DNA of 64,000 nucleotides from Dysidea avara (taxonomy: Eukaryota > Porifera > Demospongiae > Dictyoceratida > Dysideidae), in assembly GCF_963678975.1 (NCBI RefSeq), contig NC_089277.1, positions 26,176,672-26,240,671 of the forward strand, read 5' to 3'. Below the pieces are notes generated by a model. It was given only the letters and a program-made list of their open reading frames with translations, did not search any database and was not told where the DNA came from. Within the stretch, counting starts at the first letter, position 1, and each line of letters starts with the position of its first letter. The translations under genes and the position numbers were made by a program. Shown here one piece after another: positions 1 through 64,000 of the stretch.

Positions 1-1
1 T

Positions 2-2902
2 CATTGTTTGCCACTAAAAGAGAAGGATCCTTTTTGCAGTAGTGGTAAAATGTTTATGAAACCAAAGGTGCAACCAGTCAATATCTTAGCACTCAATGAC
101 AGCAATAAATCCTTTGTTACAGAACCTGAGGTGCAACCAGTTGAGCTTTTACAACTTGATGAAAGTAGGAAATCAATTGATACAGAACCCAAGATGGAAC
201 TAGTTGACGAAACTGCATTTGAGGATAGTTTTAATTGTATTATTACATGGGATGACTTAAATAATGAGTTAAAGGCAATTCTTCCACCAAAATCTACAAG
301 TACAAATATGTCATACACTTATGTCATCGAGAAGTACGAAGATTTGACACAGGAAGCATTTTCTGGTGAACCTAAGGAGTGTTTCAATGTAGAATTTAGA
401 GTTAACTTGCATTCCAAAGAAGAATTTAATGATTGGATTACAGCTTTTTTTCAGTCAAGCCAATGCACATATCGCAAGACCCGCACATACAATCCATCTT
501 TAAAAAGAGTGTTGTATAAGCTGGACATGCATTGCCACCATTATTGAAAACAGCTTACAGCAAAGCAGCTAAGCGCTAAAAGCAAGAAGCCTAAAAAGCC
601 AACTATGGTTAGTACCATACGGAACAAAAAAACAAATTGTCCTTCAAGACTCTCTGTTACATTGTTTGCAACAAACAACAAGGCTACTTCTTTACAGCGT
701 AGCCATCCTTTGTATGTCAAACTTCTGTTTCAGCATAACGATCTGATCAAATGCTTTCATACCTTGAGCTTTAAATCAGTATCCCAAGAAACAAAGGATG
801 CATACTTCACACTGTTTGCTCTGGGCCATTCAGCTGCTACTGCAAGACACTATCACGAATCACAACTGCTGGGAGATCCAGATTCAACACAGGCCACACT
901 AGCAGATAGATCAGTCAATCCTAATCCTCAAGATGTAAGCAGATTGTTTGATACATGGAGAAAATCAGAACTGGGACTACAGAATGGAAAACCAATGCTT
1001 GAAAAACTCGAAGAAGAAATAAGATTATATAATGAAAAATATAATTCAATAGGTGGGAAAGCAACTTTACAGTTTTTTGACAGCATGAAGCCCAATGATA
1101 AAGGAGAATCCGCTGATGATGGAGAAATTAGTGATTGCAGTGATTCTGGCAAGCCTCCAAAAAGACGTAAATGTGCTATTCAGCCAATGATTGTTACCAT
1201 TTGTACTCCAATGATGACAAGAGCTCATCAGAACCTCCCACAAGCGGCAGAAGTCATGTACTGTGATTCAACTTCCTGCCTTGATCGCTTCAATACATCT
1301 GTCTTTCTTTTTTCAACTAATCATGCAGGAGGATCCATTTCATTAGGAATTGCATTGACATCAGATGAAAAGGAATCTACATTATGTTCAGCTTTATCAG
1401 ATTTAAAAAAGGTGTGGCCGCAAGATGCATTTTACAACAGCGGTACAAGTGTTGGTCCTAAAGTCATACTTACAGATGACAGTGCAGCAGAACAAGCTGC
1501 TTTGCAGTCAGTATGGCCTTCTTCAACATTGTTACTTTGCTCATTCCACTTCTCGCAGAGACGATGGACATGGTTATATGATGGTAAAAACAAAATTGTT
1601 CAGGGAGATCGTGTGATATTAATTAATTTGCTAAAAAAGCTTTTGTATAGCAAATCTGAGCTATTACTAAATGAGAGCTACAGTGATTTGTTAAAGCACA
1701 CTACAGCATCCAAGTACCCCCACTTTTGCAATTAATATGTGAAAGCTCTTTGAACCAAGAGACACCAGTGGGCTCTTTGCTTTCGTGTTTCTTTGCCAGT
1801 TCGTAGTAATCACACCAACAATTATTCAGAAGCTGGCATGAAAATTCTCAAAGAATTGATATTTAGTCGTGTCAAAGCCTACAATCTCATTCAAATGTTT
1901 CACTTTGTGACAGATGCTTTAGAACTTTACTATCAGAGGAAGCTGCTCTGCATAGCTCATTGCAGGTTTGATCACTACGTATCTATGAAGTTCAAAGGTA
2001 TCAATGCAAGCAAAATTAAGCTGGAAAACATATACACTACGGACAACAATGATCAGTTTAAGGTTGTAAGCTCAAGGGATACTGGCGATGTGTATACAGT
2101 GGATATGTCTGGGGTTCTGCACATGTGTTCTAGGAAGTGATGGGTCTCCATGCAGTCACCAGGCAGCAGTTGCTATCAACTTTCATAAGTCAAGTATAAA
2201 TTTTGTTCCTTCCATGCACCCTGAATCTAGGAAGCTGATGACATATATAGCATTAGGAGAAAAGGCAGAGGCTGACTTGTCAATGTATGCAGCTGTGTCG
2301 CAGGCATCTGATGAAAAAACTTTTTGTGATAGTAAAAGGCAATTCCCTGAGAAGAAGAGAGTGCTGTGATCCCAATCGTTGTTGAGGATGGCACGTGTGA
2401 AATCAGTGAAGAGATGCAAATTGAAGAAGATGCAAACGTTGACCAGAATTCTGAAACATTGTCACAGCTAAAAGTTGTAATGGAAGACATGACAAAACAC
2501 CTGCAACAAAAGGATCAAGATTATAACATGGTCTCAGGAATTGAAAAGTTTGTAAAGAGATATCAAGATATGTGTGCAAGTAGTACCACTGCGAAGCTTG
2601 CTTCTGCCTTGCATCAATTTGCATGGTCTCCAGGGGAAAAGTTGACTGTTCAACCTGGTTTGTTAAGAAGAGGGTATAGAATCCCAGTGCAGGCAACTGC
2701 TGCAGGTCGCCGTCGAAAGGGGACACCTAGGGGTAAAGGAACAGTTACATCAGGGAAACCGCTAAAATTGAATTGTACCGGAGGAAAAGAAAATGACACT
2801 AATCGCTACAACATGCCAACAAGAAGAGAGCCCAAGGGTAAACGCCCTCATAACTTTTCTGTCAATGTTTCAAAGGGCCTTCAAAATGCTGGAAAATGGT
2901 GA
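2..2902 (+). pseudogene. Decayed Mutator-like (MULE) transposase with SWIM zinc finger
   Basis: One plus-strand coding trace runs from the window edge to a stop at 2902, so its 5' end may lie outside. An N-terminal WRKY/GCM-type zinc-finger trace (about 390-670, with CTYRKT, LDMHCHH and NCPSRLSVTL) leads into the catalytic core at about 1240-1600: YCDST supplies the first Asp, ILTDDSAAE the second, and LLLCSFHFSQRRW is the C/H block. SNHTNNYSEAG follows at about 1800. A SWIM finger (C-x-C then C-S-H, about 2108-2160) and a basic tail (GRRRKGTPRGKG, then KRPHNFSVNVSK) end it. In-frame stops at 545-547, 1733-1735 and about 1751, a frameshift near 2110 and another near 2366 break it. These breaks fall inside conserved blocks, so introns do not explain them. 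MULE transposases move DNA through an RNase H-like DDE core; this copy cannot make a full protein. Ends and target duplication were not found. Confidence 0.85.
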
Positions 2903-4869
2903 ACTCATCATATCACAGTGTGGCCAACTTTTTGCACTCTTGTTAGTCTTGTGGAATTTCAGTACGGCTATAGTAGTCAGTTATGTACAATGTGTCTTTA
3001 AATGCATGCAATTATATTTGAACCACTGGGACACTTTGGAACAATTAAGGTCTAGGGACACAATGAATAGCTAACTAGCTATAGCTAATTGCATGCGTGT
3101 CTTAAAACTAGCGTTCATTACTAGGAGGGTCCTTCAATGACTTAAGGTGAACACGCTGACTATTTAAGCTTAAGCATAACTACGTACAGAGTCTAGCTGT
3201 ATAGTCTACAGTGCAACTAATTGCGAAAATGATTACGTTCGATTGTGCAGGGTCAAGTAATTGATATCCGTTCACTTTATGGATATTTCCGTAAAACCAT
3301 TAAATGGAAATATTAAAGTTACAAAACCTCGTACAAAAAAAAAATTCGCCTCTACCGGACCGTGGATGAATTTGTTGGAGTACAGTTGTGGCACGTGCGA
3401 TAATGCTCGACAAATATAGACGGGTTGCCTATTTAGGGCGTGTCCCTTGTGTAACGCGAGCAAACGCGACTTTCCGTTTTACGCATGATTACAATGTTGG
3501 TCAAGAAGTCAACAAAAAACCCATTTTTTAAAATAGTTTGACAAACGTTTTTGATTTTTCAAAGGTACAAGGGGAGTTAAAATCATCCAGTCTATCATTT
3601 TAAGTAGTAGTAAAGTCTTACAATGAATGTTTTCAGCGAGTTTTATCGCTTTCCAAAAACCCGAGATTGAGAGAAAATCATCTTCTCGTTCAGCCTTCAC
3701 CTTACACGCTGGATATGTTATAGCTCGAACATTTCTCTATAACATACTTTCTGCTCTGAAGGCTGGCTAACTCCTGCTTGCTAAAGTTAACCGAAACGTT
3801 CATTTTCTACATTAGCCGTAATACATTTTTGACTTATCGAACTCGGAAAGTATGTGGAAAATTTACGGTAAAACGACCATGCCTTAAAAAGGCAACCCGT
3901 CAATAGCTACCTCGATTGGAAGTAGTCTGTACTGAAATGGTTACGTAGCTAGTTATTTAAGCTGTAATAATACAACACCGTATATGTTGGCTAGCCCACC
4001 ATTGGGTCATTAGCCTTTTTTGCAATTATGAATGGTTTTGAGTGTTTCGTACAGGCATGCCTGCCCCTCCATCACCTTCTGGCTAGCTACGCCCCTGATT
4101 GTGTTAATTACACTAGTTATTCATATGCTCACAAACATGTTTGATAAATTGTTATTATGGTGGAGTGAAAACTACGAAACCCATTTTCATTTCACTCAAA
4201 ATACTTTACCAAAACAAGAAAAATTAAAGTGACAATTACACTTCTTGGAGTTATATGCTTGCACTGAAACAATTCTCTTTCTAATATCACTTGATGCTTA
4301 GAAAAAACTACAAAAGTGCTTTTGGGTGGACCCTGTGCATTATGTCATAATTTACGTGATTTGTACAGCTTCCATGTGAGCATAAGTAAGAATACTTACA
4401 TGAGAATCTTTAAGAATAATTAGAATACGATATTACGAACGACTTATGAAGTAGCAGCCGCGATGAACACTGTTCTTGCTATAGTAGCGGATAGTTAGCA
4501 ATCAAAAAGGTACTTAAATTTGTGGGCGGGTCTACATACAACTGTAACGAGGATTTGCCATGACGTCAGTACGCGTTGCTAAGTTCGTCACTAATCCCTG
4601 CTAGGGTATATTATCTATGGTGTAACAAAACATCGTGCGATAATTAGCATTTCAGGTGAGCCTTCAGACGAACAGCCAGCAATTCCAGACAAAACAAAAC
4701 CAGCCCCAAGAGTCAAATAAATTCCTTATTATAAAATACACGTTATAAACTACTTCAATTACTGAACTAAAACTACTAGTACTTTCACCTCAACTTTCAC
4801 TGTTGCTATGACTGACTGGTTACTAAGCAATACAGCGTGGTGCGCATTAATTAGAGTTACTAACAATTT
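2903..4869. other. No gene seen; AT-rich flank
   Basis: No coding trace of any family I recognise. A short inverted pair around ACGGGTTGCCT (about 3420) and AGGCAACCCGT (about 3893) could be the ends of a roughly 500-bp MITE, but it is too short and degenerate to call. Confidence 0.4.
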
Positions 4870-5272
4870 ATGGCGTTTTCATAGACTGTATTCCAGACAA
4901 GACAAGTTATATTCATGGTTATTTCATAGGTTGTACAGGATTTCATGGCATGACAAATCATCAATGTGATGTAATTTATCCACTTGTATTGTTGCATTTC
5001 ATAGAGTGCCAAGAAGTGATAAAATTGTTTTCATAGGGTTTCCATGACCATGTAAAATGGAAAAATATTTTCATAGGTAACAAACGAATTCATGCACTTT
5101 TCATAAGGAACACGGGATCACTGATGTCTCCCATGTGTGTAAATCCATAGGCATTTCATAGAGTATTGTGATAAATTCATGGGGATTTCCCAACACTATG
5201 AATATACCGTGAACGCTTTTCTGGGTAAATTCATGTGTAATTCATAAAATTCATAGGGATTTCATGGCTAAA
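4870..5272. repeat. Cluster of degenerate TTTCATAGG / TTCATGG motifs
   Basis: About 17 copies of TTTCATAG(G) or TTCATGG occur in 400 bp, nearly all on the same strand and irregularly spaced. Examples are near 4873, 4920, 4940, 4995, 5028, 5070, 5098, 5151, 5176, 5249 and 5258. The spacing is too irregular for a fresh satellite; it could be an eroded one or a cluster of binding sites. Confidence 0.6.
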
Positions 5273-5464
5273 AAAGTTACTAGTGCTATATTATAGCATA
5301 GATTATAGCTACTATGATTGTCTACATTATCCAGGAGGGATGTTCAATGTCAGTACTACATCGCTTTTGAATACAATCACCCAGACGTAATAGTAAGGAT
5401 TTCAACAAGTAATAAAAATTACAACTGTGTCACGTGAGATCACGTGATCCACCCAATAATAAAA

Positions 5465-5533
5465 CGGTGTTTCTAGAGCTCTGGCAGCCGGAGGTGGTTT
5501 GCCAATGCTACAGCTCCGTCACTCCATCACGTG
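5465..5533 (+). repeat. Left terminal inverted repeat of the MULE
   Basis: Begins CGGTGTTTCTAGAGCTCTGG and ends CATCACGTG. It matches the reverse complement of 15525-15593 with about four substitutions, and the duplicated target ATAATAAAA lies immediately outside. The CACGTG near its inner end could bind bHLH-type proteins; this is only a guess. Confidence 0.85.
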
Positions 5534-6079
5534 ATGTGATACTTCAACACCCGGTATTTCAGGTGAACTAGACTGGGCCGCCTGTACCTGTATCGTGCTG
5601 TATAGGGGTTTAAATGGAAGAAAGTGAGAGAGAGGAAGTGTTAGAGACTGTTGAAGTGGAGTGTGGCAGCGTAAACTTTGTTCTTGGTGAGAAGTTTTCG
5701 TCTTGCGAACAGCTGAACTCGCAGCTGAAGGAGAAGATTACTGCTTACCAACAAGGGAATAATGTCCAGTTAGCCTACACTGACTCGCGAACGCTGGATG
5801 CTGCTCAGAAAAGAGCACCGAAGAGAATACAGAAAGCAAATGAAAAATTACATTATTATTCTTTGCACCTTACGTGCTATATGGCTTGGTGGAAAGCCGT
5901 TCCACAGCAAAGGATCTGGCCAGAGACCTTGTCACAGGTATAGCAACTAAGTGGTCGAAACTTATTTAGCTGATGATGCTACGTATAATATTATGTGCAG
6001 CACAATTAAGCAGAATTGCAAAGCTTGTATAAAGCTTAACTTAAGTGAAGATGGCCAGTACCTGGAGGTCACAGACGTT

Positions 6080-6655
6080 AGATTAGATTAGATTAGATTA
6101 TCCATTTTTGTCAAAAGACAAGGGTACACAAAAGGCTAAGCCTGTAAACGTGCTCCCCTTCACAAAAAGCACATACAAAACAACACACACACATGTACAC
6201 TGAATAAAAAACAAACAAACAAAACACACTAAACAGATGTATTAAAAGCTTATACAAAACTGAAGACATATAGTTGATGCTACACAAAAAGAAATCGACG
6301 AAGAGCAGAGTGAAAAGCAACACGATTCGACAGTTTAAGAATACTGTGAGGTATTGAGTTCCACAGAAAAGGAGTGTTGACAAAGAAAGAGTGACGATAA
6401 GGGTTGATGGTCGATGAGGGAATGGAAAGTGATTGAGGGTGAGATCTTGTGTTTGTAAAAGAAAATTGGAAATACTTGTTAAATGGGATTGAAATTCGAT
6501 TGTGTAAAATATCATGAGCTAGGCTAATAGAACTGAAGGATCTCCTAGAGTGGAGGGTAGGCCACTTAAGCTGATGCAAACATGAGTCAGAGGATTTAGT
6601 CCAGTTTCTAGTAGCAGAATTCCACCTGCTACCACAGACCCAGCGTCTGCAATAC
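6080..6655 (-). mobile_element. 5'-truncated LINE inserted in a MULE exon
   Basis: On minus the frame encodes the C-terminal end of a non-LTR reverse-transcriptase protein (CEYCRRWVCGSRWNSATRNW, LKWPTLHSRRSFSSISLAHD, FFVNTPFLWNSIPHSILKLS, ending FHSALRRFLFV). It ends in an (AGATT)n tail at 6080-6099, as seen on plus. It splits the host finger exactly between codons for LEVTDV (ending 6079) and HNHEVSK (starting about 6657), which dates it after the MULE. The target duplication is unclear. Confidence 0.8.
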
Positions 6656-7984
6656 TCACAATCATGAAGTCAGCAAGGTACAGTATGCTATAAATTAATT
6701 ACATCATGCATTGGGCTATTTCTATTACGTGTGTACATGTACTTTTTTTCTAACAGGCTATTTATGATCATTTACCCTGACAATGAAAGTTGACACCATC
6801 TGAACGGAATGAAGCTGCTGAATTGTTAAAATTAATTAAGGGTGAACAATAAGCTACTTCAGCAGCACCTATCACAATCAACTGGGAAGATTGTTATCCT
6901 AAAAGATATCAGCAATATAAAGCACTCAATATGGAAAACGGATGGAAATGATTTAGAAAAATTGTCTTCTTATCTGAAGGCAATAGAAGGTACAACATTT
7001 TGTGAGTAATTTACTGAGTAATATTTGGTGATGTACTGAGTAATGTACATCACCAAATATTTAATTTATTGTGCATGTGACCAGAATTGCAAGTATTCCA
7101 TGCACATTTCGCACAATCCTAATTTTACAGTGTTAAATCGATACAATGGGTGAAATATTTGTGAACAATTAAATTTTTTGAGCACTTGTTTTCACGATGA
7201 AGAAAGGTGCTAAGTGCAAAATTAAAATCATATTCCCCTAAGTTAAAAAATCTTTGTTTACTATCGTCAATGTTCCCAAGGATATGGAAGATATGAGCAT
7301 TAGTATGCCCCATGTTGAATAAGCCATTCCTCTCATTTTTACCCTTGTAGTGCTGAAAGGCATAAATTACTTAGCAATTTTATGAGAAAGTAATAGTGAA
7401 AGTCATGTTGATTGTACTCTAAGTTGACTGTTAAACTAAGCACATGTAGTTTATTTTCAAGTTCCATTTTGCCACTGTACAAATCAATCTTGCTGTTTTT
7501 ACCAGTTTGCTTTGAACATTCTTAGTTTATAGGCTGAAACTTTGGTTGACCATTCCTATGTAGATAAATATGGAATTAAAATGGAGTTTAAAAACATGTA
7601 AGCATGGCAGATCCAGTCTTATATAGTAGCAATACTTCTTTGAGCACATAACATAGTTATCACATATGCACTTGCATATGTGCATGCATACTTGAATGCA
7701 GAGGTAATAGAGGGGTGTGTAAGCACCCTTCTATATCTCCTCTAACAGACTGGAAACTGACTTACTAATGGACTAGAAACTTGCCTTAAATATCTATGCA
7801 TTGCTTAATTGTTTAGTTGTTTTAAATTACAGTTAGGACTTATGCAAACCTCTGACCACAATCTTGAAGAGCGCTTGGACTGGTATAGGCTGCAGATTCA
7901 AGGCTGCAGATTCAAGGCTGCCAGTCTGCCCAGGTACAGTCGTGGATTTTTCTCCTTTCTTCAACTTTTCAAATGCACTTAATA

Positions 7985-8075
7985 TACCATCTTTAAACAG
8001 GCTGTAGGACCAGGTGTCCTACAGACCTTCAGCACTTGTGCTGTAAAGCCTTAAAAGAAATAAATTACCCCTGCA
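7985..8075 (+). repeat. Dispersed 3'-end fragment (CTGTAGGACCAGGTGTCC)
   Basis: The stretch with CTGTAGGACCAGGTGTCCTA, CTGTAAAGCC and an A-rich end recurs inverted at 54295-54345. The unit with its AAATAAATT-type tail looks like the 3' end of a retroelement; no coding part is attached. Confidence 0.5.
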
Positions 8076-8399
8076 CTTGAGAATAGTTTGAAATCCTGTG
8101 CTTAGAAATAGTTTACTCATCACGTTATGGCTGTAAACCTGTTGCAGTGACGTGCAATCCAAGAAACAAGCTTGGAAGATACCATCAATTATATGTATTT
8201 TTTCGGGTTTTTATTCAACTGAACTGCTGTAATTATTGCTTTTGCAATCCCATTTTCCAATCCCATTTTCCAATCCATTCTCTGCTATAGTCATGTCGTG
8301 CATACTTGCCTGCATAGTTGCCTAAATAACTAAAATTGTGGAATGGTCTTTCATGTTGCATAAAACATGCATGCACACGTATGCACGCTTGTTCGCGCT

Positions 8400-8434
8400 C
8401 ACACACGCACCTGTACACACATACACACACACTA
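8400..8434. repeat. CA-rich microsatellite
   Basis: Interrupted CACACA run inside MULE intron 2. Apparent reading frames across it are low-complexity artefacts. Confidence 0.8.
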
Positions 8435-10739
8435 AACGCCATAGGTGTGAGTGCTTTTTGCATGCCATATGTATATAGCAGGGTTAAATTCAAGAGTTAT
8501 TTGGATTATCCAGGTCAACTGAGTCATAATTGTTTGGTCAAGTAGGTCACCTTCACAAAATATCAGATAACATGAATGACGAATCAATCAAGTTTCATCA
8601 CTGCATTGGATTAGGTGGATGGCAATGTGCTCCACCCCTTTTCACAGGGTAGTGCTGACAGATTAGTCATTATAGATGTCTTGTATATAGAGGGAGAACA
8701 TAACATTTCTAATCAATAACTCAAGAATGGGACTGTGTGATGACCTGGAAGAAGCCAAAGGTGTTCATGTTCACTATTTATATCTAAAATTTCTAGCTAT
8801 ATTTTGGTCACCCCACTAGCGTAATTATTAAAATTTCTAGCTATATAGTGTGAGCTATAATAATGGTCAGTCAGTAAAATATTTTTGGTTTGGCTAAATA
8901 TGTAGGTTCATCACCTATGGGCAATATCACACATTCCCAATAAGTGGGCATGGCCCACAAAAGAAGCTGGCAAAGACTTATACAATCACTGTGTTTCCCA
9001 CTGAGTTGTATGATATATAATGGATTAGTGGGGCATGGCTCTACGTATGCCTACAGACAGTAATAGAAAAATATTATCTATGCTAAATATAAGTGAATGT
9101 GACTCAATAAAGAGCTCAGATGCATCAATGCACTTCCATGTCACCAAACTGAATGATCAATGTCACATGTAATCCAAGGGACCTGGATATTCTGTAACCA
9201 ACTCAGAATGTGACCCAGGTGACTCGACCCTGATTCAATGCTGATTTATGTACAGGTGTATAATGTTTTTGATATTAGATATAACTGCTGTTATGTATTA
9301 TAGCTCTTTATCCATACCTTGGTTTTAGGGTCAGTTCCAAAATTACTATAGGGGTCAGTGGGTCATCGAGATCAGTTTCAACCCTGATATGTAATACATA
9401 TGTACCCGTGTACATACTTGAAGTGCTCATTAGAGCTATTTCTTCCAGGATCAACAGTTGAATTTCTGTGTGATGAAGACAAGAATCTTGTTGGTATTGT
9501 TTTTCAAGACGGCATTATGAAATCAACCTTTTCTGCTTTCCCAGAAGTTTTACTGGTGGATGCAACATATAAATTAAAAGAATTGAGAATGCCTGCATGT
9601 GTACTTGATGATGGTGGTTGACGGAAATGGTCAAAGTGAAATTGTGTGTGCTTTTGGTACAGTTTTAGAAACCGAAGAGTCAGTGAGCAAAATGATACAA
9701 GTTTTCAAGTCTCACAATCCAGCTTGGGCCTCCTCAAGAGTTTTAATCTCAGACAAAGATTGTAGTGAGAGAGCTGTTTTTGCAAAAGAATATCCTGGTA
9801 TTTGTTTACAGCTCTGTTTATTTCACGTGTTACGAAGTTTTAGACGAGAGATTACTTGTGACAAAATGGGAATCAGAGCTGGAGAAAGAGATCATGCATT
9901 GGAAATTTTGTTAAAACTTGCATATTCTAGGTCTGAGTCAGACTGTAATCAGCACTATGAAGTAAGCAAGAATGTGTGATGCATAAATTGTTACCATATC
10001 ATCAGTGTAAATAGCTGATGTGCTTATTGTAGTCATGTATCTGTATTAAAACCATACTCACTGTACACATGGTTCAATCATGTATATGTGACCTGCTGAG
10101 TGAAAACCCGACTTGCTTGATTTTACGACTTCTTTGTTGTCTAGAGGGAATAAACAATGGGGTGTTAAAGTTACAGTCTTTTCTGGTCAGTACTATGTAC
10201 TTTTAGAATTACAGCACTAGAAAGCAAAAGTTGATTTTCACATTGCCTATACAGAAAATTGTAGGCACTCATTCATATTGTAAGTCACAAGTGCAACAGG
10301 CTATCGAGTTGGGACTTGTGCCATTATGTTCACCATGAATTGAGGCATTCATCAAGGTACGATAAACTTACATTTTACAACATAATAGGTTACATTTTCT
10401 TTGTGGTACAAAAATGAAGCAATGATATTCTTGCTTTCCATGAAAAGGCAAATCTAGTGGTGTATTACTTATTTCAGTTTATGACATTTTTTCACTGATT
10501 TGTGAATGCTTTATCATACAGTACGATAGTAACTGTATAGTAGAGACCACAAAGGAGTAGGCATGGCCCACGAAATAATATCACCCAAAAAACAGCCTCA
10601 ATTTCCCCTAACGACAATCAGGCAGTGTTGGTTAGGTGAAACTAAGCCCAAACAAGCTTTCAGATCGACCCGAAATGCTTTAAACAAGTTGCTACGGAAT
10701 TTTAAAAATAATTTATTTAACGGAATTTTCTACTGACTG

Positions 10740-11310
10740 AGTAAGTAAGTAAGTAACTGACTGACTGATGCCTTCAGACAAGCATAACTTGATAACAGCT
10801 AAGACTACGGGCTTGATTTTTTCACTGTGTGACGTCGCTTCGGACCGACAGGTGCCTTTTGGCATACTGCAGTATGTACAATGCATTCTTCGTGGACTTA
10901 CCAGTGTCCTCCTTTGTGTACCATTTATCTTTGCTGACAGCGAAAAGTGTCGATTTGGCGATAGCATGTGACGGCTTCCCTTCGTAACGGAAATCGTCCA
11001 TATTTGTCATAGTGGCTATTTTGATATCAGAAGTGCTTTTCAAACAGTTCTTGATTCATACTGCTGTGTAACGGGTTGAACTTAGCCGACAACAAAGCGT
11101 AATGGATACTTCACTTTTCGGACAATAATTGATATAACTGGGACGCACAGCACCATTTCTTTCGGTATGTATGGATTGCAGAGGTGCTTTTCGAACAGTT
11201 CTTGATTCGAAATGCTGCGTAACAGGTTGAACATAGCTGACAACGAAGCGTAATGGATACTTCACTTTTCAGACAATAACTGGGGTGCGCGGCGCCATTT
11301 CAGATGCGGT
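10740..11310 (-). repeat. Dispersed repeat family R1, copy 1, with an internal tandem duplication
   Basis: On minus this carries ACACAAAGGAGGACACTGG, then AAAAGGCACCTGTC, then CTTGTCTGAAGGCATCAGTC, and ends in a CAGT-type simple repeat. The same order of words is found at 12545-12975 and, degraded, at 43690-43935. The far part is a tandem pair of about 160 bp (units near 11030-11165 and 11191-11310, both with GTGCTTTTCRAACAGTTCTT). Probably a non-autonomous element; no coding function is claimed. Confidence 0.65.
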
Positions 11311-11393
11311 ATGCATGGGTTCACCAGTCATAATTATTATTTGCAAAAAAAGTTAACAAACAAGTACACAGACAAATTTGGAATTTTCAACTA

Positions 11394-11709
11394 GAGTAGG
11401 GACCATAACACACCGATAAAAAGTACTGAAACAAGCTGGAGTAGTGCACGATATTAATTCACAGTAAAACAATAAGAAGTGTTATATCCCTACTGTGCAT
11501 TTCCATTGTACTGAAACAAGCTGGAGTAGTGCACGATATTAATTCACAGTAAAACAATAAGAAGTGTTATGTCCCTACTGTGCTCAAGATACCGCAATGG
11601 AAATGCACAGTAGGGATATAACACTTCTTATTGTTTTACTGTGAATTAATATCGTGCACTACTCCAGCTTGTTTCAGTACTTTTTATCGATGTGTTATGG
11701 TCCGTACTC
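11394..11709. repeat. Foldback element with 115-bp arms
   Basis: Left arm 11394-11508 and right arm 11595-11709 are reverse complements with two mismatches seen (CACCGATAAA against CATCGATAAA, and one near the outer tip). The 86-bp spacer holds a third, direct copy of the inner arm (11508-11583, offset 85 bp from the first). Outer tips read GAGTAGGGACCATAAC. It lies in MULE intron 3. A transcript would form a long hairpin. Confidence 0.85.
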
Positions 11710-12544
11710 TGTAAAATATCATCTGGCTACTTATATTGAGTGAGCTACACAATAGCTTAATAAGAGGTGTGGCTACCACTTGTTGATTTCTACGGCAATT
11801 AAGAGAAGATAATAAGTATCTGTCGGCTTGAAAGGGTTCCAGCTAGATAAAAGAGGTAGTTAACTACATATGTACAACTCGCCTATAAGTGAGTTTTAAA
11901 AAGGGTTAGGCTAACCTATTTCAAAATGGGCCTATCTAAATTTGTAGTAATAAATCTGGGTGATGCATTTCAAAATGAGTTGACTAATTTTAAATCAGTC
12001 AAATTTCAAAGAGGTGCATAACACTATTGTATCATGTATTATGCATGTAGGTATGTTATGTGACTTCATGGTGTTGTTATTATAGGATTTTAGACTTGCT
12101 GGTCTCACCACAGTTTTTACTTACTACAATGATAATTGGCATCCCATTCGAGAGGAATGGGTAGAATGTTTTAAGAACGCAGCCTTCACCCTGGGTGAGA
12201 GGACAAACAACAGATTAGAGAGTATCAATGCTAAAGTGAAGAGTGTTTTTGCAAGGTATCTGCATGCTTGAATGCATACCTAAGGAAATTTAAGAATTGT
12301 AAGTTCAATTGGGGATCATAGAAAAAAGTAGGAGGTCACTTACACCTGCAGATAAACTAGTGAACATTTCATCCGTAATTCAGTCATGGATACAAGGATA
12401 AATATTCACTAGCATATTTGCTGGTGTAGGCAACCTCCCTTGTTCCCTACTTTTTTACTACTGTATGATCCCTAGTCAAACTTAAAACTTTTATATATGT
12501 GCTTGTTTGTTTACATTTTCGCCAGAGGTAATGTTTTTGACTAA

Positions 12545-12975
12545 ACATGTGCCCCAACTATAGATTATTGTCTCGAAACCATTACACTTTGCTTTCAGCT
12601 ATTTTCAGCCCATTACACAGTGCTACAAACAAAGAACAGTACAAGTGCCTCTGCAATCAATCCAGTAACCATGGAAAATACAGACGATTCCTGTTTATAA
12701 TTGTATGGAAGCCATTGCACTACCACAAATCAATACCTTGCTACCACAAATTGACACCTTGGGCTGTTAACAAAAAGAAATGGGACACAAAGGAGGACAA
12801 AGGTAAGTCCATGACGTACATTGTATGTACTGTGGTATGCAAAAGGCATCTGTCAGGCTAAAGCAACATTGGATAAAATCAAGCCTGTAGGCTTAGCTGT
12901 TGTCGAGTTGCACTTGTCTGAAGGCATCAGGCAGAAAGTTAGTCAGTCAGTAGAAACTTTCATTGGACAAAAATT
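12545..12975 (+). repeat. Dispersed repeat family R1, copy 2
   Basis: Contains CAAAGAACAGTACAAGTGCC, GACACAAAGGAGGACAAAGG, AAAAGGCATCTGTC and CTTGTCTGAAGGCATCAGGC in the same order as copy 1 on the opposite strand. It lies in the interval after MULE exon 4, where the SWIM-coding exon would be expected. Confidence 0.65.
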
Positions 12976-13212
12976 TTTATGATTTATTGGAAGCATTCTG
13001 AAGGCAGTTTTGGGCTTGGTTATACCTAACCAATACTGCCAAGGTGACAGGATGGTATTGTGAAGGTGGTTGTTGGATGATATTTTTGGAAAAGAATGAT
13101 CATCATGATCAAGGTACTTTATAGTTTATTGACTACTGACTCACATTTTGCATAGGAAATCAGCCTGTACCACTGGTAGACACAGTGCAAAGTAGAAGTG
13201 ATGATGTAAATG

Positions 13213-13213
<1 letters not shown>

Positions 13214-13245
<32 letters not shown>

Positions 13246-13275
13246 CATGTGTACGTGTGGGTGCGTGTGTGCGTG
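13214..13275. repeat. TG microsatellite
   Basis: A nearly pure TG run of about 30 bp grading into GTGCGTG-type variants. Confidence 0.85.
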
Positions 13276-13465
13276 CTCCAAGTGACTAGAACACCTGCCT
13301 GATACTCAAAACATTCTAGGTTCAATACCTGGTTATGCGGTTACTGTTGTTTCCTTGAGCAAGAATTTTTCTTCACATGACTTAGCTGCTCGTGGAGACC
13401 TGATGACTTTGTGCTACTCAGGTGCTAAAAGTCAAATCCTCTTGGGGCAGGACTAATAAAATACA
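13275..13465 (+). mobile_element. tRNA-derived SINE-like element
   Basis: An A-box-like stretch (GTGACTAGAACACCTGCCTG) is followed 25 bp later by a B-box-like AGGTTCAATACCT, as in tRNA-headed SINEs. Then comes TTTCCTTGAGCAAGAATTTT, a block often seen in SINE bodies. A promoter-like head without a foldable complete tRNA argues against a functional tRNA gene. Confidence 0.5.
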
Positions 13466-15524
13466 AGAGGTTGTATCATGTCTCACACTTGAAGGTATGT
13501 TAGCCGACCTTCACCCGCTTTGTGTGACATGGATAGTTGGCATTTGCTTCCTGAGTTAACACCTGGTAGCCATTGATGTTACAGCTCCCGGTGTCCACTA
13601 GATAATTTTGATGTACGTAGCATGGTAGTTGAAGGATTTGATTCTTGCATTTGCTTTGTGCAAGTGTACATATAGTACAGTATGTGTTGTGTGTGTGCAT
13701 GTTTGTGCATAGTTTGTGTACATATGTATGCATACATGTGTAGTGCATTGTGTGTGAAACAGTGCAGTCAGTAAATTAACAGGGGTGGTATTACAACTGT
13801 GGTACAAATTTGCAAAACATTTATCACAATCTGATTGCATCCACAGGGTTACAAAGTATTAGGTTACCAAGTAAAATGCGAAAGAGAGGAAGACCTAAAG
13901 GAGCTGGCAAGACTGTTATTGGTCTCCCTAGAAAGAAATCCAGAGGAAGTAGGCTGTGTCATTCCTATACAAAGGTGCTAAGCAAAAGGAACTTGGTATG
14001 TTTGTTAAATAGCCTGTGTGGATCTTGGAAGATGTTTTCATTTTTAGTGATTTTAACCTGGTTTGTTGATCTACAAATTGCCAAGGACGCCATAGATGGG
14101 AGCCGAATTATAGAAGAGGATGATGTAGAAATGAGACCTGAGATGGTTTCATCATCGTGCACTGATGAATATGTCTGCTTAGATATGTGCAGGAAGTATT
14201 GCACCCGGGAAGCATGGGCAGCTATTAACAGTGTAGTATCTGTAATACAAGCCAATCCCACATGGTATTGTGGAAGGTGCACTGCATACAGTAGATATTA
14301 TGTGTGTATAGCATGGAACTTCTGTATGGTGGACACTTTGCAGAATTGTGATGTAAAAATTTGGAGTCAGATCTGTTTCTTAATGTGGAGAATTTGTTAA
14401 ACTATTTTAAATGTTGATCTTTTGACTGCAGAGGAACTTGAGCAGTACTTGAAATTGTTCCATGTTGGGGAGGTGCAACTTGATGTTATATAATGTAGAT
14501 GTAATACCCTTCCCAAAATCTCAGACGCACCCCTAAATTGTGAGTGGCAATTACACTGTATGCAGATCAGTTCAATCTTCAGACAGTATAGTTAATATGT
14601 AAATATTTCCCAGGTTAAAACTGCGTACACACTAACCTTAACATGCTTATCAAATATTTCCTAGGGTACACATATATACTGGACTCTCAAAACACTCAGT
14701 ACTGAAATGACTATTAGTTTTTTGATATCTAAAAGCCCAAGTGTTTTAAAATTAAGCCTGTTTAAAGTAACACATTAACTTTCACACTTGTAGTACTGAA
14801 CTGACTATTAAGTTTGATATCCAAGAGCCTAAGTGTCTTAAAATTAAGCCTGTTATTAAAGTAACACATTAACTTTCACACTTGTCAAATTCAATTTCAA
14901 GTCTCTAAGGCAGGTTGACCTTTAAATAGCATGCTCTGAACCAACAAAAATACCCTCAAAATTTAATCTTGAAAGGCTTAAAATTTTCCTTGTTTTGAGA
15001 ATGGTCTAATAGCAGCTACACTGATGCATCAAACTATAATCTGGCTTCACCCAATTCAATCACAAAAACAAATGACCACGACGCAGCCTGGCTTGATAAC
15101 TAGTCTTGCAGCTATCTAGCCATGCAAGCTCCCTCTGCACTCAGAGGAACATTGACGCTTAAGCAAGATTTGCTATACCAGGTTTTTCAACTTACACTGT
15201 ATATGTAGCTACTAATGATCACGATCAGTAGCTAATTTGGAGTGGATCACCACACTTCATTGTGTATGGGGAGTGCCTACTAAAAGCACTGAATTAATCG
15301 AGCAACACCGAGTCACAAAAATCCAGTGGGCATTTTCTCCCCTGTAGGAAACCAGTCAATTTTTAGTCCTCCACTTTATTCCGGCACTTTCTTCCACTTC
15401 AGTGGGTCAAGCTGGCCTCAAGTACGAAGTATTGGCGGTCTTCAACTGAAAGTACGCAGCACTATTGTTGTTATAGTACTGAGTGCCACGGCTACCAATA
15501 CGGCGCCCCTCTTAATATCTTTGG

Positions 15525-15593
15525 CACGTGATGAAGTGACGGAGCTGTAGCATTGGCAAACCACCTCCGGCTGCCGGAGCTCTAGACACATCG
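15525..15593 (-). repeat. Right terminal inverted repeat of the MULE
   Basis: Read on minus it begins CGATGTGTCTAGAGCTCCGG, pairing with the left end at 5465. The 9-bp target copy ATAATAAAA follows at 15594-15602. Confidence 0.85.
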
Positions 15594-15721
15594 ATAATAA
15601 AAAGTTATAAACTGGATGCTGTGGCTGTTCTAAGTGGCTGGCACTACTTCTGGATGTCTTTCATGGCTGAAATAGGTAAGTTAGCTGTTCTGGAGTATCT
15701 GGCTATAAATCTGTAGTTGTA

Positions 15722-16239
15722 TGTGACCCAGTCTGACAAAACCGGGCTTATCGCCTATTTAAAAGTATCGAGAAATGCCGGTTTTAAGTATTTAGTGTGT
15801 TGTAGCTCGCCAATGGTTGAAGCTATGTGTACCAAATTTTCACACGTTTTACATCAATTCCTTACCTTCCAGAGCATCCACTGTGCAAGCAGCCAACAAC
15901 TAAGTTTCCTGCCATTTTAGATAGCTTTTAAACCGAGGTTGACTGTTTCGAGCTGCAAATTGGGTGGGAGGCGGGGGCCCTGGAAGGCGGGCAAGATGGT
16001 GAGCTGTACAGCCACATACAGTCGTTCCCAGGCTGACCAGAGCTCCATTAAGGCTCCACACTACACGTACGGATCACCACTGGGCTTGGGAAAAGCAGCC
16101 AGCAAAACCAGACCACTCAAGTCTAGCTGATTTTAAATGTGGAATTAGATATAGTTTATTCATGTAGCTGTGTGTCCTGGGTGATAAATCGAATCTGCTG
16201 ACATGGGCGATAAGACCGGTTTTCTCAGACTGGGTCACA
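15722..16239. mobile_element. MITE of the TGTGACC family (copy a)
   Basis: Inverted ends TGTGACCCAGTCTGACAAAA and its partner (minus: TGTGACCCAGTCTGAGAAAA), both continuing into CCGG-CTTATCGCC, are flanked by TA on the left. The interior includes GCCAATGGTTGAAGCTATGT, shared with 36467-36890. No transposase; non-autonomous. Confidence 0.75.
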
Positions 16240-16629
16240 AATAGGAACCGCAATCAATAATATTATTTAACTATCTTGTGATAAATCTCGCTACCTGATG
16301 CTGCATAAAGTGTTCCATGGCTTAACAAAGCGTTATCTGTGGGGGTATCATGTTAAAAGGAGATGTGGTGCCAGGAGAGATTTTATTCTGTGAACAGAAA
16401 TGAAGATAGTTTTGCGGTAGCTGGCCATGATGTCACACGATGATATCGTTGGGTACGTTCCTTGAACAATTCACACTTGGTACTTCATCCTACATCGAGG
16501 CAGAATATTGTGTGAGGTCACTGGGAATGATTATAATTATGATTATGATTACTGAAAACACAGTTACAAACTGATATGTTCAGGTAAGGAAAACATTACA
16601 AATCACATAGATAAGAGTCAGTTATAATT
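16240..16629. other. No gene seen
   Basis: AT-rich, with a short ATTATGATTATGATTA run near 16530. Nothing else recognised. Confidence 0.4.
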
Positions 16630-16860
16630 TATCTACAAATACTTGTAGAGAATGGGATTCTATTGTGTCAGTTGGTAATCACAGATAGATTTGGGGTAAT
16701 AGCTAAATTTATAATGATCTGTTCTAGCAAATGGAATCTCAAAATGGAAGGGGTGGTGGTGGTGGGTGGGATATGTGGTGTTAGTGAAGTAATTTGGGAC
16801 TGTTAAGACTGATGAGGAGTAAACAATGTTGTAGAAGAATATTAATCTAGTCACGTATCG
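16630..16860 (-). mobile_element. LINE 3' coding fragment
   Basis: Minus-strand frame with HPFHFEIPFARTDHYKFSYY then PKSI and QLTQ before a stop. This is the R-T-x-x-Y-K-x-S-x-x-P-x-S-I ending found after the reverse transcriptase in CR1/L2-like LINEs. Only the last 60 residues or so survive. Confidence 0.6.
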
Positions 16861-16861
16861 T

Positions 16862-17582
16862 CGGTGTTATTATTATTATTATAATTGATTGTTGTGCAGA
16901 CCTCAAAAGAGTATGGTGCACAAAAAAGGGTACAATTGCTACTGTCAATTACAAAAGAAAAACAAACTTATATAATTATACAATATTTACTATACACAAG
17001 ACCATTATATACACATTGATAAATTATTAAACAGTTACTAGTCAAGCTAGGCTGTGCTTGAATTGGTTAATCTCTGTTAAATCAATCATGTGTTGGGGTA
17101 AGGAATTCCAAATATTGATTGCAGAGGGGAAAAAAGAAAATTTATAACAGTCAATTCTAGTCATTGGGGTTAAAAATCTCTTATCATGGCCTCTGGTGTG
17201 ATGTAGGTTAGGATTAGGAAAAAGGAAATCATCAGCATTAATGTTGATTTGGTGAGATATAATTTTAAATAACATTGTAGCCTTCTGTTCGTTTCTGCAT
17301 CTGGCTAAGGTGGGCCAATTAAGGTTAGATAGCATTTCAGTGATGCTGGAATATCTAGAATAGCTGTTAATTACAAACCGTGCTGCTCGTCTTTGGACAT
17401 TTTCTATGGGTTGAAGTGATGGCCATTGTAGATCTGCTAACATAGATGTAACACTACTGTTGTATTGGTAATCTGACTTGACCCAACAAGCAGCACGTCG
17501 TTGTACCATTTCTATACTTTGTATCTCCTTCTGCAAGTAGGGGTCCCATACTGCCGATCCATACTCCAACAGTGGTCTCACT
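16862..17582 (-). mobile_element. LINE C-terminal fragment with TAA-type tail
   Basis: Minus frame 17581-17042 reads MRPLLEYGSAVWDPY through RTNCYKFSFFPSAINIWNSL-type ending (here IDCYKFSFFPSAINIWNSL) to HSLA and a stop; the 3' tail on plus is (TTA)n at 16862-16883. An oddity is an internal repeat: the MVQRRAACWVKSDY...MLADLQWPSL block is followed at once by NVQRRAARFVINSY...MLSNLNWPTL. So either the ancestor duplicated this 40-residue block or two related LINEs were joined. No catalytic palm remains. Confidence 0.75.
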
Positions 17583-17583
17583 A

Positions 17584-18785
17584 TACTGCTCAGCTACTAT
17601 TGACAATCAATGACTTTGCCGAAAGCTTAAATAGCAATGATCAAACTGATGTCGTACTACTAGATTTTTCAAAGGCATTCGACAAAGTGTCCCATCAACA
17701 CCTGTTCCATAAACTCCACCATTACGGTATCCGAGGTAATTTACTTGACTGGATTAAAGATTTTGTACTGCAGAGATCTCAGTGTGTGGTGGTTGAAGGT
17801 CAACAGAGCAACTTAACAGCAGTTACCTCTGGTGTTCCTCAAGGTACTGTCCTTGCTCCACTTTTGTTTCTCTGTTTCATAAATGATTTACCAAATAACA
17901 TATCATCCAAAATCAAGTTATACGCTGACGATGTGTTACTTTATGCCACCATTCGCACAGAACAGGACTGCAATCAGTTGCAGAAGGATTTAGATGCACT
18001 GGGAAAATGGGCAGACGATTGGAAAATGGTGTTTAACCCACAAATATGCGAATTTCTTAGGATAGCTAACAAGAAACACACATACTAGCTCAGTATAATA
18101 AACCAATCAAGAAAGTCAACCATGCCAAATACTTGGGTGTAACAATAAGCCAAAATCTATCCTGGTCAGAACATATAAAACAAATAACTTCCAAGGCTAA
18201 CAGAACTAAAGGTTCACAATTGTACAACAACAATTAAAGATAGGTTGTACAAAGCAATGGTAAGCCAATTATAGAGTATGCAGCTGTTGTCTGGGCACCT
18301 CATACTAAGATGGATATTGATATGATTGAGAGAACACAACGACAAGCAGCTAGATTTGTGACCAGCAACTACTCCCGTCACGCTAGTGTCACGCAAATGC
18401 TTACAGACCTTAATTGGCCTACACTTGCGCGATGCAGAGATGAACTGAAAGCCATAATGATGTTTAAAATAATTAACCACCTTGTTGAATTGACATCCCA
18501 GTAAATCCATTTCTGACACCCATATCCACTGTACATAGTACCAGAGGTCATAATATGAGATTTATGCAACCAATGACACGGATCGATTCTTATATGTACT
18601 CCTTTTTCCCTTCGGCAATCAAAATCTGGAATGATCTACCCCAAAATGTGATTGACTCCAATGATATTGATCAGTTCAAACAAAAACTAGCAATTATTTA
18701 TATACTTGTATGTATGTTGTGACCTGTGTACTATACTCTAATAGAGGCCTGCACAGTATTACCAATAATAATAATAATAATAATA
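17584..18785 (+). mobile_element. LINE reverse transcriptase fragment, CR1/L2-like, frameshifted
   Basis: The frame starting near 17584 contains DVVLLDFSKAFDKVSHQHLF, TSGVPQGTVLAPLLFLCFIN and KLYADDVLLYA, the reverse-transcriptase palm with the YADD catalytic box. After about 18088 it shifts frame: KYLGVTISQNLSWSEHIKQI, YAAVVWAPHTKMDIDMIERT, NWPTLARCRDELKAI, then MRFMQPMTRIDSYMYSFFPS. It ends in an (AAT)n tail at 18763-18785. It meets the minus-strand LINE head to head at 17583. There is no endonuclease domain, so it is 5'-truncated. Confidence 0.85.
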
Positions 18786-19094
18786 GCCTTATTGTGGTTA
18801 TCATCCATGTTTGGACAATGGTGAAATGTAAGGTTTAGCTTATAGCTGAAATGAATGACCCTGAGCATTCTTAGAAATGCTGGAGTGTACATACACTACA
18901 ACCATATTTTAATCTTTTGTTTGAATTAGTGTGTGATGGGCTCATATTGAGAGGAATTTGTGTCAACACAATAATGTGTGAGAAGTTTATTTAATCAGTG
19001 CATGCAGTTCTGCATTTAAGCAATTCTCAGGACATTGAATATTAAACCTTTCTCAGTACAGCCCCCAGACCCCTCATCTGGGATCACCTACCGC
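18786..19094. other. No gene seen
   Basis: Short AT-rich stretch between LINE remnants; nothing recognised. Confidence 0.4.
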
Positions 19095-19600
19095 TTCAAT
19101 TTAGAACCTTCCGTTTGAAATTCCTGCATACGGGCCTGGAAATGATGGAGTCAGAGAAGAATACTTTCTGAACTTAGCTGACTCTGCAGAGATTGCCAGC
19201 CAGCTGGAACCACTAGCAGAAGTAGATAAATTAGATGGGGCCAGGGTGTCTGAATAGGTAAAGTTCCAATGCAATGGTAAGCCCCGTGACCAAGGAATCA
19301 AAGACATGCCATCTAGCCTCTTACCATCATTATGACACACGCCGACTAGTTCCAAAACAGCAGGTACACCTCCAGACACCAGAGCATGATGAATAGTTTC
19401 ATTCACTGCAGCGCACCGAGGAATACGGCCTCCACTATGCCTGCAAGACAAACCGTGAGTTCCAAAAACATCAACTTTACTGCCACAAGTAGACTTAGGC
19501 TCAACAACGATGGGAACACCAAGTCATAGACCAAGAGCAATCCTCAAAGACTCATTATGTAGTTCAGGGCCCAAGGAAGGTACAGGAAGAGCACCAAGCC
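19095..19600 (-). mobile_element. Fragment of an RLE-type non-LTR retrotransposon
   Basis: On minus the frame reads CGSKVDVFGTHGLSCRHSGG, RCAAVNETIHHALVSGGVP, then DGKRLDGMSLIPWSRGLPLH and DTLAPSNLSTSASG. The CG-x-x-VD-x-x-GTHGLSC-x-x-S-x-GR zinc block followed by a PD-(D/E)XK-like stretch matches the C-terminal restriction-like endonuclease of R2/NeSL-class LINEs. Here the expected Asp of the PD pair is LD and the next acidic position is Asn, so catalysis is probably lost. No reverse transcriptase is attached. Confidence 0.6.
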
Positions 19601-19718
19601 ATGCACCAGACTCTGAGGAGGAAAATGTGTGGGAATCAGGAATTATGCTAGCATTTAGAGGTGATTATAAAACTTTAACAGTAGGAAAATCTGCAGATTG
19701 CACAATTCCGTTAAAAAA

Positions 19719-19835
19719 ATCGAGATACTCTAATAGAGCAGTCAGAAACTCTAATAGACCAGTCAATGACTATTATTTACTCTGATAAAGCAGTCACATT
19801 GAAATGAAATACTCTAATACAGCAACCAGCTAAAG
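19719..19835 (+). repeat. Array of four degenerate copies of the 28-bp motif
   Basis: ATCGAGATACTCTAATAGAG then CAGTC is followed by CTCTAATAGACCAGTC, CTCTGATAAAGCAGTC and CTCTAATACAGCAACC. This is the longest run of the motif that recurs at ten places in the window. Confidence 0.75.
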
Positions 19836-20428
19836 AATTCAAGACTATTTGAAGCTTAAAATTTTATGGAAATTGCCTGATACAGCAATAAACTGACATT
19901 ATTAGCCAATTATGGTGGCATAATTTTGGGAATAATGGGCAATCTTCAAAAGCATAATAGTTGATTTTTTGAGCACTGCTCAAAAGCATAATGCTCAATT
20001 TTTGGAGCATAATAGCCTCGTGCCTAATGACGGTTTAAACACAGGAGTGTAAATTCGCATAATGTTTAGAGAAGAAGATATCTTTGAGGTTTGTAAACGT
20101 TGTGGACTCTAGTCATGTGGAAGGTGTTTCTGTCGATCTACAAGTTTATAAAAAATAAATAAATAAAAATATGGTCCACTGTGTTTCTTTCAGTAAGTCC
20201 CTCAAGATTAGTCATCTTGTTGTCAACTTCATGAGCGGAGCATTCGAGTGAGTGGCTGGTGGTGATTATTACCAATTGAGGACAGATTTTCAACTCAAAC
20301 CAGACTGAAGAAGACAGTGAAACACAAGGAGAAACAGTACTAAATGTTTTATTATTGATATCTGTAAGTATATAACATTTTCTGTTATGAAACAGTTGTT
20401 AACATCATGCGTTTTTTTATATTGCCAC
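19836..20428. other. No gene seen
   Basis: Includes a close pair of GAGCAYWATAG-type words near 19960-20010 and AT-rich DNA. No coding signal recognised. Confidence 0.4.
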
Positions 20429-20830
20429 TTATGTGCCTTTAATGGTTCCTATTAACAACGAAGCATACTGTGAAATGATAATTTTTCCAACAGAGCATAC
20501 ATTAAACAACAGTTCTAGTTCCTTTATTGCTGGCAATCCCAGAAGGTCACTCTTTAGGTCTTTAATGATGTGGATCTGCTGTATTTGAGATTTCAATGTA
20601 GACTGCCAGGGTACCCACACAGACCACACTGTTGCAGCATATTCAAGTGGGGGACAAATGAATACAGTACATGCTAGCTTCTTTGTATGAAGAAAAGCAT
20701 GTGAAATGTTACACTAAAGAAATCCTAAGGTTCTGTTAGCTGTAATTGATATGTAATTAACACGAGCATTCCATTTCAGATCTGACTGATAAATTGACAT
20801 GCATACATCTTGGTCCAAATCAATTAATCA
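20429..20830 (-). mobile_element. LINE fragment joined to a Pol-like fragment
   Basis: Minus frame from about 20800: SDLKWNARVNYISITANRTL, then LHTKKLACTVFICPPLEYAA and TVW, the end region of a LINE reverse transcriptase. After SQIQQIH it changes to IIKDLKSDLLGLPAIKELEL, which resembles the protease-to-reverse-transcriptase linker of Gypsy-like Pol. One stop lies inside. Probably a chimera made by insertion. Confidence 0.45.
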
Positions 20831-21785
20831 AGGTCTGGTGGTTATGAGCATGGTACATGCATGAGAGGCTTAAGAGATCTGGTTGGTCTTGTGAAATCAA
20901 GTACTGATTCAAGGCTAGCAGTCAAAGACTTGGCAAGCCCTTTAATTTGAAAGTTTTCAACTCACTGCTGGCATCAGTCCACTGCATTGTTACTGAATCC
21001 ATGTACTTTATTGATGTTCGCAGAATATAGCCTCCTTGTGCCACATGGCCCAGCTGTTCTGCCAGTATGTGTGCTCCTCACACTGCACAAAATTCCTTAA
21101 GCTTTTGACTGAGTTAATTCAGCTGGCTCTTTCTTGCCACCTTTGCCTTTCTGCTTCCTTTCTTTGTAGTATGCATTCAGTGTACCGATTTATGATTGAA
21201 ACACTGGCCCCAGACTGTACTCTATAGTCAAAGTACAGTAAGCATAAACAACACACATACTATTAGCCTTAGTGAAAAACAAGCAATGCATTAAATACCC
21301 TTCTTGATAAATCAGGGATAAACATCACCGAGACAGCTAATCCCACAATACGTACTTCATTACTATGACAACCAACAAGAACCCAAAATCAGTCCTTAAA
21401 TTGTTTCTATTTTTCTTGAGGGTATGTTTAATCACCTGCTGGAGGTCCATCAATAACTTGTAAGGGCAGTTTCAGCAATGGCAAGCTGCAGGCTTCGATT
21501 TAAGAAAGCATTCCATTCTGTAGATTAGTCCATCGTTCCATTCCATTCCGTAGAATAGACCCCACCGAAGAAGAAAAAATACAAATGAAAATAAAACGAA
21601 TATTTGGCTGCTCGTATCTCAGAAATAGCTGGGGCGATTTTCTTCAAATTTGGTATGCTTCCAAAAGGCACATCTATAGCAAATTTGGTTCCAATCGAAT
21701 AAGGGATCACAGAGCTACATACTGTACTGTAGCACATTTAAACCACGTATGTTACAAGATGGCTCAGATGCTTACAGCTAATATA
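20831..21785. other. No gene seen
   Basis: AT-rich. The stretch 21590-21730 (CTCAGAAATAGCTGGGGCGA and following) has the look of an old repeat, but no second copy was found here. Confidence 0.4.
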
Positions 21786-22391
21786 TGTGACCAGATTTTA
21801 CAAAACCATTCCAAATTTCACATCAGGAAAAATCAAAACTAACACGGCCAACACCCTCAGTGCTACTCAAATTACTCAAGGCTAATTTTAACAGACTTCT
21901 TTTCTGCGTGGTGTGGAGAGCTCTAATGGCGATTTCAGGCCTTGTGAAGGGCCTGCCTTGAGTGGTTTACTGTTGGATGGCATGATAATGTTGGCCAAAC
22001 AAGTTTTGATGATTTTGCTGCACATCAGCCACTAAGAAGCCAGCACAGCCCTGTAATCTCATGTCTGGATTTCAATCATGGTTTGCCTCCATTTTGAAGT
22101 CAATTTCTTGCCCACCCCACCAACCCTCACCCTCCTTCCTTTGTGAACACTCGTGATACTACTTCGCTCATCCAACTGCTCAGAGTTTCTATTTTATAGG
22201 GCAGGAAACTCTACAAGCAGTTACAAGTACTGGAAGTAGTCTGGAAGGTAATAGATTGATGCATCTCTTGAGTAAATTTCATACACATGTTTGCTATCCT
22301 TGGCAAGCTATGTTGACTTGAATTCTTTAAACCGCATATCTCGAAACTTCTAATGCGTGATTAGGAATGATTTTCCAAAATCCATTCACAT
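21786..22391 (-). mobile_element. MITE of the TGTGACC family (copy b)
   Basis: Begins TGTGACCAGATTTTACAAAA and ends at TTTTCCAAAATCCATTCACA. It matches the reverse complement of 62300-62939 throughout, including CTGAGCAG near the middle and GAAACTTCTAATG near one end. Non-autonomous. Confidence 0.75.
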
Positions 22392-22985
22392 CAAGGCGCG
22401 GCCAGTAAAGCAGAAACGCGCGCCGCAGACAATAAATGACGCGACCACTACGTGAGGATTTTACAAGAACGAACGTTCTCAAATTTGGCCTTCCTGTAAT
22501 CCACCCGTCACTTACGCTATCCCTCTGAAACTCTGGAGTTGAACTCATCATGTCACTAGTAACTACCACACAAGCAGTGAAGCAAATCCATGCCGATTGT
22601 TTCGTGATCGAGATTGCCGACATGAAAGGGGACGTTTCATTTTTTTATTTATTTATTTTTTTTATCGCATGCGGTTAGACGCAACCGCAGGTGTATGCCT
22701 TGCGTTCCTTTGTGCATTCCGAACATTGATCGCCCTGTTATCGCTTCAGTATTCACTCAATCACCTCAAGATTCACATCATCGATTTCACCATACATGAT
22801 TACCCTACAGTCGTGATTTCAGCACCAAACGAAGTTTCAGTCGTCCTCAGTCGACCTAGAGGCCAAATACAAATCCCAGATTGTTGTTTTCCGCAATACT
22901 CGCTTGGCATGTAGGGCAATGTGTCTTTAAACTGTTCTGAAAGTTTCGTTCAGATTGAAACATTTGTTTTCGAGAATGGCTAGTT
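22392..22985. other. No gene seen; locally GC-rich start
   Basis: 22390-22460 is CG-rich (AGGCGCGGCCAGTAAAGC, ACGCGCGCCGCAG). Open frames here lack recognisable domains. Confidence 0.35.
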
Positions 22986-23290
22986 TGAAATTTGAATTTA
23001 GTCGCCCCCACGTCATTTGCTCTCTAAGAATTTTACTCGGAATTTAAAGAATGACGCAGAGCACAACTGCGGTCTCTGGGTATTGATGAACTGGCGCTCT
23101 ATGTAGTTAATCAGTACATATAGCCACCAAGAAGTGTGCTGCCATAGATTATAGTCCATAGATATAGCTAATCTATGGTGCTGCATACCATCCTTCGTTT
23201 TGAAATTAGTCGCCCCCACATAATTTGTCCTCTAAGGGCGCGGCTTAAAGAATGACACAAGAGTACAACTGCGGTTACCAGTTGTTGACA
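22986..23290 (+). repeat. Direct duplication, about 213 bp apart
   Basis: TTTAGTCGCCCCCACGTCAT and the following AAAGAATGACGCAGAGCACAAC (22997-23065) recur as TTAGTCGCCCCCACATAATT and AAAGAATGACACAAGAGTACAAC (23207-23275). Confidence 0.6.
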
Positions 23291-24276
23291 CAAGCTGTGA
23301 GTAATTAGCACATGTAGCTAGCTTAAAAGGAAGTGTGCAAAATCGCCTAATACAATTGTCACCATGCATTATTGCATTTTATAGCACCCCCACACAAAAT
23401 TACACATGTAATTACAACATACAGAGGAGACACATGAATACCAAACACTTTTCACAACAATAATGTAAGAATTGTACAATAATGACTGTAATATAACTGC
23501 TATGCAAATGTTTTCCAGTGGCCCGCCATGGTAGCAAGTCTCACATGACGGCATGTATATTCATCCAAACACAATGGGAGTAACGAGTGAGTATGATGAC
23601 AACAAGTTGGTATGACTCCATTTGTAGAATCCAGATGAGTGGGTGTGGCTCCAGTATGTCTAAACGGTTAACAAACATTCCTGTTATAAATACGTGCTAG
23701 AGTTGCAATATAATAGTATAGTATTTAAATGCAATAATACATAGTCTCCATTGCATCACTATCAAACGACACTAAGTGGAGGATATTGTTGCATCTCTAG
23801 TATGTACACTCTATCAGTACAACCTATCTTAATGGCCACTAGTATAGAAAGACAACCACTCTTGAAAAGCCAATTCCAATTGAGAATTTATACACTGTTA
23901 CCTGCTGAATGAGTGAAGGTGGCAATAAACAAGTTCCACCGTAATTTATACACGTGATCTGATCCTGTATATTCTGTCAGTGGATGAGATCCACTTGGCC
24001 AGGACAAAATGTGACTCAAGTGCCCTGGATGATCCATACTCAACCAACTTATGACCCAGTGGCACAATGGAACTGACTATTTATAGAGAATACAATTACA
24101 TTTATTTCTAAGATGTGTGGACACATTACAACACATTACATGTACATACAAGACACGCTACGTACTGTTTTAGCATTTCAAGTCACCACATTATACACGT
24201 ACCAGTCAACAATGCTTCATAGTGCCCATCAGTAAACCTGAAGAAAAGTTACGAAAAATAAAAATTCACATAAGTA
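23291..24276. other. No gene seen
   Basis: AT-rich, no coding or repeat structure recognised. Confidence 0.4.
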
Positions 24277-24277
24277 C

Positions 24278-24452
24278 AATGAAACCTCATTAATATGGCA
24301 GGCTGTGGGACCAAAAAATTTGGCCTGAATAACAAGGTGGCCTTATTAATGAGGTCATAAGTAATGCTTAGCTATATTTGGGACCTACTAGAGGTGGCCA
24401 ATATAATGAGGTGGTCTTATTAAAGAGGTGGCCACTAAGTGAGGTTTCACTG
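24278..24452. mobile_element. TA-flanked MITE with CARTGAAACCTCA ends
   Basis: Ends CAATGAAACCTCATTAATAT and (minus) CAGTGAAACCTCACTTAGTG, flanked by TA on both sides. The interior repeats GAGGTGGCCTTATTAATGAG-like words. 175 bp, non-autonomous. Confidence 0.7.
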
Positions 24453-24500
24453 TACATATAGTTCACAATATTGTGAACAATATTAATGGTTAACGATATA

Positions 24501-25283
24501 CACTGAAACCTGCAGGTCACTTCTTGTGGAAGATTGCTCTCTACACAAAATGACACATTCAGAGATTGTATTTAGATGGATGATACAGTAACGCATTGTG
24601 ACTTCAATACTCGTGATGTGTCACTGCTAGGCAGCAACCATATACACGGCACTGCCACATCGCACTTGCTCGCACACACAATTTTGCTAACGATTTTACA
24701 AATTGATAATTAAGGGGTGTGGCAACTAGCTGTTTCCCTTCTGTACAAGTGGCCACCAAGACAGGTCCACTGTGGATGAAAGCCAGGCATTAGATATTTG
24801 GTATTTCATGTGTTGAAGACATTCCAGGGCTTCTGGTAGTCTCAAATCTCACCACAGTTTAACTCAGGCAGTGTTGTGGTCACCACTAAACTACTGGAAT
24901 GCTGTGTTATGTTCATCTTATGCTTGGCTACTATATTGTAGAACTGAAATGGATACTCTGAAAAATATATCCTATGGATAATGACTTCATCACTTTCTTC
25001 ATCAGGAGCTTATAAGGACCAACAGTGAAACTTTTTACACTTGGGGCTGACAGTCAACTGCCTATGTCTGAAGCAGTGCTTTTGGTGCTCTAACAGATTG
25101 GCTGCCCCCTTGCTGCCAGCACTCACTGTCTCATACGCTGTCATACACTAAATCCATCTCTATAGCCAGTTAGAACAGCATGCTTCTTACCTTTTTTTAA
25201 GGCCGCATAATGCAGCCACCTCTTTAAAAGGCAAGGTTAGAAAATTTTGTCCCTACGGCCTGAATAATGACCAGTTTTCACTG
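24501..25283. mobile_element. TA-flanked MITE, longer relative
   Basis: Left end CACTGAAACCTGCAGGTCAC, right end on minus CAGTGAAAACTGGTCATTAT, with TA on both outer sides. Related at its tips to the 24278 element; the interior has no gene. Confidence 0.6.
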
Positions 25284-25285
25284 TA

Positions 25286-25772
25286 CTATTAGTGATTAGT
25301 GATCATGGGGGATTATTTATTAAGATACTAAGATATACAAACGCTACAACCTCTAAATATAGCAGTAAATTTTTTACCCTGGTCCAATGTCTCATAATAA
25401 TCGTGACTTCGTGAGAGACTCTACTGTGACAAATACATGTTTATCATGATATGTGCTAATCGCCTTTTTACAATTAAGTTTTACAACACAAATACATGTA
25501 TAGTTAAACTCACCAATTGCGACTAAATCCCTTCAACACGAAAAGACAAATAATGAGACAACCTTGGAGACAACAGCCACACAAGCCTATTCTGGTGCGT
25601 TTATTTAGTAGTAATATAAATTTTAAAGGCGTTTATTTACAACAGGACATAATTACGCGCCCCTCTATTGTCTCTGTACATACTTGCCTTTTCTTTACTA
25701 TTCTCATTTCATTTCACAAGATCTCTTGGCAGGGGCGTAGCTTCTTCACTTGAATTAGTCAATGCTTGAAGT
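25286..25772. other. No gene seen
   Basis: AT-rich, nothing recognised. Confidence 0.4.
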
Positions 25773-25800
25773 AGATCGAGATACTCTAATAAAACAGTCA
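25773..25800 (+). repeat. 28-bp motif, solo
   Basis: AGATCGAGATACTCTAATAA then AACAGTCA. The palindrome core is damaged here (AATAAAAC for AATAGAGC). Confidence 0.75.
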
Positions 25801-25917
25801 CATTTCTACAAGTGCCATATTTTTATATTGTAAAGTCTGTAAGTAGCTAGTAATTTAAACTATACAATCCGATGCTAAGCAGAAGTTGTAACTATGCTAA
25901 ATATTGATTGCTGTGTT

Positions 25918-26254
25918 CAGCGGTGGAGCAAGTAGTTGATATGAGGGGGGCTGGGCTGACCCAGACTTATTTCTATAGTTTAGTAAGGTGAGACCAAAAA
26001 AAAAAAAAAAAAAAAAGGTCGCAACCAACTGACAAGAGCTTCCACCTCACCAGCTACCATTTCTAGCTGATAAACTACATAAAAATCCTTACATAGCTCG
26101 CTACACACTGAATACTTTATTAGAGTGACTGCTCTATTAGAGTATCTCGATCTTTATCACGGTTTTCAGCCCCACTCCAAGAAAGATAATTTCGGTGTGA
26201 TATCATTCTGAGGGGGGGCTAAGCCCCCCCCTCCCCCCCTTTCCGCCGCCTATG
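25918..26254. mobile_element. hAT-type MITE
   Basis: Starts CAGCGGTGGAGC and ends CCGCCGCCTATG. It is flanked by a perfect 8-bp duplication GCTGTGTT (25910-25917 and 26255-26262), the hAT signature. It contains a poly-A run at about 25998-26017, a copy of the 28-bp motif, and C/G runs near the right end. Confidence 0.8.
26117..26153 (-). repeat. 28-bp motif plus half copy, inside an hAT MITE
   Basis: Read on minus: AGATCGAGATACTCTAATAG then AGCAGTCA, followed by a second CTCTAATAAA half. Confidence 0.8.
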
Positions 26255-26273
26255 GCTGTGTTACAGCTGTTTT

Positions 26274-26302
26274 GTGACTGCTCTAATAGAGTATCTTGAT
26301 CG
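26274..26302 (-). repeat. 28-bp motif
   Basis: On minus CGATCAAGATACTCTATTAG then AGCAGTCAC, 12 bp beyond the hAT target duplication. Confidence 0.75.
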
Positions 26303-26392
26303 TTTCAATGCAGTACAAGATGAAAGGCAAAGTGTTGTTAAGGGTTTACTAGTTAAAATGGGTGTTAGTTGACTGCAGTTGCATGCCACTAA

Positions 26393-26583
26393 CAGGGCCG
26401 TCCAGAGAAATTAGAGGGCCCAGGGAAAAGAGTTAAAGAGGGGCCCAGGGGCAAGGAAGGGTCTAGATCCTGACTGCTCTATTAGAGTATATCGATCTTT
26501 CTTTAAACAGGTATTCAAGTGGCCCCTTTCAGGCTGTGGTAGGGGGGAAAATACCCCAGTTACCCCCAATGTGGGCGGCCCTG
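26393..26583. mobile_element. hAT-type MITE, perfect 8-bp duplication
   Basis: Ends CAGGGCCGTCCAG and (minus) CAGGGCCGCCCAC. Perfect target duplication GCCACTAA at 26385-26392 and 26584-26591. The body is rich in GGGCCC words and holds a 28-bp motif copy at 26471-26499. Confidence 0.88.
26471..26499 (-). repeat. 28-bp motif inside an hAT MITE
   Basis: On minus AAGATCGATATACTCTAATA then GAGCAGTCA. Confidence 0.75.
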
Positions 26584-26713
26584 GCCACTAAAATTACAGT
26601 TATATTTTAATATTCTGTCACTGTAATCTGGGGTTTCTGTCAAAACCATGGAAACTACTGACTCACCTACTGTTATCAACAGTGCATTGCTTATTCTAAC
26701 AAAAAGTATTGAA

Positions 26714-27332
26714 ATCCCATCCAAAAACAGCTTATAGCTGTAAAAAAAGTGCGCGTCCAAGTAAAGCAGAGTTAACTGCGACAAAAAGTAATGATATCAT
26801 AATGCGGCCATGTGCGAGGTGTGCAAGTTGTAATATTAGCTAATCAGATAATACAATGTTATTGTTAAAGTGTTAATGAGAACTATGTGATGCTGCTAGT
26901 TTTGAAGTGTGTGAGCATCTTCATAAATGCCACATAAATTTAATTCTCAATAAAGCAATGTGTATAGATTCTCTGATAGTAATAAATAGTTTGAGTTTGG
27001 CCGCCTTTCCTGTATACAGCAATGCTACGAACAAAGGAAAGGTGGCCAAACTCAAACTATTTATTACTATCAGAGAATCTATACACATTGCTTTATTGAG
27101 AATTAAATTTATGTGGCATTTATGAAGATGCTCACACACTTCAAAACTAGCAGCATCACATAGTTCTCATTAACACTTTAACAATAACATTGTATTATCT
27201 GATTAGCTAATATTACAACTTGCACACCTCGCACATGGCCGCATTATGATATCATTACTTTTTGTCGCAGTTAACTCTGCTTTACTTGGACGCGCACTTT
27301 TTTTACAGCTATAAGCTGTTTTTGGATGGGAT
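26714..27332. repeat. 619-bp near-perfect palindrome
   Basis: Left arm 26714-27010 and right arm 27036-27332 (297 bp each) are reverse complements with one mismatch seen (27003, in GGCCGCC against GGCCACC), around a 25-bp spacer 27011-27035. Because of this, the same apparent 72-residue frame appears on both strands; neither is taken as a gene. No target duplication is evident. A transcript through it would form an almost perfect 297-bp double-stranded RNA. An assembly or library artefact (a read folded back on itself) must also be considered. Confidence 0.9.
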
Positions 27333-28372
27333 ATAACTAACAACTGAAACCTGTATTAATCTGTACACATTATGGAAAGTAAAAAGTATTAGGTCACTGC
27401 TACTCAGAAGATGTTTGCATTCTGGGCAGGAACTAATAGAAATAAATACTTGCACTGCATAAGCTTTACAATTCTTCACCTCATCTCACCACGATTCTCT
27501 GATTACCTCATCAGTTGTGTAAACCCTCTTTCCATCATACTGCTTCTTGGTAATACCGTATAGCGGGTTTTATCTGCGAGGTCCTAATTTGTGCGAATTA
27601 TGCGAGAAGCTACAGGCTCGCAGAATTTAATTCTGCAGCCTCTTATGCTTTCGTTTTTATTAAGTCAGTGAAATCTCCACGTGTTGCAGTGTGAACTGTT
27701 GACCTATGTCTCTTTTCAAGTACTTCAAAGAGTGGACATTTCAGCCTCGCTGCCTGATCCGAAAGGTCCTTTGTCAGATCACTTACCTACAGCGTCAATT
27801 GCAGAAGCAAACAGAGAGGTTTTGAAAGCAGTAGCTGAAGCTAAGGAGCCGCGAAATAAGGGCCCATACATAAAAGTCACTCCAGAATGCAAAGCACAAG
27901 TTGCCAAGTTTGCTTCTATTAATGGAAATAGCATCGCTGCCAGAAAGTACACTAAAATTTTAGGCAAGAACTTGAACGAGAGCACTGTTCGTTTATGGGT
28001 AAAGAATTACAAGCTCGAATTAGAGCGCAAGAGAAAGGCTGGTGATATTGAGCCAGACGTGCAAGTTCTGCCAACAGCGAAAAGAGGGCGTCCATTTTTA
28101 CTTGGGGAGAAGCTGGATGGGCAAACTCAAGCGTATATACGAGCTGTTCGTGAGGCTGGTGGTGTGATTACAACAGGCATAACAATTGCAGCTGGTAAGG
28201 CTATTGTCCGTAAGTTTAACCCGACTTTATTTGATGAAATGAATGGCCCTGCTTTAGAGTTGACGCCTAACTGGGCTAAATCGCTTTTATACAGAATGGG
28301 TTTTGCCAAACGAAAAGGGTGCTCTACCAAGAAGCTAATGGTTCATAATTTTGAGGAGATAAAAGAGCAATT

Positions 28373-29634
28373 CAAGGCCGGAGGAGACGGTCCTGTTGGT
28401 CAGGCTTGAGCCGGACCAATAATCTAGAGTTGAACCAACTAGCTGACCAGTTCGAACTAAATTATTCTCATGGAATCTTTGGACGATCACATCTACATGT
28501 AGCTACGTACATTTTACAGATGCTATTGAAAATGCATGGCACTAGTTACCTAGTTTCTCAGCCAAACTAAAGCACAGAATTACACGTATAATACCTCCAA
28601 TTACCTTACAGTACAGCATGGCATTCTTATCGTTTTGTACAGAAATGATTGTGGGTTCTACGTACAGTATCACGTGTGCTGACAGTTGGCATTTATCACG
28701 TGTAAGGCAGGTGCCTTCTTTGATTCTAAACCAGCATACTTATATCACAATTCAATCTTAATAAAATAATCATTAGCATTCCTTGGCTTGTCTCTCTTGG
28801 CTTCTTTTACTGGGCGAAGGGCTGGCAGTGACAAACCAGATGACTCATTCCGCGGCAAGAAGCTGTACACCCATACATTACATGGTGGCCATCTGGATGA
28901 GATGTTGAGTAGAAATCACTCCTCTTCAACTACCCACTCGTCCTGTCGAGATACTGAACAAACTCTCAGTCACGCCCATATCGCGCCATTTTCGGGTCTC
29001 GTGACGGTCCACCAGTATATTTACGTGATGATCCGTTCACTTCATACAAACCAGTATAGTAGTAACTGTATTTTTGTAGCTGTGTAGCTTTTTATTGTAG
29101 CTGTGTGAATTCACTGTATAGTAATTATATCCTAGCTAAAGGGGGCCATGCTGCTGTGAAATTTGGGGGGACAGTTGCAAGTTGCTAGCTAGTTTTACTT
29201 TAAAATTTAGCATCAATTTTAAGGCATTTTCAAGCCTTTAAATTGCAAAAATTCTGCAGCTCCTGGGGGTTACACCCCCAGACCCCCCTTGAACTTCTAA
29301 TTGCTAGCTATAACTAAATGAACCATACAGCAAGTTTCATGCTGTGTCCCCTGTATGTCAGGTCTATAATTATACATAGTATAGAAAGTCTGAAGAACAA
29401 CAGATAGGCTTGAGCATATTTATATAGCTAGCTAGCAGTGAAATATCACTAAAATTGCATATATCTGAGTGTCTGATTTTCAAAAATTTCCTGTGGAGGC
29501 ATGCCCCCAGACTCCCTTAGGATGCTCGTGCTTCGCACTTCGCACACTGCGTAACAGCTCCTCTTGTATATAGTAGCAATTTCAACATTATAGTCAATGG
29601 CCTGACCAACTCAATTTTCCCTCCTCCGGCCCTG
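28373..29634. mobile_element. Inserted DNA element I (5-bp duplication CAATT)
   Basis: Inverted ends CAAGGCCGGAGGAG and (minus) CAGGGCCGGAGGAG, with a second matching block TTGGTCAGGC further in on both sides. CAATT is present at 28368-28372 and 29635-29639, and removing one copy restores the transposase frame. The body has CTGGGGGTTACACCCCCAGA-type words but no recognisable transposase. Confidence 0.8.
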
Positions 29635-29664
29635 CAATTTCTCAACGATATTGTTACTGTGGCC

Positions 29665-32600
29665 TGTAACGAAAATTTTGGTCCGGGGCGAAAATCGGTC
29701 CGGCCGGACCATTTTCAGTCGACCAAATTTAGTCCGCCCGGACCATCTTTAGCATCCGAAATTGGTCCGACCTGACCAAAATTGGTCCGGCCCAAACCTA
29801 GTTGGCCACATGCACTCCTGACCACTCGGACCTGCAATATTGGTCGACCAAAATGGGTCCGGGTGGACCACTAACGCATGCAGCCAATGAAGCATGCATA
29901 GCTATAAGTTGTTTGTGACGGAACACTATAGCCGACTTAGCTATATATAGCTATTCTCATTTATCAATCTCGAATAATGAGCATTGCAGGCATTATCACT
30001 GCATGGATTTGTGCTTAAAAGGTTATCCAACAAGGGCACGGATCATTGCATGCACGGGGTCAGCTAGCTGCATTGGAGGTGCTTAAGATCGAGATACTCT
30101 AATAGAGCAGTCACCTATAACATTCATCACCAGGCACTGATCCAGAAATAAATGAAAAATGAAGGTAAGTGGCTACCCAGCCTAGCCCAGATTTTAAGTT
30201 GAGAGTCCTAAATGTCTTAATATTTATATATACATCAGGAAAAGCTGACGCTGTTATTGTTTGGCTTGTACAGTGAAGTGCATGCACAGTAGCATGTGTA
30301 CTGTGCTCTTATGCACATATAATGTCTGATCATGAGTTAACACTAATGGTTAGAACAATACATCTGCAACACCTGCATGTGTACATACTGCACATTCCTC
30401 TCTTGTATGTGATATGTAGGAGATGATAGCTTAGGTTTGCTCCATTAAATAACTAAATGTGAACTATCATCTCCTACTGATCACATGTTCCTATATACTG
30501 GTATAAACATTTCCTTAAAAGTTATAGCTATATAATATTCCCTGTATGCTTTTCACTACTTAACCAACTTTTAAAATTTTACTAATTTTCACCTGTGCAC
30601 ATATACCAGTAGGAGATGCAAGCACTGATCCAGAAATAAACCAAGGTGGGTGGTTGGCCCAGATTTTAAGATGAGAGTCTTGAATGTCTTGGTAGTTACA
30701 TCAGGGAAGAAGGGCTGAAATATTATCATCTAGCTTGTAGCACATAGCTATAGTAGCATGCCCTTGTGAACATAATAAGGCCGGACAAAGTTGATTAATT
30801 GATTCGCATCCCTGCCCACATCCCTTTTTACCCCACGGCCTCTAATTTCATTATTGCTGTTATCAATCACGTGCACACGTATTTTGATGTTAGGAAGGCT
30901 GGTTATCATTTTACAGCACAGCAAATGTCACTTGCACCTCAGAAACAGTGGTAGCTAATAAGTAATTAATAGTTCTTAAAAGGTTTTATAGTTAACCTTT
31001 ATAACAGACTTGCCTGATTTGGAGTATTTTCTTTACTAATGAATAATGAAAAATGACTTCCCGCATGCATGGAAATCTGAATTTTTGTGGATGAGAAACT
31101 AGTAATCAAGTTTCCTGGCCTAATGTATTTTATAATCCCAGTGTACAGGCTGATCATGAGTTAACAACAGTGGTTAAAACAAACTGTAATACACCTGTAA
31201 CACCTGTGCACATACTGCACATTCCTCTCTGTCATATGTGATTATATGTAGGAGATGATATAGTTTAGGTTTACTCCATTGAATAACTAAATGTGAACTA
31301 TCATCTCCTACTAATGACATGCCCCACAGGAAGAAACATCACCTTATAAAGGTTATAGCTATAATATTCTCAGTATGTTTTTTACTACTTAACCAACTTA
31401 AAATTTTGAAGCATGCAGTCGCATTATTCCACAGCCTTAGGGTGAGTTGTTGCAGACATAAAAGTAAAATCAACTCAATCCTAAAGCAGACCCCATATCT
31501 TCCTTCAAGAAGTTCTCTGCCTGGTAATAGTTAATATACTGCCCATGATCATAGATAAATTCCTGTATACTGCTACCATCTACTGTAAGGTTATAGCCAG
31601 CTAGCATTGGAATCTGATGCAATGTAGGGATTTAGTTCATATTGATATAACAAAAGAGTGTTCATGATCAGTAATATTCATTATTAAATAATGCATGTCT
31701 GAGTGGCTGCAAGGCCATGCATGGTGGGTGGCTAGCCACCTCATCCACCCCTCTGGATTAGTCCCTGAAATAATATGTGTAGCTGTTTATGACAATGCGT
31801 GCATGTATGGGTATTCCCAGATTAATAAAAAAACTGACCAAGGGTCAGAATTAACAAATTAAATTCTGAGCTATATAATTATGCAGAAGTTGAAGATAAG
31901 ACATGTTTTAATGGTAGATTTTATATATTGCCTACCATCCTCAAGTATAAGTGATCCAGCATAGGTTGGTGATTTCCATCATGTTGCTATAGTTGTTTGT
32001 CATAATCAACACAAACAGGCTGGATGAAAGATTCAACCAAACACTGCAGAGCTGATGATGCTTGTGAAGTTTATTGAACATTTAAAAAAAAAAAATTTAA
32101 TTGGTAATTTATATCAATAATACAAGAAAAGGTTTTCAAATTCAAACATGGTTGAACATATAAAAACGTACTTGGGAAGAATATTTTGTTACCTGTGTTA
32201 TTGAATGCAACATTGACCACCATGCATGAATCCAGCATTGACCATGCATTTGAGTTGATGTATGCCGGAAGAAAACCTCTACTTCCCAGCTAGCTATTGA
32301 CATGGAGAAGAAGAATACAGGACTTTTATCATACCACACTGCTTTAAATTAAAACAGCATTAATTTTGCGACTGTGTTCATCGCTGCATATAGATCATGG
32401 AATTTAGTTTCTAGCTACTATATTCATTTTCCGTAAATCACAGAACTCGGGAAATTAAACTACGCTACTCATTTATATAGTTTCCAGGCTAAGTCGGCTG
32501 CAGTGATCCATCACAATATACTTAGCACGGACCGACCTGTCCACACAATGCCGGGTACACCTGCGGACCAACCAAAATTGCTCCAAGTGGTCAGGGGGTG

Positions 32601-32779
32601 CATGTGTCCAACAAAGTTTGGGCCGGACCAATTTTAGTTAGGCCGGACCAATTTCGGATGCCAAAAATGGTCCGGCCGGACTAAACTTGGTCAACCAAAT
32701 TTGGTCCGGCCGGACCAGTTTTGGTATCCAAAATCGGTCCGGCCGGACCGATTTTACCCGGACCGATATTTCCGTGACA
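29665..32779. mobile_element. Inserted foldback element II (GGCC duplication)
   Basis: Tips TGTAACG and (minus) TGTCACGG; flanked by GGCC at 29661-29664 and 32780-32783, so one copy restores the host frame. Arms of about 300 bp are inverted copies, the outer parts being tandem palindromic units around GGTCCGGCCGGACC spaced by AAAATTGG-like words. The interior (about 30130-31320) is a diverged tandem duplication of about 350-700 bp units that each contain a small hairpin (TAGGAGATGATA ... TATCATCTCCTA). It also holds a 28-bp motif copy at 30085-30113. No protein-coding trace recognised. Confidence 0.78.
30085..30113 (+). repeat. 28-bp motif inside element II
   Basis: AAGATCGAGATACTCTAATA then GAGCAGTCA, the closest to consensus in the window. 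Confidence 0.8.
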
Positions 32780-33673
32780 GGCCAATATGGAGGATATCCC
32801 AGATGATTTGATACTGAATTGGGACCACACAGCTATAAACATTGTGCCTGTGTCTTCATGGACGATGAACCAGAAAGGAGAAAAGCGAGTTGAAATAGTT
32901 GGCTTGGATGATAAACAGCAGATCACTGCTGTCCTTTGTGGAGCACTAAGTGGTGAGATTTTGCAATTTCAATTAATCTACCAAGGGAAAACGTCTGCAT
33001 GCTTGCCTAAAGTAAAGCTTCCTAAAGATTGGCTACTGAGCTTCACACCAAACCATTGGTCCAATGAAGACAAAACTGAGGAGTATATTCATTCAGTACT
33101 CTTACCTTACTTGGAGAAGAAAAGAGCAGAATTAGGGCTTTCTAACACTTTTCCGGCTGTTGTGTTGTTTGATGCATTTAAAGGTCAGACAACCGAAAGA
33201 ATTTATCAATTGCTAGAAGCTAACAATGTGTACACAATAAGTGTACCAGCAAATTGTACCGATAAGCTTCAGCCAATGGACTTAAGCGTCAACAAAACTC
33301 TGAAAGATTTCATGAAGAAGGAATTTAATGAATGGTATTCCTCGGTAGTGTACGAGACACTTGATGCAGAAAATCCAATACCAGCTGATTTACGAATGGC
33401 AGTGATGAAACCTCTTGGTGCTCGATGGCTATTAAAGGCTTACAGACATTTAATGGTCAACAAAGAAATCATCCAGAATGGATTCAAGGCTGCAGGAATA
33501 GCAGATGCCCTGAAGGAACAGCGATCACTGTAGTAGCAACTGTCAAGAACTTGTGTAACAATTGTGTTAATTGCATTAAAATAATTATTTGATTAGTGAA
33601 GTTGTACAGCTAAATCACAATATTTTATGGTATATACATTAAATCACATTCTAGTATCAGTTGTATATGTAGT

Positions 33674-34297
33674 TCACTTCTCAGGCTTGACCCGGCGAGA
33701 TGGGAAGGGTGACATTTTTCCTTGACTCAGGCAGTTGATTAAATGTGACCTCATCTGTGATTGGTGAAAGTAAGCCTTTTCTGGATTACGTTTCTTTGCC
33801 AAATATACTGCATATGCAATTGCAAATAGGCCACAGTCACTGAAACCTTGTTGTTTCTGTACTGGTACTACATGAACCTCCTTAACACCAAAAAGCTGTT
33901 GTATGATCTTCAGGCTTTTTTCATCTACAGAATCGTAGAGGGAATCATAGATGCTTACTGCATTAGGTTTTGACAATATTGTGCTGGTAGTTATCCAATG
34001 ATTACCCCTGACATGGACAATTTGCAGCTCATTGACTCGGGGAGTTAAACTTGCCTGCAGTAAAGTGGATTGCAAACCTTTAATTGAAAACTGGCACTTT
34101 AGTATGGTTTGGGCGTAGTTAATGTGCTTGTCATTTAGTTGAAAACCACCAGCAATTTCATCTCTGTCTGAAAGAGTAAGAGACACTCTTCCAAATTTCA
34201 CCCATGTTGAACTGGAGACTAGTACAGATGCACTGCTTTGATGCTTCACGGAATCTTTGCTACCACTAGTACTTTCAACTGGATCTAGTAAAACCAT
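33674..34297 (-). CDS. Ulp1-like (C48) cysteine protease domain of the pogo element (207 aa)
   Basis: The frame follows the HIRAN part after one stop. Motifs in order: LNDKHINYAQTILKCQF (about 54-70, the substrate-groove helix typical of Ulp1-like proteases in mobile elements), GNHW (His100), IYDSLYDS (Asp118), QKQQGFSDCG (Gln149/150, Cys155). The His-Asp-Gln-Cys set is complete, so the domain could be active. The Ulp1/SENP family removes SUMO or related modifiers, and related proteases are carried by several DNA transposon classes and by plants' MULEs. Here it is convergent with the transposase, whose stop is 140 bp away. The protein ends SRRVKPEK with a basic tail. What it cuts cannot be told from the sequence. 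Confidence 0.82.
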   Translation of the reverse strand: MVLLDPVESTSGSKDSVKHQSSASVLVSSSTWVKFGRVSLTLSDRDEIAGGFQLNDKHINYAQTILKCQFSIKGLQSTLLQASLTPRVNELQIVHVRGNHWITTSTILSKPNAVSIYDSLYDSVDEKSLKIIQQLFGVKEVHVVPVQKQQGFSDCGLFAIAYAVYLAKKRNPEKAYFHQSQMRSHLINCLSQGKMSPFPSRRVKPEK

Positions 34298-34300
34298 AGA

Positions 34301-34996
34301 TTAACAGGCCTCAGCATCATATTTCTGACTCTCTTTTGAGGTAGAATATCTCTTGTCAGCAACGTCTGAGGGCTCATCTTGACATGGCGGTTCACATTCT
34401 AACACTTTCATACTTGTCGTGGGATCAGTGATGTCTCTTATAGATTCCTGGGTCATGTCTTCTCCTTGTGTGTCTGGTAGAGTGTATTTTACTTCCACAG
34501 TAAACTTTGCACCCTCAGGTTGCTCTGGATTACTACTAGAGCTACTGCTCACATCACTGCCACCAGTACCAGCACCACAGATAACTGGCACAGACACAGA
34601 AAGCAGCACTGGCCTTTTCATATCAACTAGTATAGACTTCGCTTTATTCACCATCACCTTACAACCAGCAAACTTCATTACCCATGGAATCTCCATGCCA
34701 CCTTGTGGCAAGTCATGAGAGTACCGCCTCGAACCTGTAACTGTGCCAGTTATCGTTGCTCCTGTCTTCCCCAGAAAAACGTAACAAACTGCAGAAATTT
34801 TCCTAGGCACGTGTCCCACTACAGTGGTCCCCTTACATACCGCAACAGCAAAAGGATCGTGGTGGTTTCGTACATCACGGCGACAGTACAGCACTTCTCC
34901 TATAAAACTGGACCAAATATCCTTGTAAACGTGATATCCTCTAATCGTAGAATCTATCGCAAAGGATTCTACTTCAGACACGAGCTCAGACGCCAT
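34301..34996 (-). CDS. HIRAN-domain protein of the pogo element (231 aa as read)
   Basis: Starts at ATG 34996, about 150 bp inside the right terminal repeat. Residues about 11-111 match the HIRAN domain (FAIDSTIRGYHVYKDIW, DPFAVAVCKGTTVVGHVPRK, TGTVTGSRRYSHDLPQGGME). HIRAN is a small beta-barrel known from HLTF/Rad5 where it binds 3' single-stranded DNA ends. A Ser-rich acidic linker follows (about 152-231). The frame stops at TAA 34301-34303, and the same frame reopens two codons later as the Ulp1 domain, so the ancestral product was probably one HIRAN-Ulp1 protein. A role in handling DNA ends during transposition is a guess from the domain. Alternative: two separate proteins by reinitiation at ATG 34297. 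Confidence 0.8.
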   Translation of the reverse strand: MASELVSEVESFAIDSTIRGYHVYKDIWSSFIGEVLYCRRDVRNHHDPFAVAVCKGTTVVGHVPRKISAVCYVFLGKTGATITGTVTGSRRYSHDLPQGGMEIPWVMKFAGCKVMVNKAKSILVDMKRPVLLSVSVPVICGAGTGGSDVSSSSSSNPEQPEGAKFTVEVKYTLPDTQGEDMTQESIRDITDPTTSMKVLECEPPCQDEPSDVADKRYSTSKESQKYDAEAC

Positions 34997-35148
34997 TGCA
35001 CGTGTAGCATACCACGATTTTAATCAAGACCACGTGTTTTGATGATTGGAAGGGTTCGCAGATATTATAATCGCAGATATTACTGCTGGACGAAAAGCTT
35101 GCTTCTTCGCAGAAATTGCGCCTCGCACATTATACCCGCTATACGGTA

Positions 35149-35654
35149 TTCTCCTGATTTATATACTAGTATGCCGCAGAGGCTGGAACCCTTGGAGCTC
35201 TCCTTCGCACATATGCAACATATAATAGTCACCACTTCTAGAGTAACATTAGTTACATTACCCTTCATGCATATTCCTTAAAGAGTTTGTTGTTTGCATC
35301 GTAACATCCCTATAAGACTATAAAATGCTGTTGAATTTTACCATTCACAATACATACACATGCCAACACAAAAAAACATTATTAGACACCAGATGAAAAC
35401 AACAGCTCACTATACAAGACTTTACAAACAGAGAAACTCCATTTAGCACCTTGTTGAGAGTTCAGCTCGAAACAAGTCACCCTATGTTACATGTCACCCT
35501 GTAGAGAGATCAGATACAATTACATAATCATTAGAGTTTAGCTCCAAGCAAGTCACCCCTGTTTAGAGAGTTCAGGTACACATAACAAGTTACCGTAAAG
35601 AACTCAAGTGACGCCAAGTCACCAAGTTAAGAGTTCATCAACAAACACATCATC
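35149..35654. other. No gene seen
   Basis: AT-rich; short repeats of AGTCACCCTGT-like words near 35475-35570 and TTAGAGTTTAGCTC-like words, too degraded to assign. Confidence 0.4.
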
Positions 35655-36510
35655 TTGTACTTGCGAATAGGCAATAAGACCAGTTTTCCCAGTGATAGTC
35701 ACAAAATTAAAGTCCTACTTTGCTGCCTTCCTTTAGTACATCAAAACAGACAGTAATTATTTTTGTTGCCAAGCTCAATTCAGAAAAAATCCCTGTAAAC
35801 TTCCTAGAATCCTTATGCACAAAAGTATAGCAACAGTACAATGGACCACCTGGTATAGGTATGACAACTGTTGAGAAGAAACCCCATTGTGTATTCCTAG
35901 AAGAATCCTTATTCCTACAAGAATCCTTATTTGGTTAATTTATTTTAACAGGTGATTTGTTACCATTATTCATTTGGCTATTGACAAGCTCACCAGCATT
36001 GTAAGGGTTTCTTTCCCAGGCCTCGGAAAGTCCTAGTTATTAAGAAAAAAATGAATTTGTTTTTGGTACACAATCAAGACACACTACCTGTGTCCCAAGA
36101 AGCTGGCGTGCCACGAGTATATTTACAGGAAGAAAACTTGATTTTCATACATACTGTATGTAGCAAAACAAATTCATCATCTTTTATGTTATTAACCAGA
36201 GGCCTGGGAAAGAAACCCTTATAATGCTGGTGAGCTTGTCAATAGCCAAATGAACAATGGTACCAAATATCCTGTTAAAATAAATTAACCAAATAAGGAT
36301 TCTTTTAGGAAAAGGATTCTTCCAGGAACACACAATGGGATTTCTTCTCAATAGTTGTCATGGCATACTTTAGTGCATAAGGATTCCAAGAAGAATGCAG
36401 GGATTTTTTCTGAATTGATCTTAGCAACAAAAATGAGTGCTTTCTGTTATGGTGTACAGTACTAAAGTGTGACAGTCACTGAGAAAGCCGGTCTTATCTC
36501 CTATGTAGCA
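35655..36510. repeat. Foldback repeat with arms of about 350-400 bp
   Basis: Left arm about 35655-36060 and right arm about 36165-36510 are diverged inverted copies (for example TTCAGAAAAAATCCCTG on both, AATAGCCAAATGAA against its complement). The outer tips correspond to TGTGACC-family MITE ends facing outward (35664-35703 and 36467 on), so the fold lies between two MITE ends rather than being one of them. Confidence 0.65.
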
Positions 36511-36890
36511 AGTAGCGAGAGATGCCAATTTACAGTGTTGCAGCTTGCCAATGGTTGAAGCTATGTATACCACCAAAACTTCATAACAATTTCTGACCTT
36601 CTACTGTCACAGCTAGCAACTAAGTTTCCTGCCATTTTATATTTGAGGTTGGACAGTGATGATGGGAAGGGAGGCCATGAGTTTGTTCAAAATGTTTATG
36701 AAGAAGGTGTAGAGATGTGCCATTCAGAACTTAAAACTACAGGAAGCTTACAGAACAGGTCTATTTCAACGCTGCAGAGCTGTACAGCCATTTGTAAATT
36801 TACAATCATCCCCATGTTGGCCAGAGCTCCATCAAGGCCACAGACTGCTTGTACAGCTCTCCACTGTCACTGTGAAAAAAGCCCAGAATA
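36467..36890 (+). mobile_element. Truncated MITE of the TGTGACC family (relative of copy a)
   Basis: TGTGACAGTCACTGAGAAAG, then GCCAATGGTTGAAGCTATGT, AACTAAGTTTCCTGCCATTT and GGCCAGAGCTCCATCAAGGC in the same order as in 15722-16239. No right end found. Confidence 0.65.
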
Positions 36891-37380
36891 ATAAGGTCTA
36901 TAACAGTCTTATTATGTTAGTACTGGAATGAAATAGTACAGCATATATTAATAGATTAGGACTTTACTATAACAAGCTTATTGAATACATTTAAGACAGT
37001 CATATATTAGAGATTAAATCACTAGTATAGTGCGGTGTATTATCAGACTATACTAAACCTATTTCAACCATATATTGGCTACTATACTACTGTACTTTTT
37101 TATTTTCCATAACTTTAATTAAATATTTTCTATAATTATATTTGTAATGAATTTAATTCTGTAAATATGTTAAAACCACAATAGGTACAGCTAGTAAATC
37201 AATGTCTCCTTGGCCATGACAGTATCAAATCAATTTCGTCATTTATCAGTCTTTATCCAACTGCAGCAGGTAAGACAGTAAATACAATTCACAAGTTCCA
37301 TTACAAATTACCTGTATTATCATCACTATGTAGAACTCTGTGACAATCTGTTAGTCGTCTGGTAGAACTGTCCCACAGCT
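36891..37380. other. No gene seen
   Basis: AT-rich; may be the 3' part of the minus-strand module series that follows. Confidence 0.35.
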
Positions 37381-37381
37381 C

Positions 37382-38352
37382 TAATACAAAGATGGTAAAT
37401 ATAATGTATATTCTGGACAATCGTTGGACTTACAGTTTGTAACAATATGAATCTCATAAAACCGAGACCTTGCCTGGAAACCTAGTATTACCACGTAGAA
37501 CGGCGGCTAGGTCCCACAACTCTATTAAAGATGGTAAATATAATGCGTATACTGAACAATCATTGTACTTACAGTTTGTAACAATCTTTTAAAACTGAAA
37601 CCGAGTCTGAGACCGACAATCCATGTACAACTAAGACAAGTCTGATAAGACCAGGTCTCACAACCCTAAATGGAGGCAAACATAATTCATATTCTGGATT
37701 ATTTGGTGTACTTACAGGTGTTATCAGTGAGTCTAACCAGACATAAAACAGCCACTTAGTATGTGACTTGTTGGGCTAACGTGTTATGTAAGCTCACAAG
37801 AAGCATCTGATACACTGATAACCAAGTCCAAGAATCTTGTAATCACTAAGTACAACTGAAGCAAGACTAAATATAATATAATTTGCATACTCTCAGTGAA
37901 CTTACTTTTGTTTGCAATACGAGCATGGTCAGTGAAATAAGGACAAACAAGACTGAACAGGTTCTTGAAAGCACTCAACTCATTTACAGTGCCAGACAAG
38001 GTAGCAGCTGTCAGCTGTTGATAAAAAGTAGTGAAAAACATGAAGAAATGAGACCGGTTCCCAGAAGACATGAGACCAGTTTCCACAAACCTAAACGGGT
38101 AAATATAAATTGTATACTGGACACTCTCAGTGTACTTACTTACAGATGTTAGCAATAAGAAGAATCTCCTAGAACTGAGACAAAGTCTATAATTCCTACC
38201 CTATTGAAAAGAATATGAATAAAAACACAATCAGGCTTAATGCACTTACAGCTGTAAGTAATTAGAAGATGACGTTGAACAACTCCATGAAAAAAGAACA
38301 AAACTGTCCACATATAGTCGCTACCAGATTCTTTAAAGGAAGCAGCTGCCAT
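37382..38352 (-). other. Series of exon-like modules on minus (possible spliced transcript)
   Basis: On minus there are repeated blocks of 57-190 bp, each with a plausible acceptor (for example ATTTACCATCTTTAATAG or CCTCCATTTAG) and a donor that is nearly always GTAAGT(A/C/G). Adjacent blocks at about 37440-37523 and 37580-37667 are similar (both start AGTTGTGGGAC or GGTTGTGAGAC and end TTGTTACAAACT before the donor), so modules arose by tandem duplication at a period near 140 bp. A first ATG at 38352 opens 35 codons (MAAASFKESGSDYMWTVLFF ...), but the next module does not continue that frame without a stop. So it may be non-coding, a pseudogene, or mis-modelled. No known domain. Confidence 0.4.
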
Positions 38353-38707
38353 TGAAGGAAACTAACACTGCAGAAGTTGTACACTGACAGCCTGTAGAAC
38401 TAAGAGGTCTGACAAGAAACTACCTCTGAAGAGTTATATAATATACAAAATCATAACAGCGGACCATGCATACTCTTACCATTGATGGCTGATGAACTGT
38501 GTCCACTCGTCATCCGCCATAAGCTGAGATAACAGGATATAAAACATGTAATACGTACACAGCAACACCACAGTTGAATCCGGCATTTGCAGGCCATTGT
38601 CATACAATACACAATAAACAATTTAATACGGCTAAACCTATCGTACAAGCTATCGTTTTAGTCGAATACTTACTCATCTAGAGCTGTTATTGATTGCTGC
38701 CATCGAA
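38353..38707. other. No gene seen
   Basis: Upstream side of the module series; could hold its promoter. Nothing recognised. Confidence 0.35.
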
Positions 38708-38930
38708 GGAATTGGGGTATTGGTTAAACCGGGAGGGGAGCGGGAGCGGGAGATTTCTTGGTAAAACCGGGACCGGGAGTTGGGAGATCACGTACACAAT
38801 ACTGCAAGCAACTGTTATTTTTGCACTAAAGATGGATTGTTGATGCAGAAGAGGACTCATGCAAGTAGTCTCCCCTCCTTCCAAACGTGAGAACGAGCTA
38901 GCTATAGGCTCGGGAATTGCAAAATACAAA

Positions 38931-38978
38931 AGATCGAGATACTCTAATAGAGCAGTCAACCACTCTAATAGAACAGTC
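38931..38978 (+). repeat. 28-bp motif plus half unit, left arm
   Basis: AGATCGAGATACTCTAATAG then AGCAGTCA, and 5 bp later CTCTAATAGAACAGTC. Confidence 0.8.
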
Positions 38979-40444
38979 TCATATTCTGTCTTTTAACGGG
39001 CAGTAGCTTGTTAATTTATTTGTAATAAGTAAAAAAAGTATAGTCTTAGGGCTTTCAAATTAAAAAAAGGTCAATCATACTGGGTGGGAATTATATGCTC
39101 CCAGAAAGTCACCCATCACTGTCTGCCTTTTGTAGTTGCATGCTTCAAACTCCATAATTACTATTATTAGCACTTTACAGTGACCAGCACTGAAGGTCTG
39201 ACAGCAACATGTACTGCAGCCTTAGGATTACCTAACCTAACAAGAACTATAGAGACTTTAAATAATCACTTGATCTAGCATATGTGACTTTCATTGCTAT
39301 AAGTTTGCCCACTGCAGGCTCTTTGACCTGCTCCACCTCATATGTTTTGCTACTTAATTATTCTACTAAATCAAACTTTTTCTTGGGGAAAATTCTCATT
39401 TTGAGTTCTGTCCCATGAAAGGATGCATGCTGGTGTGAGCACTATTCTATAAGTCCAATCCATTAGTATTGTCACTGTTGTCCTTCTCATGCTATGGCTG
39501 ACTTAATAATGATGGTAGCTATACTGTATTTAATTCATTTGCCTGGAAACATCTTATTCTTTATGAAATCCATCTTATAAATTGACATCATAAATGTGAA
39601 CCAACTTTGACAGTAAAAATGAGCAGTGAATAGCTACCATGGCAAATTATGGTGCATGAGCATCCGACTAAGAATTTGTAGTGAAGTTTACTATTTGCCA
39701 CAGTATTCACTATACTCATTTTTACACACACATCCTTTTTCAATTGGTCAATTTTTCTCTTTTGTAGCTGGAATATAAGGAAATGGATATTAATTTATCT
39801 ATATCTTGTGCTTAATATTAACTTGACATTTTGATTGATTTTTTTTTGTTTGAACTCATGACATTTGGCATAGCCGTTCTTCCATGTCAGAGTACACTGA
39901 GACACGTACAAATACACAAGTACAAAACTGAAAAACATACAAGACATGAGCAATACATTTAAATAATACACAAATTAATTATTATTATATAGTCATACAG
40001 TGGGTCTTCATTAAAGTGACAAATTCTCCATGCTTGTGGGGCACTTCGAATGGCACCAGCAAGTGGCACAATGTAAAAAATATTGCTGTGTTCTAGCCAG
40101 ATGATAGTAAGTGTTGTTAGCAAAATAGGTCTTACACCGATACCTTGAAGCATTCCAGAGATATGGCCAATATGGTATATACATACATATATATATAGAC
40201 AATAATACATGTTTTTGTTGTTGTTTTTTTAAAGAAAAGGACCAAGCACAATGGCATGATGTAACTATCAGAAATCTCTTTTCTATTATTAGATGGAATG
40301 GGAATGCATGGAAATTTGTCCTCAAAGTCATGGTATAGCTACACCAAGCCAAGACAGATCATTTTCAACCATCAGTGTCGCAGAGCAAGAATTGTCTACA
40401 AAATGCTTCTTAATTGTAGTCATGTGTTAATCATAATAGGAAGA

Positions 40445-40860
40445 ATTAATACCATAAAAGCAGCATTGAATAATTCATTTACTTCAGACTCTCTTAATAA
40501 ACATTTTCCTACTATAGCAGTCACTTCATCACATCAATCTGCTGACAACTTTGCAATACCTGCTACTTGACACTAATCCATTCACTTTTGCTGAGATTTC
40601 TGAATCTGGTCCTGTCTCATCTGAACTTTCTGGATCCTAGGAAGTCCATAGGCCCAGATTCCCTATCTGCTAGGTTCCTGAAAAAGATATAGGCTGCTCC
40701 ATTGGTTACCTTATACTGTTAACATTCAATCATTCATTGCAGAGTGGAATTATTCCTTCACAGGCAAGAAGTGTTCACATATATACTCCAGTTCATAAAG
40801 GTGCGTGGTGCTTTGGACAATCCTGGCAACTTCAGACCAATCTCTGCATGCTGTGTCTGT
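40445..40860 (+). mobile_element. Degraded LINE reverse-transcriptase fragment
   Basis: Across shifting frames: SDSLNKHFPTIAVTSSHQSA, then SQARSVHIYTPVHKG and LATSDQSL, matching the segment just before the palm where LINEs read PVHKGG..D..NFRPIS. Several stops. Confidence 0.5.
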
Positions 40861-41440
40861 TCTTGCTGTTTATTTGTTTTCATGTATTTGTTCAATAATT
40901 TGCCTTAAGATAATTGTTGTATTTGTGTCCATGTATATTTGTTTTGCAGACATGTGTTAAGTTTTGTACTTGTAGATGTTCATTGTTTTGTCTGTATTAT
41001 ATGCTGCTCTAACAAGGAAGAATGGTAGTTGCCAATTGTCAGAGCATAATTTATAAATGAAATTAGTCTGATAATTTAAGAAACTTTTATTGCTAACTGA
41101 CAAACAAAATTTCTTGCTGTGCAAACTCCCAACTATGATAGCTATATCTATTGAATTTATAAACTGACAATAGCTAACTGTGAAAGTGCACGCACTCTGG
41201 ATCTAGCAACTGTCTACGCAACCAGAGCAATAATAACTTGGTACAATAAAATCAGTGGAAGTGGAGCAGGTCAAAGAGTCTGGGTGAACTTATAGCAATG
41301 AAAGTCATACATGGAGTGAAGCATACAACTATTAATACAAGAGTAAGACAATGATATTGGTGACATTCTGGGAGCATGATTTTTTTTGAAAGCTCTAAGA
41401 CTGTTCACTTTGTTATTGCAGTTAAGAGACAGAATATGAG

Positions 41441-41494
41441 ACTGCATGTTCTGTTAAAGTGGCTGACTGCTCTATTAGAGTATCTCGATCTTTT
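41441..41494 (-). repeat. 28-bp motif plus half unit, right arm
   Basis: On minus AGATCGAGATACTCTAATAG then AGCAGTCAGCC, mirroring the left arm copy. Confidence 0.8.
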
Positions 41495-41716
41495 GTAAAA
41501 AGTATTGCAATTCCCGAGCCTACAGCTAGTTTGTTCTCATGTTTGGAAGGAGGAGAGACTACTTGCATGAGTCCTCTTCTGCATCAACAAACCATCTTTA
41601 GTACAAAAATAACAGTTGCTTGCAGTATCTCCCGGTCCCGGTTTTACCAAGGAATCTCCCGCTCCCGCTCCCGCTCCCGCTCCCCTCCTGGTTTTACCAA
41701 TACCCAGGAATTGTCC

Positions 41717-42289
41717 ACTTGGCCGCGCCACTTCACCACTACAGCCAGCAGGGATGTACAATTGTGGTCCATAACTATCATCGTGGCTCATTGGACGATG
41801 GCGCCGATCGCGCACACTCTTTCCGCGAGATACACCGTCATATCACTCACATTTACAACTGCTGTACAACAATAGCGACAAAGATGGCGACTTAATTGCA
41901 TCTAATACGCATGCGCACACCACTGACCCCTTCAATTTTAAACAGGCATTACTACGAACTTTTGCAGGTGTGCTAACTGTGCAAGAAAATCTAGATTTGC
42001 ATGACTCTTAGATTGAATAATTATTTTTTCTGGTATTATATGCATTACCGTATGAAAATGTGTGCGTATGAAATTATCACAACAAACTGAAGCTAGTTAG
42101 CTAGCTATAGTGATTAACAGAAGTGTAGCTACTTATTGTAAAATCATCATGACTTTGTTTGGTACAGTAGAAAAATCTTAAGTCACATGAGATGGTGAAG
42201 CTAAAAATGAGACAATAATGAGATGTGATGGTGATTCTAAAAAGTTATCACATTTAGTTAAGTAAACAAAGCCATACAAAGAATGTGTA
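41717..42289. other. No gene seen
   Basis: 41720-41890 is somewhat richer in CG words; the rest is AT-rich. Nothing recognised. Confidence 0.35.
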
Positions 42290-42441
42290 TTAAACTAAAG
42301 TATAATCTGTTTCCCATAATATAAGATGGGGTTGATACTAAAGTATAAGATAGTTAGTATTATGCAAGACTATACTGAGATTATTTGTATAGTTTAAGCC
42401 ATTAGATATACCATCTTATATTCCTCTTTTTTCATAGTGTG
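42290..42441. mobile_element. Degraded CACTG-type MITE
   Basis: The right end ACCATCTTATATTCCTC then TTTTTTCATAGTG matches the right end of 53548-53884, and CATAATATAAGATGGGGT at the left resembles the complement. Damaged. Confidence 0.5.
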
Positions 42442-43169
42442 TGCTACTAAAGCCTGGATGTCATTGACAGTAAATTTGATAGCTGTATATCAAACCTGCA
42501 TGCTGTCATGGGTGATGAGACTGGCTTTCCCAGACCCAAATCTAGTCACATTTATGTCCTTTTGGCTCTCCACAAACCCTCAAACTGGTTACACATTAAT
42601 TTTCAATACAGCGACTAACTATTGCCTTAATTTTATACATCTAATAATCTAATATATAAGCAATTCAAAAAAATCATAGCTGTGTATTTATGACCCAAAT
42701 ATGTCACATTAGCAATTTGCATAATATGATATTTTTGAACAGCAGTTGCTTAAAATTAATGATGTATTAAAACAGTATGGGGAAAATTGTACAAATTTGT
42801 AATAGCTGCATTTTACTTTTAATTAAATAAGAATTTGGTATGCTTAATATATGCATAGCTAAGCAATACTACCAAACTGTTGTGAAAAAAGTGGTTGGTT
42901 GTTAGGTGATATTTTAGTATGGGCAGGAATGCTCAAACTTTTATAATCCCTATATCATACTGTACTACCATATACTGTGTGATATTAGTAATGAACATGC
43001 TGTGTTGGAATAAGTTATTTATAACTAGATTGTATATAACAATAATTGCACAAGTAATATCTATTTTATGCATTATTACAGATTATTATTAATGATGGTG
43101 TATGGTGCAAAAGTATATAAAGCACTGTTAAAATTGATCATGAGATCTTTATAAGTATGTACAGTCAAC
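42442..43169. other. No gene seen; 3' side of the E2 gene
   Basis: Contains a TGTGACC-family right end near 42505-42562 (GAGACTGGCTTTCCCAGACC and AGTCACA). The rest is AT-rich and may hold the E2 3' untranslated region; no clear AATAAA was found. Confidence 0.4.
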
Positions 43170-44223
43170 TCAAATTTTAACACTTCTTCTGGCTCTTTCT
43201 TGGTATGAACTTCTGTTATGGATGTAGGTATTGTTAACATCATCATCTACAAAACTATCTGTTTGTGGTTGTGCAAGTGCAGCAAGAATGGAAGCAAGGA
43301 CATTCTCCATACAACTGGCAGCTGGATCCCACTGATCTGGTTTTAGGAGACCAATACACACTAGTCCATCTGACTGTCCCACATTAAGATGATAAGGTAT
43401 GGGTTTTTGGAACTTGATCATCTATGATCACAAGAATTATTCAGAACAATTTAAATGTCCACTAGCATAGTTGCAGGTGTAACTTGTTTCATTACTTTTA
43501 TTTCTATCATCCCTGCCTAAATGTAAAATTTCTAATTTTTCTATTCATTAGTTTTTTAAACTTTGTTGCAATGGAATAATTCATTACTGGTGAACCATTG
43601 AATACCATATCAAAAGAATACGTTAATATTGTGCAGCTGAATGTGTGCCCTGATTATCAATTAATGAGGTAGTCATTCCACTTTGTTTTTGGTTATGTTC
43701 CACCCATTATACAGCATTACAAACAAAGAACAATTCAAAAAGTGCCTCTGCGATCAATCCATGGTAATTAAAGCACTGAAGCCATAATGTGCTATTACAA
43801 ATCAGCACCTATGTGGTAGTGGGAAAATGGCACAGCACAAAGGAGGACATAGTTAAGTCCTTGATGCATGTATGCATGGTAACTACAATGTACTGCAGGT
43901 GACGTCAAATAGTGAAGATATCAAGCACAAAGTCTTATCCAAAGAATTATACTTGGTTGAAGGTATCTATTAGTTAATTGGTTGGGCAGTCTAATAATTA
44001 CATCTGGGAGCTTAGTTTTGTTCTTTTTGAGTGCTGCAACTTCAGTTTTAAAATCTCAGCAAATCCCTTGCAGCCATGTATGGTTGACTACTTTGAAATA
44101 CTGATTCAGGTGTAACTAACACAATACTTACAGTATATAATAGAGTTTACCTTTGGTGGTTCAAAAGGATACCTTTCAGTTTGTTGAATTAAGGAAAGTC
44201 GCCAATAACAACAGCACCTCAGC

Positions 44224-44261
<38 letters not shown>

Positions 44262-47200
44262 CAATTATTACATCATTAAGGATATGAGAAATAGATTTCC
44301 AGTTTGAAGTTGGCACCTGTTAATATAATTGTAAATTGAAAAAACATACTGTCATAGGTAATAATTATAGCTAATATAGCTGCTCAACCAGATATATGTG
44401 GCCTTTAAAAATTTTTGATATCAAAATTAAAGGTGGCTACTAATAAATGTATGGTTGGAATGATGTTAATGCTATATGTGACCGGGCCTGCGAAAACAGG
44501 GCACGTTAGCACACACTACACTTCGTCACTTTACAGATCATATTTCAGTACTGGCATAGATTATTTGTATTCTGTAACTTGCATCGTAAAACCAATTAAA
44601 TGCTTACTAAGAGCTATAAATTGCATTGCCATAGCATAATGTTACAGAAAGTTACGAGTGACGAAAGTTTGAAAAAGTAGGTAAAAATCATGTGTCCACA
44701 TGCCCAATTTTTGCAGGCCCAGTCACTATCTATACCAGTTTCAGTTATATAATATTATACTACACCTAAAGTAAGCATGCTGTGTGTAACACATCACTTT
44801 TTAACAACTAACCATGCATGTGATTAAAATAATGAACACTAGGCCACATAAACTTAATTATTAGTTACTCATCCTCCTGCACTCAAAATACCAGTGCGGG
44901 AGGGTGGATTTTTATTTTACTTTTTACCAACTAAATAGGTGGTGGCTTAGTGCAGCCATCCAGCACCTTTTTTTACTGGTGGCTTAGTGCAGCCATCCAG
45001 CACCTTTTAAAGTTGGTACCTTGCTGGAGCAGTCTAAGATAACTACATTCTGGGTCATTTTAGCTAGCTAATTCAGCTATCTAGTTAGTAAAAAGTAAAA
45101 TAAAAATCCACCTTCCCGCACTGGTATTTTGAGTGCAGCCATCCAGCATCTTTTAAAGTTGGTACCGTCCAGTGGTGCATAAAATCCCTGATGAGGTACG
45201 AAAAACGGTGGAGTGGGCGGGGATGAGAAACTAAGAATTAGGTTTATGTGGCCCTATATTGGTGCAGCGTTGAAATGACAAACTGAGAGTCACTGAAAAT
45301 TTTGTCTGGTCTAACGTGATAGTAGGCTACCATATAGCTACAGTTAGCATGGCCATTAATTTATAAAATATTAACAATTATAAGTGTGGTCAGAAAGCTA
45401 TATTATCTGTTAATATATTATGCACAGTGCATGGGCAGATCCAGAGGTGTTCAAAAGGTTCCATGGAACCCCCCTTTTGGAAGAGATCAGTAATTCGAGA
45501 TACTCTAATAGAACAGTAACAGTATATTCTTCAAAGGAGCAGTGTAGCAAGCTACGTATGTAGTTATAAATAAGGAGATATAATTGGTGGAGGGCAGCTA
45601 TTGTCAGCATGTATATATATATAAGCTTAGTTACCATTTTTTGGTCTTCGACTTAAGGCCATGGCATCACCAAACTATCAAGTTACAATTCCAGAGTGGA
45701 ACTACCCTTTTAGAAAGTTTGGATCCGCCTCTACAGTGGATATTGTCTGGAAGTCACTTGGACAAAACTACTTGAAAGGGTACTGCCGAACAAAACTGTA
45801 GCTAACCGTAAAATCCTGAGCTCGCGGTAGCTAGTTATAAGCTATTTCAGTCGCGAAACGAGAGCGTGATGACCACTAGCTATGCTATACTGGGCTGCCA
45901 GCCGCCTATACCTCCCTTGCTTTATAATTGTAACTGAAGAAGAAGAATGCTCAACCAAAGTTGAACGCCGGCGCATTTAAATCTGTGCCCTAACTATAGC
46001 TACTTTCATGTGTAGCTAGGTTGGCTGCCAACGCTTGGACCGGCTACCCCGGGATAGTTGCTCCAGCCATCCCTAACTAGCCTCGAACTCACTAAAAACT
46101 TGTCTTCATACAACTAGTTTACATACTTGATACTGGAGTTATGATGGATGACTGCTGTACGAATAGCAAAAAGTCCGACTGCCGGACGAATCTGACTGTC
46201 CATGCACACGCATAATAAAATTATATACCCCTGCTGATTAAAAATTAATACTGACTAGTGTATCATAACACTTACCCTCGTATAATGACCCCTTCGGTGC
46301 AGGTATGTTAGCATTCCACACAAGTAAGTCTGAATCACATTGTAGATAAACTGAAATCCCACTTGCTTTGAGTACTGGTGATTTCTGGATGTTTTTAAGT
46401 TCTTTTGTCAGCCTATACACAATTTATGTACATAAGAATAATTATAACATTATACACGTATATTATTATTATTATTATTATTTGTTAATTGGTATAAGGA
46501 AGACAAAGTCTTATAAAAACCAATCTCAAGTACATCTAAATAAAATCAAACCGGCGGTCATACAAAAATACATCTAATTTAGTCTTAAAGATCAGTACAT
46601 TAGGTGCAGATACAATTTCATGGGGTAAGGTGTTCCAATCATTGACGATTCTCTGTGAAAGGTGTTATAACTATGTATGGGTATACACGTCTTGCAAACT
46701 GTACCTATATACTTGCACTTGCAGCTACATGACTCCTGTAGCTATAGTTATACTTGTACGCATAATCACATTCAGACCAGTTTAGAGAACGATTGTGCCG
46801 ATCTTGTCAACGCATGCTCTACCGCAACTAGCTATATAGCTAGCTGGAAAATGCTTATTATTATTATTATAAACTAACTATATATAGCTGTATGAGTGCG
46901 TAGAGCTAATTCAATATTATAATTCAATATTCAACATCGGGAAATTAGCCATTATACACACGTAGCTAGCTACCTACCTAACCTTTAGTAGGGTCCGCAA
47001 TCCGAAAAATCAACTTCTACAAATCAATCCCCCTACCATTGTGGGATGTTCATTGTAGTATCCTATTGCTTGATCCACCATGAAACCGGAGGCACGGTTG
47101 TTGTCTTCACAGAAATATTGTTTTCAGTATCTCGCAAGATGCAAAATTTATTTTTAAAATTTCGTGCTCCACACAAAGTACCGGATGAAATTTGCTACTT

Positions 47201-48698
47201 AGCCAAATCGTATCCAGAGTTGTTGTAGTTGAAAAGTACGCACAGAAATAAGTAAATGATTTGCCTGGTGCGCGGGACAGGGTTGCTTTCTTTGAAAAAA
47301 CAGACAAAGAGATACGAAGTTTCGAATTCAAATTGCCCTATCACCCAGGGCAAGAGAAACCAACTCTTCCTCATAGTATTTCGATACGGTTGGGTGCATA
47401 GTCTGTCTATGCTGTTAGTTTGGAAAAGATCCGAGACTTCTCACCATCTGGGTGACGAGCGTCAAAAATTTCTGCAGCATCAAAGAATTGTGTCGCGCTT
47501 TCTAGCCATTTCCAGCGCTTCTGCAGCCACAACAATCATCAATTATAAACTAAAACTATGGCAAAAGATGTCCCTGAACGTTTGGTAGCAGCGGTTGTCA
47601 ATTGTTATTTCATCCACGGCTTCCACGCCTCGTTCTAAGCTATGCATCAAGGGAGGCAGCAAAATCGTCCAAATTTGACTTCACCTCTAAAGCTCCACAG
47701 CAAATTCAAATCTTCACTAGATCACTCTACATCACCATTATGCTGCAAAACATCCAAAAACAAACCGAAAAAAGCACAAAATTTTTCATTTTTGATTCGA
47801 GCTGGGTGGAGCTCCTGGTGAGCTGCTGGTATACTGCATCATATGAAATTACAGAAACACCAACTACTACTACAACCAAACGTTTTGATCCATCATTTAT
47901 CATCATTCTAAACAAAATTAAGTGACCAGTGTGGCATAAGAAGTACTGGAAAGCACTTTGGTACCATTGAGAGAATCCCTTGAAATGGCGCATGAAAATT
48001 TTGACGTTCTTCACCCAGATGGTGAGAAGTCTCAGATCCTTTCCAGACTAACATCATAGACAGACTATGCATCCAACCTTATCACATCACTATGAGGAAG
48101 AGTTGGCTTTTCTTGTCTTGGCTGGTAGGGCAGTTTGAATTCGAAAATTTGTGTTTCGTTTTCTGCTTTTTGGGAGAAAGCAACCCTGTGCCGGGAACCC
48201 AGTGAATCATTTGCTTATTACTGTGCGTACTTTTTAACTACATTAACTCTAGATAATATCTAGCTAAGCAGCAAGTTCTATCCTGTTCTTTGTGTGGAGC
48301 ACGAAATTTAAAAAATAATTTTTGCATCTCACGAAATACTAAAATCGATATTTCTGTGAAGACAACAATCGTGCCTCCGGTTTCATGGTGGATCTAGCAA
48401 TGGGATACCACAATGAACATCCCACAATGGTAGGGGGTTCGATTTGTAAAAGTTGATTTTTCGGATTGCGGACCCTACCTTTAGCTGTTGTCTATGGTTT
48501 CATACTAAAAGCATCACCGCACATAGCTATATTTTACCATGTTAGCTATACCTTTAATCATATAACTCCAAAAGTTTCTTTTACCAGCGTGTGAGCTGTC
48601 GTACTACCTACTCTGAGTGTAAATGTATGTGTGCATTAACTTTGGGTTGCTCTACCTATACTGTACTTAACTATATGTTACCTCATCTTTGCTGCCAT
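43170..48698 (-). CDS. UBE2L3-like ubiquitin-conjugating enzyme (E2), four exons
   Basis: E2s carry ubiquitin on a Cys and pass it to an E3. Exon 1 (48698-48682) is MAAKMR with a GTAACA donor; exon 2 (46412-46276) reads LTKELKNIQKSPVLKASGIS ... LLVWNANIPAPKGSLYEG with donor GTAAGT; exon 3 (44217-44151) ends QQTERYPFEPPK; exon 4 (43421-43170) starts MIKFQKPIPYHLNV and has the catalytic Cys in GLVCIGLL, then DQWDPA, and stops after RRSVKI. The short MAA(x)R start, the YPFEPPK block and CxxLLK..QWDPA fit UBE2L3 (UbcH7) best; the usual HPN is HLN. Exon 3 from its only AG acceptor is 67 nt, which breaks the frame; 56 nt would give 153 residues, close to UBE2L3's 154. So there is a non-standard acceptor, a sequence error or a broken allele. 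Divergent from the RBR gene. Confidence 0.78.
43690..43935 (+). repeat. Dispersed repeat family R1, copy 3, degraded
   Basis: CAAAGAACAATTCAAAAAGT, GCACAAAGGAGGACATAG and TACTGCAGGTGACGTCAAAT follow the word order of copies 1 and 2. In E2 intron 3. Confidence 0.6.
44225..44256. repeat. AT microsatellite
   Basis: A pure (AT)n run of about 32 bp directly upstream (on minus) of E2 exon 3, replacing the usual pyrimidine tract, which may weaken that acceptor. Confidence 0.85.
44477..44727. mobile_element. MITE of the TGTGACC family (copy c)
   Basis: TGTGACCGGGCCTGCGAAAA on the left and TTTTTGCAGGCCCAGTCACT on the right, in E2 intron 2. Confidence 0.65.
44877..45137. mobile_element. Hairpin MITE with ends of about 50 bp
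   Basis: GCACTCAAAATACCAGTGCG continues for about 50 bp and returns inverted at 45088-45137 with few mismatches. Direct copies of GTGCAGCCATCCAGCA lie inside at about 44951 and 44987 and just outside at 45133, so the element sits in, or duplicated, that flank. Confidence 0.7.
45170..46275. other. E2 intron 2 remainder; nothing else seen
   Basis: AT-rich with one 28-bp motif copy at 45494-45519. No additional exon recognised. Confidence 0.4.
45494..45519 (+). repeat. 28-bp motif, damaged
   Basis: TTCGAGATACTCTAATAGAA then CAGTAA in E2 intron 2. Confidence 0.7.
46989..48477. mobile_element. Long-TIR foldback transposon, 7-bp duplication (copy 1)
   Basis: Tips TAGGGTCCGCAATCCGAAAA and (minus) TAGGGTCCGCAATCCGAAAA. 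Perfect 7-bp direct repeat CCTTTAG at 46982-46988 and 48478-48484. Arms of about 490 bp flank a unique middle of about 500 bp that has no recognised domain. It lies wholly within E2 intron 1. It shares its tip and duplication length with 50670-55226. Long arms plus a 7-bp duplication recall Galileo-like elements of the P superfamily, but no THAP domain or P-type transposase is present. Confidence 0.85.
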
Positions 48699-48981
48699 TC
48701 TCAGGAAGGAAACTTCAATATGCGATTGAAGAAATACAGCTCAAGTCGAAAGTGAAATGTGTCCACGTAGCTGTAGCTAGTTAAAATGAATGCACTAGAT
48801 GCTGTGTTATTGTTGCATGCACATGCTCCCATGCAGTATGTGCATGTACCTACTACATGCAGAAATTAGCTAAATAAATACAACATTTGATGAGGTGTTT
48901 AGTTATAGTTAGTTCTAAGTTAATTCATGTCAGTTTGCTCTTAAAATTGGTTGGTGTAGTGAAAACTGTAGGGAACTAATC
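48699..48981. promoter_or_regulatory. Shared divergent promoter region of the E2 and RBR genes
   Basis: 283 bp separate ATG 48698 (minus, E2) and ATG 48982 (plus, UBL-RBR). It must hold at least part of both 5' leaders and promoters unless untranslated exons lie elsewhere. It is AT-rich, with TAAATAAATA near 48871 as a possible plus-strand TATA-like element and a GAAANNGAAA site at 48748. No mobile element has entered this interval, although both adjoining introns are full of them; that fits selection on the interval. Confidence 0.6.
48748..48757 (+). promoter_or_regulatory. ISRE/IRF-like site GAAAGTGAAA
   Basis: Exact match to GAAANNGAAA, the core bound by interferon regulatory factors in vertebrates, 50 bp upstream of the E2 start codon. 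The chance of one such match in 283 bp of AT-rich DNA is of the order of 1-2%, so this is a lead, not proof. Confidence 0.35.
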
Positions 48982-51900
48982 ATGTCTAACTTCTCTATCT
49001 TTGTGTATGCCACTGGTAGAAAAACTGATAAAATTTCAGTGGCCGTGAGATCGGTAAGTCACATGTAACGCTTGCACGCATGCTTTGTCTAGCAAGTTCG
49101 TTATGTACAAGATGCTACAATATATGTGACCAGATCTGCGAAAACCCGACATAATGGCGCAAGCCTAAATTTTCAGTCTAAGCCATTGATTTGCAATGGG
49201 TAGAATATTTTCGTAAGCGAAAAAATTCGTAAGATTTTTAAACGCTTTATTCTTTGTGAAGGAAGGGCCCTATGGTAAAAAACTGGATATCATCTTATTC
49301 GCCTATTCAAGAGGAATTCAAAAAGCTTTGATTGGTTGCAGTAGACTAAAGAATACGTAAGTTATGGGCGTTTGTTTACGTCACGTCGAAACGATCGTAC
49401 GCGATCAATTTTTCTTCACTGATTTCGTCTCTGTATGCAGTGATGAATGGCAATAGAAGAAAAAAAACTTATCCAGTAATGGACTCCCCTATTCATGGCG
49501 AGCACAATGGTGCAAGTTGCAACTCTGTACTGCAAATACTTGCATCAACGTTGAAACCGGGTCACTACTGCTGACCCGGATGACCCACTGACCCGGATGT
49601 GACCCAGATTAATTAAAGCCGAGACGTGTTTCGGCTAGTCTCCGGCGAGCGAACGAGTCTACATTTTGAGCGTTCGATTCGTGTTGAGTAAATATTGCAA
49701 CTTCAGCCTAGCTGTAGGTTGAAGACCAAAAAAAAATTTATTCACTGACAATAGCTATCCCTCACCATAGATATCCTCAGTTTCGTGCTACATACTGCAC
49801 TTACTAACAAATAGGCGTGGCTGAGCATATGTTGGTAATGCGATAAGTGGGTGTGGCTCACGAAAGAGCTACGCGATAGCGTTTATAAGTTCCACGTCGT
49901 CAAACGAACAATTTCCTTTCTCACGTGATCCAATCCGGGTCAGACCCGGATAAATTGTAAACCGCGTCAGACTCGGATGACCCGGAGAAAATGTGACCCG
50001 GATGACCCGACCAGGTTTCAACGCTGACTCGCATGCTGTACAAATCGATCTTTCTGTTGTTGCTAGCTACTTTGTAGGGCTGTAACTCCAAAGGTTGTTA
50101 CCATATGAAGCTGAAACTTGGCCAGAGCATACACTTGGTTAAGTACATCAATAATAAAGAATTTTTTATTTTATTTTTAATTTTTAATAAAGAATTTGAA
50201 AAATGCGCCATTATGTCGGGTTTTCGCAGATCCGGTCACATATGTAGTTATAGCTACTATATTCTATCTAGCCAGCTGTACATGACAGTAGATATACAGA
50301 TGATTGCAGAATTTTTGAAAATTTTCTTTCCGCGTACCGTAAATAACTAATCCGTGGACTGGAAAACTATTAGTGTGACGCCAGATCAGCCGGACCGAGG
50401 GAAAAGATTAGCGAGGTTTAATTGCTGTTGAATCCAATGCAAGGACAACAAAGTTTACTCGGAAACACTGATACCGGCGGTACGACATGTTTTTTTCAAG
50501 AATTCTGCAATCGACTGTAGCTATGTCAGTATAAATGTGGGCCGGCATGCATGCATATGTGTCACTGTGTGTGTGTGTCGAACAAAAAAAAAGTGGCTAG
50601 ATCATCGGCCTGGTAATCGAAAAGTTCCAGGTACAACAACTGCACCAGCCGTAACACTAAATGCATAGGTAGGGTCCGCAACGCGAAAAATCGATATCCT
50701 CCGATCAACTACCTGACTATTGTCATGTGTTAGGCTAAGTGTAACTTAAATAACACCAACGTGGCAGCCAAGTTTGTCACTTTATTCTGGTAGAAAACGA
50801 TACAACTAAAATCACGTGATTTTTCGTTGCAGCAATTCATAGGGTTCTTCGTATGCCACGATATTCACTCTCAACATTGTTCAAGTAGTCTATCATCAAC
50901 TCGAAGTATTGGTGGTTTGATTTTATTGGTCAGTTTCTGGTGGCAGCACGATCTGTGTAGCTTTTTGGCAACAGGCAAAATGTTTCTTCCTCTGGAGCAC
51001 AGACAGGACAAGCAGAACAGCAACTGCGCCGTGGGTCAGCAATGACCAGTACTAGGTAAAGTACCTGCATGTGGAGTATGGTTATAATTGAAGCTTGTTA
51101 GCCATCTGGCTGAGCCATCTATATGCTGGAATTCGGCCATAATGACGTGATTTTTACAAACAAATACCAGAATGGTTAACACATCAGTGAGACAGTCTCC
51201 AACAGCAAGGATACGAAGCTTATAAACACCAAACAATACGGCTATCTCGCCCAGTAAATGCATAGAGCAATCCAATGCATAAAAATTTAATAGGCACTCA
51301 CGTGATCGATATTCAAATCTCGGAAAATACAACATAATCTATTTCAATGACCTTACAATCACTTGGAATCAAGTGACAATCAGTTATTGTGCATTAGGTT
51401 CAGCATCTCGATTAGCCCAGCAGTCTGAGTCTCTATCTATGATGTCATCACAGCATAAAACACACCTGACCACGCCTGAGTGAACAATTAGCACAAATAT
51501 TTACAAAAGGAGTACACTGCATGGTTCCTATTCAGAAATGAAAGTGATTTCATGGGTATTTCCACAATTTGAATTTCGATCACGTGAGTGCCTATTTCGG
51601 GGTGGGATAAAACCGGGACGGGGACAATAGGGGTAAAACCGGGACGGAGACGGCCAACAAGAGTAAAACCGGGACGGGGACAGCCAAGGACATAGGGACT
51701 ACTGTTAGAGTAAGCGATTTTCTCTGCCGTAAAGGGATTGAATCTTGGATTGGATATAATTTATGTATGGCAAAGAAAAAATATCAAGTAGCCTTTGAGG
51801 TAATTTCATCTTTAAACTGCCACTTAAGGTTTGAGAGATTTTGACATCCTTAGCTAGTGCATGGCTTAGCTAAGAAAAAATCAATTAGCTTTCTTGGGTA

Positions 51901-54900
51901 ACCTTTGAACTACCATATAAGGTTAGAGAGATTTTGACGTCCTCAGCTAGCTATACAAACCCAGACCTCACACTGAAACACTCTTAAGTGGTTTTTCAAA
52001 TGGATTATGAAGTGGAAGATCAGTCAAATCATTTCGTTCCCAGATTGTAATCATCGTCTTTGTGCATACATGGTCCCCTGGGAAGCCTGCACAGTATACT
52101 TTCTAGCGATTTGAATGTAGCTCTGGGCTAGAGCCAAGTTGTAGATCACTTGGAGAATTCTGACACAGTGTATAAGGAGTACATCAACACTTTGGATGCT
52201 AATCCTCCCATCCAACCTAAAGGATCGAGGGATAGTGTTTCTTTATGATCTAGGCTTAGATGAAGCACAGTGGGAAGTCAAGAAAAAGAAGCTAAGGCAA
52301 GTGGAATTATTTAGTTCAATCCGCCGTGCATGCTGAAAATTAGTTTACTCATATGCTAGGCAATAGTTCATAATATTGTAGTGTGGGAGAGTGCAACAGA
52401 AATACTTCCATGGAACACACTGTGTTAAGTTACACCAGTCCTGTGTCTGTTCAAAGAATAAAGACTTGACCTCATCAGCACCAATTAATGCTAATCAAAC
52501 ATTCTCTATCACCAGTGGAGGTAGTTTTCTGTTTATATCCACAGGTATTTTCTGCATACAATGAGCCTGCCAGAATGGAGCTGAACTATCATGCTGAATT
52601 TCTGTCAACATATTAGCTCAGTTAGCTCTTGCTTTTCACACATCAGTCCAGTGCTTTAATGCTGATTATGCAGATATCATTACAGCAGTGCTGTTAATTG
52701 TAACTTGTATGGATGAACACCTAGACCTGGCCAATATTGAATTGGACAATGAAGCTGCTACAAAAATGCCACATACGATTTCCTTTCTTTGAAAGAAGCC
52801 AATGATAAAATGTTTGATCTTTCTTCCTCCTCAGAGGATCTTTATCAGTCTGAGATGGATGAAGTTAAACTTCATGCTTGACTGCTTGGATTGATGGATC
52901 ATAATTATTTCCCATCCCAGGCCATGTCATGGGTTATTGTGGAACTGAATTTCCCAGCATGAAAAATACACAATATATCATCACTGATTGAATTTATGCT
53001 ACTGCCTGTACAGCAAACAGTGTAAGGGATCAGTATTATGAATGCAAAGGTAAATCAAAAGTTTTGTCATGCCTGTTTACCAATAAAAGTCCATGGGTAA
53101 TTCTGAGTGATCAGCATAAAATCAACCGGCCTCAAAGAAATCAATAACTTGTCATTGTCACTTATCATTATGATCATTGTTATTAGCTTTGTGGTGCACC
53201 ATCAATACCAGAGGACATTGTGTCTCTATCAAGATATTGTGGCATGGACGTCCCTACTATTATGATGGTATGAAGTCAACAAAACAACAGTGATTTGTAA
53301 AATATTCCCCTAACATAGCCACAAAGTTGAAAATTTCAACTGGTTCATATGTTAATCAGTTACCTTTTGTAGAGAATAACTATGTTTTGCATGCCACACA
53401 TTGCTTTAAAGCTACATCTATGATTTTTCTTAGCATTTGTTTTATCATACTGTAGATACTGAACTGCATTTTAAATTCATGATTTTGGCATCTTGTATAG
53501 CTAATTCTATATTTTCAGTGTTTATCATGTCATCATTTGTCTTATCACACTGTGAAAAAGGTGGGATATAAGATGGTATTTCCAGTGGCTTATTGAATAC
53601 AAATAAGCCTTAATATAAACCCTGTATTATACTCATGTTATACTTTAGTATAATGCATACTATACTATTACATATATGGTTTCAGTTTATTTACCACATT
53701 ACCTGAAATAGCTTATATCGAATATAATGCCCACACTATACCATCACATATATGGTTTCAGTATGTTTAACACATTAACTAAAGCCTTACAAGAGATCGT
53801 TAGTATAATACAGGTTATATCAAGCTTTTTTGTATTCAATAAGCCACTGGAAATACCATCTTATATCCCTCTTTTTTCACAGTGTCAGTATAGCTAGCTA
53901 GTGACAATTCTTATATATTACTAAGTATAACTATATTATAGCTCCTACATGCTGGAAGTATATCAGCCGCCCTGGCCACTGAGCCATACTTAATTTAAAC
54001 ATCATCACGAATGTGATGATGAAATGAAATTAAGTGTATAATATGTATATATATTTGCAGAATCTTGGACAGCGAGTAGAGCTATAAAATAATGCAATGT
54101 GCACAAAATCAACATGCAAAATAAAATTTACTTGAACATTCATGTGTATGAATCCTCTGTCAACATGACCACATGCATATCTGACCAACTTGGGTCAGCT
54201 GTGGGCATGGCAAGGAAAGCAAATACACTAAGTATAAAACCAAAAATTACAGCTATAGCTACCATACAGACTTTAAAAAAAAAATTTGTTTAGTTATTAA
54301 GGCTTTACAGCCCGAGTCTGTAGGACACCTGGTCTTACAGCCTATTTAAAGCTTCAATTCATTGACTTCATGATCACGATAATGTTTATACCACAGCGGA
54401 ATATAATTCCGTGCCAATTTTGCTGTCCAGCTTGAAGACTAATCGGCTCTTCTTTCTAATTATACATCGCCAACTCGATCGCCAGTATTTATAATGGGAA
54501 GCTAGGGATATAACTTCGGTGATACTTGCTGTCCCCGTCCCGGTTTTACTCCTGTTGGTCGTCCCTGTCTCCGTCCCGGTTTCACCCTTATTTTCCCTGT
54601 CCCCGTCCCGGTTTTACCCCAGCCCCTATTTCATGTATTGAATTGCTCTATGCATTTACAGGGCGAGATAGCCGTATTGTTAGTTGTTTATAAGCACCGT
54701 ATCCTTACTGTTGGAGACTTTCTCACTGATGTATCAACCATTCTGGTATTTGTTTGTAAAAATCGCGTCATTTTGGCCGAATTCCAGCATATAGATGGCT
54801 CAGCCAGATGGCTAACAAGCTTCAATTATAACTATACTCCGCATGCAGGTACTTTACCTAGTACTGGTCATTGCTGGCCCACGGCGCAGTTGCTGTTCTG

Positions 54901-57320
54901 CTTGTCCTGTCTGTGCTCCAGAGGAAGAAATATTTTGCCTGTCGCCAAAACGTTGCACAGATCGTGTTGCCACCAGAAACTGACCAATAAAATCAAACCA
55001 CCAATACTTGAACAATGTTGAGAGTGAATATCGTGGCATCCGAAGAACCCTACGAACTGCTGCAACGAAAAATCACGTGAATTTAATACATTTGTATCGT
55101 TTTCTACCAGAAGAAATTGACAAACTTGGCTGCTATGCTGGTATTATTAAGTTACGCTTAGCCTAATACATGACAATAGTTAGGCAGTCGATTGGAGGGT
55201 ATCGATTTTTCGCGTTGCGGACTCTAGCATAGGTATCCAATGGCGGATCCAGGAGGATAGGGCATTTGGGGCAAATCCCCCCCCTTGTAGAGTAGCCATG
55301 GCTAGCTACTTCTTTTGATTAAAATATTCAGCTTTATGTCAAGTCGTAATCAACTTATAAATCATGAAAATATGCTCAGTTCACTAGCATTTAGTATTAC
55401 AAATTCACGTAAAACCAAGCGAATCAGAAAACCTAGCTGAAATTGTCAGCAGCACCCTTCGTACATACTAAGCGCCTCTAAAAATAATTATCGTGTTGCT
55501 GCTTTTAAAGACTCTTAAGACTTCACAACCACTTGCAAAGGGCAAAATGGCAACAATCAACAGTGAGACACTACTAAGAGGTGATTATTTGCTGTTTCAA
55601 AAATGTAGCAACTAACAAGATTTGGCTCTCCCCAACCACCAAATACTTAATCTGTTTGTGTCCCTCCCCTTGCCAACTCCTGCATCCGCCCCTGGCAATG
55701 GCGGATCCAGGATGGGGCATTTGGGGCAAATGCCCCCCCCCCCCCCCCCCCCCCCACCTTGTGGAGGAACCATACTTCTGTACTAAACTTTATGTCAGGC
55801 CAAGATCAGCTTATTAATTCACGAAAATATGCATATTTTACTAGCATTTATTACAAATTCACCTAAAACCAAAGCAGATCAATGTCAAACTAGCTATGAA
55901 ATGGTCACCCAGCACCTTCGTGCGTACTAAGCACCTCTAAAATAATTATCGTTTTACTGTTGTTTAAGACATTCAGAGCCTTTTAAACACTTTTAAGACT
56001 TCACAACCACCTGCAAAGGCCAAAATATTAAAAATTAACAGTATGATACTACTAAGCAGTGTATTATTTGCTGCTTCAAAAATGCAGCAACTAACAAGAG
56101 AATCTGGGTCTCCCCAACCACCTACAACTTGGCCTGTTTATGCCCCTTCCCTTGCCAGGTCCTGGATCCGCCCCTGTGGTGCACAAGTATCCCAGTACTG
56201 GTTCGCTGGGTGGCAATATAGTTGTGTCTTGCATGGTTTACTTGTGTTTGTGTGTGTGTGTGTGTGCGTGTGTGTGTGTGTCTGTGCGTGTGTGATACTA
56301 GCTAGACTACAGTATGTGTATGTGCCCATGCACGCATGTGCATATGTGTGAGTGTGAGTTAATGTAACAGAATACTGCTATATCTACTGTAATACAAATC
56401 TTTTACAGACAACAAAGGTAAAGGAATTCTACAAACAAGTATGCGAAAGACTGAATGTTCCCCAGAATATTACTACAATATTCTTTGCAACTACCATTTT
56501 GCCACAAACAAGTAATGACACCTTAGACGACTTTTCAATTGAGCAAAACAGTACGTTGACCCTGTGCATTCAAGTAAGTGGAGGCTCTATTCAGGAACAG
56601 AGAAATATACATCCTTCAGTGAAAAGGTCAAAAGGAAAATGTATATTCACATTTGAAGATGATGACAGTGTATCTATAAGGGTAGAAATGTCGTGTGGAC
56701 ACCCAGTCACTCCTATTGGATTAGCTGAGTATGTTGACAATGAAATCAAAATGGGAAAAACGGTATTACAATGTCCAAGTTGTAAAAAAGAATGGAGAAT
56801 TCCTGACATCATAAAAAGAGGTCTAACACTGTCAGAAAGAGAAGCACTAGAAGTAGGTCTGGCAAAAAACAGCTTTGATCAAAAAGATTTTCGTGAATGC
56901 CCAAGGTGTTGTGTTGCAATTAAAAAGACAGATACTGGGAATAAAATGAACTGCAATTTCTGTAAAAGTAAGGGATATTCATATACATTTTGCTGGACCT
57001 GTAAAAATGATTGGAAAAGCACTGGAACATCATACTATGTTTGTGGAAATGACACCTGTGCTATGAATACTGAACTGCAGAAAGTACTAGAATCATGCGA
57101 AACTAAAGTAATTGATAATATCAAAGTTCCAAAAGTCAGGGCTTGTCCCAGTTGCAACAAAGCCATAGAACACCGACATGGTTGCAGGCGTATGGTTTGT
57201 CCTGATTGCAAAATACAGTTCTGTCATATTTGCCTGCAGACATCAAATGCTGATCCAAAGCGTTTTCCGTGTTATAGCACACCATGCAAATCAGCTGCTG
57301 CTCGACAGATATTACAGTAA
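48982..57320 (+). CDS. Ubiquitin-like domain + RBR E3 ubiquitin ligase, 327 aa, two exons
   Basis: Exon 1 (48982-49053) encodes MSNFSIFVYATGRKTDKISV and four more residues, with donor GTAAGT; exon 2 (56409-57320) follows acceptor TTTTACAG in phase 0. Residues 1-83 form a ubiquitin-like fold (IFVYATGRK near the start, TLDDFSIEQNSTLTLCIQVS at the end) closing with Gly82-Gly83. RING1 is reduced: SCGH (119-122) and CPSC (146-149), lacking a normal first Cys pair. The IBR has Cys188/191, 206/209, 219/222 and CGNDTC (236-241). RING2 is ACPSCNKAIEHRHGCRRMVC with the probable catalytic Cys283, then CPDC and CHIC, and ends near Cys317. RBR ligases take ubiquitin from the E2 onto the RING2 Cys before the substrate. 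The SCGH-type RING1 resembles animal RBR proteins of unknown role. The 7.4-kb intron is packed with elements. Confidence 0.85.
49125..50240. mobile_element. MITE of the TGTGACC family (copy d, 1.1 kb)
   Basis: Ends TGTGACCAGATCTGCGAAAA and (minus) TGTGACCGGATCTGCGAAAA, both continuing CCCGACATAATGGCGC, with TATA-like flanks. Contains a nested element at 49551-50021. In the RBR intron. Confidence 0.8.
49551..50021. mobile_element. Nested element with GACCCGGATG sub-repeats
   Basis: Inverted tips GTTGAAACCGGGTCA and (minus) GTTGAAACCTGGTCG. Both sides carry several GACCCGGATGACCC words. A third example of GC-rich sub-terminal repeats in the window. Confidence 0.65.
50585..50650 (+). mobile_element. 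tRNA-like SINE scrap
   Basis: GTGGCTAGATCATCGGCCTG (A-box-like) followed by AAAAGTTCCAGGTACAA (B-box-like). Confidence 0.35.
51293..51592. mobile_element. TA-flanked MITE nested in a foldback arm
   Basis: Ends GGCACTCACGTGATCGATAT and (minus) GGCACTCACGTGATCGAAAT, then TCAAAT, with TA outside on both. Its absence from the right arm at the matching place shows it arrived after the foldback formed. Confidence 0.75.
53548..53884. mobile_element. CACTG-type MITE with 3-bp duplication TCA
   Basis: Inverted ends of about 56 bp starting CACTGTGAAAAAGGTGGGAT and (minus) CACTGTGAAAAAAGAGGGAT; TCA flanks both sides (53545-53547, 53885-53887). CACTA/EnSpm-like tip and duplication. Interior has direct ACATATATGGTTTCAGT words. 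Confidence 0.8.
54295..54345 (-). repeat. Dispersed 3'-end fragment, second copy
   Basis: Complement of the 7985-8075 block (TAGGACACCTGGTCTTACAG on plus). Confidence 0.5.
55238..55694. mobile_element. hAT-like MITE, first of a tandem pair
   Basis: Ends CAATGGCGGATCCAGGA and (minus) CAGGGGCGGATGCAGGA. Body with ACTAAGCGCCTCTAAAAATA shared with the next copy. No target duplication found between the two. Confidence 0.65.
55696..56176. mobile_element. hAT-like MITE, second of a tandem pair
   Basis: Ends CAATGGCGGATCCAGGA and (minus) CAGGGGCGGATCCAGGA. Contains a C run of about 24 bp near 55733-55755 and ACTAAGCACCTCTAAAATAA shared with the first copy. It ends 232 bp before the RBR exon 2 acceptor. 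Confidence 0.7.
56243..56300. repeat. TG microsatellite
   Basis: Interrupted GTGTGT run 100-160 bp upstream of RBR exon 2. Confidence 0.85.
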
Positions 57321-57464
57321 ACAACAATTATCTTGACAACTCACCATATAATATACAGTTATAGCTAGCTATTTAGCTAACAACAATTATGCATACTGTA
57401 GAGTTGACTTGAGTCGTGTTGTGTTTTACCCTACATTACTGCTTTCATGCACGCATAGCTAGCT

Positions 57465-58185
57465 TAGGGGTGGGCGGTATCTCGGTTATATCGTAAAACC
57501 GCGATATTCTGATGTAATGATGCCAGTATCGTCAAAAATTCTTGGAAACGATATTATCGCGATATCGTGATTATCGCGGTGCTCTTCAATAATATTCGTA
57601 TTAGCAAACTACTGTAAACATAGTGCTGCTGTTTAGCTCCAGGAAAATCGAGATACTCTAATAGAGCAGTCACCTATATACTCGAATAGAGCAGTCAAGC
57701 AACTTTATAGAGCATTCATGCGAATATGAAAGTAGCTACTTAAAGGACTTTATTATTTTGCATTTTTATTGAGGAAAGAATATTTCTGCACATTGTGGCA
57801 TTATAGCTAATAATTAAAAATGTGCATGGGTGAATGAGCTTTTGTTGTTATAGTTAGCAGTCATTTAGTCATGCATGGGAATCTGTAGAACTTCTGAATT
57901 TATGTCATGCACTTGGGTGTGTAAGACACATCCTCTCCATGCTTAATTGTAGGTCTAGCTAATGTCTATATCTCCATGTATAGTTTAATAAATGGTTAAT
58001 GCCATGTACATGTATTTTTGCACATCCATCATGTTGCTGCAGGTTATATCACTTGTGTAGTTAGGTGTAGTTTCATAGTAGAGCATCTGTCAAATTATGA
58101 AAAAAATATCGTGATAATTAGTAATATCGGTATATTTTCCCCATGATATATCGTGATAGTAAAATTTCAATACCGCCCATCCCTA
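57465..58185. mobile_element. hAT-like non-autonomous element with TAGGGGTGGGCGG ends
   Basis: Ends TAGGGGTGGGCGGTATCTCG and (minus) TAGGGATGGGCGGTATTGAA. The 8-bp flank AGCTAGCT occurs at both sides (57457-57464, 58186-58193), though AGCT runs are common here. Both sub-ends have ATATCGCGATATCG-like palindromic words. Contains a 28-bp motif copy at 57646-57697. Confidence 0.72.
57646..57697 (+). repeat. 28-bp motif, two units, inside an hAT-like element
   Basis: AAATCGAGATACTCTAATAG then AGCAGTCAC, followed by CTCGAATAGAGCAGTCA. Confidence 0.8.
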
Positions 58186-58193
58186 AGCTAGCT

Positions 58194-58565
58194 AGCTAGA
58201 TTATCATACAGTATACGATCAGCTGATATGTTAAGGATCATTAAGGTTTGGGCTTTATATATATATATATATATTTTTGATGTACAAACTCAATCATGAG
58301 TATATTCGTACATATGTAGCTAGCTACTTATTTACAAATTTATATTATTATTAAATAAATCAAGAGATGGAGTTTGGATAATGTGATCATCTAATTGGTT
58401 CCATAATTTTACTGTAAAAGGAAAGAAGGAGTTCCCATAAGCATCTACCCTTGTTTAGTTTCTGGCTAAAAAATATATCACTCTTCTCCATAATGGCATC
58501 TTCGTTGGTTAACCAAATAGAAAAGTTGTTTCTTAGTTTTATCTTTAGCTATTTATTTATTGGCA
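58194..58565. other. No gene seen
   Basis: Holds a (TA)n run at about 58256-58276 and AT-rich DNA. Confidence 0.4.
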
Positions 58566-58579
58566 GTGGTTACTGAACC

Positions 58580-58626
58580 CATAGATAGTATATTCTCTGT
58601 ACCATACAGAGAATATACTATCTATG
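58580..58626. repeat. Perfect hairpin, 22-bp stem, 3-nt loop
   Basis: CATAGATAGTATATTCTCTG with TA, then CCA, then the exact complement ending CTATCTATG. The arm word CATAGATAGTATATTCT recurs near 59157. Confidence 0.8.
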
Positions 58627-58674
58627 CTGAATCGAAAGTCGGTTCAATAAGCCGGACTCGCTATTGAACCGACA

Positions 58675-58800
58675 TAAAACTTAGACAAAAAGGGTCACTA
58701 AACAAAAAAAAGTGACAAAACTCAACCTGGGCTCGAACTCTGGACTACGGGAATTGTGCGCAGTGGGCTAACCACTGTGAACCGCTGCTAGCTACCCACT
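58675..58800 (-). mobile_element. tRNA-derived SINE
   Basis: On minus: A-box-like GTGGTTAGCCCACTG, then B-box-like AGAGTTCGAGCCCAGG, then a T-rich tail GTTTAGTGACCC and TTTTTGTCTAAGTTTTAT. The same tail is seen at 63915-64000. Confidence 0.65.
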
Positions 58801-59357
58801 ACCCCCACTTTTCTACCTTATAAATGCTACTCACGTAGTATAATACAGGTAACCTAAAGGTGAAAAAGAAACTAAAGCTGAACCAGACCCTAACCCTAAT
58901 GCTAATGCTACGTTTCGTGCACCCTAAAGTTGAATACTCGGGGAAACTACTAGACGCATCCCCTAAAGTCAAATTCTCGGAGAAACTACAAAATGAAAAC
59001 CTTTCAGTTCAGTAACCACTTCCTTGTTTATTTATTTATGTTTTACAGGACTGCACAGATCAATAAACAAAATTAAGCAAAATTTAAGAGCTTTAACGAT
59101 TAAATTACAGAACTGAAGGTCTACCAGTGCTTTGGTAGCTACAACCATAGCTAGTCATAGATAGTATATTCTTCGTACGGTACGTACGGTAGCTAATGTA
59201 GATTATACTAACCTGAAACATTCAAACTTTACTCTGACATTCCAGGTTATTTTGCTAGTTCCAGCCCCCCCGGCCTAGTACCCCTTGTACCATCCCAACT
59301 AATCTTACCTCCACCCTCAGCAGACCTGACTTGGTATTGGTTTCTAATCATTCCATT

Positions 59358-59607
59358 TGTGACCGGATTTGCGAAAAGGTACCTTTTTCACACACAAAAT
59401 TTGATCCATTTTTTGAACTTTAAAGCTTCATAACTTTTGATCATGGTATATAATTGCTTGAAATGTTCAATGAATGTAGCTACAGTATCTGGCTACATTT
59501 TGATACTAAGAGCAAGTTAATCAGTATAAGGAGTCAAGTGTTACATAATTTTGTTTGCTGGTGTGTCAAATGTGTAGAAAAGGTACCTTTTCGCAAATCC
59601 GGTCACA
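59358..59607. mobile_element. MITE of the TGTGACC family (copy e, 250 bp)
   Basis: Ends TGTGACCGGATTTGCGAAAA and its exact complement, both continuing into GGTACCTTTT. Very regular, so fairly young. Confidence 0.8.
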
Positions 59608-59619
59608 TTTGTTTGTTTG

Positions 59620-60110
59620 AATTGATGGTACCAACTAATACCCAGCAACATCTTCTTGCTGCTAGAGCTAGAAAGGAAGATCAATATAGTTCCTTGCAAT
59701 ATGACCTCCAGCTTTCTGGGTTAACCATCGACCTTGTTCCCATTGAAATTGGTTGCTAGGGCACTTTTTGTCAGAAACAATTGCTCAAGTGGCTACTGCT
59801 TGTGAAGTGCCAGAGAAAACTGTAAGATCCTTGTTTGAGTAGGCAGCTCACATTGCTGTGTCCTGTTCTTACAGAATTTTTAATTCTAGAGCCTCCCCGG
59901 ACTGGGATCTTTTAGATCACCTTAGGTAAACTTTTAAGTATTAGGTCTACATAAATATATATATATATATATATTGGTGTATTGTAATTTAATTTTAGTT
60001 AATGTAAGTCTTGCAAGGGCTCCTGTACTGATCCATCAGCACATGGTACCCCTGTGTCTAGGCCCCTGTATGCTTGTAATGTATATGAGAGATAAACGTC
60101 ATAATAATTG
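59620..60110 (+). mobile_element. 3' end of an RLE-type LINE
   Basis: Frames: TNTQQHLLAARARKEDQYSS, LQYDLQLSGLTIDLVPIEIG, then VSCSYRIFNSRASPDWDLLD. The same ending occurs in the minus-strand LINE next to it (60248-60445). An (AT)n run near 59955, then a 3' untranslated part to ATAATAATTG at about 60108. Confidence 0.65.
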
Positions 60111-62299
60111 ACAATTACATGAACAAATAATTACAAGAGGTCAGGAATCCAGTCTCAGGGTTACCAAGTTATTACCAAAAAGTATGGAGCCCTGGAAATA
60201 CCAAAAAAATACACTACATACAAAACTAAACAATTATACATGGCTTCTCAACAGGTAAACAGATCAACTACATCCCAAGTAGTGGAAGCACGGGAGTTAA
60301 AGATCCTGTATGAACAGGGGATTGCAACACAAGCTGCTTGCTGAAGAATACAACGAATAGTATTCTTCGGTAGATGGCATACATCGCTTAGTTTAGAGAC
60401 GGTCTCTGGCATGAAATGGCCCAAACAGCCAACCGCAAATGTCACAAGATTAACTGAAAATCCAGCCTATTGAAGGTCAGTCAGTAATGAACCATAGCAA
60501 TCTTCTTTACGGTTCCTCGCAGCTAATAGGTGATATTCAGTATTAGTAACTACTAGAGTTCTAACAATGCGATAGAATCTGTGGAAACTACCACGAGATC
60601 AGGTCTGCTTAAAGTAGACGTAATATGAAGTGGAATAGTACTTGGGGGACTAACACTTTCCTGGAAGCCAGGAAGATCTGCATAAATCTTATAACATGGT
60701 GGTAAATCCTTCTTAAAGTTGCAAACAAGAACCTGCAGAACAGAGTCATGATGCCAACTGTATCTGCCTTGATCAAGTGCAATGGAACAACCAGTTAAAA
60801 TATGGTTAGTTGTTGGTTGAGTACAGTGACAAAGGGTACAAACTGGACGATTTTATTTCAGTGAGCCAGATTCATAGGTGTTGGTAAGGTGCCACAACCG
60901 GCACGCAATAAGAAAGAAAGTTGTTTTTCAGGTAAACCATACAATAATCTCTTCCACAAGGGACAATTTTGTTCTAGGGCAACTATATCCAAGAATTTAT
61001 TCTGTACAGTCAACAGTTCAAGAGTGGAATTCCAATAGCGAACATGAGAGGATCGTTACAAGCCTTGCTTTTAAAAGTAGAGGAATGGATGTTAGAAACT
61101 GGAGATTTAGCAGCAGAAAGAGCATCAAAAACAACATCTGGTGCATCCTGAAAGTCATTAGACAAGCGAGAATGCCACAATTCAACAATAATTTGGTCAA
61201 CAGAGCATTCAAAAGCCAGGATATAAGATAGCTTAGCAGATTCCTAGAGATGAGGAAAAAAGAAAGGTCTAAAACATCAGGATGAAAAGCAGTTCCTGGA
61301 GTGCAATTACAAGGTAAATTTAGACACTGTTTCACAAACCTCAGTGCAGGTGATTGAGCAGATTGAACGGATGACACTGTAAGCCTCTCCACAACAATAT
61401 GAAAGTGAAGTACAGATGTAACAAAGTTTTTAAGGATCCACACTTTGTATTCCCCTCTAATAGAACAGTTGTCAATATGCTGGAAATACAATAAGATTAA
61501 TTTTGTTGTTTGATGTTGTCAGAGGCCAGCTTACGAGTAGCAATGGGAGAAATACCAATTGTCTTGCCTATAAATTTCGTACAGTTAATACTACAGATAT
61601 TGATAGTACTGTATTACCAGTAGACTCTGAGAACTCTGTAGTAGGCACGACACGATGGTCATTAAAATGAAGGGATACGCATTTGGGAGGTTGAAACTCA
61701 AAGCAGATGTCAGCAGCTTTCAGCACTAAAGAAGTAAGAGCTTGTTGATGTAAGTCAACTTTACTAGAAATGACAGTGAAATCATGAGCAAAACCTTTTG
61801 CTTTGTGAACTTTGGAAGAACAAGTCTTTGGTTCAGCAGAAGCTGCCCTAACAGAAGCTGAAGGTTGGGTGTTAATTGGTTTATCAACTTGAAAGTTCTT
61901 ACGGTAACGATTAGCAAAACACCACTCAACAGTATGTAAATCCACTGACGGCTCTGTATCACCATTGTCATAATGTAAACTACAGGAACCATCACAATGA
62001 CAGGAGGTAACATTAGCTCTGTACCAACCAGCAGGAGAGTCTGTAGAAGAATCAGACCAAAAAACATAAATAAGTACACCAGGTGGAGGTAAATCAGTTG
62101 AATGGAGAGCAAATAACTGAGCAGAGTACCCACAATGTTCTGACTTTGAAAGGAAAACAACAATGGATTGATAGCTAGGTTAAACAAAAGGGGAGATAGT
62201 GGATCTCCCTGGAACACTCCCCTACTAATATGGAATATCGTTGTGTTCCAATCAGCTATGGAAACATAGGCACAGAGATGAGAATAGCAACTTATAATA

Positions 62300-62939
62300 T
62301 GTGACTGGATTTTGGAAAAACGATCCAAATCGCACATTAGAAGTTTCGAGATAAACGGTTTTAAAGAATTGAAGCCAGCATAACTCTCCAAGGATAGCAA
62401 GCACGCGTATGAAATTTACACAAAAGATGCACCAATCTGTTACCTTTCAAGCCGCTTCCAGTACTTGTAGCTGCTTGTACCGTTTCCCGCCAAATAAGAT
62501 AGAAAATCTGAGCAGTTGGAAGAGCGAAGTAGTATCACGAGTGCTCACAAAGGGGTGGAGGCTGGGGGGTGGCGGGGAGGGCAAAAGATAGGCCTCAAAA
62601 TGGAGGCAGACCACGATTGGAGTCCAGACACGAAATTACAGGGCTGTGCTGGCTCCTTAGTGGCTGATATGTACCAAAATCTAGAGAGAACACGTCTGGC
62701 CAACATTATAAGGCTGTCCACCAGTAAACCACTGATTCTTGCCAAGCCAGGTCCTTCACAAGGCCTGAAACCGCCATTTGGGCACTCCACACTACCCAGA
62801 AAAGACGTCTATTAATCGTGTAGTTTGAGTAGTGCTGAGGGTCAAAACTTGTAGTACGATAGTGTAGCCATCCACTGGTGGTGTTAGTTTGATTTTGCCT
62901 GATGTGCGATTTGGTTCGGTTCTGTAAAATCTGGTCACA
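62300..62939 (+). mobile_element. MITE of the TGTGACC family (copy f) inside the LINE
   Basis: TGTGACTGGATTTTGGAAAA at the left and TTCTGTAAAATCTGGTCACA at the right with TA-type flanks. It is the inverted sister of 21786-22391. It interrupts the LINE between palm blocks. Confidence 0.78.
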
Positions 62940-63181
62940 TATATGAAATAAAAGCAGATGGTAGCTCAAGAATACCAAAAAGGTACTGATGGCAAACTGA
63001 ACCAAAAGCATTTTACAGGTCCAGAAAAGACATAATAATGGGCTTCTTGGAAGACCTAGCATTGGCTAACAGGAAGTCAATACTAAGATGTGTTCCATTG
63101 TGTTGTTGATTCCAAAAAGAAAACCTTTTTGGATGGAAGAATCAAGCAATTTGTTTGTTAAAACAAACTTCTCTAAGTGTA

Positions 63182-63418
63182 CACTGCTTGAAGTATCTTA
63201 GTTTACTACAGTGGTATATCCCCAGTATATGGAACAGTTAATTGTTTGTTATTTTAGTAGTTTTTCAGTAAACCCGCATTCACTGATGTTTTACTGAGAG
63301 TTTAAAACTTAGTAAAATAATTATGTTCCATATACTTAAGTTTACTGACACTTTACTATCAGTATAACTACAGTAAGGCATCTTAACAAATTAGTAAACT
63401 AAGAACCTTCAAGCAGTG
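63182..63418. mobile_element. CACTG-type MITE with 3-bp duplication GTA inside the LINE
   Basis: Ends CACTGCTTGAAGTATCTTAG and (minus) CACTGCTTGAAGGTTCTTAG, continuing TTTACTA; GTA at 63179-63181 and 63419-63421. Interior has inverted TATGGAACA/TGTTCCATA words. Confidence 0.82.
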
Positions 63419-63914
63419 GTAGTGATAATATACGATGACAAAGTTTCCCAATTACTGATGTTAATCTAATAGGGCGGAAATTCTTACGAAGGCTAACATC
63501 ACCCTTCTTATACAGTAATATGGTTTTGCCTCGACACCATGATGCAGGAGCAGAATGAGATTGTAAAAGAATCTTGGAGTACAGAGTAGCCAGAAAGTTG
63601 TGACAACTGGGAAGTTTCTTCAAAAGGACCTGGAGCAGATGACGATGAACAATTTTTCAAAACTCGCTTGACTTCACTTGGATGAATAGGAGACATATCA
63701 AACTCAGATATAAGATCTGGGAATCGCCAAACTTCAGAAATCCAATCAGGAAGGCCATGATATGAGGCTGGGCATGACATCACAGACTCAAAGTATCATA
63801 AGTATGTCTGTGCAGAAAAATCAGGAGCGGTTTTATCAGGTGGACAACAAGCTTCCTGAGCAAACTTCCACAGGTTTTTACGAAGGCTGTTGCTATTGTT
63901 CCGGCAGTCACGTG

Positions 63915-64000
63915 AATAAAAATAAAACTTAGACAAAAAAGGTCTTCCAACGAAAAAAAAGAAAACAACAAAATGCCTTGAGCAGGAATCGAACCCGGGA
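63915..64000 (-). mobile_element. tRNA-derived SINE, cut by the window end
   Basis: On minus the visible head part has the B-box-like GGGTTCGATTCCTGC, then a T-rich tail ending TTTTTTGTCTAAGTTTTATT as in 58675-58800. The A-box lies beyond 64000. Confidence 0.6.

Follow-up and report, generated by a model that had tools for sequence, protein, structure and literature searches.

Parkin is a UBL-RBR ubiquitin ligase with a RING0 and a full RING1. Its gene has been reported to lie head-to-head with PACRG, with the starts about 200 bp apart and a common bidirectional promoter (PMC5951884). We describe here a locus in which a UBL-RBR-like ligase also lies head-to-head with another gene; unlike parkin, whose partner is PACRG and not an E2, this ligase faces an E2 gene. 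Neither DTX3L nor BAL1 (PARP9) is an RBR ligase or an E2. DTX3L is likewise a ubiquitin ligase encoded head-to-head with another gene, in that case its own binding partner BAL1, from one promoter; unlike at our locus, experiments are reported to show both the binding and the use of one promoter (PMC8424196). TRIP12/FBXO36 has been presented as another divergent ubiquitin-system pair (PMC7697007). For an E2 and an E3 in head-to-head order, we found no published description in the open-licence literature searched. UbcH7 (UBE2L3) and HHARI (ARIH1) are described as a cognate E2 and RBR ligase (PMC5548887), and both ARIH1 and ARIH2 align with the middle zinc domain of our ligase.

In Amphimedon, 18,054 genes (45%) are reported to be able to use a common core promoter, and for 11,379 the distance between start sites is at most 1 kb (PMC4773876). 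Because close divergent pairs are common, as Amphimedon and parkin/PACRG illustrate, the pair described here may be ordinary neighbors. The rate of such pairs may be lower here, since this stretch lacks the compactness of the Amphimedon genome. We analyzed 64,000 nucleotides of Dysidea avara DNA (the window). Our main reading, to which we give a probability of roughly 0.55, is that the locus holds ordinary divergent ubiquitin-system neighbors, probably with one promoter region: a UBL-RBR-like E3 and an E2-derived gene that is decayed, frameshifted, or equipped with an exon that we did not recognize.

Arrangement of the locus

An earlier note on this DNA had proposed a head-to-head pair of an E2 and an E3. 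The Pfam domains and exon positions bear out this order and both broad protein classes. The domains, order, frames, and residues given below are read directly from the window, and the features are as follows:

48982 to 49053, plus strand: E3 exon 1, with the first 24 residues and the beginning of the UBL; donor TCG/GTAAGT, phase 0
49054 to 56408, plus strand: E3 intron 1, 7,355 bp, holding several inverted-repeat elements
56409 to 57320, plus strand: E3 exon 2, with the UBL remainder, half-RING1, IBR, RING2 (probable catalytic C283), and stop
48699 to 48981, no strand: interval between the two presumed start codons, 283 bp, a candidate shared promoter
48682 to 48698, minus strand: presumed E2 exon 1, 17 nt, MAAKM plus AG, donor GAG/GTAACA
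46276 to 46412, minus strand: E2 exon 2, which codes for the N-terminal portion of the UBC fold and ends in phase 1, donor AGG/GTAAGT
44151 to 44217, minus strand: E2 exon 3 as traced, ending ERYPFEPPK/gtaaac, in the wrong frame for exon 2 from the acceptor at 44217
43170 to 43421, minus strand: E2 exon 4, with HLN, the catalytic Cys (LVC), QWDPA, the C-terminal part, and stop

The divergent arrangement is real and the order is safe: if exon 1 of the E2 is set aside, E2 exon 2 (from 46412) and the E3 (start, 48982) still point away from each other. The two genes probably sit about 280 bases apart. The spacing of 283 bp that had been proposed agrees with positions 48699 to 48981, and it holds only if the 17-nt E2 exon 1 is right.

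Elsewhere in the window, two adjoining open reading frames (33674 to 35023, minus strand, and 32778 to 33533, plus strand) match a Ulp1-type C48 protease (2e-5) and a HIRAN domain (3.8e-7) and lie next to a DDE_1 transposase frame (7.6e-10); they are perhaps a mobile element carrying a SUMO-type protease. We also observed MULE/ZSWIM1-3 RNaseH-like frames at 548 to 1735 and 9587 to 9979 (plus strand; best matches, 9e-10 and 7.8e-17) and reverse transcriptase frames at 17477 to 18088 (plus strand; RVT_1, 4.2e-25) and 61726 to 62415 (minus strand; 1.7e-5, below the Pfam cutoff). Rfam scans (gathering threshold) and tRNA scans across the window gave no matches, and no further copies of the ligase, of E2 exons 1 plus 2, or of E2 exon 4 were found within it at E values up to 1.

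The ligase and its RING1

The plus-strand gene had been described as a UBL-RBR ligase in two exons with its start at 48982. We found that the exons, the start, the UBL, the IBR, and RING2 stand, but that RING1 has one zinc site of the two. Once the exons are joined, a single frame of 327 residues runs open from 48982 to the stop at 57320, with the acceptor ttttacag/ACA at 56409. Among 202 candidate first exons (ATG to GT, 24 to 150 nt, in phase 0, located from 42000 up to exon 2), exon 1 ranked first by UBL profile, at 23.3 bits compared with 21.5 for the next and 14.3 with no first exon. Its donor is in the top 0.57% of GTs within the window. Pfam matched the ligase to IBR (1.7e-7) and IBR_1 (1.7e-11). 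It also matched ubiquitin (1.5e-5; 25.1 bits, slightly below the cutoff of 25.4), in agreement with the claim that the ligase brings its own ubiquitin-like domain. An NCBIfam search returned no match for the ligase or for the E2.

HHARI RING1 has two zinc sites. The ligase retains C120, H122, C146, and C149, which by ligand pattern make up one site, and the other site is absent. The full two-zinc RING1 ligand pattern was not found in the ligase, and the RING1 stretches of ARIH1 and parkin pass the same pattern. Pfam found no RING1 in the ligase even when this stretch was queried alone, returning four weak matches below the cutoff (zinc-ribbon types and a DUF). In HHARI a loop is inserted between the last two zinc-binding Cys of RING1, and most RBRs are reported to have an insertion of 1 to 6 residues there (PMC5548887). 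In contrast, the corresponding Cys of the ligase read CPSC, without inserted residues.

We next to this found that RING2 fits its ligand pattern at residues 270 to 299, with C283, the probable catalytic Cys, at the expected place. A His two residues past the catalytic Cys is common but not universal in RBRs; RING2 of the ligase has none at this position and reads HGC-R-R. The best PDB alignments of the middle domain (residues 184 to 237) were those with ARIH1, at 29.2 bits, and ARIH2, at 27 bits. The alignment falls on ARIH1 residues 340 to 390, which we take to be its RING2, and the IBR label of the middle domain is therefore drawn solely from Pfam and domain order. AlphaFold2, run on E3 exon 2 minus its first residue and without an alignment, gave a mean pLDDT of 36.1 and a pTM of 0.22, and we left the model out of the argument.

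Judged by these residues, the ligase would act in an RBR-like manner in the last step, with its E2-docking end altered, and we refrain from classing it among the canonical RBRs. A half-RING1 UBL-RBR family exists in fish and invertebrates. When we compared the exon 2 part of the ligase with a bacterial and archaeal collection, 12 pattern matches were found, 1 of which passed tblastn; this one, in a Delongbacteria MAG (tblastn E value, 2e-5; 54% over query residues 254 to 288), was rejected because it has a stop in frame and runs antisense inside a 438-aa open reading frame. In a viral collection, none of 4 pattern matches to the ligase and none of 31 to E2 exon 4 was confirmed.

Family and reading frame of the E2

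Exon 4 of the E2 alone matched Pfam UQ_con at 5e-13 (49.3 bits), and exons 1 plus 2 matched it at 8.8e-4 (19.3 bits, below the cutoff of 27). With exon 3 in its own frame and the first residues omitted, the whole matched at 2.1e-25. The exon 4 match and a catalytic Cys with HxN (C86, H76, and N78) indicate a UBC fold. R6, K9, W95, P97, and A98 are also kept, and HPN reads HLN (P77 to L).

The E2 had been called UBE2L3-like, and our comparisons speak against this. We compared it with a panel of 13 human E2s and found identities of 21.8 to 32.0% (UBE2L3, 29.1%). With exons 1 plus 2 and 4, UBE2L3 ranked sixth of the 13 (37.6 bits), behind UBE2B (44.5), UBE2D2 (42.9), UBE2E1 (42.3), UBE2I (41.3), and UBE2K (40.3), with the other seven lower. 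It was again sixth with exon 4 alone (24.1 bits; UBE2K, 27.3). With exons 1 plus 2 alone, UBE2L6 was second (14.9 bits) and UBE2L3 level fourth (9.3), and a UBE2L-type sequence has no better argument in its favor than this ranking. Among the best 60 of 263 PDB matches, 5v0r (74.3 bits), 7xed (64), 4x57 (63.4), and UBE2D1 (61) scored above the best UBE2L3 chain (55).

Where UBE2L3 has the marker residues P88, K96, K100, and H119, the E2 has G, D, S, and S; the pairing with H119 is alignment-dependent. The specificity of UbcH7 for HHARI has been reported to be set by K96 (PMC5548887), and the E2 differs from UbcH7 in having Asp there. UBE2D has Asp at the P88 and H119 places, and the E2 does not. 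Since the incoming lysine has been reported to be oriented by D117 in UBE2D1 (PMC5095918), a UBE2L3-like, Cys-only habit of the E2 is possible. On these comparisons, the predicted E2 is a member of no assigned family.

The minus-strand gene had been traced in four exons from a start at 48698. E2 pieces are present in exon 2, the tail of exon 3, and exon 4, and exon 1 is plausible, but we found no single open frame as traced: the exons add up to 17 + 137 + 67 + 252 = 473 nt, which is not a multiple of 3. The strong GTAAGT donor at 46275 belongs to the top 0.18% of GTs when both strands of the window are counted. Spliced from it, exon 3 yields AVVIGDFP followed by TAA, which gives a 60-residue product without the catalytic Cys. 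The splice of exon 1 (48698) to 46412 is compatible with the sequence, and the frame breaks later, at exon 3. Exon 1 (MAAKM plus AG) is plausible but not unique: of 64 candidate 5' exons up to 52000, 3, counting the presumed exon, have a donor that equals or exceeds its donor in strength.

ERYPFEPPK, the nine residues at the end of 44217 to 44151, lies in a frame other than that of the exon 2 continuation and looks like genuine E2 sequence; none of 500 random peptides from the window reached its score. As E2 sequence YWRLSLIQQT is weak, with 63 of 500 random peptides scoring equally high. GAVVIGDFP, which the strong donor reads before the stop, was dropped as an E2 relic because 270 of 500 did so.

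Open chains numbered 2,814 (2,802 with one exon 3 and 12 skipping exon 3). YPFEPPK is held by 72 of them, none of which uses the donor at 46275; they use donors at 46319 and 46289, both of which shorten exon 2, or GTGTTA at 46271. The GTGTTA donor keeps the frame and exon 2, gives an open chain of 159 codons including the stop, and is of median strength, equalled or beaten by 50.59% of the GTs in the window. This chain scored 94.2 bits with a 6-member profile and 90.3 bits with a 13-member profile (read-through reference, 95.5 and 92.4). The first chain without YPFEPPK scored 91.9 and 85.1 bits, so that the lead among chains with one exon 3 was 2.3 and 5.2 bits. When one additional small exon was allowed, 262 chains were open, 150 of them using the strong donor. 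The best, with a 22-nt microexon at 44172 to 44151 and a small exon at 46233 to 46197, reached 103.1 bits, above the read-through at 92.4, but an unrelated choice of exons reached 101.9 bits, and we make no claim for either. As read here, the E2 gene is broken, is misread, or has an unrecognized exon.

The 473-nt total and the 60-residue product from the strong donor would fit a young pseudogene or a frameshifted allele next to a live E3, with the interval now serving the E3 alone, as would the change from HPN to HLN and the one-residue insertions around the active site. Exons 2 and 4, however, have no stop or frame break inside, and the donors of exons 2 and 3 are good; we regard this alternative as tentative. 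An otherwise normal E2 gene whose frame is interrupted by an assembly or sequencing error in exon 3 is unlikely: a TA microsatellite, a place prone to read errors, lies directly upstream of exon 3, but it falls outside the traced exon, and we saw no other sign of error.

Several facts count against our main reading of ordinary neighbors with a decayed, frameshifted, or incompletely recognized E2-derived gene. Among them are the repeat-free stretch around the interval, described below, and the lead of the open GTGTTA chain over the first chain without YPFEPPK. The E2 keeps eight residues (the five listed with H76, N78, and C86), more than expected of an old pseudogene. The chains with an extra small exon reach even higher scores, and the strong donor is open to them, so an intact gene with an unseen exon is possible.

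The shared interval and the case for a module

The 283-bp interval has a GC content of 36% and 3 CpG, with one ETS-like site and one inverted CCAAT. Simple patterns for TATA, GC box, Nrf-1, YY1, and CRE gave no match in it. Inverted repeats of at least 40 nt were found in both first introns (46988 to 48480, 49117 to 50248, and 50667 to 55226). They stop about 200 bp from one first exon (at 48480) and resume 63 bp from the other (at 49117), and none was found in 48481 to 49116. This repeat-free stretch is a hint that the interval was kept clear by selection, which favors two live genes. Coregulation of the E2 and E3 is plausible.

In the repeat elements of the introns, the arms measure 485 nt (86%), the end repeats 45 nt (93%), and the nested arms up to 381 nt (94%). 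Two direct copies, 81 to 83% alike and about 480 bp apart, lie shortly upstream of E3 exon 2 (55502 to 55694 and 55980 to 56176).

The pair had been proposed to form a built-in E2-E3 module. We found that this is not supported as claimed: the E2 is not of the UBE2L3 type, its frame is unclosed by the traced exons with the strong donor, and RING1 of the ligase is halved. With Asp at the K96 position, the argument from an RBR and its standard E2 loses its basis, and a dedicated module is a weak possibility. A working module would have both genes live and coregulated from the shared interval, with the odd E2 matched to the one-zinc RING1 and its frame opened by an unrecognized exon or a weak donor. 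Consistently with this, the GTGTTA donor at 46271 or an additional small exon opens the frame, the catalytic residues of the E2 are kept, the interval is clear of the repeats found in both introns, and other divergent ubiquitin-system pairs are known, such as DTX3L/BAL1 (PMC8424196) and TRIP12/FBXO36 (PMC7697007). In contrast, the GTGTTA donor is unremarkable and adjoins the far stronger one, no additional exon stands out, and the UBE2L3 marks are absent, and we consider such a module improbable. That an E2 without the UBE2L3 signature and a one-zinc RING1 ligase changed together into a self-contained unit, with one 283-bp promoter and a private ubiquitin relay apart from the RBR-UBE2L3 pairing, is very improbable.

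For our main reading, of ordinary divergent neighbors, we infer the shared promoter and the following catalysis. The plus-strand product would have a UBL, a one-zinc-site RING1, an IBR, and a RING2, and RING2 would accept ubiquitin in thioester linkage at C283 before handing it on. The minus-strand gene is E2-derived, and a complete product of it would hold ubiquitin on its Cys. That the traced exons and strong splice sites leave its frame unclosed would reflect a decayed or frameshifted copy or an unrecognized exon.

The least expected part of the locus is the half-RING1 ligase rather than the pairing. Were both genes live and their pairing conserved, the locus would offer a natural example of one switch controlling an E2 together with its ligase, and it would reveal how an RBR functions with a reduced RING1 and a non-UBE2L3 E2. 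Otherwise, the value of the locus would lie in its ligase, which combines a UBL, a half-RING1, an IBR, and a RING2 but lacks the usual catalytic His and would thereby test how much of the RBR machinery is needed.
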